A stretch of DNA of 64,000 nt, from the NCBI RefSeq assembly GCF_004785645.1, contig NZ_SRPE01000002.1, forward strand, positions 186,001-250,000, read 5' to 3'. A model generated the notes under the pieces. That model saw only the letters and a program-made list of their open reading frames with translations, did not search any database and was not told where the DNA came from. This document shows, piece by piece, positions 1-64,000 of the stretch (positions are counted from its first letter, which is position 1; each line of letters starts with the position of its first letter). This stretch comes from Empedobacter tilapiae. GTDB taxonomy: Bacteria; Bacteroidota; Bacteroidia; Flavobacteriales; Weeksellaceae. The position numbers were made by a program, and so were the translations under genes.

Positions 1-1
1 T

Positions 2-1528
2 GGGGTTATCTTATTAGTTGATGCTTTCGAAGGACCAATGCCTCAAACGCGTTTCGTTTTAAGTAAAGCATTAGAATTAGGATTAAAACCATTAGTTGTA
101 ATTAATAAAGTTGATAAAGAAAACTGTCGACCTGATGAGGTATACGACAAAGTTTTCGAATTATTCTTTAATTTAGATGCAACAGAAGAACAATTGGAAT
201 TCCCTGCATTCTACGGTTCATCTAAACAAGGATGGTTCAACACAGAAAATGTACGTGTAGACGATATTTCTCCATTAATGGATGGTATTCTTGAACATGT
301 TCCTGCTCCAGAAGCTTACGAAGGTTCTTTACAAATGCAAATTACATCTTTAGATTATTCTAAATTCTTAGGACGTATAGCAGTTGGTAAAGTAACTCGT
401 GGTGTTATTAAAGAAGGGGATTGGGTTGCTTTAACAAAACCTGATGGAACGTTCAAAAAACATAAAATCAAAGAATTATATACATTTGCTGGTTTAGGTA
501 AAGTAAAAGCTACTGAAGTAAAAGCTGGTGATATTTGTGCTGTTGTTGGTATCGATGGTTTCCAAATTGGAGATACAATTGCAGACCCAGAAAATCCAGA
601 AGCATTACCAGTTATGCACATCGATGAGCCTACAATGAATATGTCTTTCGGAATTAACAATTCTCCATTCTTTGGTAAAGATGGTAAATTTGTTACTTCT
701 CGTCACTTAGTAGAGCGTTTAGAAGATGAGTTAGAGCGTAACTTAGCTTTACGTGTAGAGCCAACAGAAGATTCTAATACACAATTAGTTTACGGACGTG
801 GTATTATGCACTTATCTGTATTAATAGAAACGATGCGTCGCGAAGGTTATGAGTTAACAGTTGGACAGCCGCAAGTAATCTTAAAAGATATTGATGGTGT
901 AAAATGTGAACCATATGAAACATTAGTTATTGATGTTCCAGATGATTATTCTTCTAAAGCAATCGACTTAGTAACTCAACGTAAAGGTGATTTATTAGTA
1001 ATGGAAGCGAAAGAAGGAATGCAACACTTAGAATTCGAAATCCCATCTCGTGGATTAATCGGATTACGTTCTCAAATGTTAACTTCTACTGCTGGTGAAG
1101 CTGTAATGGCACACACTTTCTTAGAATATAAACCATTCAAAGGAGCAATCGCTGGTCGTTCTGCAGGTGTAATTATTTCGAAAGATCAAGGTACATCAAC
1201 TCCTTACTCTATTGATAAATTACAAGATCGTGGTAAATTCTTTATCGAACCAGGTGAAGAAGTTTATGAAGGAATGATTATCGGAGAGCATTCTCGTAAC
1301 AATGACTTAGTAGTAAATGTTGTTGAAGCTAAAAAACTAAATAATATTCGTGCAGCTGGTAAAGATGATTCATCTTCTATCGCTCCAAAAACAGAAATGA
1401 CTTTGGAAGAATGTATGGAATATATCCAAGCTGATGAATGTATCGAGGTAACTCCAAATTTCATCCGTTTACGTAAAATTCACTTAAAAGAAGTAGATCG
1501 TAAACGTTTCGAAAAATCAATGAGCTAA
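2..1528 (+). CDS. typA: Ribosome-associated GTPase TypA/BipA, 5' end outside window
   Basis: Translational GTPase related to EF-G that binds the ribosome and helps large-subunit assembly under stress or cold. The frame is open from base 2, before the first ATG at 38, and reads G-V-I-L-L-V-D-A-F-E-G-P-M-P-Q-T-R-F, the G-domain segment ahead of the NKVD guanine-specificity motif seen shortly after. The P-loop and switch regions lie outside the window, so about 90 residues of a roughly 600-residue family are missing. The rest covers the beta-barrel domain, the EF-G-like domains III and V, and the TypA-specific C-terminal domain. The stop is followed by a strong terminator, so it is the last gene of its transcript. 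Assignment is firm. Confidence 0.96.
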   Translation, partial: GVILLVDAFEGPMPQTRFVLSKALELGLKPLVVINKVDKENCRPDEVYDKVFELFFNLDATEEQLEFPAFYGSSKQGWFNTENVRVDDISPLMDGILEHVPAPEAYEGSLQMQITSLDYSKFLGRIAVGKVTRGVIKEGDWVALTKPDGTFKKHKIKELYTFAGLGKVKATEVKAGDICAVVGIDGFQIGDTIADPENPEALPVMHIDEPTMNMSFGINNSPFFGKDGKFVTSRHLVERLEDELERNLALRVEPTEDSNTQLVYGRGIMHLSVLIETMRREGYELTVGQPQVILKDIDGVKCEPYETLVIDVPDDYSSKAIDLVTQRKGDLLVMEAKEGMQHLEFEIPSRGLIGLRSQMLTSTAGEAVMAHTFLEYKPFKGAIAGRSAGVIISKDQGTSTPYSIDKLQDRGKFFIEPGEEVYEGMIIGEHSRNNDLVVNVVEAKKLNNIRAAGKDDSSSIAPKTEMTLEECMEYIQADECIEVTPNFIRLRKIHLKEVDRKRFEKSMS

Positions 1529-1550
1529 TCATTTGAAATTATATAAACAA

Positions 1551-1578
1551 AAAACCAGAAGTTAATCTTCTGGTTTTT
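1551..1578 (+). terminator. Intrinsic terminator after typA
   Basis: Arms AAAACCAGAAG and CTTCTGGTTTT enclose a 5-base loop and run into a T tract, 22 bases past the typA stop. The A-rich left side means it could also stop the leftward transcript of the next gene pair. Confidence 0.9.
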
Positions 1579-1582
1579 TGTT

Positions 1583-1903
1583 TTAAATCGATTCGATTTT
1601 ATTTTTAAGTGCTTCAATTGCGAAATTTAATTCATTTTTAGAAGCTTTATACTCTACTATTTCACCTTTAATTTTGAATCTTGAAATATTAAAACCTTCT
1701 TCAATATCATTGTACCAAATCAAATAATTTTTACATAAAGCAACTACCCAAAAATTATCCTTAATAACATCATCACATTTCCATATTTCAGGAGAAATTT
1801 TAATTTGATTCCAAAATATTAAGGTTTCGTTTTCCATATTTTGTTCCGAAAAATAAATTTCGAGCATCAAATCCTTTTTAGGAAAATTTATCCAATTATC
1901 CAT
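1583..1903 (-). CDS. Hypothetical protein, 106 aa
   Basis: Not recognised. The frame is open from an ATG at 1930, but the ATG at 1903 is preferred because it overlaps the stop of the upstream type IX substrate gene by one base (TAATG), a usual coupling arrangement. The product is rich in aromatic and acidic residues (for example FWNQIKISPEIW and NYLIWYNDIEEGF), with no signal peptide or membrane segment. It may be the cytoplasmic partner of the gene before it, but nothing in the sequence shows a function. The alternative start would add nine residues (MDSIKKHLL). Confidence 0.6.
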   Translation of the reverse strand: MDNWINFPKKDLMLEIYFSEQNMENETLIFWNQIKISPEIWKCDDVIKDNFWVVALCKNYLIWYNDIEEGFNISRFKIKGEIVEYKASKNELNFAIEALKNKIESI

Positions 1904-4212
1904 TAATAAGTGCTTTTTAATAGAATCCAATCTTCAAATTTTTGAGTTTGAGTTGAATTTGGTTCTGTCCATTCGATAATATACCAATAACTATCAGAAG
2001 GAAGTGTTTTTCCATTCAGTTTACCATCCCACGTATAATTATTTGCATTAGAACCCGTAAATAATAATTTTCCTTTTCGATTATAAATGATAAATTTCGG
2101 ATTGATTTTACTTTTTAGTTGCGAATAATCCAATACATCATTTTTACCATCACCATTTGGAGAAATAAAATTGATTAGTTTAATCAGCGAAAACTCTTTC
2201 GAAATAGGCGTACAATTATCTGCCGATTTCACATAAATTGTATGAGTTCCTAAAGTTACATTTGTAAAAATATTCGAAGATTGAAAAGCGCCATTATCCA
2301 ACGAATATAAATATGGAGGTGTAGACCCAGTGACTTTTATGGTCACTGTAGAACCTTGAATTTCGATGGATTGAATAATTGGATCTTCGGCTTCAATAAC
2401 TTTCACTTCTTGTATATAAAAACAACCATTCAATTCTAATTTTACATAATAAGTTCCAACAGGAATATTTGTAATTGAAGGAGTTTTAGCCCCATTATGC
2501 AACCATTCGTAAGTATCAAATCCAGAACCTGCGTCTAAAGTAGTCGTTGTTCCTTTGCAAATTGTAATATCTTTTAGAGTTGATGATTTTCCAGATTGTT
2601 TGAAAATAAAATGCAATGGAGCAACGTTTTCGCATAATCCATTTTGTTTAAATCTTACCCAAAATGTTTGATCTGAATTTATAATTTGTGTTGTACTGAT
2701 ATTATTTTTTTTATTTTTAGCATCAATTTCATTTAAGTAATATGTCGGAGAGCCTTCAAGATTTATAACCAAGTCATCAACATAATCTGATAAAACAATT
2801 TCTTCATCATTGCTTAAATCCTCATCACAAATTTCTATTGGAGGAATTACGTTTGCAATACTCAGATTATTTAATGTAAAAGTAATTTTTTCTATAACTG
2901 GCTCACAAGTTCCAATTTGTACACGAATCCAAACATTTTTAGATGACTGAATTTCATTTAATTCAAAATTTATTATCCCAGCAGAAATATTATTTTTAGC
3001 GTCTTGTTCAGTTTCAAAATATTTCACTTGATGTGCCGAATAATAATCTTCTACAATTCTATCTGTATAGTCATTTAAATTTATTTGGGATTTTCCATCT
3101 AAATCATCATCACAAATAGAAAAACTATCTTGATATATTTGCGGTTCTTCTTGTACAGAAACATTAATATGACCTTTCAGAGAACAACCTGTATTTTGTG
3201 TAATTTCTACTTCGTAATATCCTGCTTCAGTTACGGTTATTTTTTCATTCGTTTCACCAATAATTTCTTTACCATCTTTGTACCATTTATAAGTAGAATC
3301 TGGAGTTGAAGCATCTATTATAGCTGATGATCCAGGATCAGGACAAAGTATAATATTATCTCCTAAGTTCTTAGTCCCTAAAAAGCTTCCTGCTTTTAAG
3401 AAAACTGCAGAATCATAACGACCTCTATAATCACCGTGATCGGCAATTACCAATTTGATGTGGTATTTTACACCTGCTACAATTTGTGCATTTGCTTTCA
3501 AAACTTTTGTTTGTCCATTGAAATTTGTAGGACTATTTGTTGAATAACTTTCAGGGTTGAATCTTCCAAAATATTGTTCATAACTTTTACATCTATCAGC
3601 TCCATTTATAGTTAATGAAGTAACAGGAATAGTTGTATTTGGAACTAATGCAATGTTTTGATAAGGTTCAGAATTATCTACTTTTTTGATTAAGAACGCA
3701 AAAGCATCAGAGTATTGGCAATTACTTGATTGATATTCTTCTGAAAGAAACATATACTCGAAACTAATTTGATCTGTTGTTAGGTTTGATACAAAATCAA
3801 ATTCAAGAGATGTAGCATTTAAAATATCATTATAAGGTAGATGAGATGCTCTCAAAATATCGATCAAATCTTGATCTCCTCCCCAAGAACTAACTCCGTA
3901 ATCTTGTAAAAATGAGTTTGGTCCTTTAGCATCTTTTGCTTTACCTGTAGATAAAATAATTCCTTCGGAAAGATCAAAATTACTAGTTCCTTTTGTAAAA
4001 TATCCGTAGCTAATATCATCATTGCCTATATTGTATCCAGAAAAATTAATATTAGAAATAGTAATACAACCAGTGTTTGTTCCAATAAATTTATCAATTA
4101 ATTCTTCTTTCGATAAAGATGTGTCCACCTGAATAAATTGACCAAATAGGCTGCCATTCAGGATTAAAAAGAAGCTGAATAAGAGTATTATTTTAGCGTA
4201 AAAATGCGTCAT
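1903..4212 (-). CDS. Secreted protein with choice-of-anchor L domain and T9SS type B C-terminal sorting domain
   Basis: A 769-residue cell-surface or secreted protein. Residues 1-25 form a Sec signal peptide ending in GSLFGQ. The next 250 residues match the choice-of-anchor L type domain (segments such as LVPNTTIPVTSLTINGAD and a run of Tyr/Ser-rich beta strands). The middle holds several immunoglobulin/PKD-like segments with paired cysteines and conserved Asp-rich CDEDL/CDDDL motifs. The last 90 residues begin with FISPNGDGKND and end in WILLKSTY, the gliding-motility-associated type B sorting domain recognised by the type IX secretion system. It is therefore expected to cross the outer membrane by T9SS. 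Its ligand is unknown. The gene is co-directional with the small gene whose start overlaps its stop. Confidence 0.88.
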   Translation of the reverse strand: MTHFYAKIILLFSFFLILNGSLFGQFIQVDTSLSKEELIDKFIGTNTGCITISNINFSGYNIGNDDISYGYFTKGTSNFDLSEGIILSTGKAKDAKGPNSFLQDYGVSSWGGDQDLIDILRASHLPYNDILNATSLEFDFVSNLTTDQISFEYMFLSEEYQSSNCQYSDAFAFLIKKVDNSEPYQNIALVPNTTIPVTSLTINGADRCKSYEQYFGRFNPESYSTNSPTNFNGQTKVLKANAQIVAGVKYHIKLVIADHGDYRGRYDSAVFLKAGSFLGTKNLGDNIILCPDPGSSAIIDASTPDSTYKWYKDGKEIIGETNEKITVTEAGYYEVEITQNTGCSLKGHINVSVQEEPQIYQDSFSICDDDLDGKSQINLNDYTDRIVEDYYSAHQVKYFETEQDAKNNISAGIINFELNEIQSSKNVWIRVQIGTCEPVIEKITFTLNNLSIANVIPPIEICDEDLSNDEEIVLSDYVDDLVINLEGSPTYYLNEIDAKNKKNNISTTQIINSDQTFWVRFKQNGLCENVAPLHFIFKQSGKSSTLKDITICKGTTTTLDAGSGFDTYEWLHNGAKTPSITNIPVGTYYVKLELNGCFYIQEVKVIEAEDPIIQSIEIQGSTVTIKVTGSTPPYLYSLDNGAFQSSNIFTNVTLGTHTIYVKSADNCTPISKEFSLIKLINFISPNGDGKNDVLDYSQLKSKINPKFIIYNRKGKLLFTGSNANNYTWDGKLNGKTLPSDSYWYIIEWTEPNSTQTQKFEDWILLKSTY

Positions 4213-4305
4213 TTTTTTAATAATTGAGGATAAAAAAACTGTTAAATTACTTTAAAAAATAAAGTGTCTTTAACAGTTTAGAACTTGTATTTTTTTTAAA
4301 TAGAA

Positions 4306-4704
4306 TTATCCTATTCTTCCTAAATTTTCGGCAATAGTTTCGATAAAAGAAGTTAATGGTTTTTTCGCCATCATTTCGATCATCATATTGAAATTTCCAT
4401 CAAAATCTAATGTTACATCAGATGAATTACCATCAACTGCATCAATAGAAATTGTCAATGTATATTCAAAAGCAGGTGCAGGAGATTCGAAAACAATTTT
4501 CGATGGTTCAACTGTTTCTTTTAAACGCATACCAACTTTTGGTAAAGCACCAACTCCAACTGTAAATCCTTTTCCTGATTCATGAATTTCGAAAGATTTT
4601 GTATCTTCAGGCATCAATTGCTCATAATTTTTCATATCTAATAGAAAATTATAAGCTTCTTGTTGATTTTTTGCAAAACGGACTTTATTTGTATTTACCT
4701 TCAT
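4306..4704 (-). CDS. SRPBCC-fold (START/polyketide cyclase-like) protein
   Basis: A 132-residue cytoplasmic protein with the pattern of the SRPBCC ligand-binding fold: an N-terminal strand, a helix carrying NQQEAYNFLLDMKNYEQLMPED, an antiparallel sheet with the segment FESPAPAFEYTLTISIDA, and a long C-terminal helix (MAKKPLTSFIETIAENLGRI). These proteins bind hydrophobic ligands or act as cyclase or heat-shock-like accessory factors. No catalytic residues can be named here. It is transcribed divergently from the Nudix gene, with only 41 bases between the starts. The fold call is likely; the ligand is unknown. Confidence 0.75.
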   Translation of the reverse strand: MKVNTNKVRFAKNQQEAYNFLLDMKNYEQLMPEDTKSFEIHESGKGFTVGVGALPKVGMRLKETVEPSKIVFESPAPAFEYTLTISIDAVDGNSSDVTLDFDGNFNMMIEMMAKKPLTSFIETIAENLGRIG

Positions 4705-4745
4705 ATCCTTGTGAGTTTTTTATAAATTTGTAACAAACCCTTCAA

Positions 4746-5342
4746 ATGTACAAAGTTTTTTTTAATGAAAGTTTGTTAACTTTCAGCAATCAATCGAATC
4801 CAGAAGCAAAAAATATATTGTTTCAAAATGAGGCTCAATTTGATGAATCATTTCATTTGCTATCAACAAAAACGGTAACTTTAGTCAATATATTTAGCGA
4901 AGATATTGATGGTGTTTGGACAAAATTTTTAAAATATTATAAACATATACAAGCAGCAGGAGGAATTGTTCGTAATCCTCAAAACGATTATTTATTTATT
5001 TTTAGACTTGGGAAATGGGATTTACCAAAAGGTAAAATGGAGAAAGGAGAATCACGAGAAGAGTCTGCGATTCGTGAAATTGAAGAAGAATGTAGTTTAA
5101 CCAATTTAGAATTAAAACGATTCTTAATGCCAACTTTTCATATCTATTTTATGAGAGAATATATTATAAAAGAAACTTTTTGGTTCGAGGTTTTTTATAA
5201 TGGAGTAGAATTGCCTTTGCCACAAACAGAAGAAGGAATAGAATCTGTTGAATGGAAAAAAGAAAGTGAAATACCTCAGTTATTAGAAAATTCTTATCCA
5301 AATATTAAATTGTTAATGGATAATTATTTAAATTTGGAATAA
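4746..5342 (+). CDS. Nudix hydrolase
   Basis: A 198-residue protein with a Nudix box at residues 96-118: Gly96, Glu102, Arg110-Glu111, Glu114 and Glu115, the residues that bind the divalent metal and the diphosphate of a nucleoside-diphosphate-X substrate. The usual Gly near the end of the box is Ser117. Residues 1-60 form an extra N-terminal region ahead of the core; this is a common arrangement in Bacteroidota. The substrate cannot be read from sequence. It starts 41 bases from the divergent SRPBCC gene and ends 10 bases before the DUF4920 gene, so those two are probably cotranscribed. Confidence 0.88.
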   Translation: MYKVFFNESLLTFSNQSNPEAKNILFQNEAQFDESFHLLSTKTVTLVNIFSEDIDGVWTKFLKYYKHIQAAGGIVRNPQNDYLFIFRLGKWDLPKGKMEKGESREESAIREIEEECSLTNLELKRFLMPTFHIYFMREYIIKETFWFEVFYNGVELPLPQTEEGIESVEWKKESEIPQLLENSYPNIKLLMDNYLNLE

Positions 5343-5352
5343 ATAAAATTTA

Positions 5353-5919
5353 ATGAGAAAATATATATTAACTTTTTGTGCTTTAACATGTTTCGTGTTA
5401 ACTACAAATGCACAAACAAAAAAAGATAATAAAACTAAAACAGAAAAGGCTTCTAGTTTACAAGTGAAAACCTTGAATAAAGGAACAGCTAAGGTAGAAA
5501 ATATACAAGCTTATCAGGTTTATGGAGAATCGTTTGATATCAAAAATACATTGACGAAAAACGAACTTGGAAAGTTATATGATAACATGAAAAATGGCGA
5601 TTCACTAGAAAATATACAATTTACTTCGACAATAGAATCTGTTTGTAAAAAGAAAGGTTGTTGGATGAAAGTTGATTTAGGTAAAGGAGAAGAACAATCA
5701 TTTGTACGTTTTAAAGATTATGGTTTTTTCATGCCTTTAGATGGTGAAAAAGCAAATGTTATAGTTCATGGAAAAGCATTTGTAAGTGAAATTTCTGTTG
5801 AGAAATTGCGTCATTATGCAGAAGATGCAGGACAATCGAAAGAAGAAATAGCTAAAATAACAAAACCTCAGTTACAATATAATTTTGAAGCTGATGGAGT
5901 TTATCTGAAAGAAAATTAA
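5353..5919 (+). CDS. DUF4920 domain secreted protein
   Basis: A 188-residue exported protein. Residues 1-20 are a signal peptide ending in TTNAQ, followed by a Lys-rich linker. The domain has the conserved SVCKKKGCWM motif with two cysteines five residues apart, then FVRFKDYGFFMPLDGE, features of DUF4920 proteins of Bacteroidota. The cysteine pair and periplasmic location fit a metal-binding or redox role, but the family has no proven function known to me. It is downstream of the Nudix gene and closes that unit with a terminator 22 bases after the stop. Confidence 0.85.
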   Translation: MRKYILTFCALTCFVLTTNAQTKKDNKTKTEKASSLQVKTLNKGTAKVENIQAYQVYGESFDIKNTLTKNELGKLYDNMKNGDSLENIQFTSTIESVCKKKGCWMKVDLGKGEEQSFVRFKDYGFFMPLDGEKANVIVHGKAFVSEISVEKLRHYAEDAGQSKEEIAKITKPQLQYNFEADGVYLKEN

Positions 5920-5941
5920 GATTTACATTCAATATAAAATT

Positions 5942-5973
5942 AAAAACCTTTCAAGAATAGAAAGGTTTTTTTA
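5942..5973 (+). terminator. Intrinsic terminator after the DUF4920 gene
   Basis: Arms AAAAACCTTTC and GAAAGGTTTTT around a 7-base loop, ending in a run of T. Confidence 0.88.
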
Positions 5974-5998
5974 TAAACTAATATTTCAAAAATAAACT

Positions 5999-6424
5999 AT
6001 GGAATCATTTCAAACAAACCCAGATCAATTTTTTTTATTGATAGGAAAGAAAAAGGAAGACGAAATTTTTAAATTATTTCAAAAGGAATTTCACTCAGAA
6101 ACATCTGAACAAAATATACCTCAAGGAAAAATTGTTTTATATAAAGAGGATGGAATTTCTGTGAAAATTGTTTATGAAATGATTACTTCGATTAAGTTTT
6201 ATCTTTCACCAAATCCAATTTGTATGGTTTACGAAGGACAAAATATATTTAATTTGAATCGAAATGTTGATGAAACTCAAGTTCGTAAAAACGATGATTA
6301 TCAAAGAGTTATTAATAATGACCCCAATCGCTTAGCAAATGATTATAGTCGACTAAATTGTTTGTTTTCTTTTGATTCAATGACGGGAGAATTTTTAACT
6401 ATTGAAATATTAAATGAAGCATAA
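5999..6424 (+). CDS. Hypothetical protein, 141 aa
   Basis: Not recognised. A cytoplasmic-looking protein of 141 residues without signal peptide or membrane segment. It has a charged N-terminal helix region (IGKKKEDEIFKLFQKEF), a middle segment of alternating hydrophobic residues likely to be beta strands (KIVYEMITSIKFYLS), and an Asn/Arg/Asp-rich C-terminal part. It sits between a terminator and the repeat-protein gene and has its own 25-base leader. Codon use is like its neighbours. Confidence 0.75.
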   Translation: MESFQTNPDQFFLLIGKKKEDEIFKLFQKEFHSETSEQNIPQGKIVLYKEDGISVKIVYEMITSIKFYLSPNPICMVYEGQNIFNLNRNVDETQVRKNDDYQRVINNDPNRLANDYSRLNCLFSFDSMTGEFLTIEILNEA

Positions 6425-6477
6425 GCTGTTTTTTTGATGAAAATTTCAGATATTTATCGTTTAATAATAAACCTTAA

Positions 6478-7425
6478 ATGAAAAAATATTTACTTTTAAT
6501 TTCTCTATCAATCTCTCTTTACTCAATAGCTCAAAAAAATATCAATAAACAGTTCACTGTAAATGATTCTCCTGTTTCTTATACATATAAAGCTGTTTTT
6601 GATTCTAGTAAAAAAGAAGAAATTATTCAAAGAATATCATCCCGATTTGATGACCCAAAGATAAATAGAGGAGATTTAGTTTGGAATAATAACGGTGAAT
6701 ATGAAATAGTTGTTTATGAAAATACGGTTACAATTAATTTTGGAAAAAGTAATGACAATGAAATATCTTATGAAAAAATAAAATTATTAGGACAAGATTT
6801 ATCAACGATTGCTAATAAACCAGTATTTAAACATAGATTAATTACAAAAAAGTTTTATGTAATTAATGATAAAGCAAATACTTATTCATATCGAGGTGTT
6901 TTTACATCGAATAAACGGGAAAATATTAAGAAAAGTGTTGATAAATATTTTGGAAAACCTACATTATTAGAAAATAATTATGTTTGGAAATCTGCAGATT
7001 ATGATATTACATTGAAGGAGGATCAAATTGAATTCTTTTTGATGAAAAATAAACTTGATGATTCGTATTATAATCAATTTTTAGCTTTGGAAAAAGATGT
7101 AACTGAAATTATTCTTACTCTTGGTCCAAAAAATACTTTGATTACAACTAAAAATTACGTTCTAAATGATAATCCATCATCGTATACTTACAAGGCAGTA
7201 TTTAGTCCACAACAAAATGATATTCTTAAAAAAATAATTGAAACACAATTTGGAAATCCAAAGGTAAATAGAGGAGATTTGGTTTGGAATGATAATGGAA
7301 GTTATGAAATCGTTTTATCTGATTATCAATTGAAAATTAATTTTGGAAAAAGTAATGATACAGAAAATATTTATCAAAAAATAAAAGAATTAGGATCAAC
7401 AGTTACAAAAGCATTAAAATATTAA
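6478..7425 (+). CDS. Secreted protein of three tandem ~90-residue repeats
   Basis: A 315-residue exported protein. A signal peptide (residues 1-18, ending SIAQ) is followed by three copies of one domain, at about residues 24-112, 118-208 and 221-313. Each copy has the order NDxxxxYxYxxVF, a Lys-rich helix, F(G/D)xPK, YVW or LVW, a strand EIV, then INFGK and a closing helix. Copies 1 and 3 share long stretches (RGDLVWN, INFGKSND) and are much closer to each other than to copy 2, which suggests a late internal duplication. A single copy of the same domain forms the small exported protein at 7665. No known family was recognised and no catalytic motif is visible. Confidence 0.8.
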   Translation: MKKYLLLISLSISLYSIAQKNINKQFTVNDSPVSYTYKAVFDSSKKEEIIQRISSRFDDPKINRGDLVWNNNGEYEIVVYENTVTINFGKSNDNEISYEKIKLLGQDLSTIANKPVFKHRLITKKFYVINDKANTYSYRGVFTSNKRENIKKSVDKYFGKPTLLENNYVWKSADYDITLKEDQIEFFLMKNKLDDSYYNQFLALEKDVTEIILTLGPKNTLITTKNYVLNDNPSSYTYKAVFSPQQNDILKKIIETQFGNPKVNRGDLVWNDNGSYEIVLSDYQLKINFGKSNDTENIYQKIKELGSTVTKALKY

Positions 7426-7446
7426 CTAATTATTTAATAGACGATT

Positions 7447-7518
7447 ATAAAGAAATATTTATGTTTATTTGTAATTGCAATTTCATTTTTTTGTTTTTGT
7501 ACAATTGAGAGCAAATAA
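7447..7518 (+). pseudogene. Possible remnant of a lipoprotein leader
   Basis: The frame reads I-K-K-Y-L-C-L-F-V-I-A-I-S-F-F-C-F-C-T-I-E-S-K and stops. It looks like a lipoprotein signal peptide (charged start, hydrophobic core, cysteine) but the first codon is ATA where ATG is expected, and it ends after 23 codons. It lies 22 bases past the three-repeat gene. It could be the decayed start of another family member, or chance in T-rich DNA. Confidence 0.35.
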
Positions 7519-7590
7519 GACTCAGTCTTATTTCTCGATGAGAGAAACTTTTTAACACAGACAAAAGAAATTTAAGGAAAACAATTTTGT

Positions 7591-7623
7591 ATTAACCCTT
7601 CGTTAACCGTTCATTAACCAATA
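7591..7623 (+). promoter_or_regulatory. Three phased TTAACC direct repeats, candidate operator
   Basis: TTAACC occurs at 7592, 7603 and 7614, exactly 11 bases apart. The first two 11-base units, ATTAACCCTTC and GTTAACCGTTC, match closely; the third, ATTAACCAATA, keeps the core. Such spacing places each unit on one face of the helix and is usual for OmpR/PhoB-type regulators. The array lies about 40 bases upstream of the small exported repeat protein at 7665. The binding protein is unknown. Confidence 0.5.
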
Positions 7624-7664
7624 CAAATTAATCTTTTTTAGAATTTTATAAAAAAAATAAAAAT

Positions 7665-8048
7665 ATGAAAAAGACATTATTTATCGCAATAACTTTAACA
7701 GCTTTAGCTTGCAACGGACAAACAGCAAAATCGCACGCAGTTGCCAAATCTTCAGGATCAACAACTCATTCTAATGTTTCGGTTAGTGTGAGCGATAGTA
7801 ACGAAGTTTATTCGTATTCGGCAATTTTTGATAAACCAAAATCTAAAGCTGCAATAAATGAAATAGAGAAAGCTTTTGGAAAGCCAATGACTGAAGGAAA
7901 AAACTATGTTTGGCGAGAAGGAGAATCTTTAGAAATAAAGGCACGTGAAGGAAAAATTTCGATAGAGTTTGAAAAAGGTTCTACAAAATTATATGATAAA
8001 GTAAAAGAATTGGGTGAATCTATTTCTGCGGTTGTCGGAGAAAAATAA
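7665..8048 (+). CDS. Small exported single-repeat protein
   Basis: A 127-residue protein with an N-terminal export signal ending TALACNGQT. Cys16 could be lipidated, though the residues before it do not fit the lipobox consensus perfectly. After a Ser/Thr-rich linker, residues 45-125 hold one copy of the repeat found three times in the 6478 gene: YSYSAIF, a Lys-rich helix, FGKPM, NYVW, ISIEF and a closing helix ending KELGES. The two genes are therefore paralogues by domain. It ends at a bidirectional terminator and has phased TTAACC repeats upstream. Function unknown. Confidence 0.78.
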   Translation: MKKTLFIAITLTALACNGQTAKSHAVAKSSGSTTHSNVSVSVSDSNEVYSYSAIFDKPKSKAAINEIEKAFGKPMTEGKNYVWREGESLEIKAREGKISIEFEKGSTKLYDKVKELGESISAVVGEK

Positions 8049-8063
8049 TTATTCTAAAAAATA

Positions 8064-8097
8064 AAAACGGAAGTTAAATTTGGCTTCCGTTTTTTTA
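8064..8097. terminator. Bidirectional intrinsic terminator
   Basis: Arms AAAACGGAAG and CTTCCGTTTT with a 10-base loop, T-rich on the right and A-rich on the left. It serves two convergent genes, ending at 8048 and 8098. Confidence 0.87.
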
Positions 8098-8700
8098 TTA
8101 TTTTAATTCTTTATACTTAAAATCTTTTCCAAAAAAGTAATTCCATATTAAGCTAATAAGAATCAAATTTGCTATTCCACGAATTGTTATAAATATCCCC
8201 AAATTACCAAAACGTTTGTACTTAATATGTGATAATTCTTCTTGATGATTAACTATATATTCGTATAAATAATAATCAAAAACTAACATCGAAAGGCTAA
8301 AAAGAACTAAAATGACATAATGAAAGAGTATCATGTCTTTAATTTTTTTTAGATTTTTATACAATAATACAGCTCCAATAAAAGAAAAAAATACGCTTGA
8401 ATGAAAAATAATTTCAGTTTTACTATGAAGTTTCGGAACCTCATTATTTTCCTCGATATCTTCAACTAAATTAGGTTCGAAAGAATTTTTCTTTTCTTCG
8501 TTCTCGTGATAAATAATTTTAGATGAAATTAAATTTTTAATTCGAGTTGTTTCAATTTTAGAAAACTGAATGTTTCGTTCATTTTTTTTAATTTCGAAAG
8601 CCATTTCTATTGCTTCAGGAACAAATCTAGAATCATCTTTGATGTAAGAATTTAATTCATTTGTAGACAGCTTCTGTAGAACGCTTCTTTTAACTTGCAT
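8098..8700 (-). CDS. Hypothetical inner-membrane protein, 200 aa
   Basis: Not recognised. The first 90 residues are soluble and charged, with two short helices that resemble a small repeat (LSTNELNSYIKDD; VPEAIEMAFEI). Three or four hydrophobic segments follow, near residues 99-116, 122-147 and 166-190. The layout, a cytoplasmic head and a C-terminal membrane bundle, is seen in many small Bacteroidota proteins of unknown role. It begins four bases from the stop of the NamZ-like gene upstream, so both are probably on one transcript. Confidence 0.72.
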   Translation of the reverse strand: MQVKRSVLQKLSTNELNSYIKDDSRFVPEAIEMAFEIKKNERNIQFSKIETTRIKNLISSKIIYHENEEKKNSFEPNLVEDIEENNEVPKLHSKTEIIFHSSVFFSFIGAVLLYKNLKKIKDMILFHYVILVLFSLSMLVFDYYLYEYIVNHQEELSHIKYKRFGNLGIFITIRGIANLILISLIWNYFFGKDFKYKELK

Positions 8701-8704
8701 TAAT

Positions 8705-9943
8705 TTAATTATAAATCAAATACTTTTCTCTTATTTTCTTGAAAGCCTCCAAATCTTTTTGCCAAGTTGCTTTTATTTCTGCTTCCGATAAACCTGCTTC
8801 TATTTGCTTGCGTAATTCATCTGTTCCAGAAAGTTGATCAATCCACAATTTTTTACCATTCATCGTCCAAAAAGGTTGCTTCGTATTGTTTTTATACGCA
8901 TTGATTAACCATTTCAAATTGATGGCATATTGATACGGTACATCCGATAAATCTTCTCCATAACAAACCTGATCTTTGAATTTAGGGCTTGTTGCACCTG
9001 GTTTTGAAGTTGGCGTATATTGAAAAGGCATATTTTTAAGAAATGGCGAGCCATAAACCTGAAACTGAATATCTGTTCCACGACCTTCGTTAACGTTTGT
9101 CCCTTCAAACAAACAGGTGCTTGGATACAAATTTATCGCATGAGCATTTGGTAAATTTGGTGATGGTTTTACAGGTAAATTGTACTTGGATTGATGTGTA
9201 TAATTGATGAGTGGAATAATTTCCAAATCTGCTTTTACACCATTTGCTAACCAACCTTCACCGTTTATCATTTGCGCATATTCGCCAATCGTCATTCCAT
9301 AAACAATCGGAACATTGTGCATTCCAACAAAGGATTTGTACTCGTTTTTCATCACAGGTCCATCCACATAATGTCCGTTCGGATTTGGTCTATCCAATAC
9401 AATTACTTTCTTGCTATTTTCAGCTGCAGCCTCCAAAACATAATGTAAAGTAGAAATGTAAGTGTAAAAACGCGCGCCAACATCTTGCATATCAAAAACC
9501 AAAATATCTACATCTGCAATTTGATTTGCTTTTGGTTTTTTATTGTCACCATAAAGCGAAATAATTGGCAAGTTAGTTTTTGCATCAATACCAGATTTTA
9601 TTTTTGCACCAGCATCAGCATCTCCACGAAAACCATGTTCTGGCGAATAAAGTTTAACCACATTGATGTTATTCTTTAATAACAAATCAACTGTATGCAT
9701 CGTTGTTCCATTAATGGTTGCGATTCCTGTTTGGTTCGAAATTAATCCAACTTTTTTACCTTTTAATTTCGAAAGATAGTTAGCTGTATTTTCTGCTCCA
9801 ACAAGAATAGTTGAATGATTTTCTATCGTTTTTGATGTATTATTTTGAGCTAAAATTGGAGTAGAAAAGCCGAAAAAAATAACTGAACTAAGTAAACCAA
9901 TTGATGTATATTTGACAAAGTTTTTCATTTCGTTTTGAATCAT
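8705..9943 (-). CDS. Exo-beta-N-acetylmuramidase NamZ family (DUF1343)
   Basis: A 412-residue exported protein of the DUF1343 family, to which the B. subtilis exo-lytic N-acetylmuramidase NamZ (YbbC) belongs; those enzymes remove terminal MurNAc from peptidoglycan chains. A signal peptide ends near residue 33 (PILAQ). Family motifs visible include GLISNQTG, YSPEHGFRGDADAG, LVFDMQDVGARFYTYISTL, LDRPNPN and EGTNVNEGRGTD. It acts outside the cytoplasmic membrane and would feed cell-wall recycling. Met6 (MKNF) at 9928 is an equally good start. The small membrane protein gene lies just downstream. Confidence 0.9.
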   Translation of the reverse strand: MIQNEMKNFVKYTSIGLLSSVIFFGFSTPILAQNNTSKTIENHSTILVGAENTANYLSKLKGKKVGLISNQTGIATINGTTMHTVDLLLKNNINVVKLYSPEHGFRGDADAGAKIKSGIDAKTNLPIISLYGDNKKPKANQIADVDILVFDMQDVGARFYTYISTLHYVLEAAAENSKKVIVLDRPNPNGHYVDGPVMKNEYKSFVGMHNVPIVYGMTIGEYAQMINGEGWLANGVKADLEIIPLINYTHQSKYNLPVKPSPNLPNAHAINLYPSTCLFEGTNVNEGRGTDIQFQVYGSPFLKNMPFQYTPTSKPGATSPKFKDQVCYGEDLSDVPYQYAINLKWLINAYKNNTKQPFWTMNGKKLWIDQLSGTDELRKQIEAGLSEAEIKATWQKDLEAFKKIREKYLIYN

Positions 9944-10002
9944 TTGAATTTAGGCGAATTTAAAGCCTAAAGTTAGTTTTAATCTTATAAAAAATATATA
10001 AT

Positions 10003-11232
10003 TTGAGTTTTTCTTGGTGGTTTTCAAAAAAAATTGCGCTTGGTAAAAATACTAAAAATAACTTATCGAGTATTATTATTCGAGTAGGTCAAATTGCGGT
10101 AGCATTAGGGTTGATTGTTTCTTTGGTGACAATTTCTACTGGTGTTGGAGCAAGAAAGGCGATCAAAGAAAAGTTGGCCGATTTTAATGGTCATATTACG
10201 ATTAGAAACTACAATAGTAATACGTCATTAAATTCTGATTCATTATCACTTCATCAAGCTTTTTATCCAAAGTTTAAATCGATTCCAGAAATAGAACATG
10301 TACAAGCAATTGCCAATAAAAGTGGTGTTATCCGAACGGATGAAAATTTTAGTGGGGTTGTGTTCAAAGGAGTTGGAACAGATTATGATTCGGTTCGTTT
10401 CGAGAAATTTATGGTAAAAGGACATTTTCCTCGAATCAATAAAGATTCGATAATGGATGAGGTTTTATTATCGAAAAAGATTGCGGATGAAATGAAATTG
10501 GATGTTGATAGTTCGTTTGTGATGTATTTTATTCAAGAAGATACAAAGCCTATTTATCGTCGATTTACCATTTCTGGATTATTCAAAACAGATATCAAAA
10601 ACTTTGACGATCAAATAATGTTTGGTGACATCAAGCATGTACAACGTCTTAATCGCTGGGATTCGAATACAGTTGGCGGTTTCGAATTATTTGTAAATGA
10701 TGTCGAAAATATTGATCCTGTTGCAAAGCGTGTGCAAGAAAATATTCCATACAATTTATATGCAGAATCTGCTACGGCTTCATTTGCTCAGATTAATGAT
10801 TGGATTTCAATTTTCGATAAAAATATTGTCATTATTCTTTTTATCATGCTTTTTGTTGTGGTGATTAATATGGTGATGGTTTTATTGATTTTAATTTTAG
10901 AACGAACACATTCAATCGGAATTTTAAAAGCATTTGGTGCAACAAATTGGCGAATTCGAAAATTATTCATCAATTACGCATTATTTATTATGTTGCCAGG
11001 ATTAATTGCTGGAAATGCAATTGGACTTGGATTATTATTGATTCAGAAATATTTCGGAATTATCAAACTTCCGGCAGAAAACTATTATTTATCAACAGCT
11101 CCAGTCTATTTAGATTTTGGTACAATTGTTTTATTGAATGCAGGAGCGTTATTAGTTTGTGCAATTGTATTACTTTTGCCATCGTATATGATATCTAAAA
11201 TTACACCTGCAAAAGCGATTAATTTTAGATAA
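10003..11232 (+). CDS. FtsX/LolE-type ABC transporter permease
   Basis: A 409-residue inner-membrane protein with the LolC/E-MacB layout: transmembrane helix 1 near residues 28-48, a periplasmic domain of about 220 residues, and three C-terminal helices (about 272-300, 322-350 and 367-395). The last part carries the FtsX motif ILERTHSIGILKAFGA, which couples to the ATPase. Such permeases extract lipoproteins or other envelope substrates. The start is TTG: no in-frame ATG exists before the upstream stop, and the encoded MSFSWWFSKKIA beginning is typical. No ATPase gene adjoins it; lptB two genes on belongs to another system. Divergent from the NamZ-like gene with a 59-base gap. Confidence 0.88.
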   Translation: MSFSWWFSKKIALGKNTKNNLSSIIIRVGQIAVALGLIVSLVTISTGVGARKAIKEKLADFNGHITIRNYNSNTSLNSDSLSLHQAFYPKFKSIPEIEHVQAIANKSGVIRTDENFSGVVFKGVGTDYDSVRFEKFMVKGHFPRINKDSIMDEVLLSKKIADEMKLDVDSSFVMYFIQEDTKPIYRRFTISGLFKTDIKNFDDQIMFGDIKHVQRLNRWDSNTVGGFELFVNDVENIDPVAKRVQENIPYNLYAESATASFAQINDWISIFDKNIVIILFIMLFVVVINMVMVLLILILERTHSIGILKAFGATNWRIRKLFINYALFIMLPGLIAGNAIGLGLLLIQKYFGIIKLPAENYYLSTAPVYLDFGTIVLLNAGALLVCAIVLLLPSYMISKITPAKAINFR

Positions 11233-11265
11233 AATTTAATGTTTTAATTTAAAAGTTAGAAAAAA

Positions 11266-12627
11266 ATGAAATACGCAAACAATATATTAGAAACGATAGG
11301 GAATACACCTTTGGTTAAAATTAATAAGATTACAAAGGATTTACCATGTACGGTTTTAGCAAAAGTTGAATATTTTAACCCTGGTCATTCTTGTAAAGAT
11401 CGTATGGCGTTGAAAATGGTTGAGGATGCCGAAAAAGATGGTCGTTTAGTTCCTGGAGGAACAATTATCGAAGGTACTTCTGGTAACACAGGAATGGGGC
11501 TGGCTTTGGCTGCTGTGATCAAAGGTTACAAATTAATTTGTGTGATTACAGACAAACAATCGAAAGAGAAAATGGATATTTTGCGTGCTGTTGGTGCAAA
11601 AGTTGTGGTTTGTCCTACGGATGTTGAACCAGATGATCCACGTTCTTATTATTCAGTTTCTAAACGTTTGGCTCAAGAAACACATAATGGTTGGTATGTA
11701 AATCAGTACGATAATCCATCGAATGCGCAAGCGAATTATGAGCAAACTGGACCAGAAATTTGGGAGCAAACAGAAGGGAAAGTAACGCATTTTATTGTTG
11801 GAGTTGGAACTGGAGGAACAATTTCAGGTGTTGGAAAATACTTGAAAGAAAAAAATCCTAACATTAAAATTTGGGGAGTTGATACGTATGGATCAGTTTT
11901 CAAAAAATATAAAGAAACTGGAATCTTCGACGAAAATGAAGTGTATTCTTATGTAACAGAAGGAATTGGTGAAGATATTTTACCAGAAAATGTAGATTTT
12001 GATATCATTGATGGATTTACAAAAGTGACTGATAAAGATGCAGCGGTTTATACGCGTCGTTTAGCTTTAGAAGAAGGTTTGTTTGTTGGAATGTCTTCGG
12101 GATCTGCAATCAAAGGATTGTTGCAAATGAAAGACGAATTCGGACCAGACGATGTTGTGGTAGTTTTATTCCACGATTCAGGTTCTCGTTATGTTGGAAA
12201 AATCTTTAATGATGATTGGATGCGTGATAGAGGATATTTGGACGAAGAAATCAAAACGGCTGTAGATTTAATAAAAGAACATGTCGATAAACCTTTGGTA
12301 ACGGTTCGTACAGAGGAATTGGCTTCTCATGCAATTGATCGTATGCGTCGTTTCAAAATTTCTCAAATTCCAGTAATGGACGTGAATGGAATTGTTGGTT
12401 CTTTGGAAGAATCAGATTTGTTTCAAGCATTTTTAGAAGATAGAAATGTAGCAGAAAAACCTGTTCACGAAATTATGGGAAAACCTTATCCAGTAGTAAA
12501 AGCAGGAACATCTATTGAAGAAGTTTCGAAGTTAATTACAAAAGATAATCAAGCTGTTTTAATAGAATTAGAAAACGGAAAATATCATATCATCACAAAA
12601 TATGATATTATTAGCTCGATTAAATAA
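11266..12627 (+). CDS. Cystathionine beta-synthase-type PLP enzyme with C-terminal CBS pair
   Basis: A 453-residue enzyme of the cysteine synthase/cystathionine beta-synthase family. PLP would bind Lys44 in HSCKDRMALK, the phosphate loop is EGTSGNTG at 69-76, and a second glycine loop is VGTGGTISG. Residues 340-453 form two CBS motifs (VRTEELASHAIDRM and IMGKPYPVVKAGTSIEE), an adenosyl-ligand regulatory module found in cystathionine beta-synthase but not in simple CysK. The reaction is condensation of serine or an activated serine with homocysteine or sulfide; which one cannot be settled from sequence. It lies 33 bases after the permease and 24 bases before lptB. Confidence 0.92.
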   Translation: MKYANNILETIGNTPLVKINKITKDLPCTVLAKVEYFNPGHSCKDRMALKMVEDAEKDGRLVPGGTIIEGTSGNTGMGLALAAVIKGYKLICVITDKQSKEKMDILRAVGAKVVVCPTDVEPDDPRSYYSVSKRLAQETHNGWYVNQYDNPSNAQANYEQTGPEIWEQTEGKVTHFIVGVGTGGTISGVGKYLKEKNPNIKIWGVDTYGSVFKKYKETGIFDENEVYSYVTEGIGEDILPENVDFDIIDGFTKVTDKDAAVYTRRLALEEGLFVGMSSGSAIKGLLQMKDEFGPDDVVVVLFHDSGSRYVGKIFNDDWMRDRGYLDEEIKTAVDLIKEHVDKPLVTVRTEELASHAIDRMRRFKISQIPVMDVNGIVGSLEESDLFQAFLEDRNVAEKPVHEIMGKPYPVVKAGTSIEEVSKLITKDNQAVLIELENGKYHIITKYDIISSIK

Positions 12628-12651
12628 CAAAAATCCTATCTTTGAAGCGAT

Positions 12652-13386
12652 ATGGGAATTGTATTAAAAGGTCAGAATTTAGTAAAAGATTACGGTAAAA
12701 AACACGTCGTAAAAAATGTGTCTTTTCAAGTAGAACAAGGAGAAATTATTGGATTATTAGGGCCAAATGGTGCTGGTAAAACGACTTCTTTCTACATGAT
12801 TGTTGGTTTGGTAAAGGCTACGCAAGGAAAAGTTTTTTTGGATAAACAAGATATCACAAGTGATGCGATGTACAAACGTGCACAAAAAGGCATTGGATAC
12901 TTGGCACAAGAAGCGTCGATTTTTCGCAAACTTTCTGTAGAAGATAACATCAAATCAGTTTTACAATTCACCAAACACTCCAAAAAAGAACAACAAATGC
13001 GCACCGATGCTTTGATTGAAGAGTTTTCGTTAGAGCATGTACGTAAAAATCGTGGAGATTTACTTTCTGGAGGTGAGCGTCGACGTTGCGAAATTGCACG
13101 TTGTTTGGCAACAGAGCCTAATTTTATTTTATTAGATGAGCCTTTTGCTGGAGTTGACCCAATTGCGGTAGAGGATATTCAGAAGATTGTACGTTCGTTA
13201 AAAGATAAAAATATCGGAATCTTAATTACCGATCACAATGTATCGCAAACGCTTGCAATTACTGATAAAACATATATTATGTTCGAAGGTAAAATCTTGA
13301 AAGAAGGTTCACCAGAAGAATTAGCAAATGATGAAGATGTTCGTCGCGTTTATCTTGGTGAAAACTTTATGTATCAGCAGATATAA
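12652..13386 (+). CDS. lptB: LPS export ABC transporter ATP-binding protein LptB
   Basis: A 244-residue ATPase that powers LptFG to move lipopolysaccharide from the inner membrane to the periplasmic bridge. Walker A is GPNGAGKTT at 37-45, the signature is LSGGERRRCEIARCL, and Walker B is FILLDEPFAGVDP, followed by the H-loop in ITDHNV. The sequence QEASIFRKLSVEDNI is characteristic of LptB. Length is normal. It ends with a strong terminator and so closes the run that starts with the permease. LptB is usually near lptA/lptC in proteobacteria but often alone in Bacteroidota, as here. Confidence 0.95.
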   Translation: MGIVLKGQNLVKDYGKKHVVKNVSFQVEQGEIIGLLGPNGAGKTTSFYMIVGLVKATQGKVFLDKQDITSDAMYKRAQKGIGYLAQEASIFRKLSVEDNIKSVLQFTKHSKKEQQMRTDALIEEFSLEHVRKNRGDLLSGGERRRCEIARCLATEPNFILLDEPFAGVDPIAVEDIQKIVRSLKDKNIGILITDHNVSQTLAITDKTYIMFEGKILKEGSPEELANDEDVRRVYLGENFMYQQI

Positions 13387-13408
13387 ATTACAATATAGTA
13401 TTTTTCTG

Positions 13409-13435
13409 AACCACTCAAATTTGAGTGGTTTTTTT
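13409..13435 (+). terminator. Intrinsic terminator after lptB
   Basis: Perfect inverted repeat AACCACTCAAA/TTTGAGTGGTT then seven T. A near copy, with one base changed, terminates the next gene at 14684. Confidence 0.92.
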
Positions 13436-13472
13436 GTTTATGTTTGTATCAAATTAAACACTATAATCACTT

Positions 13473-14660
13473 ATGAAAGAATTAAAATTAATCTTAGTAT
13501 TCTTATTGTCAATTACGATACAAGCGCAAATCAGATTTGAACAAGGTTATTTAATTGATAACAATAATCAAAAGCAAGTTGTTTTAATCAAAAATGTAGA
13601 CTGGCTAAACAATCCTAAATCAATAGAGTATAAAAATAATGAAACCTCTAAAGTTGAAATTACAACGATAAATCAGATAAAAGAATTTGGAATTGATAAT
13701 CAATCCAAATATGTTAGAGCGGATATTAAGATTGATCGATCTTCTGAAGATTTGGATAAAATAAGCTCAAATGAAGAACCAGACTTTAAAAAAGAAAAAT
13801 TATTTTTGAAAGTATTGATAGAAGGTGATGCTTCATTATATGGTTACAATGATTATAATTTGAAGAGATTTTTTTACAAAAATAATACTGGAGATATTGA
13901 GCAATTAGTGTATAAAAAATATGAAGTTTCTACAAATCAGTTTGCTTATAACAGAACATTTAGAGGACAAATTGCTCAAAATTTCAAATGTGAATCGATT
14001 TCTAATGATAGAATTAAAAAAGTAAATTACAGAGAAAGTGAATTAACAAAACTTTTTACAGAAATTAATAAGTGTAAAGGTTCTGATTTAACTTTTTCGA
14101 AAGAATCTAAAAAAGTTGATTTTAATTTATGGTTAAGACCTCGTTTAAATAATTCCAAATTAAATATTTCAACAGATACTGAATCAGCTAAATTAGGTAA
14201 TAAAACTGGTTTCGGTTTAGGAATTGAAGCTGAATTTATTTTACCATTTAATAAAAAGAAATGGAGTTTGATTGTAGAACCATCTTATCAAGGTTATAAA
14301 GTTAAAGGTACTAAATTGACAAGTGGTGATATTGTTGATGTAGATTATAAAAATATTGAAATTCCTTTTGGAGTAAGACACTACTTCTTTTTAAATCAAG
14401 ATTCTAAATTGTTTATTAATTTACAGTATATGGTAAACCTTAATCTAGATTCTAGTATTCAATTTAAAAGAGGTGAATATACTTATTGGGATTATAAAAT
14501 TAATAGTAGAGGTAATGTTGCTACCGGTATTGGATATAATTTTAAAGACAAATTTAATGTTGAAGTACGTTATCTTACTGATAGAAAATTATTAGATGAA
14601 TTAAATGTGAATACGAAATATTCTACAATTTCATTTGTTCTAGGTTATAATATTTTTTAA
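13473..14660 (+). CDS. Predicted outer-membrane beta-barrel protein
   Basis: A 395-residue exported protein. The signal peptide ends near residue 19 (ITIQA). The middle is a mixed, charged domain with a cysteine pair (Cys167 region and Cys204 region). From about residue 220 the sequence turns into alternating amphipathic strands (WLRPRLNNSKL, FGLGIEAEFILPF, WSLIVEPSYQGY, FNVEVRYL) and closes with ISFVLGYNIF, the aromatic ending favoured by the outer-membrane barrel machinery. This is the pattern of small Bacteroidota outer-membrane barrels with a periplasmic head. No ligand is evident. The gene lies between two nearly identical terminators. Confidence 0.78.
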   Translation: MKELKLILVFLLSITIQAQIRFEQGYLIDNNNQKQVVLIKNVDWLNNPKSIEYKNNETSKVEITTINQIKEFGIDNQSKYVRADIKIDRSSEDLDKISSNEEPDFKKEKLFLKVLIEGDASLYGYNDYNLKRFFYKNNTGDIEQLVYKKYEVSTNQFAYNRTFRGQIAQNFKCESISNDRIKKVNYRESELTKLFTEINKCKGSDLTFSKESKKVDFNLWLRPRLNNSKLNISTDTESAKLGNKTGFGLGIEAEFILPFNKKKWSLIVEPSYQGYKVKGTKLTSGDIVDVDYKNIEIPFGVRHYFFLNQDSKLFINLQYMVNLNLDSSIQFKRGEYTYWDYKINSRGNVATGIGYNFKDKFNVEVRYLTDRKLLDELNVNTKYSTISFVLGYNIF

Positions 14661-14683
14661 AATAAATTAAAAAAGATGTTTCT

Positions 14684-14709
14684 AAACCACTCAATTTTGA
14701 GTGGTTTTT
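14684..14709 (+). terminator. Intrinsic terminator after the barrel gene
   Basis: Arms AAACCACTCAA and TTGAGTGGTTT with a T run. It differs by one base from the lptB terminator across the stem and T tract. Confidence 0.92.
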
Positions 14710-14751
14710 TTGTATAGCTACAATAACGTATAAAATTTGGAAATGGTTTAA

Positions 14752-14994
14752 TTACAAATCAACGAAAAGTAAATTACCTTTTTGATTAACAGATTCTTTG
14801 AAATAAAGATAAACGTCTTGTATATCAAAACGTCTAAAATTGATAGAGTTAGAAATACTTTGATTAGGAAGTTGGTAAGTCATTTCAAAATTTAACATAC
14901 TTCCAAATCCAGAAGTTGTAATATTTTCTACTAAAATTCCTAAAGTTTCTAATCGTTCAATTAAGCGATTAATTTCCAAATCATTATGTTTCAT
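14752..14994 (-). CDS. Hypothetical protein, 80 aa
   Basis: Not recognised. A short protein with an N-terminal amphipathic helix (LEINRLIERLETLGILVENI), then three predicted beta strands and a C-terminal LLFVDL. No signal, no membrane segment, no cysteine. It is isolated: the neighbouring genes on both sides run the other way. The ATG at 14994 is the only reasonable start. Confidence 0.62.
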   Translation of the reverse strand: MKHNDLEINRLIERLETLGILVENITTSGFGSMLNFEMTYQLPNQSISNSINFRRFDIQDVYLYFKESVNQKGNLLFVDL

Positions 14995-15129
14995 AATCTC
15001 TAAAACTTGCTATTTAAGCGGTTTCAAAGCTAAAACATAATTGATAAAAAAAGAAGAATAATTTCAAAATAAGAATTCTTAAGTTACTTTTTTGATTAAA
15101 TTAGAAGAAGAAATTAACTAACTTAAAAA

Positions 15130-15504
15130 ATGAAGAAAATAGTTTTATTAATAGTTTTATTTGCATCATTTTCAATAAAAGCTCAATCAACTTCCAAATG
15201 TGAAAAGATCGCTGCAAATGCTTTGTACAATTCAGATTATATAAAAGAATTAACTAAAGATTGGGAAGAATTGATTAAAGATAATGGAGGAACTCATTAT
15301 GGTTTACAACCTATCGAAGTAGAAAAAAATATATATCGATTTGTTTTAGTTCAACATTATCCTGAACGTGATTATAATGCAAATTGGTTTACGATAGATC
15401 TTACTAATAATAAAGTTTTTGAAGAAAGTATGGTAGATCCTGACTATAATAAATTTTTTAATTTGAAAGTGAAGGATTTAAAGAAATTAAAAAAATGTAT
15501 GTAA
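15130..15504 (+). CDS. Small exported protein, 124 aa
   Basis: Not recognised. Residues 1-19 are a clear signal peptide (MKKIVLLIVLFASFSIKAQ). The mature part of about 105 residues has two cysteines, one near the start (STKCEKIA) and one at the second last residue, which could form a disulfide in the periplasm. Aromatic and charged residues alternate without a known motif. It ends four bases before a long hairpin shared with the convergent THX gene. Confidence 0.72.
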   Translation: MKKIVLLIVLFASFSIKAQSTSKCEKIAANALYNSDYIKELTKDWEELIKDNGGTHYGLQPIEVEKNIYRFVLVQHYPERDYNANWFTIDLTNNKVFEESMVDPDYNKFFNLKVKDLKKLKKCM

Positions 15505-15507
15505 TAA

Positions 15508-15541
15508 AAAAAGCTGAAAATCAAACTTGATTTTCAGCTTC
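15508..15541. terminator. Terminator shared by convergent genes, stronger leftward
   Basis: Arms AAGCTGAAAATCAA and TTGATTTTCAGCTT. The T tract that favours release is on the minus strand (A run at 15504-15512), so it terminates the THX gene best. Rightward the stem is followed by CAAAAAATTA. Confidence 0.85.
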
Positions 15542-15547
15542 AAAAAA

Positions 15548-15682
15548 TTACTTTTTAGCTTTTTTAGCTGGTTTTTCTTCAACAACTTCCTCTTCGTAAT
15601 AATACTTATTTCTCGGACGTTTTACACCATAAGAGCCATTTACAATTTTTCCTCTTCTTGTTTTTTTATCTCCTTTTCCCAT
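15548..15682 (-). CDS. 30S ribosomal protein THX
   Basis: A 44-residue basic protein reading MGKGDKKTRRGKIVNGSYG and then VKRPRNKYYYEEE, ending KKAKK. The opening is the signature of the THX (Thx/bTHX) small ribosomal protein of Bacteroidota, which inserts into a cavity of 16S rRNA in the 30S head. The acidic stretch YYYEEEVVEE followed by a lysine tail is longer than in the Thermus protein but usual in this phylum. Start ATG at 15682, stop TAA at 15550-15548. The hairpin at 15508 is its terminator. Too short for most ORF filters, yet the match is convincing. Confidence 0.9.
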   Translation of the reverse strand: MGKGDKKTRRGKIVNGSYGVKRPRNKYYYEEEVVEEKPAKKAKK

Positions 15683-15825
15683 TCAAATGTTTTTAAATTA
15701 ATAAATTCGATAACTTTTGATACAAGTTAATGAATTCAATTTAGTTGGGCAAAATATTTACAATTCTTTATGAATTAAGCTAAATTTGTTATATTATTTG
15801 ACATGATGAAATATTAACTTTTAAA

Positions 15826-15990
15826 ATGTATAAAATGAGTAGAAATACCGATGCGAATAAAAAAGCTCATAAAAAAAAGTTAGATCAGAAGAAACGTAAA
15901 GCGCAAGAAGCCGAAGCTGAACGTAAAGCTCGATTGAAAGTAATTAATCAACAATTTAACGATAAAAATAAACCAGAAACGGGAGAATAA
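15826..15990 (+). CDS. Small basic coiled-coil protein upstream of sbcD
   Basis: A 54-codon frame (or 51 codons from the ATG at 15835) whose stop TAA overlaps the sbcD start as TAATG. The product begins MYKMSRNTDANKKAHKKK and continues as one long charged helix rich in Lys, Arg, Glu and Ala (KKRKAQEAEAERKARLK). No family recognised. The one-base overlap, codon use like its neighbours and uninterrupted helix support a real gene translated together with sbcD. A TAAATTTG element at 15781-15788 could be its -7 promoter box, with a weak -33 partner. Confidence 0.68.
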   Translation: MYKMSRNTDANKKAHKKKLDQKKRKAQEAEAERKARLKVINQQFNDKNKPETGE

Positions 15991-17198
15991 TGATAAAAAT
16001 TCTACATACAGCCGATTGGCATTTGGGTAAAAAATTAGATAGTTTTTCACGATTAGAAGAACAAATTTTAGTGATGAATGAAATTGTCGAAATTGCAGAT
16101 CAAGAGCAAGTTAATTTGGTACTTATTGCGGGAGATTTATTTGATAATTTTAATCCAAGTGTAGAAGCTGTAGAATTATTTTATAAAACATTGAAAAAAC
16201 TTTCAAATAATGGGAAACGTCCTGTTATAGCGATTTCTGGTAATCACGATTCTCCAAGTTTGATTGACGCGCCAGATCCGTTGGCACGCGAATGTGGAAT
16301 TATTTTGATTGGTTATCCAAATGCAAAAATTCAGGAATTTGAATTAAATGATTTCAAAATTTCAAAATCAGTGGAAGGAATGATTGAATTGAAATTAAAT
16401 TCTTTTGATTTTCCGATTCGAATTATTCATACGCCTTATGCAAACGAAATCCGTTTGAAACAATATTTTGGAGAGAATAAAGAAGATGCATTGAATGAAG
16501 TTTTAGCGACAAATTGGAAAAATATTGCGGATGAATATTGTGATGAAAATGGAGTTAATTTGTTGATGGCGCATTTGTATATGAATCAAAAAGGTGCTGA
16601 AATTTTAGAGGAACCAGAAGGAGAAAAACCGATTAAAATTGGAAATGCAGATATGATTTTTTCTGAAGCTATTCCGCCTCAAATTCAGTATACAGCTTTA
16701 GGGCATTTACATGGTTTTAAGAACATAGGATCGGAAGAAAACCCCGTTGTGTACAGTTCTTCGCCTTTGTGTTATAGCTTTTCCGAAGCTGGTCAAAATA
16801 AATATGTTTCGTTAATAGAAGCAGAACCAAATCAAACTATTTCTTATCATAAAATAGAATTAAAGAACGGAAAACCACTTATTCGAAAAACTTTTGATAA
16901 TATAAATGTAGCTGTTGAATGGTTAAATGAAAATCAAAATGCGTTGGTTGAATTGACTTTAGAAAGTGATTCTTTCTTGAAAGCTGATGAACGAAAATTG
17001 ATTTATCAATCACATGATGGAATTATTCATTTGATTCCGAAATTGAAAAATCAAGAAATTGAAACTGTTGAATATAAGTTTGCAGATCAAACAAAAGATA
17101 TGAAAGAATTGTTTGCAGATTATTTCAAATCGAAAAATGGAAACCAAGAACCAAACGATGAAATAAAGGATTTGTTTAACGAAATTTTGAATACATAA
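15990..17198 (+). CDS. sbcD: Exonuclease SbcCD, nuclease subunit SbcD
   Basis: Mre11-like metallophosphoesterase that, with SbcC, cuts hairpins and protein-blocked DNA ends. Motifs in order: ADWHLGKK near residue 7, GDLFDNFNPS at 48-57, SGNHDSPS near 84-91, then MAHLYMN and the GHLHGFK histidine motif, together making the dinuclear Mn site. The C-terminal part (about 290-402) is the capping and SbcC-binding region. Length 402 is normal. The start overlaps the stop of the small basic protein by one base. Its partner sbcC lies 608 bases on, separated by a GIY-YIG gene and two repeats. Confidence 0.95.
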   Translation: MIKILHTADWHLGKKLDSFSRLEEQILVMNEIVEIADQEQVNLVLIAGDLFDNFNPSVEAVELFYKTLKKLSNNGKRPVIAISGNHDSPSLIDAPDPLARECGIILIGYPNAKIQEFELNDFKISKSVEGMIELKLNSFDFPIRIIHTPYANEIRLKQYFGENKEDALNEVLATNWKNIADEYCDENGVNLLMAHLYMNQKGAEILEEPEGEKPIKIGNADMIFSEAIPPQIQYTALGHLHGFKNIGSEENPVVYSSSPLCYSFSEAGQNKYVSLIEAEPNQTISYHKIELKNGKPLIRKTFDNINVAVEWLNENQNALVELTLESDSFLKADERKLIYQSHDGIIHLIPKLKNQEIETVEYKFADQTKDMKELFADYFKSKNGNQEPNDEIKDLFNEILNT

Positions 17199-17203
17199 TT
17201 TAA

Positions 17204-17314
17204 TGAAATTGTCATTCCGACATTAGGAGTAATCTGAGATTCTTCATTTCGCTGAAGCTACATTCAGAATGACAAAAAATTATGTAAATATCATTATGAG
17301 TTTTTCGAAGAATT
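17204..17314 (+). repeat. Direct repeat copy A containing an imperfect palindrome
   Basis: About 110 bases that recur at 17648 with high identity. The core begins TTGTCATTCCGAC and closes with TCAGAATGACAA, so its ends are inverted (TTGTCATTC/GAATGACAA). Inside are GGAGTAATCT and GATTCTTCATTTCGCTGAA. A third, shorter relative is at 55110. This is the kind of palindromic intergenic repeat common in Flavobacteriia. Confidence 0.85.
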
Positions 17315-17329
17315 TTAAATTCAGATAAT

Positions 17330-17638
17330 ATGAAAACTTTAGGTACACATAATTATTTTGTTTATATCCTTACTAACAAAACGAAAACTGTATTGTATGT
17401 TGGAGTGACTAATAATCTGAAATTAAGATTATATCAACATTCAAATCCTAACGTTTTTAGTAATGCATTTACAATGAAGTATAATTGCTGTTTTTTAATT
17501 TATTATGAATGTTTTTCAGATATTAATTTAGCTATTTCAAGAGAAAAACAAATTAAAGGTTGGAATAGAGAGAAGAAAGAATTGCTTATTAATAATTTTA
17601 ATTCTGAATGGAAATTTTTGAATGATGAAATTGAATAA
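17330..17638 (+). CDS. Small GIY-YIG domain nuclease
   Basis: A 102-residue protein with the UvrC/homing-type GIY-YIG fold: YFVYILTNKTKTVLYVGVTNNL (the two motif tyrosines appear as FVYIL and YVGVT), Arg27 in LKLRLYQH, a conserved glutamate in SREKQIKGWNREKK and an Asn in the C-terminal NNFN. These residues form the metal-dependent DNA-cutting site. It belongs to the stand-alone YhbQ/short group found in many copies in Bacteroidota. It is inserted between sbcD and sbcC and bracketed by 110-base direct repeats starting 126 bases before and 10 bases after it. A DNA-repair role or a repeat-mobilising role are both possible. Confidence 0.88.
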   Translation: MKTLGTHNYFVYILTNKTKTVLYVGVTNNLKLRLYQHSNPNVFSNAFTMKYNCCFLIYYECFSDINLAISREKQIKGWNREKKELLINNFNSEWKFLNDEIE

Positions 17639-17647
17639 ATACATTAG

Positions 17648-17758
17648 TGAAATTGTCATTCCGACGTTAGGAGGAATCTGAGCTTCTTCATTTCGCTGAA
17701 AATTACATTTAGAATGACAAAAATAATGTAACTATCATTTTGAATTTGTAGAAGAATC
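17648..17758 (+). repeat. Direct repeat copy B
   Basis: Second copy of the 17204 element: TGAAATTGTCATTCCGACG, then GGAGGAATCTGAG, TTCATTTCGCTGAA, AGAATGACAA and an AT-rich tail (AATGTAACTATCATTTTGAA) matching copy A. Identity by eye is about 85 percent. The conserved AT-rich tail outside the palindrome shows that more than a hairpin was duplicated. Confidence 0.85.
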
Positions 17759-17806
17759 AAAAACTTATTTTATCCTTAACCTAAATTTTAATTAAAAACT
17801 TAAAAA

Positions 17807-20800
17807 ATGATTCCAGTAAAATTAACCATAGAAGGACTTTATTCGTACCAAGAGCGCCAAACAATTGACTTTTCTGAATTAACTGAAGCAGGATTATTTG
17901 GGATTTTTGGGAATGTAGGTTCCGGAAAATCATCTATTCTGGAAGCGATTATGTACGTTTTGTATGGCGAAACAGAACGTCTAAATTCCAAAGATAAGCG
18001 TGCTTACAATATGATGAATTTGAAATCGAATTTGTCATATATAGAGTTTGATTTTTATAATTTTGAACAAAAATTATTCAGAGCAACACGTGAATTTAAA
18101 CGAAATTCTAAACGTTTTGAAGATGTAAAATCGCCAATAGTTGTTTTTTATGAACAAAAAGACAATGAATGGATTCCGCTTAATCATTCGAAAGCAGAAG
18201 AAATAATTGGGTTGAGTTACGAAAATTTCAAACGAACAATTATTATTCCGCAAGGACAATTCAAGGAGTTTATTGAGTTGGGGGCAAAAGATCGTACACA
18301 AATGATGAAGGAAATTTTTGGACTTCATCGTTATGATTTACAAGATAAAGTTGCAGCTTTAAATTCTCAAAACTTAACAAATTTGAATCAACTAGAAGGA
18401 AAATTATCTGGTTTTGAAGAAGTTTCGGAAGAAAGAATAAAAGAGTTTGAAGGCAATTTGATTGAGCAAACAAAAGTTTCAACTCAGGTTCAAGAAGAAT
18501 ATAATCAAATGAATGAATCGTTTCAACGTTTAAAAGCGTTGAAATCAGATTTTGAGACGTTAAAACAAAAGAAAATTGAATTCGAAAAAGTTTCAATTCA
18601 GAAAAATGAGATGGATCAACGAAAAGTTGAAATTGAACGCTATGAATTGATTTTTAATGCATTTTTTCAACTTTTAGAAAATTATAAAAAAGTTTCAAAT
18701 CAAATTGAAGAAAAGTCAATTTCAGTTGAGAATCAACAAAAACAATTGGTTTTAATCGAAAATCAAATCAAAGAAATTTCGAATCAAATTGAAGCAATTA
18801 AAAATGATTATGAAGCTTTACCAACAAAACGAAAAGAAGAAACTGATTTAGAATTAGTTGCTCAGATTTTAACTTTTTCAGGAGAAATTGAAAAGTTAAA
18901 AGAAAGAACTGCAAAAGGTTTGAAAGAAGTTGAAGAAGTCCAGAAAAATGAACAAAAAATTGAAACTTCAATTAAATCTTCTGAAAAAGAAGTCAAAACA
19001 TTAACTGAATCAAAAATAGATGCGCAAACATTGATGGAAGTTGGAAATTGGTTTGTTCAGGATCAAAATTTGCAACAATCTATTCAGAAACAACAATCTA
19101 AAATAGACGAACAAAAACAACAAATTAATGTTTTCAAAGCTCAATTAAAAACTGAAAATATTGAGATTTCAAGTTTTGAAAATTGGTTTAATTCTGAATT
19201 TGAAAAGCTTGAATTAGCTAAAAAATCAACTGAAAAACAGAAAAATGAACTAGAAGTTCAGCAAAAGTTGGCACATTTTGCACATAATTTACACGAAGGT
19301 GAATCTTGTCCGCTTTGTGGCGCATTAGAACATCCGAATATTGTTGAGATTGATGATATTTCAACAAAATTTGAAGTTGTAAATAATGAATTAAATCAAA
19401 TTGATGAAAAGCTAAAATCGCTTCAGAAAAAGCAAAATGAAGTTCAGAAAATTGTTGATCAAAAACAGTTTGTTGAAAAACAAATTGAACAAGAAAATCA
19501 AGTTTTGAATGAGTTGAAAATTCAACAAGAAAATCATTTGAATTTGTTTGTTTGGAAAGGTTTTGATTCGAAAAATATTGAGTTATTTGAAGAAAAAAAG
19601 AAAGTTGCTATTGCTTTGGACAAAACAATTTCGGATAAAACTAAAGAGATTGAAATTTTTCGTGAAACTTTAGAAAAAGAACGTCAATCTGTTGAAAAAT
19701 ATAAAAATGCTTTAGAAAAATTTAGATTAGAAGAAACTGAAAAAGTTTCTCAAATCAAGCAGAATCAAGCAAACTTGAAAGTGTTGAAATTTCAAAATTT
19801 TCAAAATCAAACAACAGAAAGTGTACTTCAAAACTTGAATGATTTAAAGTTAAATAATACAAAACTTGAACAAAATTATATTCAGTTTACAGAAAGTTTA
19901 AATCAATTAAATCCAAAATTAGCTTCTCAAAAAACTTCAATTGAATTGATTGAAAAACAAATCATTGAGTTGAAAGAAGAGTTGAATATTAATCAAAATC
20001 AATTAGAAAAAGCATTAGAAAAATATCAAATACAAAATATTGAAGAAGTTCAATTGGTTTTAAATCAACAGTTTAATATTTCTGAAATCAGAAAAGAATT
20101 AGAAGATTTTAGAATTTTGTTCGAAACATTAAAAAGTTCAATTCATGAATTAGAGCAAAAATTAGCGGAAGTTTCTTTTGATGAAACGATTTATAAAACA
20201 CAAGAAGAAAAATTAATTTTTGTAACAAATCAATTAAAAGAAGCGACTGAAACTGTAACTAAAACAAAAACTGAAATTGAGCGATTGAATAAATCTTTTG
20301 CTGAAAAGAAAGATTTGTTAATTGAATTGGAAAAATTGAAAAAACGAGCGACGAATTTACAAACGATGCGAAATTTGTTTAATTCAGCAGGATTTGTGCA
20401 ATATGTTTCGTCTATTTATTTGAAACAGTTATGTGATAACGCAAATGTGAGATTTCATCGAATGACGAGAAATCAATTGAGTTTACAAATGAATGACAAC
20501 AATGATTTTGAGATTATTGATTATTTGAATGAAGGTCGTTCACGTAGTGTTAAAACGCTCTCTGGAGGACAATGTTTCCAAGTTTCGTTGAGTTTGGCTT
20601 TGGCTTTGGCAGAGAGTGTGCAAACAAATGCGAAGTCAGATAAAAACTTCTTTTTTATTGATGAAGGTTTTGGAACGCAAGATACAGATGCTGTAAATAT
20701 CGTGTTTGAAACATTGATGAGTTTGCAAAAAGAAAACCGAATTGTCGGTATTATTTCTCACGTTGATGAGTTAAAAGATCGAATTCCAGTAGCGCTTCAA

Positions 20801-20848
20801 ATTACAAAAGACGAAGAAAAAGGTAGTTTTATAGAAGTTATTTCGTAA
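17807..20848 (+). CDS. sbcC: Exonuclease SbcCD, ATPase subunit SbcC
   Basis: Rad50-like SMC ATPase of 1013 residues. Walker A lies at 35-42 (GNVGSGKS) and the Q-loop in IIIPQGQFKEF near 150. Two long coiled coils (about 190-490 and 510-860) are joined by a zinc hook CPLC at 501-504. The C-terminal half holds the signature TLSGGQ and Walker B FFFIDEGFGTQD, then the H-loop in ISHVDEL. The hook dimerises two SbcCD complexes around DNA. Its own leader lies after the direct repeat; a co-transcript with sbcD would have to read through the GIY-YIG gene. Confidence 0.96.
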   Translation: MIPVKLTIEGLYSYQERQTIDFSELTEAGLFGIFGNVGSGKSSILEAIMYVLYGETERLNSKDKRAYNMMNLKSNLSYIEFDFYNFEQKLFRATREFKRNSKRFEDVKSPIVVFYEQKDNEWIPLNHSKAEEIIGLSYENFKRTIIIPQGQFKEFIELGAKDRTQMMKEIFGLHRYDLQDKVAALNSQNLTNLNQLEGKLSGFEEVSEERIKEFEGNLIEQTKVSTQVQEEYNQMNESFQRLKALKSDFETLKQKKIEFEKVSIQKNEMDQRKVEIERYELIFNAFFQLLENYKKVSNQIEEKSISVENQQKQLVLIENQIKEISNQIEAIKNDYEALPTKRKEETDLELVAQILTFSGEIEKLKERTAKGLKEVEEVQKNEQKIETSIKSSEKEVKTLTESKIDAQTLMEVGNWFVQDQNLQQSIQKQQSKIDEQKQQINVFKAQLKTENIEISSFENWFNSEFEKLELAKKSTEKQKNELEVQQKLAHFAHNLHEGESCPLCGALEHPNIVEIDDISTKFEVVNNELNQIDEKLKSLQKKQNEVQKIVDQKQFVEKQIEQENQVLNELKIQQENHLNLFVWKGFDSKNIELFEEKKKVAIALDKTISDKTKEIEIFRETLEKERQSVEKYKNALEKFRLEETEKVSQIKQNQANLKVLKFQNFQNQTTESVLQNLNDLKLNNTKLEQNYIQFTESLNQLNPKLASQKTSIELIEKQIIELKEELNINQNQLEKALEKYQIQNIEEVQLVLNQQFNISEIRKELEDFRILFETLKSSIHELEQKLAEVSFDETIYKTQEEKLIFVTNQLKEATETVTKTKTEIERLNKSFAEKKDLLIELEKLKKRATNLQTMRNLFNSAGFVQYVSSIYLKQLCDNANVRFHRMTRNQLSLQMNDNNDFEIIDYLNEGRSRSVKTLSGGQCFQVSLSLALALAESVQTNAKSDKNFFFIDEGFGTQDTDAVNIVFETLMSLQKENRIVGIISHVDELKDRIPVALQITKDEEKGSFIEVIS

Positions 20849-20851
20849 ACA

Positions 20852-20885
20852 AAAAATCCGTTCGATGATTCGAACGGATTTTTTT
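20852..20885. terminator. Bidirectional terminator between sbcC and rnz
   Basis: Arms AAAAATCCGTTCGA and TCGAACGGATTTTT with loop TGAT; T tract on the plus strand and A tract on the other side, serving both convergent genes. Confidence 0.92.
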
Positions 20886-20897
20886 ATATTTTGATTA

Positions 20898-21818
20898 CTA
20901 ACTTTCTATTTTTATTGTTTTCAACAATTCTGGTAAAACGGTATTCGTAAATTCTTCTTGGGCTTCGATTAACAAAGGTTTATAATCGTGATAACGATTA
21001 GAGAAATGGCCTAAAATTAATTTTTTTACATTGGCTTGTTTTGCAATCATTCCAGCTTCTTTTGCCGTTGTATGTCCTGTGTAAACCGCTAAATCTTTCA
21101 ATTCATGTAAAAATGTTGATTCGTGATACAACAAATCGACATCTTTAATAATCGGAACTATATTTGGTTTGTATTTTGTGTCTGAACAAAACGCATAACT
21201 CAATGATTTTTGAGCATCAAACGTTAAATAATTATTCGGAATTATTTCTCCAGATTCTAACGTAAAATCTTTACCATTTTTCAAATTTTGATAATCGCAG
21301 ATTTCAATTTCAGGAAATTCCTCAATTGTATCCATGTTCAATTTTCGAGGTTTTGGTTTTTCTCGAAAAAGATAACCATTTGTATAAACTCGGTGATTTA
21401 GTGGAATAGAATAAACTTCAACTTTATCATCTTCAAAAACTAAAACAGATTCTTTTGTATGTAATTCATTGAAAATAATCTCGAATGAATTATTAGATTC
21501 TGTTAAACGTAATTGTGTCGTAATAAATTCCTCAATTCCTTTCGGACCATGGATATGCAAAGGCATATCGCGACCAAGTAATTGAAGTGTAGAAATTAAT
21601 CCAATCAATCCAAAAACATGATCACCATGCAAATGCGATATAAAAATGTGATTTATTCGGTTGAATTTTGCCTTCGCTTTTCGCAATTGTACTTGTGTTC
21701 CTTCTCCGCAATCAATCAAAAAATAGCGTTCTGCGATGTTTAATAATTGAGCAGTTGGATGCGTAAAAGCTGTTGGTAATGCTGAATTAAATCCTAATAT
21801 TGTTAGTTGTAAACTCAA
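20898..21818 (-). CDS. rnz: Ribonuclease Z
   Basis: A 306-residue metallo-beta-lactamase-fold tRNase that removes the 3' trailer from tRNA precursors. The metal site is HLHGDH at 62-67, with further ligands in YHESTFLHEL, GHTTAKEAG and LGHFSNRY. The N-terminal ILGFNSALPT and the IDCGEGTQVQLR motif are diagnostic of RNase Z. Length fits the short bacterial form. The start overlaps the rdgB stop by four bases (ATGA), and both belong to a leftward run of four overlapping genes starting with rlmH. It ends at the shared terminator. Confidence 0.95.
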   Translation of the reverse strand: MSLQLTILGFNSALPTAFTHPTAQLLNIAERYFLIDCGEGTQVQLRKAKAKFNRINHIFISHLHGDHVFGLIGLISTLQLLGRDMPLHIHGPKGIEEFITTQLRLTESNNSFEIIFNELHTKESVLVFEDDKVEVYSIPLNHRVYTNGYLFREKPKPRKLNMDTIEEFPEIEICDYQNLKNGKDFTLESGEIIPNNYLTFDAQKSLSYAFCSDTKYKPNIVPIIKDVDLLYHESTFLHELKDLAVYTGHTTAKEAGMIAKQANVKKLILGHFSNRYHDYKPLLIEAQEEFTNTVLPELLKTIKIES

Positions 21819-22396
21819 TTTACGTTTAGATTAGTTAAAAAATCGTTTAATTTTTCGACAGCTTTTCCTCGGTGGCTAATTGCATTCTTTTCTTCAGGAG
21901 ACATTTGTGCAAAAGATTTTGAAAAACCATCAGGAATAAAAATTGGATCGTAGCCAAAACCATTGTCACCCATAATTTCAGTTGTAATAGTTCCGTTTAC
22001 TCGACCTTCGAAAAAATATTCCTTTCCATCCAAAATTAAACAGAAAATAGAAATAAAATACGCTTTTCGATTCGTTTTTCCTTCCAATTCTTTCAACGCT
22101 TTTGCAATATTATCTTCGTCTTTTCCTGTACCAGCATATCGAGCAGAATATACACCAGGCGCGCCATCTAACGCTTCTATTACTAATCCAGAATCATCTG
22201 CAAAGATATTTTTCCCAGTTTTATAGAAAATAGTTTTCGCTTTTAATTGTGCATTTTCTTCGAAAGTTGTTCCAGTTTCTTCAATTTCATCAAAGAAATT
22301 AATATCAGTCAACGATTTCATCGATAGGTAAGAAGGTAACATTTTTGTAACCTCTTTTACTTTATTGTTGTTATGTGTGGCAAAAATTAATTCCAT
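21815..22396 (-). CDS. rdgB: Non-canonical purine NTP pyrophosphatase, RdgB/HAM1 family
   Basis: A 193-residue enzyme that hydrolyses ITP, dITP and XTP to the monophosphates, keeping deaminated purines out of nucleic acids. Motifs: ATHNNNKVKEV at the start, FADDSGLVIEALDGAPGVYSARYAG in the middle and GFGYDPIF with SHRGKA near the end. Length is normal. It begins directly next to the stop of the CPBP protease gene (22397) and overlaps rnz by four bases, so translation is probably coupled. Confidence 0.95.
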   Translation of the reverse strand: MELIFATHNNNKVKEVTKMLPSYLSMKSLTDINFFDEIEETGTTFEENAQLKAKTIFYKTGKNIFADDSGLVIEALDGAPGVYSARYAGTGKDEDNIAKALKELEGKTNRKAYFISIFCLILDGKEYFFEGRVNGTITTEIMGDNGFGYDPIFIPDGFSKSFAQMSPEEKNAISHRGKAVEKLNDFLTNLNVN

Positions 22397-23230
22397 TTAT
22401 ATTGTTTTTTGTTCTGTTTTTTTGATTAATAAATAGACAGATAAAATTCCGATAAGTGTCATTCCTCCAATTAATAAATAATCTCTTTGTGCAAAAACTT
22501 CGCCTTCCATATCGCCTTGCATTAGCATTAACGAGTACGAAAGTGTGTTGTTTAAGAAATGTAATAACATAGGTAAAAACAACGATTTTGTACGATAATA
22601 AACTATTCCAAAAATGATTCCTAAAAGTCCAGCGCCTATAAATTGCCAAGGATTCATGTGTGCACATCCAAAAATTAATCCATTGATTAAGATTGCAGTG
22701 GTAGGATTTACATTGAAGTTTAGCATTCCTTTCAAGATTATTCCTCTAAAAATAATTTCTTCGAAAATTGGAGCCAAAATACAAATCATAACAAACCCAG
22801 CGATTTTGTAATCTAACATCATTTCAAAAGAAGCTTGAAAGATTTTATAGATTTCTTCTAAAGGTCCAGTTGTCGGAATTAAACTTGTTGCAACCTCGGC
22901 TAAAGGCAAAAGAAATAACCAACAAGCTATTGATAATATGAGCTGAATTGGAGTAAAAGAATGTTTGATATCTTTTAAAATTGATGCAAATTTAGTTTGT
23001 GTTAACATCAATAAAATAACAATTGCGCAAACTGTTCCTGTTAAAAAACCTAATGGTAAAAGAACGTGATTAAGTGGTTTGTAAAAAAGTGCTGGAGCAG
23101 AAATAATTCCGCCAGCAAACTGCATCATAATCACCGCAATTGCGCTATACAAAAGTGCTTTTCCAATACCGAAACTTAGTTTATTTTCTTGATTTGGAAC
23201 AAATTCTTCAAACGGAGAGGTGTTATTCAT
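22397..23230 (-). CDS. CPBP family intramembrane glutamic endopeptidase
   Basis: A 277-residue protein with about eight hydrophobic segments and the CAAX-protease/bacteriocin-processing motifs: EEIIFRGII (double Glu and Arg), FGCAHMNPWQ (His) and a later Asn-rich helix (LLHFLNNTLSY). These residues line an active site within the membrane. Substrate unknown; relatives act in prenyl-protein processing or peptide immunity. It overlaps the end of rlmH by eight bases and abuts rdgB, so it sits inside a housekeeping run. Confidence 0.9.
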   Translation of the reverse strand: MNNTSPFEEFVPNQENKLSFGIGKALLYSAIAVIMMQFAGGIISAPALFYKPLNHVLLPLGFLTGTVCAIVILLMLTQTKFASILKDIKHSFTPIQLILSIACWLFLLPLAEVATSLIPTTGPLEEIYKIFQASFEMMLDYKIAGFVMICILAPIFEEIIFRGIILKGMLNFNVNPTTAILINGLIFGCAHMNPWQFIGAGLLGIIFGIVYYRTKSLFLPMLLHFLNNTLSYSLMLMQGDMEGEVFAQRDYLLIGGMTLIGILSVYLLIKKTEQKTI

Positions 23231-23696
23231 GATGATAAGGTTTACCTTGCAATATACTAAATCCTCGGTAAATTTGCTCTGTTAAAAATAGGCGAACCAT
23301 TTGATGCGTAAACGTCATATTGGATAAAGACATTTTTTTATTTCCACGATTATAAACAGATTCTTCAAAACCATAAGGGCCACCAATTACAAAGACAAGA
23401 TTTTTGACAGATTGATTCATGTAATTCTGAATATCATCTGCAAATTGCTTCGAAGTAGGCTGTTTTCCTTTTTCATCCAAAATAATAACAAAATCTGTAT
23501 TGACGATTTTACTCAAAATTTGCTCAGCTTCTTTTTGTTTTTGTTGAATTTCGGACAAATTTTTACGATTTTTGATGTCAGGAATTTCAATTCTTTGATA
23601 ATTAATGTGCGAAGGCAATCGATTTTCATACTTTTGTAATAGCATTTCGATGGCTTTTTCGTCTGTTTTACCGATACAAATAGTCGTAATATTCAT
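23223..23696 (-). CDS. rlmH: 23S rRNA (pseudouridine-1915-N3)-methyltransferase
   Basis: A 157-residue SPOUT methyltransferase that methylates pseudouridine 1915 in helix 69 of 23S rRNA on assembled ribosomes. The knot motifs are present: FVIILDEKGKQPTSKQFAD, VFVIGGPYGF with the SAM-binding glycines, and the C-terminal LSNMTFTHQMVRLFLTEQ then GFSILQGKPYHHE. Length matches the family. It is the first gene of the leftward run rlmH-CPBP-rdgB-rnz and is divergent from the BrkB-like gene, 26 bases away. Confidence 0.96.
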   Translation of the reverse strand: MNITTICIGKTDEKAIEMLLQKYENRLPSHINYQRIEIPDIKNRKNLSEIQQKQKEAEQILSKIVNTDFVIILDEKGKQPTSKQFADDIQNYMNQSVKNLVFVIGGPYGFEESVYNRGNKKMSLSNMTFTHQMVRLFLTEQIYRGFSILQGKPYHHE

Positions 23697-23722
23697 TCAA
23701 AATTATTTATTGAGACAAAAAT

Positions 23723-24694
23723 ATGCGCATTCTACAAGATTTTAAAACATATACAGGAATAAATTATTTTCGAGATTGGTCGAAAACAAAATTGATGAAC
23801 AAAAATACGGGCATCACGGTATATGATTTCTTGAAAGTTTTTTGGATTCGCGTTATGAAAGGTAATTTTCCGTTGCGTTCGGCAGCAGTTTCTTGGATTT
23901 TATTTTTTAGTATGTTTCCATTTTTGCTTTTTTTGTTTAGTATTTTGCCGCATTTGGTTTATTATCAAGAAATAAAAAATCTATTATTTACACAACTTCT
24001 TCCTCAACTTTTGCCTAAACATGTGAGCAACGAAGTGATTTCGTATATTGATAAAACGACGGCTGTACAAGGAAAACGTAAAGTGAATTATTTCTTGATT
24101 TTGATTACAATTTTTATGTCATCCAACGGAATACAGGGGATTATTAATGGATTTAATGTTTCGTATCAAGATGTTTATGTGAAGCGAAAAAACTCTAAAT
24201 CGAGAATGATTTCGATAATTTTAACCTTGTTTTTTACAGCTTTTATTGTGTTGCAAGTATTTTTATCGTATTCAACATCAATTATTTGGAGATACTTAAC
24301 CAATGTTTCATTTCTAAGTAAACTTGGACAGTTTTCGTATTTAATCAACTATTTTTCGGTATTTCTTTTCTACTTTGTTTCGATGTGTATGTTGTATTAT
24401 TTCGGACCAAATCACAAAAAATCGCGTAGCACAGTTTTACCTGGTGCTATTTTGACTTCAGTTTTATTCTTATTAACTGTGATTGGTTTTAATTCGTATT
24501 TAAGTTATTTTACAAACATCGATTTATTGTATGGATCGCTTGGATTAGTGATGATTATGATGATTTTTGTATATATCAATGTGATTTTGATGTTAGTTGG
24601 CTATGAATTGAACATGTCAATTAATTACACCAAAAATTACGAATACGTTAACCATATCGACAATAATCGATTTATTAATTTGGATAAATTTTAA
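23723..24694 (+). CDS. YihY/BrkB family inner-membrane protein
   Basis: A 323-residue protein with a soluble N-terminal stretch of about 50 residues and six membrane helices. The first helix region has RSAAVSWILFFSMFPFLLFLFSILPHL, the family pattern; later the segments SSNGIQGIINGFN and YYFGPN and GAILTSVLFL also fit. Family members are often called RNase BN by mistake; their real activity is not established. Its last four bases overlap the convergent channel gene, with no terminator between them. Confidence 0.88.
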   Translation: MRILQDFKTYTGINYFRDWSKTKLMNKNTGITVYDFLKVFWIRVMKGNFPLRSAAVSWILFFSMFPFLLFLFSILPHLVYYQEIKNLLFTQLLPQLLPKHVSNEVISYIDKTTAVQGKRKVNYFLILITIFMSSNGIQGIINGFNVSYQDVYVKRKNSKSRMISIILTLFFTAFIVLQVFLSYSTSIIWRYLTNVSFLSKLGQFSYLINYFSVFLFYFVSMCMLYYFGPNHKKSRSTVLPGAILTSVLFLLTVIGFNSYLSYFTNIDLLYGSLGLVMIMMIFVYINVILMLVGYELNMSINYTKNYEYVNHIDNNRFINLDKF

Positions 24695-25566
24695 GGCTCA
24701 TTTAAAAGATGCCCGCAGGTTTTGCAATAAATAGCACCATCTAAATGATAATCATCACCACAATTGCGACATCTTTGTGTATTTGTAGGGATATCTTCTT
24801 TATGTTTAGCTGCTTTATTCATTTCCATTGTTACAATACTTGTCGGAACAGCAATTACACCATAACCTATAATCATAACAACAGATGCTAAAAATTGTCC
24901 TAAACCTGTAACAGGAGAAATATCACCATAACCTACAGTTGTTAAAGTAACAATTGCCCAATAAATACTAATTGGTATACTTGTGAAACCAGATTCAGGA
25001 TGATCGTGTTCGACCATATACATGATAGATCCGATAACGACAACAATTAAGAGAACAAATGATAAAAAAACAATGATTTTATCTTTACTTTCTTTAAGCC
25101 CCAGTACCAATACATTTTTTCCTCGTGTGAATCGTGTAAGGTTAAAAATTCTGAAAATACGTAGCAATCTTAAAATACGAATACTTGCTAGGTATTTACT
25201 TGTAGGTAAAACTAAACCAAGATAAAACGGTAAAATAGACAATAAGTCAATAACTCCATAAAAACTAAAAATATATCGCCAACGATTTTTAACACAATAG
25301 ATTCTTAATAAATATTCTATAGTAAATAAAAAGGTTAAAATCCATTCTAAAGATACTAAAACTGTATGATGTCTTGCATTAATTGCTGGAATAGATTCTA
25401 ACATTACTAAACCAACACTTAATAGGATTAATAATAATAAAGATATGTCGAAAAGTTTTCCATATGGTGTATCAGCTTCAAAAACTATATCGAATATTTT
25501 TTGTTTCAGCTTCTTTTCTTCATCAGCTCCCATTCTTTTTAGATAAGGAAATCTACCTTTAAACAT
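24691..25566 (-). CDS. Voltage-gated-type K+ channel with C-terminal zinc ribbon
   Basis: A 291-residue six-helix channel subunit. S4 (residues 124-146) has arginines at every third position (SIRILRLLRIFRIF), the voltage sensor pattern, and the pore loop has TTVGYGD at 209-215, the potassium selectivity filter. After S6 the protein ends in a short domain with Cys266, Cys269, Cys281 and Cys284, a zinc ribbon. It should form a tetrameric K+ channel in the inner membrane. The ribbon tail is unusual and might serve assembly or regulation. Confidence 0.92.
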   Translation of the reverse strand: MFKGRFPYLKRMGADEEKKLKQKIFDIVFEADTPYGKLFDISLLLLILLSVGLVMLESIPAINARHHTVLVSLEWILTFLFTIEYLLRIYCVKNRWRYIFSFYGVIDLLSILPFYLGLVLPTSKYLASIRILRLLRIFRIFNLTRFTRGKNVLVLGLKESKDKIIVFLSFVLLIVVVIGSIMYMVEHDHPESGFTSIPISIYWAIVTLTTVGYGDISPVTGLGQFLASVVMIIGYGVIAVPTSIVTMEMNKAAKHKEDIPTNTQRCRNCGDDYHLDGAIYCKTCGHLLNEP

Positions 25567-25610
25567 TGGTTTATATTTTTGGAATGAGCTAAATTAGGAA
25601 AAAATTTAGT

Positions 25611-26501
25611 ATGAATATTCTATTGACTGGCGGAAGTGGATTAATTGGTTCAGAATTAACGAAGATTTTAATTGATAATGGACATCAAGTTCGAATTTTA
25701 ACAAGAGAAACAGACATTGAACATCCTTTTTATCATTGGGATAAAGATAAAATTGATGAAAAAGTTTTTGAAGATTTAGATGGAATTATTCATTTGGCTG
25801 GAAGTTTAATAGCGAAAAGATGGACAAATTCTTACAAAAAAGAAATTTTTTCGAGTAGAGTTGATACGACAAATTTACTTTTTGATGATGTCAAAAAATT
25901 GAATATTGATTTGAAATTTTTTATCTCCGCATCAGGAACTGGATATTATGGACAAGTAACTTCAGATAAAATTTTTAATGAGTCTGATGAACCAAATACT
26001 GATTTTTTAGGAGAAGTTTGTGTTGCGTGGGAAAATGCGGCGTATCAGTTCGAAAAAATAGGAGCGAGAGTAGTTTGTGTTAGAACTTCTTTGGTTTTGG
26101 CAAAGAATGGCGAAGGTTTCAAATTGTTAAAGAAGCCCATTCAACTTGGTATAGGAGCAAATATAGGCGACGGAAAGCAATGGATGCCTTGGATACATAT
26201 TGCAGATTTGTTACAGGTATATGCGCAAGCTGTTGAAGATGAAAAAATGAATGGAAGTTATAATGCTTCATCACCAGAAAATATAAATCATTCAACATTC
26301 AATCATATGTTAGCAAAAAAAATGAATAAACCATTTTTTATGCCAAATATTCCTGCTTTTGTAATGAAATTAGCTTTAGGACAAATGAGTGATTTAGTTT
26401 TAAAAGGTTCTCGAATTGACGCAACTAAAATTCAGAAAACAGGATTTAAATTTCAATATCCAACATTAAAGAAAGCATTAGAAGAGTTAATACATAAGTA
26501 A
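25611..26501 (+). CDS. TIGR01777 family NAD(P)-binding epimerase-like protein
   Basis: A 296-residue extended short-chain dehydrogenase/reductase-like protein. The nucleotide loop is TGGSGLIGSEL at residues 6-16. The family segments IIHLAGSLIAKRW, SASGTGYYG and the C-terminal DUF1731 region (GSRIDATKIQKTGFKFQYPTL) are all present. Relatives include YfcH and cell-division inhibitor SulA-like entries of some cyanobacteria and plants; biochemical function is generally unproven. It starts 44 bases from the divergent channel gene. Confidence 0.92.
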   Translation: MNILLTGGSGLIGSELTKILIDNGHQVRILTRETDIEHPFYHWDKDKIDEKVFEDLDGIIHLAGSLIAKRWTNSYKKEIFSSRVDTTNLLFDDVKKLNIDLKFFISASGTGYYGQVTSDKIFNESDEPNTDFLGEVCVAWENAAYQFEKIGARVVCVRTSLVLAKNGEGFKLLKKPIQLGIGANIGDGKQWMPWIHIADLLQVYAQAVEDEKMNGSYNASSPENINHSTFNHMLAKKMNKPFFMPNIPAFVMKLALGQMSDLVLKGSRIDATKIQKTGFKFQYPTLKKALEELIHK

Positions 26502-26571
26502 ATAAAATTTTATTTTATTTATTCTTTATATATTATTGTGTATTGTATTTTTGCAATAATTATAAATTAAA

Positions 26572-28440
26572 ATGAAACTAAAAATTACTTTACTCTTTTT
26601 ACTTTTTACATTTTATGTAAATGCACAATCGAAAGATTTAAAATTTGGAAAAATTTCAGAGCAAGAAATTAACTTAATGCAAGTTCCTTTTGAGAAAAAT
26701 GCTGATGCTGTTATTCTTTCAGAAGAAGGAAAAATGGATTTAACTTCGTCTAATTATTATTTGACAGTAAAACGAAGAATCAAAATTCTGACTGATAAAG
26801 GACTTGAGGAAGCAAATATACAACTGAATTATTACAGCAAGAATAGAAATGAATCTATAAGCGGAATCAAGGGAAGTACAATAAATATTGTAAATGGAGT
26901 AGAGCAAATTACACCGATTGATGAGAAAGAGATTTTTGATGTTTCTTTAAATGAATTATATGCTGCAAAACGTTTCACTTTTCCAAACGTAAAAGTTGGT
27001 TCTATTATCGAGTATACTTATATCAAAAGTAGTGAACACAATTTTTCTATTGATGCATGGAATTTTCAACATGATATACCTACGCTTTCGAGCAAGTTTC
27101 GATTAAATAATCAAGCTTATGGTACCTATTCGATTATTACAATTGGTGATGGTTTGAATACAAAGTATAAAGGCAAATCAAGTTCAACGGAGTGGTTATT
27201 ACATAATATCCAAAGTTATAATCAATTAAAATACGTTTATAATCCTGAAGATCAGAGTGAACGTATCAAAATTCAGGCTGCTACTTATCATACAGATGGT
27301 GCAAAGAAAACTACGATGAGCGCGTGGAGAGATTTGATTCAAGATATAAATGCACAATATGATTTGTATCGAAATCCTTCTGCAATCAGAGATGTAGCGC
27401 AAAATATTCCGAATGGAAAAGATGAGGTAGAAACTTTGAAAAATGTGATTGAATATATTGATTCAAATGTAAAATGGAACAGATTTTATGGAATTATTCC
27501 AACGCGTTCAAACAAAACTTTATTGAAAGAAAAGTCTGGTTCTACGGCAGATATGAATCTTTTATTGAATGAAGTTTTAACAGCCAAAGGTTTCGAAACT
27601 TCGATGGTTGTGTTTAGTAGTCGTCATCATGGACAAATTTTGTTTTCTTATCCAATTGTCAATCAATTTAATTCTGTTTTAACAGTTGTGAAATTAAATA
27701 ATGGGGCTTCAAATATTATTCTAGATGCTTCGAAATTAAATAAAGAGCAAATCGAATTTGGACCTTTAGATGTATTTAATTATCACGGAATTGTCATCAA
27801 AAAAGGTGATGCTTCGTTTGTAAAGTTGAATCAAAAATTGTCTTATTATGAATCATCATTAAAGTATGATTTTATGAGTAATGGAAATTTAGTTCTCTAT
27901 CGTAAAGACAAATTCAATGGTTATTTTTATGATAATGATGTAGAAGAAAAAAAAGTTTTGAATAGATATTTGACTGAATCTTTAGATGTGCGTTTGGACG
28001 AAGAAATTAATGATAAAACGGTTTTTGATACCGATTCTTACGTTAAAAACTATAAAGCAAAAACTGTAATTCCGAATGCTCCATTTTATACATTTATTAA
28101 TCCTATGCGCGAATTTCTAAAACAATATACTTTTGACGATACAAATCGTCAACGTAAAATAGAATTTAATTATCCTTATTTGTTTAATATTCAGGTGAAA
28201 TCTAAAATTCCAGAAGGTTATGAAGTGATAATTGATGAAAAATACAAAGCGCATCATAAAACTGAGCTTGGTTTAGAATATTATCAGGAAGCAAAAGTAA
28301 AAGATGGACAATTCACGTTAGCGATTCAATTTTTATTGCCAGAAGGAGTTTATGAAGCAGATAAATACAATGAATTGAAACAATTTTTTGAAAAAATAAA
28401 AACAGAATCATTGAAAGAAATCTTAATGAAAAAGAAATAA
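26572..28440 (+). CDS. DUF3857/transglutaminase-like exported protein, first of tandem pair
   Basis: A 622-residue protein with a signal peptide (residues 1-19, ending VNAQ). Residues 30-250 form the DUF3857 domain, seen in ADAVILSEEGKMDL, KRRIKILTDKGLEEANI and PNVKVGSIIEYTY. Residues 285-390 form a transglutaminase-like region (KNVIEYIDSNVKWNRFYG, KSGSTADMNLLLNEVLTAKGF), where the usual catalytic cysteine position reads Ser or Ala, so peptidase-like activity may be lost. The rest is beta-rich. Such proteins are periplasmic or surface-exposed in Bacteroidota and of unknown role. A paralogue follows directly. Confidence 0.88.
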   Translation: MKLKITLLFLLFTFYVNAQSKDLKFGKISEQEINLMQVPFEKNADAVILSEEGKMDLTSSNYYLTVKRRIKILTDKGLEEANIQLNYYSKNRNESISGIKGSTINIVNGVEQITPIDEKEIFDVSLNELYAAKRFTFPNVKVGSIIEYTYIKSSEHNFSIDAWNFQHDIPTLSSKFRLNNQAYGTYSIITIGDGLNTKYKGKSSSTEWLLHNIQSYNQLKYVYNPEDQSERIKIQAATYHTDGAKKTTMSAWRDLIQDINAQYDLYRNPSAIRDVAQNIPNGKDEVETLKNVIEYIDSNVKWNRFYGIIPTRSNKTLLKEKSGSTADMNLLLNEVLTAKGFETSMVVFSSRHHGQILFSYPIVNQFNSVLTVVKLNNGASNIILDASKLNKEQIEFGPLDVFNYHGIVIKKGDASFVKLNQKLSYYESSLKYDFMSNGNLVLYRKDKFNGYFYDNDVEEKKVLNRYLTESLDVRLDEEINDKTVFDTDSYVKNYKAKTVIPNAPFYTFINPMREFLKQYTFDDTNRQRKIEFNYPYLFNIQVKSKIPEGYEVIIDEKYKAHHKTELGLEYYQEAKVKDGQFTLAIQFLLPEGVYEADKYNELKQFFEKIKTESLKEILMKKK

Positions 28441-28442
28441 AC

Positions 28443-28475
28443 AAAAACCGCGATGAATTTTTTAGCGCGGTTTTT
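28443..28475 (+). terminator. Terminator after first DUF3857 gene
   Basis: Arms AAAAACCGCG and CGCGGTTTTT with a T tract. Part of a 53-base segment (28423-28475) that recurs with one mismatch at the end of the next gene. Confidence 0.9.
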
Positions 28476-28504
28476 AATTGTATATTTATACAATAACACT
28501 TTAT

Positions 28505-30364
28505 ATGAAATTTAAAATTTATTTTATTTTTAGTTTTATCTTACTTCAACTAAATTTAGCTCAATCAACTAAATTTGAGTTTGGAAAAATTTCAGAAGAA
28601 GAATATAGTTACTCAATAGTACCATTTGAACCAGACGCTTCGGCAGTGATTCTTTCTGAATATGGAGAATTACAGATGAAAAATTATGGATATGTGATAA
28701 AACAACATATTCGAAAAAAAATTTTAAAACAAGAAGCTGTAAAAGGAAATATATTAGAATTCACCTATAATCCTAATAATAAATATAATCGTCCAAATAT
28801 TAATAAAGTCCAAGTTTATAATAAAATTAATAATGAAGTAATTATTTCAAAACTTAATAGAAAAGATATTATTGAAGAATCAATAGACGAAAATACTTCA
28901 CGAATTATATATGCCATTCCAAATTTGAAAGTTGGCTCTATTATAGAATACGAAACAGAAAATGTTCGTACTGCAAATTTATATGCTACTCCTTGGAGCT
29001 TTCAGAATGATTACCCAACCTTAAAATCTAAATTAGATATTAGAATGCATACAGATTTTGATTACCGAATTTATTTGATCGGCCAAAAACTAAATGAAAA
29101 ATATGGGAATAGGAAGTCAAATAAATCTTGGGAAATTGAAAATGTTCCAAGTATTAAGAAATTCAATAAAATATATAATATTAGAGATTTTAAAGAGTCT
29201 ATAGGATTTCAATATACAGCGGAGCAAGATTTGCATGGTACTATTTTTTCTTCTCCAACATGGACTTTATTTCGATCTGTTTTTACGAAGAAAATAGAAA
29301 CCAATTTAAGAGGAACGAATTTTAATGAGATTGCTTTAAAGATTCAGAATGGATCTTCGCAATTAGAAACATATAAAAATGTAATAGAATATGTTAGAAA
29401 AAATTATAAAACCGATAATACTAAAACTATTGATAAAATCTCAAATTTTAATTCTGGAATTTTAAGAACTAAAATAGGTTCTAATTTAGAGTTAGTTATT
29501 TTAGTTAATAAACTACTAAAATCAAAAGGAATAGAATCTCACTTAGTGATTAATAGTTTTAGAAGAAGAGGAAGATTAATTATGAATTTTCCTATTGTAT
29601 CAAGAATTTCTAATATTCAAAATATGTCAGTTTTAGATAATCAGATTTATCTTTTTGATGAAAATATTTTAAAAATAGTTGACGATAATTATAAAGAAAA
29701 AATTGTTTTTCCTTATTTAGATTACTATAATCAATTGGTTTTAAAACTCGAATCTAAACAAGATGAGTTCTTTAATATAAATCCACCGATATCAGAAAGT
29801 TATTTGATAAATGAAATTGAGTTTAAACAAGGTGATATTAAAATGAAATCATTAAATAAATTCAAAGGTTATTTTAATAAAGACAATCAAAAGAAATATG
29901 ATTTTCCAATGTTTAATGAATTAGTATATTCATCAGAAGATTTAAATAATCAAGGCGAATATTCTTCTATAAATAAAATATTTGCTTCAAAAGGAAAAAA
30001 TATAGATTATTTTGGGTTTGAATTTCCATTTAACGAAGATTTGAACTTTTTAAATATTGAAAAGGACAGAAAATATCAAGTTGAATTAGATTTCCCATTT
30101 CAAAAAGTTATTCAATTTAAATCTAAAATACCTAATGATTTTACTTTACAACAAGAAGAATTTAATAAAGAAATAAAGGCTTTAGGAAATAAATTACAAT
30201 ACAAACAACACATCGAAATTAATGACAATGAATTTGTTATATCCTATATTTTATTAGTTAATCAATCAATTATAACCAATAAAGACCTAAAAGAATATTC
30301 AGATTTTTTAAATAAAATTATAGAAAGGAATAAAGATACAGTCATTTTAATGAAAAAGAAATAA
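28505..30364 (+). CDS. DUF3857/transglutaminase-like exported protein, second of tandem pair
   Basis: A 619-residue paralogue of the preceding protein. The frame opens at a TTG (28478), but the ATG at 28505 is chosen because it gives a signal peptide MKFKIYFIFSFILLQLNLAQ aligned with that of its neighbour. The matching order continues: FEFGKISEEEY, PFEPDASAVILSEYGELQM, PNLKVGSIIEYE, then the transglutaminase-like segment (NVIEYVRKNYK, KIGSNLELVILVNKLLKSKGIES), again without an obvious catalytic cysteine. Overall similarity is moderate, so the duplication is old, although the last codons and terminator are almost identical. Function unknown. Confidence 0.86.
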   Translation: MKFKIYFIFSFILLQLNLAQSTKFEFGKISEEEYSYSIVPFEPDASAVILSEYGELQMKNYGYVIKQHIRKKILKQEAVKGNILEFTYNPNNKYNRPNINKVQVYNKINNEVIISKLNRKDIIEESIDENTSRIIYAIPNLKVGSIIEYETENVRTANLYATPWSFQNDYPTLKSKLDIRMHTDFDYRIYLIGQKLNEKYGNRKSNKSWEIENVPSIKKFNKIYNIRDFKESIGFQYTAEQDLHGTIFSSPTWTLFRSVFTKKIETNLRGTNFNEIALKIQNGSSQLETYKNVIEYVRKNYKTDNTKTIDKISNFNSGILRTKIGSNLELVILVNKLLKSKGIESHLVINSFRRRGRLIMNFPIVSRISNIQNMSVLDNQIYLFDENILKIVDDNYKEKIVFPYLDYYNQLVLKLESKQDEFFNINPPISESYLINEIEFKQGDIKMKSLNKFKGYFNKDNQKKYDFPMFNELVYSSEDLNNQGEYSSINKIFASKGKNIDYFGFEFPFNEDLNFLNIEKDRKYQVELDFPFQKVIQFKSKIPNDFTLQQEEFNKEIKALGNKLQYKQHIEINDNEFVISYILLVNQSIITNKDLKEYSDFLNKIIERNKDTVILMKKK

Positions 30365-30366
30365 AC

Positions 30367-30400
30367 AAAAACCGCGCTGAATTTTTTAGCGCGGTTTTTC
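30367..30400. terminator. Terminator after second DUF3857 gene
   Basis: Arms AAAAACCGCGC and GCGCGGTTTTT. A perfect stem, where the copy at 28443 has one mismatch. A and T tracts on both sides let it also serve the convergent gene ending at 30406. Confidence 0.92.
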
Positions 30401-30405
30401 TTTTA

Positions 30406-31389
30406 TTATTCAATCACCATCAAATTACAACCTCGTACATCCGAATGATCGAAACGTCCTAAGATTTCAAATTGATTATGAGTTATTTTTTTACCTAAAT
30501 CATCAGTTGCAATAAAACTAATCGAATTGTAGTTTGCCAAATCAATCACATTTACGCCGCCTGTTTTTCCGTCTTCAACATATTGGAGAGGATCTTCGGT
30601 TTCTCTGATTAAAATTCGCATCCAATTTGGAGATTTAAACGTTAAATCTCCTCGAGAATAACCTTGCGAAAGCAATTCTGTCATTCCATATTCCGAATGA
30701 ATTTCATTTGTCCCGAAACCATTTTTCAAAATTGAATGTAATTCTTCGCGCGTAATTTCTTTCTTGCGACCTTTCATTCCTCCAGTTTCCATCACAATTG
30801 TGTGCTGCAAATTCATTTTATAATTTTCGACAAAATCTAACAAAGCAAACGAAACTCCAATTAAAATAGCTTTTTTACCCGTTTTTTCATGCGCGATAAG
30901 ATTTTCGTACAATTCATCGTGATTATACAAATAGAAACCACTTTTATCGCTGCCAGATTTCTCAATCCAATACTCCACCATATCAATCAGAGACGAACCT
31001 GTACGCTCCAAATATGAAGGCAAAAGTGCAAAAATAGTGTAATCGGAAAGAGGTCCGTAAAATTGCTCAAAACATTTTTCTAAACTGTAATGATACAATG
31101 CCAAATCCGTTACTAAATGTTTACTTGTTGCCATTCCAGTTGTTCCAGAACTTGTAAAAATCTTTTCCACTTCACGATTTCCTGAAATCAATTCAAATTT
31201 TTTAAAAAACTGAATCGGTAAAAAAGGAATTTTGTTGGTGTGTTTTACAGTAGAATAATCAACGTTCAAGAAATTTAAGAAGTTTTTGTACACTTCATTT
31301 TCTTGCGCTTGATAACGGAAAACTTCCAATGCAACGTTTTGGAAATCTTCTTCGGATTGAATAGAAAAAATTAGCTTTGAATCAAACAT
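30406..31389 (-). CDS. LuxE-like acyl-protein synthetase/acyltransferase
   Basis: A 327-residue protein related to the LuxE acyl-protein synthetase and to AMP-forming ligases. Residues 75-95 carry the ATP-loop-like IFTSSGTTGMATS; later segments VMETGGMKGRKKE, IHSEYGMTELLSQGY and the C-terminal FEILGRFDHSDVRGCNLM follow the adenylate-forming fold, with the usual aspartate in IATDDLGKK. LuxE activates fatty acids for the bioluminescence reductase, but stand-alone Bacteroidota members have no luciferase partner, as here. The acyl substrate and acceptor are unknown. No Lux or O-antigen genes lie nearby. Confidence 0.85.
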   Translation of the reverse strand: MFDSKLIFSIQSEEDFQNVALEVFRYQAQENEVYKNFLNFLNVDYSTVKHTNKIPFLPIQFFKKFELISGNREVEKIFTSSGTTGMATSKHLVTDLALYHYSLEKCFEQFYGPLSDYTIFALLPSYLERTGSSLIDMVEYWIEKSGSDKSGFYLYNHDELYENLIAHEKTGKKAILIGVSFALLDFVENYKMNLQHTIVMETGGMKGRKKEITREELHSILKNGFGTNEIHSEYGMTELLSQGYSRGDLTFKSPNWMRILIRETEDPLQYVEDGKTGGVNVIDLANYNSISFIATDDLGKKITHNQFEILGRFDHSDVRGCNLMVIE

Positions 31390-31428
31390 TTTGCAAAATT
31401 ACAAAATAGAGTAGAAGTGTGCGAAAAA

Positions 31429-31543
31429 TTAATTATTCTTTTGATTTTTATAAATTAAATAGACTATTGAAATAGCCATTCCGAAATAAGAACCATAATA
31501 GGCACCTGAGTGCATAAACATAGCATTAATATAATTTTTAATA
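31429..31543 (-). pseudogene. Out-of-frame tail of the upstream membrane protein gene
   Basis: Minus-strand frame shifted relative to the 31544 gene. It reads KMCLLKLQIDIINIKNYINA, then MFMHSGAYYGSYFGMAISIV and YLIYKNQKNN, ending at 31429. The part after MFMHS is a good membrane helix resembling helix 2 of the upstream product (GTYWLGFYFGLIYSVIFLF). It looks like a lost fourth helix, cut off by a frameshift. Confidence 0.5.
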
Positions 31544-31957
31544 TTAATAATATCTATTTGCAACTTTAAAAGACACATTTTCTAGATCAAAAAATAGGAT
31601 TGCAATAAAATACCCTAAAAGACTTCCAATTAAAGCAAAAGAGAAATTTATAACTATTGAATTAAAGATATATTTTAAATTATTAGATGTTTTTAAAAAT
31701 AAAAATATTACGGAATATATTAAACCAAAATAAAAACCTAACCAATAAGTACCTAAAAATCCAACAATAGCTGCGTTTATTCTCGGATTAGTAATATTCC
31801 ATTCTGAAGTTCCAAATTGAAAGAAAAAATATTTTTCAAATAATTCATTAGAGATTGAAAAAGATATTTGATTATGACAAATTCCAAAAAGAATAGCAAT
31901 TAATGTAGAGAAAATAATAATTAGAATAATTGATAAAATTTTAGAAATTATATTCAT
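31544..31957 (-). CDS. Small membrane protein, probably frameshifted near its 3' end
   Basis: A 137-residue protein with three hydrophobic helices, at about residues 7-28, 66-92 and 98-126, ending in the polar tail ENVSFKVANRYY. A further helix with the right spacing and composition continues in another frame to 31429, so the natural gene was probably about 176 codons long with four helices. The likely shift lies in the AT-rich tract around 31525-31560. No family was recognised. It stands alone between the LuxE-like and Na/Pi genes, on the same strand. Confidence 0.62.
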   Translation of the reverse strand: MNIISKILSIILIIIFSTLIAILFGICHNQISFSISNELFEKYFFFQFGTSEWNITNPRINAAIVGFLGTYWLGFYFGLIYSVIFLFLKTSNNLKYIFNSIVINFSFALIGSLLGYFIAILFFDLENVSFKVANRYY

Positions 31958-31988
31958 ATTTAGATAATTTCTTTAAACTTACAAAAAT

Positions 31989-33635
31989 CTACTGATTTTT
32001 CAGCTTAACAATTGTTGCATTAGCTTTGTAAAGATGATCACCAAGAATTTCATAATTCTGAATTAAATCTTTGTAGAAAAGCGCACTTGTAGTCAAAAGT
32101 TTCTCTTTTTCGATCGTTTTCATCAAATTGGCTTCGGCTTCTTTGTAAATTGTATTAATTGTTTTTTCGATAAACTCTGCTTGTTTGATAGAAACTTCTT
32201 CTTGCGTTTCGTTCAAGTTTTGATTTAAAATTCGCGTTGTTTGATCTAAATTATTTTGAAATTCGACCAAATACGTTCTCATTTTTGGTGTAAAATAACT
32301 ATTTGTCATTCTACGACGACGATGAATAGAAGAAATTTTAATCGCAATATCGCCCACACTTTCCAGATGATGACAAAGGGTAATTAGCTGATGAATAGCA
32401 ATTGTATTTTCGTTTGGTAAATCTAAATCAGCAATTTCATTCAAAAATTCATTGACTTCTCGTTCCAATTGATCACCTTCTTTTTCGAGTTCTAAAATTC
32501 GTTCACGAAAAACCAAAATCTTTTCTTCATCACTTTCAGTAATCATTCGTCCAAGCGTATAAATTGTCTGTTTCGTTGTAGAAGCTAGTTTTAGAAGTTT
32601 TTTATTTGCTTCATTTTTATATAGGTCAGAATTTGTTCCGAAAGGAATAGCATAAAATTCTAATTTATTATCTGTAGTTTTTACAGAAAAATATTTTTTC
32701 TGACAGTAAAAAGCTAGTTTATTTATAAAAGGAGTAAATAAAATTACACCAACCAAATTGCTAATGGTATCAAAAGTAATTAGTTGAACAGCGATATTCG
32801 ATGAAATTGTTGTTCCAATAAATTTTAAAACAAAATTTGCAATCAACATAAAAATTAATGCAATTACAATATTGAAAAATGTATGAAATGCAGCAACAAC
32901 TTTTGTGTATTTATCACCAATTGCCGCAACTAAATGGGCTGTAAAAGTAGTTCCGATATTTGCTCCTAAAACAATCATTGCAGCTAATTCGATAGGTAAA
33001 CCTTTGCTCGCTAATAAAATTGAAATAGTAATTGATGCTGACGAAAAGTGGACTAAAACTGTTAATAATATTCCAAACAGAATAAATAATAAATTTGTTA
33101 AAAAGCCATAATGTGACAAATGCTGAAAAAATTCTTGTAACTTTTGATGACTTTCGATAGAAGGCAAAAAAGTTTTCAGGAAATAAAGCGAAAGAAAAAG
33201 TAACGAAAGTGAAAATAAAATTCCACCTACTTTTCTTTGGTTACGTTTTTTCGATAAATAGAATGGAAAAGCAACTAATATGAGAGGTAGTGCAATTTGA
33301 ACCAAATCAAATTTCATTCCGAAATAGACTAACCATAATGTAAGCGTAGTTCCGATATTTGCACCTAATATTAAACCAAATGCTTTTCTCAAATTAATCA
33401 ATCCCGCATTTACAAAGCCTAATATAAACACACTCGCAGCCGATGAAGATTGTATAGCTGTTGTAAAAAGAGTACCTGTAACAATTGTTGAGAAATTGTT
33501 TTTAGTTAGTTTATTTAAAGTGCGTTTAAAATTCGATCCAGATAATGCTTGTAAATTTTCGCTTAATAGTTTAATCGCAAAAATAAACAAAGCAATTGCT
33601 CCGAAAAGTTGCAAAATTTGTATGATCAGATGCAT
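31989..33635 (-). CDS. Na/Pi cotransporter family protein with PhoU-like tail
   Basis: A 548-residue inner-membrane protein. The N-terminal 310 residues hold two inverted repeats of the type II Na/phosphate cotransporter, each with the QSSSA-like or SSASIT re-entrant loop (62-66 and 199-204) followed by GANIGTT (91-97 and 225-231). The C-terminal 200 residues form a PhoU-like helical domain (LEKEGDQLEREVNEFLNEI, HHLESVGDIAIKI). Such fusions import phosphate with sodium; the tail probably responds to phosphate status. It is flanked by the small membrane gene and, upstream, by the tRNA leader. Confidence 0.94.
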   Translation of the reverse strand: MHLIIQILQLFGAIALFIFAIKLLSENLQALSGSNFKRTLNKLTKNNFSTIVTGTLFTTAIQSSSAASVFILGFVNAGLINLRKAFGLILGANIGTTLTLWLVYFGMKFDLVQIALPLILVAFPFYLSKKRNQRKVGGILFSLSLLFLSLYFLKTFLPSIESHQKLQEFFQHLSHYGFLTNLLFILFGILLTVLVHFSSASITISILLASKGLPIELAAMIVLGANIGTTFTAHLVAAIGDKYTKVVAAFHTFFNIVIALIFMLIANFVLKFIGTTISSNIAVQLITFDTISNLVGVILFTPFINKLAFYCQKKYFSVKTTDNKLEFYAIPFGTNSDLYKNEANKKLLKLASTTKQTIYTLGRMITESDEEKILVFRERILELEKEGDQLEREVNEFLNEIADLDLPNENTIAIHQLITLCHHLESVGDIAIKISSIHRRRRMTNSYFTPKMRTYLVEFQNNLDQTTRILNQNLNETQEEVSIKQAEFIEKTINTIYKEAEANLMKTIEKEKLLTTSALFYKDLIQNYEILGDHLYKANATIVKLKNQ

Positions 33636-33800
33636 TAATGATTAATTGACTACAAAAATAGGTACTCTAATGTAAATAGAATATTATCTTTTTTACTTTT
33701 ATTGAAAAAAAAGTTTAATTTTTTTTCAATTCTAAAATTCTGATTTTCAAAATTGAAGTGGTTTTTTAAGAAAAACTTCAACTTTTTTTTGAAAAAACAT
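33636..33800. other. AT-rich spacer with two A/T hairpins
   Basis: No gene seen. The stretch holds an inverted repeat ATTGAAAAAAAA/TTTTTTTTCAAT (33701-33734) and a weaker pair TTGAAGT/ACTTCAA (33752-33780). They lie between the Na/Pi gene start and the tRNA promoter. The pure A/T arms make a regulatory RNA role doubtful. Confidence 0.4.
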
Positions 33801-33831
33801 TTGCGAGATTCGAAAAACTGCCCTAATATTG
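33801..33831 (+). promoter_or_regulatory. Promoter for the tRNA-Thr/Tyr cluster
   Basis: TTG at 33801-33803, a 20-base spacer and TAATATTG at 33824-33831, a close match to the flavobacterial TTG-N19-21-TAnnTTTG promoter. About 80 bases of leader precede the first tRNA. Bases around the -33 box (TTTGCGAGATTCGAAAAA) resemble those of the tRNA-Ser promoter. Confidence 0.75.
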
Positions 33832-33913
33832 CACCACGAAAAAGGAACAACACTTCTTTCGAGAAATGAATTTCTTGTTTTCAATTTGAAATATTTCAAA
33901 TAACAATATTTTT

Positions 33914-33987
33914 GCCGATGTAGCTCAGCTGGCTAGAGCAGCTGATTTGTAATCAGCAGGTCGTGGGTTCGAGTCCCTCCATCGGCT
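33914..33987 (+). tRNA. tRNA-Thr (anticodon TGT), copy 1
   Basis: Acceptor GCCGATG pairs with CATCGGC, discriminator T. Anticodon stem GCTGA/TCAGC encloses the loop TTTGTAA, giving anticodon TGT. TGGTTCGAGTC-type T arm is present (GGGTTCGAGTCCC). CCA is not encoded. Confidence 0.97.
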
Positions 33988-34004
33988 CAGTAAAAATATA
34001 GGTT

Positions 34005-34086
34005 GGGGAGATACTCAAGCGGCCAACGAGGACGGACTGTAAATCCGTTGGTTTCACCTTCGCAGGTTCGAATCCTGCTCTCCCCA
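34005..34086 (+). tRNA. tRNA-Tyr (anticodon GTA), copy 1
   Basis: Class II tRNA of 82 bases with long variable arm. Acceptor GGGGAGA/TCTCCCC, discriminator A; anticodon loop CTGTAAA gives GTA. T arm GCAGGTTCGAATCCTGC is intact. Confidence 0.97.
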
Positions 34087-34092
34087 CAAATT

Positions 34093-34166
34093 GCCGATGT
34101 AGCTCAGCTGGCTAGAGCAGCTGATTTGTAATCAGCAGGTCGTGGGTTCGAGTCCCTCTATCGGCT
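34093..34166 (+). tRNA. tRNA-Thr (anticodon TGT), copy 2
   Basis: Same as copy 1 except for one base in the acceptor (TATCGGC, giving a G-U pair). It follows tRNA-Tyr by six bases. Confidence 0.97.
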
Positions 34167-34210
34167 CTTAAAAAGTTTATATTTTACTTTTAAAACAAAA
34201 ATAAAAAATC

Positions 34211-34284
34211 GCCGATGTAGCTCAGCTGGCTAGAGCAGCTGATTTGTAATCAGCAGGTCGTGGGTTCGAGTCCCTCTATCGGCT
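34211..34284 (+). tRNA. tRNA-Thr (anticodon TGT), copy 3
   Basis: Identical to copy 2 over its whole length, including the acceptor G-U pair. Spacer of 44 bases from copy 2. Confidence 0.97.
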
Positions 34285-34316
34285 CTTCTTTTTTGAAGAA
34301 TACTTTATTATTAGGC

Positions 34317-34398
34317 GGGGAGATACTCAAGCGGCCAACGAGGACGGACTGTAAATCCGTTGGTTTCACCTTCGCAGGTTCGAATCCTGCTCTCCCCA
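34317..34398 (+). tRNA. tRNA-Tyr (anticodon GTA), copy 2
   Basis: Identical to tRNA-Tyr copy 1. Together with the preceding Thr gene it looks like a second Thr-Tyr unit made by duplication. Confidence 0.97.
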
Positions 34399-34424
34399 CA
34401 ATCCATTTTAAATATATGGAAATG

Positions 34425-34453
34425 AATCATCAAGTCTTTTGATGATTTTTTTA
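34425..34453 (+). terminator. Terminator of the tRNA cluster
   Basis: Arms AATCATCAA and TTGATGATT followed by T residues, 27 bases after the last tRNA. Confidence 0.82.
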
Positions 34454-34470
34454 TTAATGTGTGCATCATA

Positions 34471-34497
34471 AAAAAAGCCCTTTTTAAAGGACTTTTT
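34471..34497 (-). terminator. Terminator of mtnN, overlapping its stop codon
   Basis: On the minus strand the stem AAGTCCTTT/AAAGGGCTT (one G-U pair) is followed by seven T. The left arm starts at the mtnN stop. Confidence 0.8.
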
Positions 34498-35254
34498 ACT
34501 TGATGATATTTTTAATAATCTCTATTGAATATACATTCGAAATTTTTTCTATAAAACTATTAAAATCTAATGTAGAATGATCATCAGCATCATCGGATAT
34601 TGTTCTAATAATTATAAAAGGAATTTCAAATTCGTAGCAAACTTGTGCTACAGCAGCGCCTTCCATTTCGACGCAAAGAATTTCGGGTAAGTTCTGTTGT
34701 AATTTTTCTTTTTGAGCATTTGTCGAGAAAAATAAATCTCCAGAACCAATTAGTCCAACATGAAGTTGAGGTTGATGAATATTAAATTTATCCAAATCTT
34801 TTTCGGAAATAACATTGTGCAAATGTTGCTCTTCTAAGATTTCTAAAATTGCTGTTGTCGCAACTTCTAATTGAGATGAATCAGCCTCAAAATAAGCTTT
34901 TCCTAACATTGGGATTTCGTAAGCGGGAAAAAGAGGTTGAGCATTCATATCGTGTTGAATTAAACTTTGCCCTAATACAATATCTCCAATTTTTACATCA
35001 GTATGAATTCCACCTGCAACACCTGTAAAAATCAACTTAGAAATCTTAAATTCAAGAATTAATGTTGTAACCGTAGCCGAGGCAGCAACTTTACCAACAC
35101 GAGAATAAACGACCACAACTTTTTGATTGTTTAATTCTCCTGTAAAATAACTTCTTCGACCAATTTTATGTTCTTTTTTGTTTGCTAATAAATTGACTAC
35201 ACCGTTTATTTCTTGCGGTATAGCACCCATTATTCCTATTATTCTTTCGCTCAT
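34496..35254 (-). CDS. mtnN: 5'-methylthioadenosine/S-adenosylhomocysteine nucleosidase
   Basis: A 252-residue enzyme that cleaves adenine from methylthioadenosine and S-adenosylhomocysteine, clearing inhibitors of SAM-dependent methylation. Family features: IGIMGAIPQEI at the start, TGVAGGIHTDVKIGDIVLG, the catalytic region ILCVEMEGAAVAQVCYEF with the Met-Glu pair, and IIRTISDDAD with the catalytic aspartate. Length is slightly above average owing to an insertion around residues 130-150. It is monocistronic by its terminator. Confidence 0.94.
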   Translation of the reverse strand: MSERIIGIMGAIPQEINGVVNLLANKKEHKIGRRSYFTGELNNQKVVVVYSRVGKVAASATVTTLILEFKISKLIFTGVAGGIHTDVKIGDIVLGQSLIQHDMNAQPLFPAYEIPMLGKAYFEADSSQLEVATTAILEILEEQHLHNVISEKDLDKFNIHQPQLHVGLIGSGDLFFSTNAQKEKLQQNLPEILCVEMEGAAVAQVCYEFEIPFIIIRTISDDADDHSTLDFNSFIEKISNVYSIEIIKNIIK

Positions 35255-35423
35255 TTTTTCAATTTGAAAGCGAAGTTACCAATTTATTTTCTGTATTTGT
35301 AAACCGAGCAATAAATCTCATAGATTAAGATAAATGGTAAACAAATGATAATCAGACATGTATTTAGAAGATTTTTTATCATGTTACAAAAGTAAAGTTT
35401 TTTCAGAATATGTTAAAAATCAA

Positions 35424-35455
35424 TTGTGAATTAGTGTTGGCTTATTGTACTTTTG
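35424..35455 (+). promoter_or_regulatory. Promoter of the YceI-like lipoprotein gene
   Basis: TTG at 35424-35426, 21-base spacer, TACTTTTG at 35448-35455. The predicted transcript start falls at about 35460, which supports the ATG at 35473 as translation start over the one at 35464. Confidence 0.7.
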
Positions 35456-35472
35456 TACTATAAATGTTTGAA

Positions 35473-36126
35473 ATGAGAAAAATATCTACAGCAATTATAT
35501 GCTGTGCATCAGTAATGCTGATGAATTGTACAAATAAAACAGAAGAAAAAACAGAAGAACAAGCTACAAAAACTGCAGTAACAGTTGAAGAACCAACGGA
35601 AATTGTAGAAGGAGTTATCAGAAAATCTGGAGTTGAGTGGACGGCTTATAAAACGACAGATAAAGTTGCTGTTTCTGGGCGTTTTGATGTTGTGTTGGTA
35701 AAAAATGCAAAGGAAGATGGAAAAACGCCTCAAGAAGTTTTAGAAGGAGCAGATATTATTGCGACAGTTGCGACTTTAAATTCGGATCAAATTGATCGTG
35801 ATCAAAAATTGAAAGACATTTTATTCGGAAATATGATCAATACAAGTGAAATCAAAGGTCAATTACATTTTAAAGATGGTAAAACTTTCTTGAATTTAAC
35901 GTTGAATAATGCTTTTAAAGAATACGAAGTAAAATCAATGTTTGAGAATAATGTATTTACGATTGAGACAGATGTTGATTTAATGGATTTTAACACAGGA
36001 AAAGCGATGGCAGCTTTGAATCAGGCTTGTTTAGAATTACATAAAGGCGCGGACGGAGTTTCTAAAACATGGAGCGAAGTACACATAAAAGGTCAAGTAG
36101 AATTTAGCGATAGTTTCGGTAAGTAG
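35473..36126 (+). CDS. YceI-like lipoprotein
   Basis: A 217-residue exported protein from the ATG at 35473 (three residues more from 35464). The signal ends in a lipobox-like VMLMNC, so the cysteine is probably lipidated. An acidic Thr/Glu linker is followed by a YceI-fold domain: VEWTAYKTTDKVAVSGRFD, TLNSDQIDRDQKLKDILFG, IKGQLHFKDGKTF and LMDFNTGKAMAALN match the family, whose lipocalin-like barrel binds isoprenoid-type lipids. The ligand here is unknown. It has its own promoter. Confidence 0.82.
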   Translation: MRKISTAIICCASVMLMNCTNKTEEKTEEQATKTAVTVEEPTEIVEGVIRKSGVEWTAYKTTDKVAVSGRFDVVLVKNAKEDGKTPQEVLEGADIIATVATLNSDQIDRDQKLKDILFGNMINTSEIKGQLHFKDGKTFLNLTLNNAFKEYEVKSMFENNVFTIETDVDLMDFNTGKAMAALNQACLELHKGADGVSKTWSEVHIKGQVEFSDSFGK

Positions 36127-36192
36127 TTAAAAAAATAATTAATTTTAAGGCTACATTTTTGTAGTCTTAATTTTTACACAAATCAGTAAAAA

Positions 36193-36519
36193 ATGAATTG
36201 GATAATTTTACTTATCGCTGGCTTGTGCGAAGTTGGCTTTGCATCATGTCTTGGAAAAGCAAAAGAAGCAACTGGAAATGATACCTATTTATGGTATGGT
36301 GGGTTTTTATTTTTCTTAACCGTGAGCATGATTTTGTTAGTAAAAGCAACGCAAACATTACCAATCGGAACAGCTTATGCAGTTTGGACGGGAATTGGAG
36401 CGGTCGGAACAGTTTTAGTTGGAATTTTTATTTTTAAAGAACCAGCAAGTTTTTGGCGTGTATTCTTTTTAACGACTTTAATTTGCTCTATTATTGGGTT
36501 AAAATTTGTATCAAATTAA
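36193..36519 (+). CDS. Small multidrug resistance (SMR) family transporter
   Basis: A 108-residue four-helix protein of the EmrE/Gdx family, acting as an antiparallel dimer that exchanges protons for guanidinium or cationic drugs. The essential membrane Glu13 lies in AGLCEVGFA. Helix 3 holds the signature IGTAYAVWTGIGAVGTVLVGI. The residues around Glu13 and helix 2 look closer to the SugE/Gdx branch than to EmrE, but the split cannot be settled by eye. The AraC regulator begins 21 bases downstream and may act on it. Confidence 0.9.
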   Translation: MNWIILLIAGLCEVGFASCLGKAKEATGNDTYLWYGGFLFFLTVSMILLVKATQTLPIGTAYAVWTGIGAVGTVLVGIFIFKEPASFWRVFFLTTLICSIIGLKFVSN

Positions 36520-36540
36520 CTGAGGCTATTGTGTTGATTT

Positions 36541-37365
36541 ATGGAGAATTTTAATGTTTTTGATCAAGAAGAATTTATTCAACAAACTGTCGAAAATAAA
36601 CGTTTGAAAAAAGATTTGATTCAAACGATTTTTATTCAGAATGGTTGTTTAATTATCTCTCAAAATGAGCAAGAAATTAAACTTAAACAACACGATGTTT
36701 TCTTCCCTGAACCTAATAAACTCTATCGAATAATTTCAAAATCATCTGATTTAGAATTATTGAGTTTAGTCTTAACTAAAAAGATTTTAGATACGTCGAT
36801 TATCGATTTGAGTGGTTATGAATATAACCATTTTTTTGGAGCAAATAGAGTTAATAATTATCATTTTAATAAAGTAGAATTTTCTGCTTTAATCGAACTT
36901 TTGTTACAATTAAAATTGCGTTTGCAAGAAAAGTCGAATAAATTTGTTCGATATATTCAGTATAATCTGTTTTATGCAATTGTTTATACAACGTTTAGTG
37001 AATTATCAAAACAAGAAACAATTGTTGTTAGAAAAGGAACGCGAAAAGATGAAATTGTAAAACAATTTTTGGTTGATTTGAATAGCTATTATAGAGAGAA
37101 TAGAGATGCAAAGTTTTATGCAGATAAACTGAATATTACAGTACGGTATTTAACAGAGTGTTGCAAGTCAATAACAGGGAGAACTACAAAAGAATTGATA
37201 AGTTCTGTGATTATTCGTCAATCGAAAATTTTATTGAGTGAAACAACAAAAACAGTTTCGGAAATTTCGAATGAATTAAACTTTTCTGATCAATATTCAT
37301 TTGGAAATTTTTTTAAAAAACAACTCAAAATAAGCCCAACTCAATTTAGGAAAAGTTTGAAATAA
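36541..37365 (+). CDS. AraC family transcriptional regulator
   Basis: A 274-residue regulator. Residues 1-160 resemble a cupin-type ligand domain (FIQNGCLIISQNEQEIKLKQHDVFFPEPNKLYRI). Residues 175-274 form two helix-turn-helix units, KFYADKLNITVRYLTECCKSITGRT and VSEISNELNFSDQYSFGNFFKKQ, ending PTQFRKSLK as typical of the family. It follows the SMR transporter gene by 21 bases, so the two are probably cotranscribed and the transporter is a fair guess as target. Confidence 0.92.
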   Translation: MENFNVFDQEEFIQQTVENKRLKKDLIQTIFIQNGCLIISQNEQEIKLKQHDVFFPEPNKLYRIISKSSDLELLSLVLTKKILDTSIIDLSGYEYNHFFGANRVNNYHFNKVEFSALIELLLQLKLRLQEKSNKFVRYIQYNLFYAIVYTTFSELSKQETIVVRKGTRKDEIVKQFLVDLNSYYRENRDAKFYADKLNITVRYLTECCKSITGRTTKELISSVIIRQSKILLSETTKTVSEISNELNFSDQYSFGNFFKKQLKISPTQFRKSLK

Positions 37366-37428
37366 CTTCCGTTTTTTACATCTTTAGACTACTTTTTGAA
37401 CTTTTTTTTGAATAATTTTTTTTGATCT

Positions 37429-37458
37429 TTGTTAATCAAAAGGGTCACTATAATTTTC
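37429..37458 (+). promoter_or_regulatory. Promoter of the candidate small RNA
   Basis: TTG at 37429-37431, a 19-base spacer and TAATTTTC at 37451-37458, one base off the flavobacterial -7 box TAnnTTTG. It points at the long-stem RNA that starts a few bases on. Confidence 0.65.
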
Positions 37459-37460
37459 TA

Positions 37461-37550
37461 GTGTAAAACAGGGGTGATATTTTGAAGGCATAGCCTACAA
37501 AAGTGAGTAGAGTATTATATTACTAATAGGTTATATCACCTCTGTTTTTA
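37461..37550 (+). ncRNA. Candidate structured small RNA, about 90 nt
   Basis: Arms AAAACAGGGGTGATAT (37465-37480) and ATATCACCTCTGTTTT (37533-37548) form a 16-base-pair stem with one G-U pair, ending in a U run. Between them are a short hairpin AGGC-ATA-GCCT (37486-37496) and an A/T-rich arm (AGTA...TACT, 37507-37524), suggesting a three-way junction. A good promoter lies immediately upstream and no ORF of note is inside. It does not show the SRP RNA GGAA apical loop or 6S length. It may be a family known from Flavobacteriia that I cannot name from sequence. Confidence 0.6.
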
Positions 37551-37674
37551 TCTATAATAAAATGTTTTTAAAATTAATAGTTCCGAAAGTTTAACATAGT
37601 TCTTAGTTTACTGATATTTGAAAAGAAGTAATCCAAAAACGCAAATCATTGTTTTGACCGTTTGAAAAAAAATA

Positions 37675-37705
37675 AAAAAGAGAACTTAATTTAAGTTCTC
37701 TTTTT
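37675..37705. terminator. Bidirectional terminator-like hairpin
   Basis: Arms AAAAAGAGAACTT and AAGTTCTCTTTTT with A and T tracts on the two sides. Likely ends the leftward Mur ligase transcript; could also back up the small RNA terminator. The rest of 37551-37674 shows nothing. Confidence 0.8.
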
Positions 37706-37731
37706 CAGTATTTTATAGATATTTGAGTAAG

Positions 37732-37754
37732 AATCACCTTTTTGAAAGGTGATT
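37732..37754. terminator. Hairpin just after the Mpl-like gene
   Basis: Arms AATCACCTT and AAGGTGATT, adjoining the stop at 37756. The T run is on the plus side, so it works poorly leftward; the 37675 hairpin is the better terminator. Confidence 0.55.
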
Positions 37755-37755
37755 T

Positions 37756-39108
37756 TTATGCTTTAAATAATTCATTAAAGTTTACTCCACCGAAGTTTCC
37801 TGAACTCATCATTAAAAATACTTTATCTTTTTTATCTAAACTTTCTATATAATCTTGTAATTGTTCACCATTTGTAAACACCAAAATAGAATCATCTCCA
37901 AATGCTTTTTTGATATCTTCTGGAGAAATCATTTCCATACGTTTTATTTCTAATGCTTCTGGGCTATACATCACAATTTTGATATCAGCTTTGTCTAAAG
38001 CTCCTTTATATTGAACTAAAAATTCAGGATTCAAAGATGAATACGTATGAATTTCTAAACAGCCTACAACTGTTTTATCTGTGTATTGTTCTTTCACTGC
38101 ATTCGTAACCGAAGTCACTTTACTTGGCGCATGTGCAAAATCTTTATACGCAACAAAATCAGAAGTACGATTAATTAATTCCAAGCGTTTAGACGCGCCT
38201 TTGAATGATTGAATTGCTTCGTTAAAATCATCATCCATTACACCTAATTGTTTACAAATAGCACGAGCACCTTCTAAATTCATCAAATTATGATTACCAA
38301 AGACTTCTAACGGAATAGGGCCATCTTCTGTTTCTATAAAAGTGATTCCATTTTCGATAAAATGTTCTGGTAAATGATAAGGGAATTTCTTGATTGCTTT
38401 CTCCGTTTCTTCTACAACTTTTACAACTTCTTCATCTGTTTCATTGTAAATTAAAGCACCTCCATTCACGATAGATTCTACGAATTTTGAGAACTGAGAA
38501 GTGTAATTTGCAAACGTTGGAAATACATTGATATGATCCCAAGCAATACCTGAAATCAATGCAATATTTGGTTGATACAACAAGAATTTAGAACGACGAT
38601 CTAAAGCAGATGATAAATATTCGTCACCTTCCATAATCATAAATTCGTTGTCTTCTGTCAATTTTACCATCACATCAAAACCATCCAATTGCGCACCAAC
38701 CATATAATCAACATCGATATTATGATAATGCAAAACGTGAAGAATCATTGATGTAATCGTCGTTTTTCCATGCGAACCACCAATTACAACACGCGTTTTA
38801 TCTTTTGATTGTTCGTACAAATATTCTGGATATGAATAGATTTTTAAACCTAAGTCTTGCGCACGTAACATTTCAGGATTATCAGCATGAGCGTGCATTC
38901 CCAAAATCACTGCATCTAAATCTGCTGTAATTTTTTCTGGAAACCAACCCATTTCTTTTGGTAAAATTCCGCGTTGATCCAAACGTGTTTTCGAAGGTTC
39001 AAAAATTGCATCATCAGAACCTGTTACTTGATATCCTTTTTCGTGCAAAGCAATCGCCAAATTGTGCATTGCACTACCACCAATTGCAATAAAATGAACT
39101 TTTTTCAT
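37756..39108 (-). CDS. Mur ligase family protein, Mpl-like (murein tripeptide ligase)
   Basis: A 450-residue ATP-dependent ligase of the MurC/Mpl type. The Rossmann start is VHFIAIGGSAMHNLAIAL, the ATP loop is GGSHGKTT at 110-117, with a later SGIAWDHINVFPT and the C-terminal domain motif YKDFAHAPSKV. MurC has a GxGGxGMS-type start and more complete MurC motifs; this form matches Mpl, which links recycled L-Ala-D-Glu-meso-DAP to UDP-MurNAc. In the same window the NamZ-like enzyme would supply muramyl material to recycling. True MurC would be expected in a dcw cluster, not here. Confidence 0.87.
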   Translation of the reverse strand: MKKVHFIAIGGSAMHNLAIALHEKGYQVTGSDDAIFEPSKTRLDQRGILPKEMGWFPEKITADLDAVILGMHAHADNPEMLRAQDLGLKIYSYPEYLYEQSKDKTRVVIGGSHGKTTITSMILHVLHYHNIDVDYMVGAQLDGFDVMVKLTEDNEFMIMEGDEYLSSALDRRSKFLLYQPNIALISGIAWDHINVFPTFANYTSQFSKFVESIVNGGALIYNETDEEVVKVVEETEKAIKKFPYHLPEHFIENGITFIETEDGPIPLEVFGNHNLMNLEGARAICKQLGVMDDDFNEAIQSFKGASKRLELINRTSDFVAYKDFAHAPSKVTSVTNAVKEQYTDKTVVGCLEIHTYSSLNPEFLVQYKGALDKADIKIVMYSPEALEIKRMEMISPEDIKKAFGDDSILVFTNGEQLQDYIESLDKKDKVFLMMSSGNFGGVNFNELFKA

Positions 39109-39126
39109 TTTGTATGTTGTATTCTT

Positions 39127-40011
39127 TTAGTCTTTTTTATTTTCTTCGTCGTAGCCCATTTCTTCGAAATCATCAAACTCTTCGTCATCTTCATTCAAAT
39201 AATCGTCTAATGATTTTTCACTATTTTCAGCAAGAATTTCGTCCATTGGTCGAACTTTATTAAATTCTGGTGCTTGCTCGATTGCATTCATAATTTTTTT
39301 CATGATTGCATCGCTCGAATCATTTTCATAATCGATTTCCAAAGGCTCTTTGAATGTCATTGTCGCATTAATTCCACGTTTTTTAATACGCAAACCTTTT
39401 TTATCAAAAGCTCTACGAAAACCATCAATTACAACTGGAATTACAATTGGTTTATTTTTCTTAATTAAATGCGCAGTTCCACGACGACCAGGTGCAAACG
39501 CAGTTGTAGTCCCTTGCGGAAACGTTACTACCCAACCACTTTGTAACGCAATATCGATATTGTTAATTTCGCTTAAATCTACTTTTCTATTTACATTTTC
39601 TCCTTTTGCACGCCACGTTCTTTTTACGGTTACCGCTCCTGTGTAGGCAAATAATTTCGTTAAAAGATTATCTTTCATCGTTTCCTCTGCGGCAACGTAA
39701 TAAAAGTCAATCTTAGGATTAAGTAAATAAATTGGATTTTTAATAGTATCAATAAAACCATTTTTTACACTACAAAATACATGATACATCGCAAAAACAT
39801 CAGCAAAATAAGTTTGATGATTCGAAACGAATAATACATTTTGAGCTGGTAAATGAACTAAGTTTTTTGTACCGCTAACTTTTAATTTATTAAAACCATT
39901 ATAACGGTTATAGGTAAATGATCCTAATAAGAAAATTAACGTCCTTTTTAGGAAATATAGATGTCCAAATGAATCGCGAAATGCGTTCTTTTTCTTTGCT
40001 TTTTGAGACAC
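39127..40011 (-). CDS. Lysophospholipid acyltransferase (PlsC family)
   Basis: A 294-residue membrane-associated acyltransferase. The catalytic motif reads NHQTYFAD at 64-71, that is H-x5-D in place of the usual H-x4-D; the second block is VTFPQGTTTAFAPGRRGTA, standing for FPEGTR. These are variants, but the order and spacing fit PlsC-type 1-acylglycerol-3-phosphate acyltransferases. The last 50 residues are very acidic (DDYLNEDDEEFDDFEE). It lies 18 bases before the Mpl-like gene on the same strand, so the two are likely one transcript. Confidence 0.83.
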   Translation of the reverse strand: MSQKAKKKNAFRDSFGHLYFLKRTLIFLLGSFTYNRYNGFNKLKVSGTKNLVHLPAQNVLFVSNHQTYFADVFAMYHVFCSVKNGFIDTIKNPIYLLNPKIDFYYVAAEETMKDNLLTKLFAYTGAVTVKRTWRAKGENVNRKVDLSEINNIDIALQSGWVVTFPQGTTTAFAPGRRGTAHLIKKNKPIVIPVVIDGFRRAFDKKGLRIKKRGINATMTFKEPLEIDYENDSSDAIMKKIMNAIEQAPEFNKVRPMDEILAENSEKSLDDYLNEDDEEFDDFEEMGYDEENKKD

Positions 40012-40029
40012 GAGTTCTTAATATTTAAG

Positions 40030-40722
40030 TTACAAATTTAATACGATTTTTAGATAATCTTTAAATTCTTCTAAAATCATTGCAGTTGCGCCCCAAAGAA
40101 ATTCATCGTCACCAATGTTATAACCAGGAATTTCGACAACTTGACCAGAAAATTCTCTCTCAAAAACTTCGTAATCAGCATTCAAAAAAGCTTCCAAATT
40201 TAACGGAACAATGTATTGTACTTCACGCTCGTCTGGGGTGAAATGTGGCTCTCCATGATAAATTCCGATATAAGGATAAACCAAGAAATTACTTGGCGGA
40301 ATGTACATTTCACTCAATTGTCTTATAATCTCAATGTTTTCGTAATCTACACCAAGTTCTTCCACAGTTTCGCGAATAGCAGTTTCGTCAAAACTAATGT
40401 CTTGTTCTTCGAATTGTCCACCTGGCAAAGAAAATTGATGAGAATGCGCGCCTTCATAAGAAACACGCATGGTTACTGGAAATTCAATTTCTCCATCTTC
40501 GTTTTGATACAATAAAATCATGACAGACGCACTTCTTGGATTGGTACGTTTTATATATTCTAAATCAAATTTTTGACGATATGGAGGTGAAAGCTTTTGG
40601 TGCGATTCCCAACTCGGCAATTCTTCAACACTTTCGGCTAATAAATATTTTAATTCTTCTAAATCTAAATACAAAATGGATTGATTTTTAGGGTAATAAA
40701 AAAGAGTGAAATTTTTCCTCAC
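40030..40722 (-). CDS. Nudix hydrolase, CoA pyrophosphatase-like
   Basis: A 230-residue Nudix protein of the NudL/CoA-diphosphatase type. The box reads LPGGQFEEQDISFDETAIRE and then TVEELGVD, and SASVMILLYQN plus HSHQFSLPGG match that family. It would cut CoA or related nucleotides. The frame starts at a GTG (40722), but this codon lies inside a hairpin (40699-40729), and the first 16 residues look unlike homologues; a TTG at 40674, giving a protein that begins at codon 17, is an alternative. It is 18 bases upstream of the PlsC-like gene. Confidence 0.85.
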   Translation of the reverse strand: MRKNFTLFYYPKNQSILYLDLEELKYLLAESVEELPSWESHQKLSPPYRQKFDLEYIKRTNPRSASVMILLYQNEDGEIEFPVTMRVSYEGAHSHQFSLPGGQFEEQDISFDETAIRETVEELGVDYENIEIIRQLSEMYIPPSNFLVYPYIGIYHGEPHFTPDEREVQYIVPLNLEAFLNADYEVFEREFSGQVVEIPGYNIGDDEFLWGATAMILEEFKDYLKIVLNL

Positions 40723-40729
40723 TCTTTTT
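40699..40729 (-). promoter_or_regulatory. Terminator-like hairpin over the GTG start of the Nudix gene
   Basis: Perfect 11-base arms AAAAAGAGTGA (40699-40709) and TCACTCTTTTT (40719-40729), 9-base loop. On the minus strand it is followed by T residues and covers the GTG codon, so it may be an attenuator, or translation may start downstream. Confidence 0.55.
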
Positions 40730-40899
40730 CAAAGATAATTATTTTCGTCGAAGAAAATTCAACCTTTTCAGTAAGGTTTATTAATTATTTAACTTTTAAG
40801 ATTTAGCTTAAATATTTTTGAGCTTTTGGATGAAAAATAGAATATTTTTGAAATTTAACATTATAAGTTTTAACTTCGTTAGGTCTAAAAATAATAAAA

Positions 40900-43008
40900 A
40901 TGTTTAATAAAAAACTTTTTTACGGAATGATGGTTGGATCGTCAATTCTAGCCACTTCTTGTAGCGAAAAGTCAACAAATAGTATGTGGAACGATAAAAA
41001 TCCTTTTTTTGAAGTGAGCACTTTGCCTTATCAAACGGCTGATTTTTCAAAAATTAAAAACGAAGATTTCAAACCTGCTTTGTTGCAAGGAATGGCTGAA
41101 CAATTAGTCGAAATCAATAAAATTGCTGATAATTCTGAAGCACCAACTTTTGAAAATACATTAGTTGAGATGGAAAAATCGGGTCAATTATTAACACGAG
41201 TTAATCATGTTTTTGGATTATTGACTGGAGCAAATACTAACGAAACGTTACAAGCAGTAGGGGAGGAGATGTCGCCTAAATTTGCCGCTCATAGTGATGC
41301 AATTTACTTGAATGATAAATTATTTCAACGTGTAAAAACCTTACATGATAATAAAAAATCATTGAATTTAGATAAAGAATCATCTCGTTTGTTAGATGTG
41401 TATTATCAACGATTTGAATTGGCTGGCGCAAATTTATCTACTGCACAAAAAGATGAATTGAAAAAAATGAATGGAGAAATAGCTTCTCTGGAAACTAAAT
41501 TCTCAAATCAATTATTAAAAGGAACAAAATCTGGTGGTGTAACATTCTCGAAAGAAGAATTAGCAGGTTTGAGTGATGCTGATTTAGAAGCTTTCAAACA
41601 AGCTGATGGAACATATTTAATCAGTTTATTGAATACAACGCAACAACCTGAATTGCAAAATATGATCAATGCAACTTCAAGAAAAAAGTTATTTGATGCA
41701 GCTTGGATTAGAACAGAGAAAAAAGACGAAAATGATACACGTTCTACAATTTTAACTTTGGTTAAAAAACGTGCAGAGAAAGCTAAATTATTAGGATTTT
41801 CTAATTATGCAGAATGGAATTTGCAAGACCAAATGGCGCAAAATCCAACAGCAGCAAAAGGAATTTTGAATCAAATGATTCCGGCAGCAACTGCAATGGC
41901 ACAAAAAGATGCTAAAGAATTTGAAGCCTTAGCGAAGAAAGAAAATCCAGCAAATACATTAACAGCTGCGGATTGGAACTATTATGCGGAGAAAGTTCGT
42001 AAAGAGAAATACGATATCGACGAAAATGAAATGAAACCTTATTTCGTTTTAGATTCAGTTGTAGAGAATGGAATTTTCTTTATGGCGAAAGAATTGTACG
42101 GAATCTCATTCAAAAAACGCACAGATATTCCAACTTGGCACGAAGATGTAAAAGTGTACGAATTGTTTAACGAAGATGGTTCTCAGTTGGGATTATTTTA
42201 TACCGATTATTTCAAAAGAGATTCTAAACAAGGAGGAGCTTGGATGAGTAATCTTGTAGAACAATCGCACTTATTCGGAACAAAACCTGTTATTTATAAT
42301 GTCGGAAACTACACAAAACCTGCAAATGGTCAACCTGCGTTGATTTCGTATGATGATGTAGTGACAACTTTTCACGAATTTGGGCATGCGTTGCACGGTT
42401 TCTTTGCGAATCAAAAATATCCAACTTTATCTGGAACAAATGTTTCAAGAGATTTTGTAGAGTTTCCATCGCAATTTCACGAACATTATGTAACAGAACC
42501 ATCTATCTTAAAAAATTATGCGAAGCATTATCAGACAGGAGCTGCGATTCCTGATGCGTTGGTAGAAAAAATGAAAAAAGCATCTAACTTTAATAAAGGT
42601 TATACGTTAACAGAAATGCTTTCTGCGGCATCTTTGGATTTATCTTGGCATACAGTTTCTGCTGATAAGGTAATCTCAAATGTAGATGATTTTGAAAAAC
42701 AAGCCTTAGTTGATAACAAAACAAATTTACCACAAGTTCCACCTCGTTATCGTTCTTCTTACTTTAGTCATATTTTTGGTGGAGGATATGCAGCGGGATA
42801 TTTTGCGTATATCTGGGCAGAAATGTTAGATCATGATGCATACGAATGGACAATTGAAAATGGAGGAATGTCACGTAAAAATGGTCAAATTTTAAGAGAT
42901 AAAGTATTTTCTCAAGGGAATTCGGATGATTTGAATGTGATTTACAAAAATTTTAGAGGTAAAAACCCTTCAATTGAGCCAATGTTAAAATACCACGGAT
43001 TGAAATAA
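40900..43008 (+). CDS. dcp: M3 family peptidyl-dipeptidase Dcp
   Basis: A 702-residue zinc metallopeptidase that removes dipeptides from the C-terminus of peptides. HEFGH starts at residue 492 (TTFHEFGHALHGFF), the third ligand lies in the downstream helix around VEFPSQFHEHY. The N-terminus has a lipoprotein-type signal, ATSCSEK, so this form is exported, as is usual in Bacteroidota, rather than cytoplasmic as in E. coli. Length fits the family. It stands alone, divergent from the Nudix gene, and has its own terminator. Confidence 0.93.
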   Translation: MFNKKLFYGMMVGSSILATSCSEKSTNSMWNDKNPFFEVSTLPYQTADFSKIKNEDFKPALLQGMAEQLVEINKIADNSEAPTFENTLVEMEKSGQLLTRVNHVFGLLTGANTNETLQAVGEEMSPKFAAHSDAIYLNDKLFQRVKTLHDNKKSLNLDKESSRLLDVYYQRFELAGANLSTAQKDELKKMNGEIASLETKFSNQLLKGTKSGGVTFSKEELAGLSDADLEAFKQADGTYLISLLNTTQQPELQNMINATSRKKLFDAAWIRTEKKDENDTRSTILTLVKKRAEKAKLLGFSNYAEWNLQDQMAQNPTAAKGILNQMIPAATAMAQKDAKEFEALAKKENPANTLTAADWNYYAEKVRKEKYDIDENEMKPYFVLDSVVENGIFFMAKELYGISFKKRTDIPTWHEDVKVYELFNEDGSQLGLFYTDYFKRDSKQGGAWMSNLVEQSHLFGTKPVIYNVGNYTKPANGQPALISYDDVVTTFHEFGHALHGFFANQKYPTLSGTNVSRDFVEFPSQFHEHYVTEPSILKNYAKHYQTGAAIPDALVEKMKKASNFNKGYTLTEMLSAASLDLSWHTVSADKVISNVDDFEKQALVDNKTNLPQVPPRYRSSYFSHIFGGGYAAGYFAYIWAEMLDHDAYEWTIENGGMSRKNGQILRDKVFSQGNSDDLNVIYKNFRGKNPSIEPMLKYHGLK

Positions 43009-43031
43009 TCATTCTAAAATATTAACAACTT

Positions 43032-43063
43032 AAAAATCCAAGACATAGTTCTTGGATTTTTTT
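43032..43063 (+). terminator. Terminator after dcp
   Basis: Arms AAAAATCCAAG and CTTGGATTTTT around an 8-base loop, then T run. Confidence 0.9.
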
Positions 43064-43104
43064 CGTATAATGAATAAATTTGCAACTATTAAAAACAAGT
43101 AGAA

Positions 43105-43836
43105 ATGGGAAGAGCATTTGAATTTAGAAAAGGACGTAAAATGAAACGTTGGGCGGCAATGTCTAAAGCGTTTACTAAAATTGGGAAAGATATCGTAATG
43201 GCAGTAAAAGCAGGAGGACCTGATCCGCATTCAAATTCTCATCTTCGCGCGGTAATTCAGAATGCGAAGGCCGTAAATATGCCTAAAGATAATATCGAAC
43301 GCGCAATCAAAAAAGCATCTGATAAAAATACAGAAAACTATAAGGAAGTTATTTTTGAAGGTTATGGACCTCACGGAATTGCGGTTTTAGTTGAAACTTC
43401 TACAAATAATAATAATCGTACAGTAGCTAATGTTCGTTCTTATTTCAGTAAATGTAATGGACAATTAGGAACGCAAGGTTCTGTTGAATTTATGTTTGAT
43501 CATATCTGTAATTTCAAGATTCAAAAACCTGAAAATGTAGATTTGGAAGAGTTAGAATTTGAAATGATTGACTTTGGAGTAGAGGAGATTTTTGAAGATG
43601 AAGATGAAATTGTATTAATTGCACCTTTCGAGAATTACGGAACAATTTTCAAATCTTTGGAAGAAGGCGGGTATGAAATTATTTCTTCAGAATTTGAAAG
43701 AATTCCGCAAACAACAAAAGAATTGACAGAAGAACAAAAAGCTGACATAGAAAAATTGTTGGAGAAATTTGACGAAGATGAGGACGTAAATAACGTTTAT
43801 CACACGATGAAAGAAGACGAAGAAGAGGAAGAATAA
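43105..43836 (+). CDS. YebC/PmpR family (TACO1-like) regulator
   Basis: A 243-residue protein of the YebC family, which binds DNA in some species and acts on ribosomes to relieve proline stalls in others. Conserved start GRAFEFRKGRKMKRW with AFTKIGKDIVMAVKAGG, then NMPKDNIERAIKKA, YEVIFEGYGPHGIA and NNRTVANVRSYFSK. The C-terminal tail is very acidic (KFDEDEDVNNVYHTMKEDEEEEE), typical of the phylum. Monocistronic between two terminators. Confidence 0.93.
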   Translation: MGRAFEFRKGRKMKRWAAMSKAFTKIGKDIVMAVKAGGPDPHSNSHLRAVIQNAKAVNMPKDNIERAIKKASDKNTENYKEVIFEGYGPHGIAVLVETSTNNNNRTVANVRSYFSKCNGQLGTQGSVEFMFDHICNFKIQKPENVDLEELEFEMIDFGVEEIFEDEDEIVLIAPFENYGTIFKSLEEGGYEIISSEFERIPQTTKELTEEQKADIEKLLEKFDEDEDVNNVYHTMKEDEEEEE

Positions 43837-43858
43837 TCTTTTTTGAAAGAATAATATG

Positions 43859-43892
43859 AAAACCGTTTAATTTATTTTAAACGGTTTTTTTT
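43859..43892 (+). terminator. Terminator after the YebC-family gene
   Basis: Arms AAAACCGTTTAA and TTAAACGGTTTT, 6-base loop, then T run. Confidence 0.9.
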
Positions 43893-43921
43893 ATCTTTAG
43901 CTATAATTGAATTTTTTGGGA

Positions 43922-44329
43922 ATGATAAAAATTTTTACTTTACTTGGTTTGATATTACAATTTGTAGCATTTTGGATGGCTGCACCAGAAATTCTTGGAG
44001 CTGATTGGTTAAGTAAAACTGAAGAAATGATTCGGAAAGCAATTAACCAGTTGCCACAATTAATATTAGCTGTATTAGGAATGGGTATGGGAGTGATGTT
44101 TTATCATTCGATGAGTTCTTTTTTTGTATTTATTGTTGTTATAATGATTATAATTTTATTATTAATTTTCTATAAAAAAGTAGAAAAGCTTTTGGACGAA
44201 AAAATCTCGAAACCATTGGTCAATAAATTAATCATAAACGAAACTTTTCGCTTTACTTTATTGAAGTTTGCCGCTTTATTTTTTACACTTGGTTTTCTTA
44301 TTCAGATAGCTTTGGTAATTATTGTATAA
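43922..44329 (+). CDS. Hypothetical inner-membrane protein, 135 aa
   Basis: Not recognised. Three or four hydrophobic helices (residues 3-20, 43-88 in two passes, 112-134) with a short charged loop (YKKVEKLLDEKISKPL). The frame also opens at a TTG (43907), but the ATG at 43922 is preferred; it gives a membrane helix straight from the N-terminus. Lies between the YebC-family terminator and the tRNA-Ser promoter. It has no clear terminator of its own. Confidence 0.7.
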   Translation: MIKIFTLLGLILQFVAFWMAAPEILGADWLSKTEEMIRKAINQLPQLILAVLGMGMGVMFYHSMSSFFVFIVVIMIIILLLIFYKKVEKLLDEKISKPLVNKLIINETFRFTLLKFAALFFTLGFLIQIALVIIV

Positions 44330-44400
44330 ATTTTTTTAAAAATATTTATTTGATACTGAATAAACTATGTTTTTGTATTAAAAAAACTTTAAATTAAGGT

Positions 44401-44430
44401 TTGCAAATTCGAAAAAGCGTTCTATATTTG
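44401..44430 (+). promoter_or_regulatory. tRNA-Ser promoter
   Basis: TTG at 44401-44403, 19-base spacer, TATATTTG at 44423-44430: a perfect flavobacterial consensus. The start would lie about 25 bases upstream of the tRNA. Confidence 0.85.
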
Positions 44431-44461
44431 CACTCGCAATACCGCAATAAACTGCGTTATT

Positions 44462-44546
44462 GGAGAGTTGGCAGAGTGGTCGAATGCGGCAGTCTTGAAA
44501 ACTGTTGAGGGTCACACCTCCGGGGGTTCGAATCCCTCACTCTCCG
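44462..44546 (+). tRNA. tRNA-Ser (anticodon TGA)
   Basis: Class II tRNA, 85 bases. Acceptor GGAGAGT/ACTCTCC, discriminator G, anticodon stem CAGT/ACTG with loop CTTGAAA, giving TGA. Long variable arm and T arm GGGGGTTCGAATCCC present; CCA not encoded. Confidence 0.97.
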
Positions 44547-44550
44547 CGAA

Positions 44551-44578
44551 AAGCTCCAAACTAAGTTTGGAGCTTTTT
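44551..44578 (+). terminator. Terminator after tRNA-Ser
   Basis: Arms AAGCTCCAAAC and GTTTGGAGCTT with a T run. Confidence 0.9.
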
Positions 44579-44618
44579 TATTGAATATCTACAAAAAATA
44601 TTATTCATTACTTTTTCG

Positions 44619-44909
44619 TATCTTTGCATTATAATTAATTTATAGGTTTCTTTTATTGCTTTTCTGTTTATGCTTTTCGCTTCAGTTTATGCTTTCAGCT
44701 ACTAAATTTTATTATCAAATCATACATTTATAAAAAATATTCTTGTTCTGTAAAATTAATTTTGAATATTAGATGTATGATAAATTATTTTTTAAATAGC
44801 AATGAAAACAAATGAACTATTCTAAAAGCAATTAAAATTGCTAGATTTTAAAATATACTAGAAGTTTATAATCAGTTAAGAAAATAGAGAAATTAAAAAA
44901 TATATAAAT
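44619..44909 (+). promoter_or_regulatory. Promoter element and long 5' leader of the cold-shock-domain gene
   Basis: TATCTTTG at 44619-44626 fits the -7 box; the -33 partner is weak. The leader of about 275 bases has no ORF, a near-tandem repeat around GTTTATGCTTT (44666 and 44685), a hairpin AGCAATT/AATTGCT (44828-44843) and CTAG-flanked A/T sequence. Long structured leaders are usual for cold-shock genes. Confidence 0.5.
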
Positions 44910-45338
44910 ATGGCAGATTCGTATTCTAAAAAAGAGAATATTAAGAAAAAAGAGAAAAAAAGAGAAGAAAAACGTCTTCAGAGAGAAGAAAGAAAAACGA
45001 ATAATAACAAAGGTAAATCATTAGAAGATATGATTGCTTATGTTGATATTAATGGAAATTTAACAGATGTTCCACCTCATTTACAGAATAGAGAAGAGGA
45101 TTTGTTAAGTAGACAAGAAAATCCAAATGAAGCAATTGATCCTGCAAAAGTATATACAGGAGTGATTAATTCTTTAAATGATAAAGGTTTTGGTTTTATT
45201 ACAGAAGAAAAATCAAACGATAGCATATTTTTTCACCAAAGTCAATTGAAACAAGAAGTGAAAAAATATGATAAAGTTACCTATAAAAAAGAAATTTCTG
45301 AAAAAGGCTTCAGAGCTATTGAAATCAATAAGAAATAA
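44910..45338 (+). CDS. Cold-shock-domain protein with charged N-terminal extension
   Basis: A 142-residue RNA-binding protein. Residues 1-40 are an extreme Lys/Glu/Arg helix (KKENIKKKEKKREEKRLQRE). Residues 80-142 form a cold-shock domain: YTGVINSLNDKGFGFITEE carries RNP1 (KGFGFI), and DSIFFHQSQL carries RNP2 (IFFH). It is larger than the plain 65-70-residue Csp proteins. The long leader suggests regulation at the RNA level. Confidence 0.88.
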   Translation: MADSYSKKENIKKKEKKREEKRLQREERKTNNNKGKSLEDMIAYVDINGNLTDVPPHLQNREEDLLSRQENPNEAIDPAKVYTGVINSLNDKGFGFITEEKSNDSIFFHQSQLKQEVKKYDKVTYKKEISEKGFRAIEINKK

Positions 45339-45351
45339 TACTTTATAGAAA

Positions 45352-45555
45352 TTATTTTAAACTTAAAGCACCAGAAGGACATTGAGAAACTTGTTTCTTA
45401 ATTTCTTCGCTGCTTGCATTTTCCGCTTTTATCCAAGGTTTTTCTTTTGGATGGTAAACTTTTGGAAGCATTTTAGTGCAAATACCAGCATGTTTACATA
45501 ATTCTGGTCTCCAAATAATCGTAACTTCTCCGTTAGTGTACTCGTGTTGGTTCAT
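45352..45555 (-). CDS. Small (4Fe-4S)-binding protein, YjdI/DUF1271 family
   Basis: A 67-residue protein with CKHAGICTKMLPKVY and SQCPSGAL: three Cys-type positions, a mono-cluster divergent ferredoxin of the YjdI family (C-x5-C, then CP). The electron partner is unknown. It lies 13 bases after the convergent cold-shock gene's stop and 27 bases downstream of the kinase gene on its own strand, so it may be the last gene of the LTA-synthase-like operon or independent. Confidence 0.88.
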   Translation of the reverse strand: MNQHEYTNGEVTIIWRPELCKHAGICTKMLPKVYHPKEKPWIKAENASSEEIKKQVSQCPSGALSLK

Positions 45556-45582
45556 TGTAGTAAATTTATTCCTTGAATTTAC

Positions 45583-46995
45583 TTAAAATTCTTCAATATT
45601 AAAAGTTAAAATTATCTTTGTACCTTTCTGTAATTGACTTCCAATAGTCATGCTAATATTAGACATTTTAGCTAATTGAGTAGCTATATTTAAACCTAAT
45701 CCAGAACCAGAAATATGTAAAGTTGAATTATTTTTTACACGAAAAAAACGTTCTTGTACAAACCTCAAATCCTCTTTATTCATTCCAATACCATTATCTT
45801 CAAAAATCAATTCATAAATATTATTTTTAATGTTTGAATAAATATTTATTTCGCCTTTTAGATTGGAATATTTAATAGCATTTGATAAAATATTATCAAT
45901 GATAATTTCAAAAAATTCTTGATAATTATCTATTTTAACATTTTGAAGCTGATCTGTTTTAACCAAAACTTGTTTTTCTTGTAATAAAACATCAAAGCGT
46001 TCAATTGATTTTAAAACTTCGGATTTTAGCTCAAATAAAGAAGTTTTTAACTCTAAACTATTATTTTCAACACGAGAAAGTAATAAAAATTGCTCAACCA
46101 AACGGTCTAAACGATTAACTTGTTTCAAAGTATAATCAATTTTTTCATTGTATTGTTCAGGAGTTCGTTCTCGCCGAATCAAAATCTCTAACGTTCCTTT
46201 TATAATTGCTAAAGGTGTACGAAGTTCATGTGAAGCGTCAGCCGAAAACTGTTTAGCTTTTATAATTTGAAATTCTAATCGATCTAAAAGTGAATTTATT
46301 GTCGCTGAAAGTTGAAATAATTCATCTTTATTTTTTGGTAATTGAATGCGTTCTGAAAGATTATTTTCTGTTATAGATTGTGCTGTATGAATAACATTGA
46401 AAACAGGTTTAATTGATTTAGCAGCGATAAAACGAGCCAAAAGAAAAGTCAATAAAACTGAAATCGGAAAAATAATTAACAATGTTGTTTTAAGGTAATC
46501 TAATGCTAACTGATTATGTTTTGTAGAAACTCCAACAACTAAATATCCAACAATTTCTCCATGATGAATTAACTTTGCTTGAGAAACTAATAACTGAATT
46601 GAATTGTATTCTGCATAAAAAGGTATCTTTTCAGGCTCTTGTTTATTCCAATCCAATTGATTTTGAACCAAATTTGGAGAACTTTCAACTAAATTATAAT
46701 TTTTGTCATAAATCGATATAAAAACAGGATTTAAGGCAATATCTGTATGCTCTACTTCTTCCCATTCTCGTGGTTGAACAAAACTTTCTAAAGTAGGTTC
46801 ATGTAAGATATAATCTAAATGACTATTTATCTCTTCTTCTAAAGTTTCGTACATTGTTTTGTTAATACCTTGATTAACTGAGAAATATATCAAATAAAAG
46901 ATAATTAGTAGAATAACCGAAAAGGATATACTATAAAAAAGTGCAATTCTATTTTTTACAGATAAATTTTTAAACATCTTTCGAAATATAGCCAA
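45583..46995 (-). CDS. Sensor histidine kinase
   Basis: A 470-residue transmembrane kinase. TM1 at 16-40, a periplasmic sensor of about 125 residues, TM2 at 168-190, then HAMP. The phosphoacceptor is His256 in ASHELRTP; N box IIDNILSNAIKYSN, G1 FEDNGIGM and G2 GSGLGLNIA complete the ATP site. It resembles metal/envelope-stress sensors such as CusS in layout, but the signal is unknown. Its start overlaps the end of the regulator gene by 26 bases, so the two are a coupled pair. Confidence 0.93.
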   Translation of the reverse strand: MAIFRKMFKNLSVKNRIALFYSISFSVILLIIFYLIYFSVNQGINKTMYETLEEEINSHLDYILHEPTLESFVQPREWEEVEHTDIALNPVFISIYDKNYNLVESSPNLVQNQLDWNKQEPEKIPFYAEYNSIQLLVSQAKLIHHGEIVGYLVVGVSTKHNQLALDYLKTTLLIIFPISVLLTFLLARFIAAKSIKPVFNVIHTAQSITENNLSERIQLPKNKDELFQLSATINSLLDRLEFQIIKAKQFSADASHELRTPLAIIKGTLEILIRRERTPEQYNEKIDYTLKQVNRLDRLVEQFLLLSRVENNSLELKTSLFELKSEVLKSIERFDVLLQEKQVLVKTDQLQNVKIDNYQEFFEIIIDNILSNAIKYSNLKGEINIYSNIKNNIYELIFEDNGIGMNKEDLRFVQERFFRVKNNSTLHISGSGLGLNIATQLAKMSNISMTIGSQLQKGTKIILTFNIEEF

Positions 46996-47653
46996 CTCCG
47001 CGTATTGTATGTAAACGAGAATCTTCTTTTTTTAGATTTAATTTTTTACGAATAGCATTAATAAAAACATCAATTACACTTGTATCGTATTCAAAATGAA
47101 TGTCCCAAATATTTTCGATGATTTCTTTGCGTGTACAAATTCGATTTTTATTTTTAAAAAGATAAACAAGAAGCTGAAATTCTTTCAAAGTTAATTCAAC
47201 TAAATTGTCATCTAAAAAAGTTTGATGTGTTTCTGTATTTAATGAAATATTTCCGAAATTTAAGATGTTATTCAATTTATTTTGACGAAGATAAACATTA
47301 ATTCGTGCTACTAATTCGTTGAAGTCGAATGGTTTTTTGATGTAATCATTTGCACCTGCATTCAAACCTTCAATTGTATCTTGAACTGTATCTTTCGCTG
47401 TGATGAAAATAATTGGCGTTTTTTTATTAGGATTTTCGGTAGATCGAGTTGTTTGACAAACTTCTAATCCAGAAATGTTTAACATCATCCAATCCAATAA
47501 AATAATATCAAATTTTTCGTTGTTTATTTTCAATAAAGCATCCTCGCCACTTAAACTATGAGTTGGTGATAGATTTTCTTCTTCTAAGCCTTGAAGCATA
47601 AAATTAGCAATTCCCAATTCATCTTCAACAATTAAAACTTTTGGTTTGTTCAT
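46970..47653 (-). CDS. OmpR-family response regulator
   Basis: A 227-residue regulator. Receiver domain with the acidic pair Glu10-Asp11, phosphoacceptor Asp54 in ILLDWMM, Thr85 in FITAKD and Lys107. The C-terminal winged helix (residues 130-227) has the family ending IDVFINAIRKKLN and IRGVGYI. Regulators of this type bind direct repeats about 10-11 bases apart. Such repeats are present upstream of the operon at 50560, so autoregulation is plausible. Just upstream lies the lipid kinase gene, four bases away. Confidence 0.94.
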   Translation of the reverse strand: MNKPKVLIVEDELGIANFMLQGLEEENLSPTHSLSGEDALLKINNEKFDIILLDWMMLNISGLEVCQTTRSTENPNKKTPIIFITAKDTVQDTIEGLNAGANDYIKKPFDFNELVARINVYLRQNKLNNILNFGNISLNTETHQTFLDDNLVELTLKEFQLLVYLFKNKNRICTRKEIIENIWDIHFEYDTSVIDVFINAIRKKLNLKKEDSRLHTIRGVGYISKDV

Positions 47654-47656
47654 TTT

Positions 47657-48544
47657 CTAATTCGGAACAATAACATTTAAAGCATTCGGAACAATCGAAA
47701 CTTCAATAGAATTTTGATTAAAAATAACGGCTTCACCATCAACTTGAGCAATTGTTTTAGGTTGGTTGGAATTGAACTTCACTGAATTTACTTGTAATAC
47801 TTTCGCATCATTCATTTTTTCAATTTGTTTTCCTAAAACACAAGCCGAAAACTGAATTTGTTTTATAAAATTAAGCTTTTTTACCGCAAGAAAGTCTAAT
47901 TTTCCATCATTTAATTTTGCATTAGGGGAAAAAGAAATTCCATAACCCGCTTCGTTAGAGTTGGAGCAGAATACAAAATAGAAATCATCATCTAATATAT
48001 GTTCATTGTCTAATTCGATGCTAAATTTTTTCGGTTGAAAGTTGAAAATTGCTTTTGTACTGGCAGATACATATCCCAAAAAGTTTCTGGTTTTGGTTTG
48101 CGCATAATTGTTAATCACATCTGCATCAATTCCTAATCCCATGTTGCTAAAAAAGTATTTTTCGTTGATTTTTCCTGCGTCAATTTTATTGATTTTTGCA
48201 TTCAGAATCATTTCAAAAGCTTTTTCGGTAGATTTAGGGATATGCAAATTAGCCGCTAATCCATTTCCAGAGCCAATCGGAATAATTCCTAAAGCAACAT
48301 TACTACAAACCAAAGCTTGAGCGACTTCGTTTATTGTTCCGTCGCCGCCACAAGCTACTATTATTTCAGGATTTTTTGTGAGAACTTGATTTGCAATTTC
48401 AGTTGCATGACCAATACTTTTAGTCAAAAATGTTTCGAATTCAACATTTTTTTGACTAAAATAATGTTGAATTTCAGTTTCAATCACTCGTCCTTTTCCT
48501 TTTCCAGCAATAGGATTGATGATAAAAATGATTTTATTTTTCAT
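47657..48544 (-). CDS. Lipid kinase, diacylglycerol kinase family (YegS/DgkB-like)
   Basis: A 295-residue ATP-dependent lipid kinase. The catalytic GGDGT lies at 66-70 in ACGGDGTINEVAQAL, the second motif GSGNGLA at 91-97, and FFSNMGLGIDADVI follows, all typical. In Gram-positive bacteria DgkB phosphorylates diacylglycerol left by lipoteichoic-acid synthesis. Here it directly follows an LTA-synthase-like gene with an 11-base overlap, so the same recycling role is an attractive inference, not proven. Confidence 0.9.
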   Translation of the reverse strand: MKNKIIFIINPIAGKGKGRVIETEIQHYFSQKNVEFETFLTKSIGHATEIANQVLTKNPEIIVACGGDGTINEVAQALVCSNVALGIIPIGSGNGLAANLHIPKSTEKAFEMILNAKINKIDAGKINEKYFFSNMGLGIDADVINNYAQTKTRNFLGYVSASTKAIFNFQPKKFSIELDNEHILDDDFYFVFCSNSNEAGYGISFSPNAKLNDGKLDFLAVKKLNFIKQIQFSACVLGKQIEKMNDAKVLQVNSVKFNSNQPKTIAQVDGEAVIFNQNSIEVSIVPNALNVIVPN

Positions 48545-50498
48545 TTAATAAATGATTGCTAAATAAATAATCGGCTGTTTGATAATTAGATATGATAGAA
48601 CGTTCGAAAATAGGATCGACCTTTGTGTCAATTAAATTTTTATTAATCCATTTGTATTGATTGATTTTCTTTTGATCGGATAAAATCGAAACATCTTCGC
48701 CTTTTTTCATTCCCAATTTAATGTATGTGCCAACAAAAGAGCGCGATTTGTATTGCGGATCGAAAATATCTTTTCCATAAAATTGAGATGTATATTTCCA
48801 ATTGAACAACGAAAATAACGTAGGAAAAATATCAATTTGAGAAACTTCTTTTGTGACATTTTCGTTGGCGTGCGATTTCAAATTATAAATAAATGCAGGA
48901 ATATGATGATTCTTAACATCAATCGCATCTTTACCTGCGCTACTTGCACAGTGATCAGCAATAAACACAAAAACGGTATTACTGAACCAAGGTTTTGTTT
49001 TCGCTTTTGCAATTAAATCTCCAATCGCATAATCGGCATATTTTACTGCACCAGGACGACCAGTTCCAGACGGAATATCAATTTTTCCATCTTCGTATGT
49101 ATAAGGTTTGTGGTTAGAAGTTGACATTACAAAAGCAAAAAATGGTTGTTTTGTTTTGTATTTTTCGTCAGCAACTTTGATTACTTTTCTGTAAATATCA
49201 TCGTCTGCAATTCCCCAAGCATTTTCAAAAGTAACTTCATTATCATTAATATTGAAACGATTGGTGTTGATTTTATCACTTAAAACGCTACCACGACCGC
49301 GATCGTAAATATCAAAACCATTTCCACCATAAAAAGCATTCATGTTGTCAAAATAACCATCACCACCATAAAAGAACATATTGTGATAACCTTTTGCTTT
49401 GAAAACATTTGAAATAGTATACAAATTTTGATTATCAACACGTTTTACAATACTGTTTCCAGGCGTTGGAGGAATTGATAATGTAACAGCTTCCATTCCA
49501 CGTACAGTACGGGTTCCGTTGGCATACATATTCGAAAAATAGATGCTGTTATTTGCAATATCATTCAGGTTTGGAGTGATTGATTTTCCGTTGAATTGCT
49601 CTTGCAAAAATGAAGCGCTCATACTTTCCATTAACACAAAAATCACGTTTGGTTTTTGTTCTGCTTGTGAAGGATTACTCGCTAAAATTGTTCTTCGTAT
49701 TGGATTTTTGAATTGTTGATCGAAAACAGTTTTCGAATCTTGCAATTCAGATTTCATTACAGCAAAAGCATCTTCAATCGGAATAGATTTATAATGTTCG
49801 TCGTATTTTAAATGATTATTTCGGAAAGCTGAAAAGAAAGAAAAGATTCCTGCTTTTGAAATTTCATTGTTGTATCGGTTCTCTGATGTTGAACTGCTAT
49901 CGTTGTTTAAAAGGAATAATGAGCCAATCGCAAGTAATAAATTGAACACAAAAACGCCAACTTTTTGACTTGTTTTTGGTTTGTTATGAAATGTGTTGTA
50001 AAAGAAGTAACCTTTTTTTGTTGCGAAAATTGTCAAGCCTATAATCAGCACAATTCCACCAATTAAAATGGGTAATGGATATGATTCTTGAATATTTTTG
50101 ACAACTTCGTATGTGTAAATCAAATAATCGACCGCAATAAAATTGAATCGACTTTTGAATTCGTCCCAAAATGTAACTTCCGCAAAAAATGTAAAATAAA
50201 TGATTACCAAATACAATGTATAAACGAAATACACGAAAATTCGATCAAATAATGAATTGACGAATTTGTTTGGTAAAATCATAAAATAAAATGACAAGAA
50301 TAACGTGAAGCAGCTTACAACACTAATGTCGTAAACTAATCCATAAAAAATAGAGTGGAATAACGAGCCAATATTCCAATCGAAATCACCCTTTACCCAA
50401 ACCGCAAAAATTAAGCGTAGAATAAATGAAATTAGAATAAATAACGAGCTGAAAAATAGTAAAATACTGTAACGTCCTTTTAAATTATTTGTAAACAT
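48534..50498 (-). CDS. LTA synthase-like phosphoglycerol/phosphoethanolamine transferase
   Basis: A 654-residue inner-membrane protein of the alkaline-phosphatase superfamily. Five helices occupy residues 10-200; the extracytoplasmic catalytic domain from about 280 has VIFVLMESMSASF (metal-binding Glu291), the nucleophile-type threonine in ANGTRTVRGME (329/331), and the later FYGGDGYFDN, FAFVMSTSNHKPYT and FIADHCASS, where the His/Asp ligands lie. Enzymes of this family move phosphoglycerol from phosphatidylglycerol to glycolipids or glucans. The acceptor in this Gram-negative organism is unknown. Confidence 0.9.
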   Translation of the reverse strand: MFTNNLKGRYSILLFFSSLFILISFILRLIFAVWVKGDFDWNIGSLFHSIFYGLVYDISVVSCFTLFLSFYFMILPNKFVNSLFDRIFVYFVYTLYLVIIYFTFFAEVTFWDEFKSRFNFIAVDYLIYTYEVVKNIQESYPLPILIGGIVLIIGLTIFATKKGYFFYNTFHNKPKTSQKVGVFVFNLLLAIGSLFLLNNDSSSTSENRYNNEISKAGIFSFFSAFRNNHLKYDEHYKSIPIEDAFAVMKSELQDSKTVFDQQFKNPIRRTILASNPSQAEQKPNVIFVLMESMSASFLQEQFNGKSITPNLNDIANNSIYFSNMYANGTRTVRGMEAVTLSIPPTPGNSIVKRVDNQNLYTISNVFKAKGYHNMFFYGGDGYFDNMNAFYGGNGFDIYDRGRGSVLSDKINTNRFNINDNEVTFENAWGIADDDIYRKVIKVADEKYKTKQPFFAFVMSTSNHKPYTYEDGKIDIPSGTGRPGAVKYADYAIGDLIAKAKTKPWFSNTVFVFIADHCASSAGKDAIDVKNHHIPAFIYNLKSHANENVTKEVSQIDIFPTLFSLFNWKYTSQFYGKDIFDPQYKSRSFVGTYIKLGMKKGEDVSILSDQKKINQYKWINKNLIDTKVDPIFERSIISNYQTADYLFSNHLLNEK

Positions 50499-50550
50499 TT
50501 TGTTTTTGAATTATTGTTCAAATGTCTTGATATTTAATAGATTATTAACA

Positions 50551-50581
50551 TGTTAAAGTGAATCTTAAGCGAATCTTAAGT
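50551..50581 (-). promoter_or_regulatory. 11-bp direct repeats, candidate regulator site of the LTA-synthase-like operon
   Basis: GAATCTTAAGC (50560-50570) is followed directly by GAATCTTAAGT (50571-50581). A weaker third unit GTTAAAGT lies beside them at 50552. Read on the operon's strand this is CTTAAGATTCG, CTTAAGATTCA, then CTTTAACA. The 11-base phase and position about 60 bases upstream of the LTA-synthase-like start suit the OmpR-type regulator encoded in that operon. Confidence 0.58.
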
Positions 50582-50690
50582 TTGCGAATTTTGAATGAAA
50601 GATAGAAGCTGAAAACGTTAATAATTCGTGAAAAAATGGTTTTGATTAGAAATAGTTGTAAATTTGTAATTGGTTTATAAAGTAGGTATA

Positions 50691-50936
50691 ATGGAAGAGA
50701 TATTAATCAATGAAAAAGAAGAAAAGTTTTTAACATATTGGGAGAAAAGATTCTCTACAATTTTTAAAGACAATACAAGTTGGACAACTTTGTTTATGAC
50801 AGTTAACAAAGCTACTTTTCCAGATTCATTAAATATAGAAACGTTTTGCAAAAAGTTTATGCAAGATTTCAATATGAAATTATCATATAAATATGATGAA
50901 TCAGACAACGAATACGATTTGACAATTACAAGATAA
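50691..50936 (+). CDS. Hypothetical protein, 81 aa
   Basis: Not recognised. The frame opens at a TTG (50670), but the ATG at 50691 is chosen. The product is acidic and helical (MEEILINEKEEKFLTYWEKRF), with a short conserved-looking TLFMTVNKATFP, and ends with a strand DNEYDLTITR. No signal or membrane segment. It is divergent from the LTA-synthase-like operon, sharing the region with the 11-bp repeats, and has its own terminator. Confidence 0.65.
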   Translation: MEEILINEKEEKFLTYWEKRFSTIFKDNTSWTTLFMTVNKATFPDSLNIETFCKKFMQDFNMKLSYKYDESDNEYDLTITR

Positions 50937-50949
50937 TTACGGAAAACGA

Positions 50950-50984
50950 AAAATCCTTATCAATTTTGATAAGGATTTTTTTTT
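50950..50984 (+). terminator. Terminator after the 81-aa gene
   Basis: Arms AAAATCCTTATCAA and TTGATAAGGATTTT, then eight further T. Confidence 0.92.
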
Positions 50985-51076
50985 GTTGTAAAATTTGACA
51001 TTTAATTGATAATCATGCTTAAATTTTAAGAAAAATATTTAACCAAAAAATTAAATAAAATATTGTTGATTTAGAT

Positions 51077-51107
51077 TTGATTTTACTAATTAAAATGTTT
51101 AATTTTG
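51077..51107 (+). promoter_or_regulatory. purL promoter
   Basis: TTG at 51077-51079, 20-base spacer, TAATTTTG at 51100-51107, a perfect flavobacterial promoter. Predicted start is near 51114, about 35 bases before the riboswitch aptamer. Confidence 0.82.
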
Positions 51108-51148
51108 CAGTTCACTTTTAAAGGTGATTTAGTTTTTAAAGTTTACAA

Positions 51149-51226
51149 CATTTGTATAGCTCATAATAAGGTTGAGCGTCTCTACGGCAGACCATAAAAA
51201 ATTGCCACTACAAATGAATTTTTTTT
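51149..51226 (+). promoter_or_regulatory. Purine (guanine-class) riboswitch upstream of purL
   Basis: P1 is CATTTGTA (51149-51156) with TACAAATG (51209-51216). P2 is GCTCA/TGAGC with loop containing AATAAGG; J2/3 is GTCTCTAC (51178-51185), the family TNTCTAC element; P3 is GGCA/TGCC-like with loop CCATAAA, and its CC can pair with GG of the P2 loop as in known aptamers. The J3/1 base that decides specificity (position 74 equivalent) is C at 51208, so guanine or hypoxanthine is expected. A run of eight T starts two bases after P1, so P1 closure itself could be the terminator. Confidence 0.85.
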
Positions 51227-51233
51227 CTACAAA

Positions 51234-51338
51234 ATGAGTCTTGAACCACTCTTGTTAGAAAATAGTTTGTTTGTTGATGTAGATGATACAAATGGTTTAA
51301 ACACATTAAACCAAATAGTACAGCAAACAATACAATGA
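51234..51338 (+). CDS. Leader ORF of purL, 34 codons
   Basis: ATG at 51234 opens a frame MSLEPLLLENSLFVDVDDT then NGLNTLNQIVQQTIQ and a TGA that overlaps the purL start as ATGA. It lies just after the riboswitch U tract. The four-base overlap and reading frame suggest a translated leader peptide coupled to purL; whether the peptide has its own role is unknown. It could also be chance. Confidence 0.5.
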   Translation: MSLEPLLLENSLFVDVDDTNGLNTLNQIVQQTIQ

Positions 51339-54300
51339 ACCACAGACTTTTCATTCAGAAGAAATCGAATTTTGACGTTATCAGTCAGAAGACTACAATA
51401 GAACTCAAAAACCTTGTACCTACAATTGTGTGCAAGGTTTTTGTTATTTATGATCTATTTAATATAGAAGAAAGCCAATTACAAGAGGTTCAAAATAAGG
51501 TGTTTGTCGATCCTGTGACAGACGTTGTTTTCAAATACGTAGAAGACGCAGTTAACGAAAGCATTCCTTATTCTAAAAACTATTTTGCAACCGAATTTTT
51601 ACCTGGTCAATATAATCAACGCGATGATTCTTCGGAACAATGTTTAGTGTTGATGAATGTTGAAAATGTAACCGTAAAATCTGGTTTATTATATGTTTTC
51701 AATGATGATTTGTCTGCGGAAGATTTAAAGAAAGTAAAAGATTACTTAATCAATCCAATTGAGTCGCGCGAGAAAGTTCTTTCTAAAATGGAAATTCCAG
51801 CAAATCCAGAAGCTACAGAAGTTCCAATTATTGAAGGTTTTATTTCTGCTGACGAAAATAAACTACAAGACATTTACAACCAATTTGGATTATCATTAGA
51901 AATGGATGATTTAGTTTTTATTCAAGACTATTTCAAATCAATTAATCGTAATCCAACAGAAACTGAGTTAAAAGTTTTAGATACTTATTGGTCTGATCAC
52001 TGTCGTCATACAACTTTTGAGACAGAGATTACAGATGTTCAATTTAATTCTAAATTTAACGAAACACTTCAAAAAACATTCGATTATTACCAACAAGTTC
52101 GTCAAGAATTAGGAACAACTAAACCAATTCGTTTGATGGATTTAGCAACTGTGATGGGGAAATATCTTTCTCGCACAGGAGTTGTAAAAAATATTGATGT
52201 TTCAGAAGAAATCAATGCTTGTTCTATTGTCGTTCCAATCGATGTAGATGGTGTTGAGGAAGAATGGTTATTACAATTCAAAAACGAAACACATAATCAC
52301 CCAACAGAAGTTGAGCCATTTGGTGGAGCTTCGACATGTGTTGGTGGAGCAATTCGCGACCCTTTGAGTGGACGTTCTTACGTTTTTCAAGCGATGCGTA
52401 TTACAGGAGCTGCAAATCCTTTAGAAAAAATTGAAGATACGTTACCTGGTAAGTTACCACAGCGTAAAATCTCTAAAGAAGCAGCAAACGGATACAGTTC
52501 ATATGGAAATCAAATTGGTTTAGCGACAACTTTTGTGAAAGAAATTTACGACGAAGGGTACAAAGCAAAACGCATGGAAGTTGGTTTTGTGGCTGGAGCT
52601 GTAAAAAAAGAATATGTTCGTCGTGAAGAACCAGTTGCAGGTGACCGAATTATTTTATTAGGAGGAGCAACAGGTCGTGATGGAGTAGGAGGAGCTTCAG
52701 GTTCGTCTAAAACACACGATGGTTTAAAATTAGACGATTTATCAGCAGAAGTTCAAAAAGGAAATGCAATTGTTGAACGTAAAATTCAACGATTATTCCG
52801 TAATCCAGACGTTTTAACATTAATCAAAAAATGTAACGACTTTGGTGCGGGAGGTGTTTCTGTTGCAATTGGAGAAATTGCACGTGGAATTAATGTTGAT
52901 TTAGATTTAGTTCCATTGAAATATGCTGGATTAAACGGAACAGAATTAGCGATTTCTGAATCTCAGGAACGTATGGCTGTTGCAGTTGAGGCAAAAGATG
53001 TGGAAACATTTATTGCATTAGCAAAAGAAGAAAACCTTGAAGCAACTTGTGTTGCTGAGGTAACGGGAGATGATACAATGACTTTGGTATGGAAAGGAAC
53101 AAAGATTGTTGAATTAGACCGTAAATTTTTAGATACAAACGGCGTTCGTAAACAAGCTAAAATCGAAGTTACGGAGGAAGAATATAAAAATCCTTTTGAG
53201 AATAAAGCTTTCAATAAAGAAGCGTTTATTGCAATGATGCAAGAGTTAAATCATGCGTCACAAAAAGGTATGGTAGAAATGTTTGACAACAACGTTGGTC
53301 GTTCTACTATTTTGAATGCTTTTGGTGGACAAACGATGGATACGCCAGAAGATGTTTCAGTACAAAAATTCCCAACAGATGGGTTTACTAATGCGGTTTC
53401 AATTGCTTCATTTGGTTACAATCCTACAATTTCGCGTTGGTCAAATTATCACGGAGCTTATTTCGCGGTAATTGATTCGATGACAAAAATTGTTGCTGCT
53501 GGTGGAAATTACGCTGATATTCGTTTAACTTTTCAAGAATATTTTGAAAAATTACGTGATGAAGCAACGCGTTGGGGAAAACCATTTGCAGCTTTATTAG
53601 GAACGATTGAAGCTCAAAAACAATTCGGAATTCCTGCAATTGGAGGTAAAGATTCGATGTCTGGTTCTTACCAAGATATTGATGTTCCGCCAACGTTGAT
53701 TTCTTTTGCAGTTGCGCCTTCTAAGGCTGAAAAAATTGTACAAGGAACTTTAGTAGGAAAGAATTCTAAACTTTCAGTTTTTATTCCAAAATTGACTGAA
53801 GACTATTTAATCGACGAAACAAATACAAAAGCTATTTTTGATTTTATCGGAACAATTAATGATGATGTAAAATCAATGATGACGGTTAAATTTGGTGGAA
53901 TTGCAGAAACTGTAGCGAATATGGCTTTTGGTAATGAAATCGGATTTGAAATCAACACTGATTTAGATTTAGGAAAATATTATCCAGCTTCGATAGTGAT
54001 TGAACATTCAGAAGAATTAAATATTCCTGCTGAAATTGCTCAAAATTATCATGTTTTAGGTCAGACAAATGATTCAACTTCATTTAAATTTAATGGAGAA
54101 GAAATTAATTTGAACGAATTAAAACAACAATGGAAAGAAACATTCAATTCATTGTTTCCATATAAATCAACCTCTGAAACAGTCGTTGAAGAAAAAGATT
54201 TGAAAGCTGAACAAATTTGTTTTGCCTTCGCAGATCATAAAGTAGAAAACCCGAAAGTTTTTATTCCAATTTTCCCAGGAACAAATTCAGAATATGATTC

Positions 54301-55042
54301 AGCAAAAGCGTTCCGTAGGGAAGGAGCAATCGTTTCGACTTTGCCTTTCCGTAATTTAACACAACAAGATGTTGAAGAATCGGTAGATGCTTTTGTAAAT
54401 GAAATCAATCAAGCCAATATTTTCTTTGTACCAGGAGGTTTCTCAGCTGCTGATGAGCCAGATGGGTCAGGTAAATTTATTGCAACGGTTTTACGTAATG
54501 AGAAAATCAAAAATGCAATTCATAATTTATTAGAACGTGATGGATTGGTTTTAGGAATCTGTAATGGTTTCCAAGCCTTGATTAAATCAGGATTATTACC
54601 TTATGGACGTATCCAAGATTTGGAAGAAGATACACCAACATTAACGTTCAACGAAATAGGTCGTCATATTACGCAATTAGCAAAAATTCGTGTAAATAAA
54701 TCGCATTCACCTTGGTTGAAAGGAATGGAAGGACAAGAATTCTGGATTCCGTTTTCACATGGAGAAGGTCGTTTCGTAGCAAATGAGGTTGAATTAGAAA
54801 AGTTAATTGATAAAGGACAAATTGCAACTCAGTTTGTAGATTTGGACGGAAAATTAGCAGGGAAAATGCCTTATAATCCAAATGGATCTACGTTTGCGGT
54901 AGAAGGAATTGTATCGCCTTGTGGAAAAATTTATGGACGAATGGGACATCCGGAGCGTTACGAAGAAGGATTATTCAAGAACATTCCAGGAAATGGATAT
55001 ATGAATATCTTCAAAAATGCGGTAGAATATTTTAGAGGGTAA
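51335..55042 (+). CDS. purL: Phosphoribosylformylglycinamidine synthase, large single-chain form
   Basis: A 1235-residue enzyme for step 4 of de novo purine synthesis, turning FGAR, glutamine and ATP into FGAM. N-terminal FGAR-AT domain, linker (DDLVFIQDYFKSINRNPTETEL), two AIR-synthetase-like halves with DHCRHTTFETEI, KNETHNHPTEVEPFGGASTCVGG and the second FGGIAETVANMAFG, and a C-terminal glutaminase domain with the nucleophile Cys1076 in GICNGFQALIKSG and His/Glu in HGEGRF and GHPERYEEG. It is the single-chain form of Proteobacteria and Bacteroidota. Expression is probably set by the riboswitch before it. Confidence 0.97.
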   Translation: MNHRLFIQKKSNFDVISQKTTIELKNLVPTIVCKVFVIYDLFNIEESQLQEVQNKVFVDPVTDVVFKYVEDAVNESIPYSKNYFATEFLPGQYNQRDDSSEQCLVLMNVENVTVKSGLLYVFNDDLSAEDLKKVKDYLINPIESREKVLSKMEIPANPEATEVPIIEGFISADENKLQDIYNQFGLSLEMDDLVFIQDYFKSINRNPTETELKVLDTYWSDHCRHTTFETEITDVQFNSKFNETLQKTFDYYQQVRQELGTTKPIRLMDLATVMGKYLSRTGVVKNIDVSEEINACSIVVPIDVDGVEEEWLLQFKNETHNHPTEVEPFGGASTCVGGAIRDPLSGRSYVFQAMRITGAANPLEKIEDTLPGKLPQRKISKEAANGYSSYGNQIGLATTFVKEIYDEGYKAKRMEVGFVAGAVKKEYVRREEPVAGDRIILLGGATGRDGVGGASGSSKTHDGLKLDDLSAEVQKGNAIVERKIQRLFRNPDVLTLIKKCNDFGAGGVSVAIGEIARGINVDLDLVPLKYAGLNGTELAISESQERMAVAVEAKDVETFIALAKEENLEATCVAEVTGDDTMTLVWKGTKIVELDRKFLDTNGVRKQAKIEVTEEEYKNPFENKAFNKEAFIAMMQELNHASQKGMVEMFDNNVGRSTILNAFGGQTMDTPEDVSVQKFPTDGFTNAVSIASFGYNPTISRWSNYHGAYFAVIDSMTKIVAAGGNYADIRLTFQEYFEKLRDEATRWGKPFAALLGTIEAQKQFGIPAIGGKDSMSGSYQDIDVPPTLISFAVAPSKAEKIVQGTLVGKNSKLSVFIPKLTEDYLIDETNTKAIFDFIGTINDDVKSMMTVKFGGIAETVANMAFGNEIGFEINTDLDLGKYYPASIVIEHSEELNIPAEIAQNYHVLGQTNDSTSFKFNGEEINLNELKQQWKETFNSLFPYKSTSETVVEEKDLKAEQICFAFADHKVENPKVFIPIFPGTNSEYDSAKAFRREGAIVSTLPFRNLTQQDVEESVDAFVNEINQANIFFVPGGFSAADEPDGSGKFIATVLRNEKIKNAIHNLLERDGLVLGICNGFQALIKSGLLPYGRIQDLEEDTPTLTFNEIGRHITQLAKIRVNKSHSPWLKGMEGQEFWIPFSHGEGRFVANEVELEKLIDKGQIATQFVDLDGKLAGKMPYNPNGSTFAVEGIVSPCGKIYGRMGHPERYEEGLFKNIPGNGYMNIFKNAVEYFRG

Positions 55043-55109
55043 AATATAGATTTGAGATATTAGAAGTTAGATTTGAGATAATTTAACTCTTAAAAATTAA
55101 ATAAAAAAA

Positions 55110-55180
55110 TGTCATTCCGAGCTTGTCGAGGAATCTAAAAAAGATTCTTCATTACGCTAAAGTTTCATTCAGAATGACAA
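55110..55180 (+). repeat. Intergenic palindromic element, TGTCATTCCGA type
   Basis: Opens TGTCATTCCGAGCTTGTCGAG and closes CAGAATGACAA, with inner arms GAATCT/AGATTC. It is the same type as the 17204 and 17648 repeats, but it lacks their AT-rich tail. Confidence 0.82.
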
Positions 55181-55198
55181 TTGAAAAATAAAGTTTGA

Positions 55199-55266
55199 GT
55201 CATCCTGAACTTGTTTCAGGAACTCATCCTAAAAGAGTAAGAAGCTGAACTAAATTCAGCTTGACA
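55199..55266 (+). repeat. Second palindromic element, GTCATCCTGAA type
   Basis: Contains CCTGAA-CTTG-TTTCAGG and AGCTGAA-CTAAA-TTCAGCT hairpins with outer GTCA/TGAC ends. Related in plan to the first element but distinct in sequence. Confidence 0.75.
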
Positions 55267-55584
55267 TTGAATAAAAATAAGGAATTTTGAAGCTAGAAAT
55301 TAGAAGTAAGAAAAAATCTAAATACTAATATCTAACATCTAAATACTAAAAAGAAACAAACAACAAACTAATACCAATTTCGATCCTGAACCAATCGAAA
55401 TTAATTTCGAAAGTTAACCTTGAACAAGTTAATTTTCAAAGCAAACAACAAACACGAAGTGGACTTTTTCATTTCAAACAAAACAAAAAAACGATGTAAT
55501 GAAGTTAGAAACTAGAAAGTAGAAGTTAGATGAATATTAACTTCGAATTTCGAAAATCGAGCTTCGAAAAAACAAACAACAACG
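55267..55584 (+). other. Repeat-rich spacer before purC
   Basis: No ORF seen. It holds short degenerate repeats of GAAGTTAGA/AGAAATTAG type (55290-55310, 55501-55530; also 55060-55080), the inverse CTAAATACT/CTAACATCT series, and clusters of AACAAACAACAAAC. A mirror pair TTTCGATCCTGAACC/AATCGAAATTAATTTCGAAA sits at 55378-55410. It is the usual look of decayed intergenic repeats in this class. Confidence 0.5.
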
Positions 55585-56307
55585 ATGAGCTTAACAAAAA
55601 AAGACTTCATTTACGAAGGAAAAGCAAAACAAGTTTACTCAACAGAGGAAGCAGACAAAGTAATTGTGTATTACAAAGATGACGCGACTGCATTTAATGC
55701 ACAAAAGCGTGGAACTGTTGAGGACAAAGGAGAAATGAACAACAAAATTTCGACTTTAATTTTCAACTATTTGATTGAAAAAGGAGTTAAAACTCATTTC
55801 ATCGAGCAGTTGAATGATCGTGAGCAATTGGTAAAAAAAGTATCAATTATTCCAATTGAAATGGTTGTGCGCAACTATGTTGCTGGGTCTATGGCTCAAC
55901 GTTTAGGATTAGAGGAAGGAGCGAAATCTCCAGTTACAATCTTCGATATCTGTTACAAAAAAGATGAATTAGGAGATCCATTAATCAACGATCATCACGC
56001 AGTTTTATTAGGTGCTGCAACGTATGATGAGTTGGATGAAATGTATGCTCAGACGGAAGTAATTAACGAAGCGTTGAAAGAATTGTTCTTAAAAGCTGGA
56101 TTAATTTTAGCTGATTTCAAAATTGAGTTTGGTAAAGATGTTGATGGTAATATCATTTTAGCTGACGAAATTTCTCCAGATACATGTCGTTTATGGGATG
56201 TTGAAACAGGTAAGAAATTAGATAAAGACCGTTTCCGTCGTGATTTAGGTGATGTTTCAGAAGCTTATCACGAAGTATATAATCGTTTGACAGAAGTTTT
56301 AAAATAA
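55585..56307 (+). CDS. purC: SAICAR synthetase
   Basis: A 240-residue enzyme joining aspartate to CAIR (step 7 of purine synthesis). Start [31 protein letters not shown], then the family motif [55 protein letters not shown] and [10 protein letters not shown]. Length normal. It precedes purF by 19 bases and follows purL after a 540-base repeat-rich gap, so it may have its own promoter. Confidence 0.96.
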
Positions 56308-56326
56308 ACATTTTTTTCATTCTATA

Positions 56327-57832
56327 ATGATTGATAAAAAATTACATAAAAGCCAATTCAAAGCTGAATATTTAACGAATTTCTACGAAAGAAATTTATT
56401 AAAAAAATATGCAGCTGATACTGTGGATAGTGTAAACGAAGAATGTGGTGTTTTTGGGGTTTATTCGCCAAATAATATCAACACGTATTCTATTGCGCAG
56501 TTTGGTTTATTTGCGCTTCAACACCGTGGACAGGAAGCGTGTGGTGTTTCTTTCTTGAAAGATGGAAACATTAAAACGGTGAAAAAAACAGGTTTGGTAT
56601 TGGACGTTTTCAAAACAATGGAAGCCGAAATTGAAGAATACCAAGGAAATGCTGCGATTGGACATACACGCTACACAACTGCTGGAGGTGGAAGTCGTCG
56701 TAACATTCAGCCACTTTACACGTACAATATTTACGGAAAACCTCATTTCTCTATTGCACATAACGGAAATTTAATTGAAGTTGAAGCATTGAGAGCTGAA
56801 TTAGAAGCAGAAGGTTTACCATTTTTAGCAACTTCGGATACGGAGGTTTTATTACGTTCTATTCAAAAATATTCGCATTTAGATATTGTAGAAGCTATTC
56901 AGAAAGGTACAGAAAAGGTAAAAGGCGCTTATTCGGTTTTGTTATTAGCGAATAATCAAATGGCAGCTTTTCGCGATCCAAATGGTATTCGTCCTTTATG
57001 TTTAGGTAAATTGGACGATGCCTATGTTTTCTGTTCAGAAACATGTGCATTAGACGCTGTCGGAGCTGAATTTATCCGCGATGTAGAGCCAGGTGAATTG
57101 ATTGTAGTAAATAAACAAGGTTTAAAATCTTATTCATTAAATCAACCAACGCAACGTAATATTTGTGCTTTTGAGTACATTTATTTTGCACGTCCTGATT
57201 CGAATATAGAAGGAAATGAAATCTACGATTTACGTGTAGAATCTGGTCGAAAATTATACGAACAATCTCCTGTTGATGCCGATATTGTAATTGGTGTTCC
57301 AGATTCTGGAATTCCATCTGCAATTGGTTATTCAGAAGCTTCGGGTATTCCTTATGAACCAATTTTAATTAAGAATCGTTATATGTCGCGTTCGTTTATC
57401 GTGCCTTCTCAAGAAATGCGTGAGCGTGTGGTAAACTTAAAATTGAATCCTATCAAAAATAAAATCAAAGGAAAACGTTTGGTTGTTTTAGATGATTCTA
57501 TTGTACGTGGAACAACTTCGAAATTATTAATCAAAATATTAAAAGAAGCAGGAGCAAAAGAAATTCATTTCCGTTCTGCTTCGCCTCCTATTATTGCACC
57601 TTGTTATTTAGGAATTGATATGCCTTCTAAAGCAGATTTAATTTCAGGAAATAAGTCAATTAAAGAGGTTGAAGATTATTTGAATGTTGATTCGTTAGAT
57701 TTCTTAACAGTTGATAATCTGATTGATTTATTAGGAAGTAAAGAACATTGTTTTGGATGTTTTACAGAAAAATATCCCGTAAATTATTCTAATGAAGAGT
57801 GTAAAGAGGTAAAACCTTTGCATATAGATTAA
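56327..57832 (+). CDS. purF: Amidophosphoribosyltransferase
   Basis: A 501-residue enzyme for the first committed step: PRPP plus glutamine to phosphoribosylamine. The catalytic cysteine is Cys40 in NEECGVFGVYSP, so a 39-residue propeptide must be removed. Glutaminase motifs follow (ALQHRGQEACGV, GHTRYTTAG, AHNGNL). The PRPP loop is VVLDDSIVRGTTSK. Cysteines in ICAFEYIYF, APCYLG and HCFGCF match the 4Fe-4S ligands of the B. subtilis enzyme, so this is the cluster-bearing, oxygen-sensitive type. It sits between purC and purM. Confidence 0.96.
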   Translation: MIDKKLHKSQFKAEYLTNFYERNLLKKYAADTVDSVNEECGVFGVYSPNNINTYSIAQFGLFALQHRGQEACGVSFLKDGNIKTVKKTGLVLDVFKTMEAEIEEYQGNAAIGHTRYTTAGGGSRRNIQPLYTYNIYGKPHFSIAHNGNLIEVEALRAELEAEGLPFLATSDTEVLLRSIQKYSHLDIVEAIQKGTEKVKGAYSVLLLANNQMAAFRDPNGIRPLCLGKLDDAYVFCSETCALDAVGAEFIRDVEPGELIVVNKQGLKSYSLNQPTQRNICAFEYIYFARPDSNIEGNEIYDLRVESGRKLYEQSPVDADIVIGVPDSGIPSAIGYSEASGIPYEPILIKNRYMSRSFIVPSQEMRERVVNLKLNPIKNKIKGKRLVVLDDSIVRGTTSKLLIKILKEAGAKEIHFRSASPPIIAPCYLGIDMPSKADLISGNKSIKEVEDYLNVDSLDFLTVDNLIDLLGSKEHCFGCFTEKYPVNYSNEECKEVKPLHID

Positions 57833-57878
57833 TAAGTTATACGAATTTCGTATTTCGAAAAACTAAATCATAATTAAA

Positions 57879-58871
57879 ATGAGCAATACATATAAACAAG
57901 CCGGAGTAGATAAGGAAGAAGGTTATCAAACGGTATCGAAAATTAAAGATGCAGTTGCAGCAACACACAATTCAAACGTGTTGAATGGAATTGGAAGTTT
58001 TGGTGCATTTTACCAATTAGGAGGTTACAAAAATCCTGTTTTGGTATCTGGAACTGATGGTGTAGGAACTAAACTACGTGTGGCTTTAGATTCTAAAGTT
58101 TACGATACAGTTGGGATTGATTGTTTCGCGATGTGTGCAAATGATATTTTGTGTCATGGTGCAAAACCATTATTTTTCTTAGATTATTTAGCTTGTGGAA
58201 AATTAGATTCTGATATTGCAGCAGAAATTGTAGGTGGAATTGCACAAGCGTGTAAAGAAACTGGAACAGCATTAATTGGTGGAGAAACAGCAGAAATGCC
58301 AGGAATGTATCAAGTTGGTGATTATGATGTTGCAGGATTTTGTGTTGGAGTAGTAGAGCGTGATGAAATTATCGATGGTTCTAAAATAAAAGCTGGACAA
58401 GTAATTATTGCGTTACCATCAAGTGGTTTCCATTCGAATGGATTCTCTTTGGTTCGTAAAGTTTTTCCAGATTTTAACGAAGAATTTGAAGGTAAACCTT
58501 TGTTCGAAACTTTATTAGTTCCAACAAAATTATATCAAAACGATATTTTCAAAATCAAAGATGCTGGAATTGAAATGTCTGGAATTGCTCATATTACAGG
58601 AGGTGGATTAATCGAGAATGTTCCTCGTATTATAAATGACGGTTTGACGGCTGTAATAGAAAAAGCAAAAATAAATGTACCAACAGTGATGCAAGAATTA
58701 GCGAAACACGGAGGAATTGCAGAAAACGAAATGTTTGGAACATTTAATATGGGTGTCGGAATGGTTGTCATCGTTGACCAAACTGACGCTGAAAAAGTAT
58801 TGAATATTATTGATGGAAGCGCGTTGATTGGAGAAATTCAAGAGGGTGCTGACAAAATTATATTGAAATAG
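57879..58871 (+). CDS. purM: AIR synthetase
   Basis: A 330-residue phosphoribosylaminoimidazole synthetase, ring closure of FGAM to AIR (step 5). Motifs: LVSGTDGVGTKLRVALDSKVYDTVGIDC, CANDILCHGAKPLFFLDYLACGKL, ALIGGETAEMPGMY and HITGGGLIENVPRI. It lies 47 bases after purF and ends in a terminator, so purC-purF-purM looks like one transcript. Confidence 0.96.
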   Translation: MSNTYKQAGVDKEEGYQTVSKIKDAVAATHNSNVLNGIGSFGAFYQLGGYKNPVLVSGTDGVGTKLRVALDSKVYDTVGIDCFAMCANDILCHGAKPLFFLDYLACGKLDSDIAAEIVGGIAQACKETGTALIGGETAEMPGMYQVGDYDVAGFCVGVVERDEIIDGSKIKAGQVIIALPSSGFHSNGFSLVRKVFPDFNEEFEGKPLFETLLVPTKLYQNDIFKIKDAGIEMSGIAHITGGGLIENVPRIINDGLTAVIEKAKINVPTVMQELAKHGGIAENEMFGTFNMGVGMVVIVDQTDAEKVLNIIDGSALIGEIQEGADKIILK

Positions 58872-58888
58872 TAGATTAAATAGTTTAA

Positions 58889-58927
58889 AAAAGCCGGATA
58901 AGTTAGTTCTTATCCGGTTTTTTTGTT
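58889..58927. terminator. Bidirectional terminator after purM
   Basis: Arms AAGCCGGATAAG and CTTATCCGGTTT (one G-U pair), T run on the right and A run on the left; shared with the convergent gene ending at 58940. Confidence 0.9.
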
Positions 58928-58939
58928 TTAGATAGAATA

Positions 58940-60085
58940 TTAAAAATCAATATCATCAGCGATTGTTCCGCCCATTTCATTTTGAAATTGTTTTAAATAT
59001 TCTTCTTTTTTTTCCATTTGATAAGTAATCATCGAAGAATAATTTCCAGAACGAGTCCAAATAACAGCTTGCGCTTGAAAATCTACAATTCCGATTCCGT
59101 ATTTATCTAGAATATATTGCGCACCATCTTTTCCAACTTCTATTGCAGCATCTCTTTCGGCAGCTAAATCATAGAAGAAATGTTCATCCGTTTTCAAACG
59201 TTCTAAGTTTGGATTTGAAGCTGTATCAGCAGAAAGATTTCCGTTATTTCCTAATGTTGGATGTTCATTAATTTTTGTGAAATATTGGCTATATAAGGTC
59301 ATTACAGTCATTTCTGTATCTTGTTCCATTCGTTGATTCCAAATCAAATTTGCTTCGTCCCATTGAGGTTTATCAACTCCCAAAGCCTTTAATACATCTA
59401 CTTCCGGAATATTAGAACCAATTTTCACAACTCCTGCAGCATAATCGTACAAAGAAATTCCATGAATCGGCTCTAACAAAGGATTATCTTTAGAATCTTC
59501 AAGCACTTTTGCGTCATGTTGTTGATACATTTGTTCAATTCCAATATCCGAATTTTTATCTTCATATTTCTGAACAAATTTTTCTAATTGATCATTAATA
59601 CGATCATACAAAGCCATTTTATTGTCCTCAGCTCTGTCATATAACTCTTGTTGATTTGTAGCATCCATTAAAAAAGCTTCTGCATAAGGCTCAAAATCAT
59701 TTTCAATGTTTTTTATTTTATCATCAAAATATGCAATCGCATGTTGTTGTAACGAATCATCACCTTCATAAGGTCCCATTTTATGCACTTGCTCTTTGTA
59801 TTTTTCAAGATCGCTTTTCCAAATTGAAATTGCTTTTTCTACTTTTTGACGATTATTTGAATTCAAAGCATTGTAAAAATTCTCGTAATTGTCTACATAA
59901 TGTTCATCAATTTCGGGAATGATGTTACTATAATCGATGTAATCTTCAAAATAAATTGGTTCTGGTTGATAAGAACTTTGAACAGATTCATTTTCTGAAT
60001 TTGACGATTGTGTTGTGTTATTTTCTTGTAAATTTTCAATTGCTTCTTCTGCTTTATTGAAAATGTTTTTTAATTTTCCGAACAT
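58940..60085 (-). CDS. Hypothetical soluble protein of the SPFH cluster, 381 aa
   Basis: Not recognised. It begins with an amphipathic helix (MFGKLKNIFNKAEEAIENL), then an acidic Ser/Asn/Gln-rich linker, and from about residue 40 a mostly helical protein with many aromatic and acidic positions (YFDDKIKNIENDFEPYAEAFL; YDYAAGVVKIGSNIPEVDVLKALGVDKPQWDEANLIW). The N-terminal helix could touch membrane. It is the last gene of a five-gene leftward run that starts with the SPFH gene, 16 bases after the zinc-ribbon gene. Confidence 0.78.
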   Translation of the reverse strand: MFGKLKNIFNKAEEAIENLQENNTTQSSNSENESVQSSYQPEPIYFEDYIDYSNIIPEIDEHYVDNYENFYNALNSNNRQKVEKAISIWKSDLEKYKEQVHKMGPYEGDDSLQQHAIAYFDDKIKNIENDFEPYAEAFLMDATNQQELYDRAEDNKMALYDRINDQLEKFVQKYEDKNSDIGIEQMYQQHDAKVLEDSKDNPLLEPIHGISLYDYAAGVVKIGSNIPEVDVLKALGVDKPQWDEANLIWNQRMEQDTEMTVMTLYSQYFTKINEHPTLGNNGNLSADTASNPNLERLKTDEHFFYDLAAERDAAIEVGKDGAQYILDKYGIGIVDFQAQAVIWTRSGNYSSMITYQMEKKEEYLKQFQNEMGGTIADDIDF

Positions 60086-60101
60086 AGTTTTGAGTATTTA
60101 A

Positions 60102-61118
60102 TTAATAATTATTTTGTTGTTTTAATGATTGATAATAGTTTTCTAAATCAGTCAGAATTGTAGTTTTTTCTACAGCTTCTTTCATGAAATTCATACTGAG
60201 TAATTCTTTGTTCAAAAGCGTTTCAAAAGCAAGATTGTCTTGTTTTTCTAAATCATTTATAGTTGAATTTTGATTGATAAATTTTGTTCCAAATTGATCA
60301 ATAATGTTTTGATAAAAAGATGCTTCCGTTTCCGTTTCATGCTGAAAAGTTTGTACAAAATCATTAATCTCTCTTTTATAAACTTCTTTGTAAGAATTGG
60401 TTAATTCTGGAAGTAGATTCTTTTTGATAAAGAATTGTTGTCTTGCATGTTTTTCATTGTTCAAAAATTTTTTAAAAACTGAATTTCCAGGAATTGGATA
60501 ATCTAAAATCCCCGTTTTTTCTGTTGCAATTTCTCTTACTAAATCTGGTAAAAGTGACATTCTCGTCGAAGGAACAAATGTGTTTTGTGTTTGACAAAAT
60601 TCGCATGTAACATAAGCAGAAACAAAATAGACTTTCTCGATTTTTAAATTTGCACCACATTGTGTACAACAGAAATTATTCTTTGTTGATTTGTATTCTG
60701 CTAATAATTTTTTGAGTTTATCTTCTGAACTTTCAGCTTTTACTTGACTAAAAATATTCTCCAAAATCAAATCAATTTTATCATTAAAATCGTCTAACAA
60801 AAGTGAAGTTTCGTAAATCTTAGTGTCATGAGAATACATATAATCATCCACTCTTACATCTTCATCTGAGTAATAATATGAAAAAGATTTTTTCTCAATT
60901 TGCTCTTTAAAAACCTCTTTAGCTTTAACTTTCAATGTTTCATATTGTCCTGTAATTCCAGCTTTGAAATGAATGAATCTTATTTCATCCAAATCATTTA
61001 TTTGTTGTCCAGCTTCTATCGTTTCAGTTTCTAATTCTAAAGCGCGTTGTTCTAATTTCAATAAAAAGCTCTTGAAACGATCAATTAAGTTGTCTAATTC
61101 TACAAAGTTATTTTCCAT
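60102..61118 (-). CDS. Zinc-ribbon protein with coiled-coil arms, 338 aa
   Basis: A mostly helical protein with a central zinc ribbon: CTQC at 151-154 and CEFC at 172-175, about 20 residues apart. The N-terminal 135 residues and the C-terminal 140 are charged helices likely to be coiled coils (KLEQRALELETETIEAGQQI; LNKELLSMNFMKEAVEKTT). Not assigned to a family by eye. The start overlaps the end of the 82-residue zinc-ribbon gene by one base, so they are translated together. Confidence 0.78.
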   Translation of the reverse strand: MENNFVELDNLIDRFKSFLLKLEQRALELETETIEAGQQINDLDEIRFIHFKAGITGQYETLKVKAKEVFKEQIEKKSFSYYYSDEDVRVDDYMYSHDTKIYETSLLLDDFNDKIDLILENIFSQVKAESSEDKLKKLLAEYKSTKNNFCCTQCGANLKIEKVYFVSAYVTCEFCQTQNTFVPSTRMSLLPDLVREIATEKTGILDYPIPGNSVFKKFLNNEKHARQQFFIKKNLLPELTNSYKEVYKREINDFVQTFQHETETEASFYQNIIDQFGTKFINQNSTINDLEKQDNLAFETLLNKELLSMNFMKEAVEKTTILTDLENYYQSLKQQNNY

Positions 61119-61366
61119 TATTCTCTCGAATTATCTGAGGTTTTAATATGTATTCCATCGTCCAATTTTCCACTAATAAATTCGTAATTGCAATAGGCAC
61201 ATTTGGTAACGCCATCTTGTTTTGCACGACCAGCACCGCAATTTGGGCAATCTACAGTTTCTAGCTTTGATTGATTTTTCATGAAATTTCCTCCAAGATT
61301 CGTTTGATTTTCCGCTTGAAATTTCAATTTTTCAATCAATGATAATTTTGGCTTTTCGTCATTCAT
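61118..61366 (-). CDS. Small zinc-ribbon protein, 82 aa
   Basis: A cytoplasmic protein with CPNC at 40-43 and CAYC at 56-59, a rubredoxin-like zinc ribbon, in the order helix-ribbon-short tail. The N-terminal MNDEKPKLSLIEKLKFQAEN is a charged helix. In Bacillus subtilis YdjG is a zinc-ribbon partner of an SPFH protein; this gene is similarly placed three genes from the SPFH gene, though the match is by context, not by alignment. Confidence 0.75.
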   Translation of the reverse strand: MNDEKPKLSLIEKLKFQAENQTNLGGNFMKNQSKLETVDCPNCGAGRAKQDGVTKCAYCNYEFISGKLDDGIHIKTSDNSRE

Positions 61367-61372
61367 ATCATT

Positions 61373-61573
61373 TTAATTTGCGATATTTTCTTCTTGTTTT
61401 CTTCCCATAAAATAGAGAATCGCACCAATGATAACGAACGCAATTTTAATTCCCCACGCAACGCCATCGCCCCAATTGTAGATCCAAGCCAAAAGACGAG
61501 GAACGGCATTAAAAAAGTTCAAAACGATTGCTAATAATCCGAAAATAGCCATGTAAGTTCCAATAGTTTTCAT
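61373..61573 (-). CDS. Small membrane protein, 66 aa
   Basis: Two hydrophobic helices (residues 5-30 and 38-56) linked by WNWGDGVAWG, with a charged C-terminus GRKQEENIAN. No family recognised. It lies 20 bases after the SPFH gene stop and 7 bases before the zinc-ribbon gene. Its position suggests a membrane anchor for the cluster. Confidence 0.72.
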   Translation of the reverse strand: MKTIGTYMAIFGLLAIVLNFFNAVPRLLAWIYNWGDGVAWGIKIAFVIIGAILYFMGRKQEENIAN

Positions 61574-61592
61574 AAAATTTAGTTTTTAGTGG

Positions 61593-62576
61593 TTATAATT
61601 TATCTAATAATTCAGCTTTTTTTGATTGGTATTCAGTATCTTCAATTAAACCTAAATCATAGATTTCTTTTAATTTTTTTAGTTTATATACAACAGATTC
61701 TTCTTGATGTTGAGCAGGTTGTTGAGGTGTGTTCTGTTGAATGTTTTGTTGCGTAATTCCTTGCATCATCAATCCAAGCGCAGCTGCATCTTGCACACTT
61801 TGTTGTATCGGATTTCCATCTTTTCCAATCGCTAAAGAAGTATTGAATTGTTGAAACTTGTTTATATCATCAATCATATTCATACTACTTATTTTATCAA
61901 TATTGTCGTTCACCTCTTTTGGTAAAGTCGCAGAACTAATGGTGAATTGAGTGACATAGATTCCGAATTGTTCGAAATGCGGAGCGATCAATGGCTGGAT
62001 TTTTTGATTAAGTGTAGAAAGATTTTCCGCAATATCAAGCGCAGAAATATTTGCTTGAGCTAAAACTTCAGCAAAAATAGGTGCGATAAAATCACGTAAT
62101 TGATGCTCTAATTCGAAAACAGTCAGGATAGGAAAAGTTCCTGCATATTTTGAAAAGAATTTTCTGACATCAGAGACTTTAATATTATAACTTCCAAATG
62201 CTTTGATACGAATTGGTCCAAATTGCGGATCGCGAAGTAAAACTGGAGCAGGAGTTCCCCATTTTAAATTGACAAAATCTTTTGTTGAGAAATAGTAAAC
62301 ATCTGCTTTAAAAGGTGATTGAAAACCATATTTCCAACCTTTTAGTTTTGATAAAATAGGAATATTTTCGGTTGATAAAGAAAATGTTCCCGCTGAAAAA
62401 TCATCTGCAAAAACTCCTTGATTAAGAAATAACGCGGCTTGACTTTCTCTTACAATTAATTTCGCACCATTTTTTATCTCCTTGTCTTGATCAGGAAATT
62501 TTAACATCAACAAGTTTGGATCTTGTTCTATCCACTCGATGATTTCGATAAAAGGTCCGCTTGATGATAAATTCAT
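61593..62576 (-). CDS. SPFH domain protein with SHOCT tail (YdjI-like)
   Basis: A 327-residue protein from the ATG at 62576; an extra 16 residues (MTILQLCNTTTQKTTT) would come from 62624 but look unconserved. Residues 5-230 form the SPFH/stomatin fold seen in YdjI: FIEIIEWIEQDPNLLMLKFP, AKLIVRESQAALFLNQGVF, LKGWKYGFQSPFKADVYYFST and the segment IRIKAFGSYNIKVSDVRKFF. The end (KLKKLKEIYDLGLIEDTEYQSKKAELLDKL-type pattern) is a SHOCT oligomerisation motif. YdjI recruits PspA to membranes in B. subtilis. First gene of the cluster. Confidence 0.87.
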   Translation of the reverse strand: MNLSSSGPFIEIIEWIEQDPNLLMLKFPDQDKEIKNGAKLIVRESQAALFLNQGVFADDFSAGTFSLSTENIPILSKLKGWKYGFQSPFKADVYYFSTKDFVNLKWGTPAPVLLRDPQFGPIRIKAFGSYNIKVSDVRKFFSKYAGTFPILTVFELEHQLRDFIAPIFAEVLAQANISALDIAENLSTLNQKIQPLIAPHFEQFGIYVTQFTISSATLPKEVNDNIDKISSMNMIDDINKFQQFNTSLAIGKDGNPIQQSVQDAAALGLMMQGITQQNIQQNTPQQPAQHQEESVVYKLKKLKEIYDLGLIEDTEYQSKKAELLDKL

Positions 62577-62707
62577 GGTAGTAGTTTTTTGAGTTGTTGT
62601 ATTACAAAGTTGTAAAATCGTCACTCAAAAAAACTCACTATTTTTAGCTAAATATGGAAGAGGTTTATTTAAAATATTTATCATTTCCTCACTTCATTCA
62701 ATCTTCG

Positions 62708-62715
62708 TATCTTTG
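62708..62715 (+). promoter_or_regulatory. Candidate -7 box of the helicase gene
   Basis: TATCTTTG, 38 bases before the ATG. The -33 TTG is missing or weak (TTT at 62684-62686). Confidence 0.45.
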
Positions 62716-62752
62716 CTGTTCATTCAAAAAACTCCAAATTCACTCATAAGTT

Positions 62753-64000
62753 ATGCAACAATCTAAGGCTTTGGCAATTCTAAAATCTGGTCGAAATGTA
62801 TTTTTAACAGGTTCTGCGGGTGCCGGAAAAACTTATGTGTTAAATCAATACATTACGTATCTTAAACAACATGGCGTTCCTGTTGCTATAACGGCTTCTA
62901 CGGGAATTGCAGCAACGCACATGAATGGTCAAACGATACATTCGTGGGCTGGAATTGGAATAAAAGATTATGTTTCAGATCGATATTTAGCTTCGCTTCG
63001 TGACAAGAAATATTTTCGTGATAAGATGGACAAAGTAAAAGTGTTGATTATTGATGAAATCTCGATGTTGCACCGAAATCAGTTGGATACGGTTGATCAT
63101 GTATTGAAATTTTTTAAGCAAAATGATGAACCTTTTGGAGGAATTCAAGTAATTTTTTCGGGAGATTTTTTTCAGTTGCCACCGATTGGTGAAGAGTGGG
63201 AAGAATCGAAAGATAAATTCTGTTTTATGTCCGATGCTTGGGTGCAATCAAAAGTGCATATCTGTTATTTGACAGAACAATATCGTCAGACAAATAATGC
63301 GTTAAATGATATCTTAAATGAAATTCGTTCGGGACATATTTCGCAAAAAACGGTTGATTTATTAGAATCTCGAATTGAATATTTTCCAGATGAAATAGAT
63401 TCACAAACGCGTTTGTATACACATAATATGGATGTTGATCGAATTAATAAAGGTCAATTGATTAATATTGATTCTTCTTCCAAAACTTTTGAAGCAAAAG
63501 TTGCGGGAAATCCAGCCTTGGTTGAAGTTCTGAAAAAATCTGTTTTAGCTGAAGAAGTTTTAGAATTGAAGATTGGAGCGAAAGTTATGTTTGTTCGTAA
63601 CAATTTCGAAGTTGGTTTTGTAAACGGAACGCTTGGAAATGTCTCGGGTTATACTGAAAAAAATGAACCAATTATAAAAACGTTGGACAACGAATTTTAT
63701 GTTGCAAAACCAGAAACTTGGGCGATAGAAGACGAAAGCGGAAAAGCGTTGGCTTCATTCACACAAGTTCCGTTGCGTTTGGCTTGGGCGATTACGATTC
63801 ATAAATCTCAAGGAATGACCTTAGATTCTGCTTTTATAGATTTGTCGAAAGCATTCGAAAAAGGACAAGGGTATGTTGCACTTTCACGTTTACGAGATTT
63901 AAATTCGTTGATGCTACATGGATTAAATCAAACAGCTTTAGAAATTGATTCACTTGCAATGAAGGCTGATAGACGTTTTCAGGTTTTATCGAATGAAATG
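62753..64000 (+). CDS. Pif1-like AAA+ helicase, 3' end outside window
   Basis: Open from the ATG at 62753 to the window edge, 416 codons without stop. Walker A is GSAGAGKT at 20-27, the following ASTGIAATHMNGQTIHSWAGIG is the Pif1/RecD-like motif Ia, Walker B is VLIIDEISML, then FSGDFFQLPPIG, EQYRQT, the OB-like region and near the end TIHKSQGMTLDSAFIDL and GYVALSRLRDLNSL (motif VI). Pif1 helicases unwind 5'-3' and resolve G-quadruplexes. In Bacteroidota such proteins often carry a C-terminal HRDC or UvrD extension; that part is outside. Confidence 0.93.
   Translation, partial: MQQSKALAILKSGRNVFLTGSAGAGKTYVLNQYITYLKQHGVPVAITASTGIAATHMNGQTIHSWAGIGIKDYVSDRYLASLRDKKYFRDKMDKVKVLIIDEISMLHRNQLDTVDHVLKFFKQNDEPFGGIQVIFSGDFFQLPPIGEEWEESKDKFCFMSDAWVQSKVHICYLTEQYRQTNNALNDILNEIRSGHISQKTVDLLESRIEYFPDEIDSQTRLYTHNMDVDRINKGQLINIDSSSKTFEAKVAGNPALVEVLKKSVLAEEVLELKIGAKVMFVRNNFEVGFVNGTLGNVSGYTEKNEPIIKTLDNEFYVAKPETWAIEDESGKALASFTQVPLRLAWAITIHKSQGMTLDSAFIDLSKAFEKGQGYVALSRLRDLNSLMLHGLNQTALEIDSLAMKADRRFQVLSNEM

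Follow-up and report, generated by a model that had tools for sequence, protein, structure and literature searches.

A guanine-class purine aptamer before purL in Empedobacter tilapiae and a proposed strand exchange towards the purL start codon

The purL leader and its surroundings

We analysed a 64,000-nucleotide stretch of Empedobacter tilapiae contig NZ_SRPE01000002.1 (the window), in which purL is preceded by a purine aptamer and followed by purC, purF and purM. The features of the locus are listed below, with the evidence for each in brackets.

51076..51107, + strand: promoter-like TTTG-N20-TANNTTTG (exact consensus match)
51112..51127, + strand: hairpin where the purL leader is expected to begin (fold)
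51131..51148, + strand: invariant 18-nt block AGTTTTTAAAGTTTACAA (identical in 14/14 genus members)
51149..51156 with 51209..51216, + strand: helix P1, 8 pairs (fold, alignment)
51149..51156, + strand: 5' strand of P1 (strand a), CATTTGTA (RF00167 match, alignment, covariation)
51159..51177, + strand: P2 and loop 2 (AATAAGG) (RF00167 match, alignment, covariation)
51178..51185, + strand: J2/3, GTCTCTAC, with U47 at 51179, C48 at 51180 and U51 at 51183 (sequence, RF00167 match, alignment)
51186..51206, + strand: P3 and loop 3 (CCATAAA...) (RF00167 match, alignment, covariation)
51208, + strand: specificity base C74, guanine class (sequence, RF00167 match)
51209..51230, + strand: strand b, made up of the 3' strand of P1, TACAAATG (51209-51216), AA, eight T (51219-51226) and CTAC (T-run count, folds, covariation)
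51236..51251, + strand: inner hairpin of the b.c stem (GAGT...ACTC) (folds)
51254..51276, + strand: strand c, GTTAGAAAATAGTTTGTTTGTTG, pairing with b or d (folds, shuffles, covariation)
51294..51312, + strand: hairpin GGTTTAA-ACACA-TTAAACC inside the c.d stem (fold)
51321..51328, + strand: strand d, CAGCAAAC, pairing with GTTTGTTG of c (fold, covariation, openness)
51335..55042, + strand: purL, single-chain FGAM synthase (TIGR01857; 1681.6 bits, cut-off 1057.05)
55585..58871, + strand: purC, purF and purM, downstream of purL (gene calls, family match)

The promoter-like element follows TTTG-N20-TANNTTTG, which we take to be the promoter consensus. Such matches number five in the window, where chance alone would give 6.5. 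Within the window's genus, 13 of the 14 members retain TANNTTTGC (L026 has TAATTTCGC), with diverging flanks, and the transcript would start near 51110-51114. The hairpin at the expected 5' end (51112-51127) has changed letters in L014 and L015 that, judged by eye, can still pair; possibly it stabilises the mRNA. From AGTTTTTAAAG through the aptamer, the sequence is nearly invariant in 14 genomes while the flanks diverge. The last bases of the 18-nt block, TACAA (51144-51148), can pair with TTGTA at the 5' side of P1. This hairpin occurs in the minimum folds of L014, L025, L027, L028 and L029 when the RNA ends at the T-run, and in those of L029, L036 and L038 for a longer RNA (shortened in L036 and L038, where the purL start was not found); it is absent from the minimum fold of the window. 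The block may serve to hold the ligand-free state.

A gap of 542 bases separates the end of purL from purC. A consensus scan (loop limit 8, blind to P1 plus a U-run) gave no terminator-like site on the + strand between 50981 and 56832, so that read-through from purL into purC-purF-purM is possible. An upstream open reading frame at 51234-51338 (34 aa, overlapping the purL ATG) was rejected as a leader peptide because it had no family match and its ATG is kept in only 6/14 genus members (L001, L014, L016, L017, L021 and L023). Upstream of purL, on the opposite strand, lie genes for a histidine kinase, a response regulator, a diacylglycerol kinase and a sulfatase (45583-50498). Elsewhere in the window, a tandem array of five tRNAs in repeated near-identical copies occupies 33914-34398 (70.2, 66.7, 66.7 and twice 57.2 bits), and a TTTG/TANNTTTG promoter-like match ends at 33914, at this array.

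Identity and distribution of the aptamer

In a covariance-model search, 51132-51230 on the + strand matched the purine riboswitch family RF00167 with 52.1 bits, above the gathering score of 37; the E value was 5.9e-06 when the whole window was searched and 2.8e-08 in a search of 301 bases. This is the sole RF00167 match in the 3.71 Mb genome and likewise the sole genome match of our own aptamer model at E <= 0.001. A possible relic of a second aptamer upstream, at 50529-50598, was discarded, as its match reached only 12.5 bits (E 0.49).

P2 is formed by five standard pairs (51159-51163 with 51173-51177) and then a U-U apposition; P3 likewise has five standard pairs (51186-51190 with 51202-51206), followed by A-A. 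Loop 2 ends in GG (51170-51171) and loop 3 starts CCATAAA at 51192. The GG and the CC are invariant in 33/33 aligned aptamers, and a loop-loop contact is predicted. At the positions that set the ligand class, for which we assume the guanine-class pattern U22/U47/U51/C74, the window has T at 51157, 51179 and 51183 and C at 51208. Base 74 is C in 31/33 aligned aptamers and T in both rows from genus g2.

The alignment (A1) comprised 33 aptamers (27 distinct), namely one from each of 30 loci and three second copies in g33, with the two divergent g2 rows included. Of its cells, 91.5% pair, and both sides have changed in 16 of 20 pairs, which none of 500 shuffles equalled; structures slid along the same alignment pair only 35-50%. 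The fold of the single strand is unremarkable (z -1.40, with 20/200 shuffles as low). J1/2 of the window aptamer is two nucleotides long (TA) and its P2 is short. A J1/2 of two bases, not three, is found in 13/14 aptamers of the window's genus (g1), as well as in those copies of G317 and G319 that lie nearer to purL; by eye, it was not seen among 30 control aptamers, and a P2 of about six positions per side also occurs in some of these.

The element before purL is almost certainly a guanine-class purine aptamer, judged from its letters and their covariation. An earlier note on this DNA, made from the sequence alone, had named it a guanine-class purine riboswitch before purL in Bacteroidota, and the family score and covariation on which it had staked that claim bear it out. 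P1, P2, P3, J2/3, the loop letters, C at 51208 and the eight T at 51219-51226 are all present where the note placed them. It had also read the C at the position of U48 as a small departure; we rejected a functional departure here, as 7/30 controls carry GTCTCTAC and the base is ordinary.

The closest known relatives include the RF00167 guanine riboswitches of the B. subtilis xpt-pbuX and purE type, a kind of RNA switch known above all from Gram-positive bacteria. The window aptamer resembles these in its three-way junction, GG/CC loops, U22/U47/U51/C74, association with a purine synthesis gene and expected OFF logic. It differs in its occurrence in Bacteroidota, its short P2, its 2-nt J1/2 and a P1 that abuts a U-run. 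No separate terminator hairpin (a stem-loop and U-run distinct from the aptamer) was found between aptamer and gene, unlike in the B. subtilis type, and in the window the anti-P1 strand would lead on to one that covers the bases ahead of the start codon. Aptamers of this class also immediately precede a purL of the same type in Psychrilyobacter (L044) and Clostridium UBA3947 (L081); in Fusobacterium (L052), the aptamer lies at a greater distance upstream of purL. L044 and L052 share C48 with the window aptamer, but all three differ from it in having no P1-adjacent run of 6 T. The 2'-deoxyguanosine-II riboswitch of Bacteroidetes, as described in a passage of PMC8872408 that cites Weinberg 2017, belongs to the same fold family and phylum but has C51 (and C47) in J2/3, a pattern that we encountered in f38 alone, a different family (L031-L035). 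With C at 47 and 51, L031-L035 look like 2'-deoxyguanosine-II riboswitches; behind L032, the sole locus whose gene was tested, lies endonuclease I.

RF00167 was found in 30/320 Weeksellaceae genomes and 5/33 genera: all 14 genomes of g1, all three of g33 (the genus of Vaginella), 6/9 of g3, 2/3 of g2 and 5/6 of g24 (G296 has no match). A sample of the order gave 3/395 genomes, all Weeksellaceae, and a sample of the phylum 5/395, namely the window's genome and four of another family, in which the aptamers have C at positions 47 and 51; samples of more than 40 genomes were searched with stricter filters, under which weak matches can be missed. The aptamer stands directly before purL in 14/14 g1 genomes. 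The next gene is also purL in g24, in g3 and behind the purL-proximal g33 copies, and it is not purL in g2 (identity in relatives taken from the translated start of the next frame, with a PurL comparison for part of them). Our own model found aptamers at 10/80 loci around PurL relatives. The earlier note had called the occurrence before purL in Bacteroidota little described, in agreement with our search of the open-licence literature, in which no such guanine riboswitch was found; the Rfam member list may hold such genomes.

PurL itself (TIGR01857) was matched in 310/316 family genomes, 303 of them above the curated cut-off, so that the presence of purL does not follow that of the riboswitch, and we rejected a joint arrival of the two. 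Of the nine g3 genomes, six carry the riboswitch together with a purL match and the remaining three carry neither. The PurL tree was built by a quick method, with SH-aLRT only, a midpoint root and five rows less than half filled; on it, the label "riboswitch before purL" needs four changes, at least three by starred branches. Two PurL branches of the family carry the riboswitch, one with g1, g33 and g24 and the other with g3; it is absent from the branch of the other sampled genera. This may reflect one gain with loss, or two gains, within the family.

Several aptamers outside the window's genus are of separate interest. Vaginella carries two guanine aptamers in tandem before purL (L041, 2121-2190 and 2338-2407). 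In two sister genomes (L036, 1516-1587; L038, 1516-1587), the aptamer copies are about 4.4 and 5.2 kb apart and enclose a cassette of kinase, regulator, lipid kinase and sulfatase-like genes, named by likeness to those of the window; the orphan aptamer left behind runs into a convergent frame. The g2 aptamers (L039, 6394-6463, - strand; L040, 9092-9161, + strand) have the adenine-type base U at 74. The frame next to the L039 aptamer encodes an EamA transporter, making this a candidate adenine riboswitch in Bacteroidota; the L040 contig stops before a next gene can be read. The same locus has an open frame at 9782-12001 with MAKKILGLDLGTNSIGWA near its start, which by eye resembles the start of a Cas9-type nuclease.

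Predicted alternative pairings behind P1

A run of at least six T, 0-4 bases from the end of P1, is present in 20/20 aptamers of g1 and g33. Such a P1-adjacent run occurs in 0/13 aptamers of g24, g3 and g2, and in 0/30 controls from Firmicutes, Fusobacteria and Haloplasma (30 loci out of 40 matches, from 14/22 chosen genomes); the nearest case is L174, with seven T at offset 5. The orphan g33 copies L018 and L020 keep P1 and their T8 and T6 and have no significant downstream partner for b (102 and 187 of 200 shuffles as low). If the orphans are functional, this speaks for an independent role of the T-run. For the distal Vaginella copy L005, b has a possible downstream partner (2/200 shuffles as low).

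In the g1 leaders and the purL-proximal g33 leaders, b can form a long hairpin with c. When b was paired with the sequence that follows it, at most 4/200 letter shuffles reached the duplex energy in 13/14 g1 leaders (39/200 in L027) and at most 3/200 in 3/3 purL-proximal g33 leaders; these shuffles, and those used for c.d below, keep letters, not dinucleotides. Strand b pairs better with its own c (-12.51 kcal/mol) than with the c of other species (-8.91 kcal/mol), and 0/5000 permutations were as low (15 distinct pairs). In L025 and L027, an A interrupts the T-run and c carries the matching T. The distal and orphan copies L005, L018 and L020 were left out of this covariation analysis and of the state comparisons below, and the fold survey omitted the same copies and L038.

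Strand d ends 6 bases before the purL ATG, and its partner, GTTTGTTG, is the 3' end of c. The c.d pairing beats shuffled partners (0/300). Its preference for own over swapped partners is not significant (545/5000 as low), because both strands are nearly fixed. In L014, c.d is kept with different letters on both sides.

We compared the two states by imposing either the aptamer or b.c on each leader. Bases -20 to +3 of the purL start are less open with the aptamer in 17/17 leaders, the mean falling from 0.68 to 0.40. With aptamer loops and junctions held unpaired, b.c was lower in energy in 17/17 leaders (0.5-6.9 kcal/mol), a constraint that biases towards b.c by construction. When only P1 was imposed, b.c was lower in 12/17 leaders (mean 1.1, range -1.0 to 5.1 kcal/mol), and in the window leader the P1 state was lower by 0.4 kcal/mol. 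In free folding, P1 had a mean probability of 0.00-0.45 and was in the minimum fold of 9/17 leaders, including the window, whose free minimum fold is P1 with c.d. The comparison with fewer constraints weakens the energy argument and slightly lowered our odds for strand exchange and for the model as a whole. The two states are predicted to be close in energy, as a ligand-driven switch needs. Folding alone does not tell which state rules without ligand; that b.c comes first is an argument from the order of synthesis, since b.c is formed before d is made.

For an exchange acting on translation, the evidence consists of the coupled change in b.c and the lower openness in 17/17 leaders, set against a coevolution of c.d that is not significant and an energy balance of about zero in the window. 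On these predicted structures, we consider a strand exchange reaching the purL start codon somewhat more probable than its absence.

The sister genera add a second arrangement. Four of the five g24 leaders have the start codon of purL covered by the released strand, with predicted ATG openness falling from 0.39 to 0.03, 0.17 to 0.02, 0.41 to 0.02 and 0.21 to 0.01; the fifth leader (L013) goes the opposite way, from 0.08 to 0.14. Of the five g3 leaders with a found start, four have a less open start region and one is unchanged, and the ATG is more open in 3/5. In this survey, the L028 start was set wrongly and L004 yielded none; the g1 openness values come from the imposed-state comparison. This suggests one family with one aptamer and two platforms, P1 and U-run with b.c/c.d in g1 and g33, and start-codon cover without a U-run in g24. 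A passage of PMC6847099 describes Bacteroidetes members without SD sequences, in which initiation is tuned by mRNA structure, and a block of translation by pairing of the start region is therefore plausible.

Proposed mechanism and rival explanations

We propose that abundant guanine (or hypoxanthine) lowers purL expression. Without ligand, b (51209-51230) would pair with c (51254-51276), leaving the region before the purL start more open. Ligand would hold P1 closed and free c for pairing with d (51321-51328), a few bases ahead of the start codon, and this pairing would hinder ribosome entry in a phylum not reliant on Shine-Dalgarno sites. The T-run behind P1 may make RNA polymerase pause, so that guanine can bind while c has yet to be transcribed; alternatively, ligand-bound P1 and the T-run may form the stem and tail of a weak terminator. 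OFF logic is very probable for such a leader. The whole of this model, a guanine OFF switch by strand exchange on the translation start with the T-run as a pause or auxiliary terminator, is the reading that we regard as likely. In kind, b.c against P1 together with c.d would be strand exchange, one of the riboswitch groups, along with direct occlusion, of a 2024 review (PMC10907184).

The T-run either merely pairs with the A-rich part of c or acts on the polymerase. It cannot be the site of antitermination by b.c, because c is made only after the T-run. We give an action of the T-run on RNA polymerase an even chance. The earlier note had pictured a compact off-switch in which ligand-bound P1 is itself the terminator stem. 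The adjacency of T-run and P1 stands, as it holds throughout two genera and in none of the controls, but the platform may comprise more than the T-run. In its full form, that explanation has ligand-stabilised P1 and eight U ending transcription, with the rest of the leader passive. The distribution of the T-run, with 0/13 in g24, g3 and g2, fits it well, as do the orphans L018 and L020. It leaves b.c and its coupled change unexplained, however, and P1 is A/U-rich, with two G-C among its eight pairs. L005, a third distal copy, has a possible downstream partner, and the controls include near misses such as L174. In the passage of PMC10907184 on this point, a terminator directly stabilised by ligand is held to be possible in principle, with guanidine-IV as a possible case, but unlikely because too little time is left for binding. 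We regard termination at P1 as the sole mechanism as unlikely; on the modelled folds, strand exchange at the level of translation is at least as likely as termination at P1.

A different doubt concerns whether the downstream pairings do anything. The guanine aptamer might have survived while its platform decayed, with purL under promoter control and the pairings incidental. Such a decay would fit the window leader, which folds without constraints into P1 with c.d, and the lack of significant c.d covariation, but the near invariance of the stretch from AGTTTTTAAAG through the aptamer and the coupled change in b.c make it quite improbable. A further alternative is an aptamer that binds 2'-deoxyguanosine or adenine and regulates purL to match. 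Adenine switches carry U74, and the window has C at 51208. A J1/2 one base short near the pocket and the 2'-deoxyguanosine-II riboswitches reported from Bacteroidetes in PMC8872408 speak for another ligand, but the same passage gives C51 for the 2'-deoxyguanosine classes, and the window has T at 51183. Both U51 and C74 are thus present, the 2'-deoxyguanosine-II-like L031-L035 carry C47 and C51 (GCCTCCAC or close variants), and the gene behind the window aptamer belongs to purine synthesis, whereas L032 precedes endonuclease I. We consider either of these two ligands very improbable indeed.

Strand exchange at the start codon could also be combined with an effect at the T-run. In such a two-stage switch, ligand-closed P1 and the U-run would pause or terminate the polymerase, and polymerases that pass would be caught by the exchange at the start codon. 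In that exchange, the strand that carries this U-run would set whether the bases ahead of the start codon, in an mRNA with no Shine-Dalgarno site, are accessible. This remains a tentative and rather doubtful extension of the model. If true, it would be a natural ligand-stabilised intrinsic terminator, the case that PMC10907184, in the passage cited, calls unlikely.

The novelty of this locus lies in the platform, for which the mechanism is a computed proposal, and not in a new kind of aptamer. The results put guanine riboswitches before purL in one family of Bacteroidota, and the system may let one examine, on a small natural scale, whether an aptamer with bound ligand can act as an intrinsic terminator by itself.
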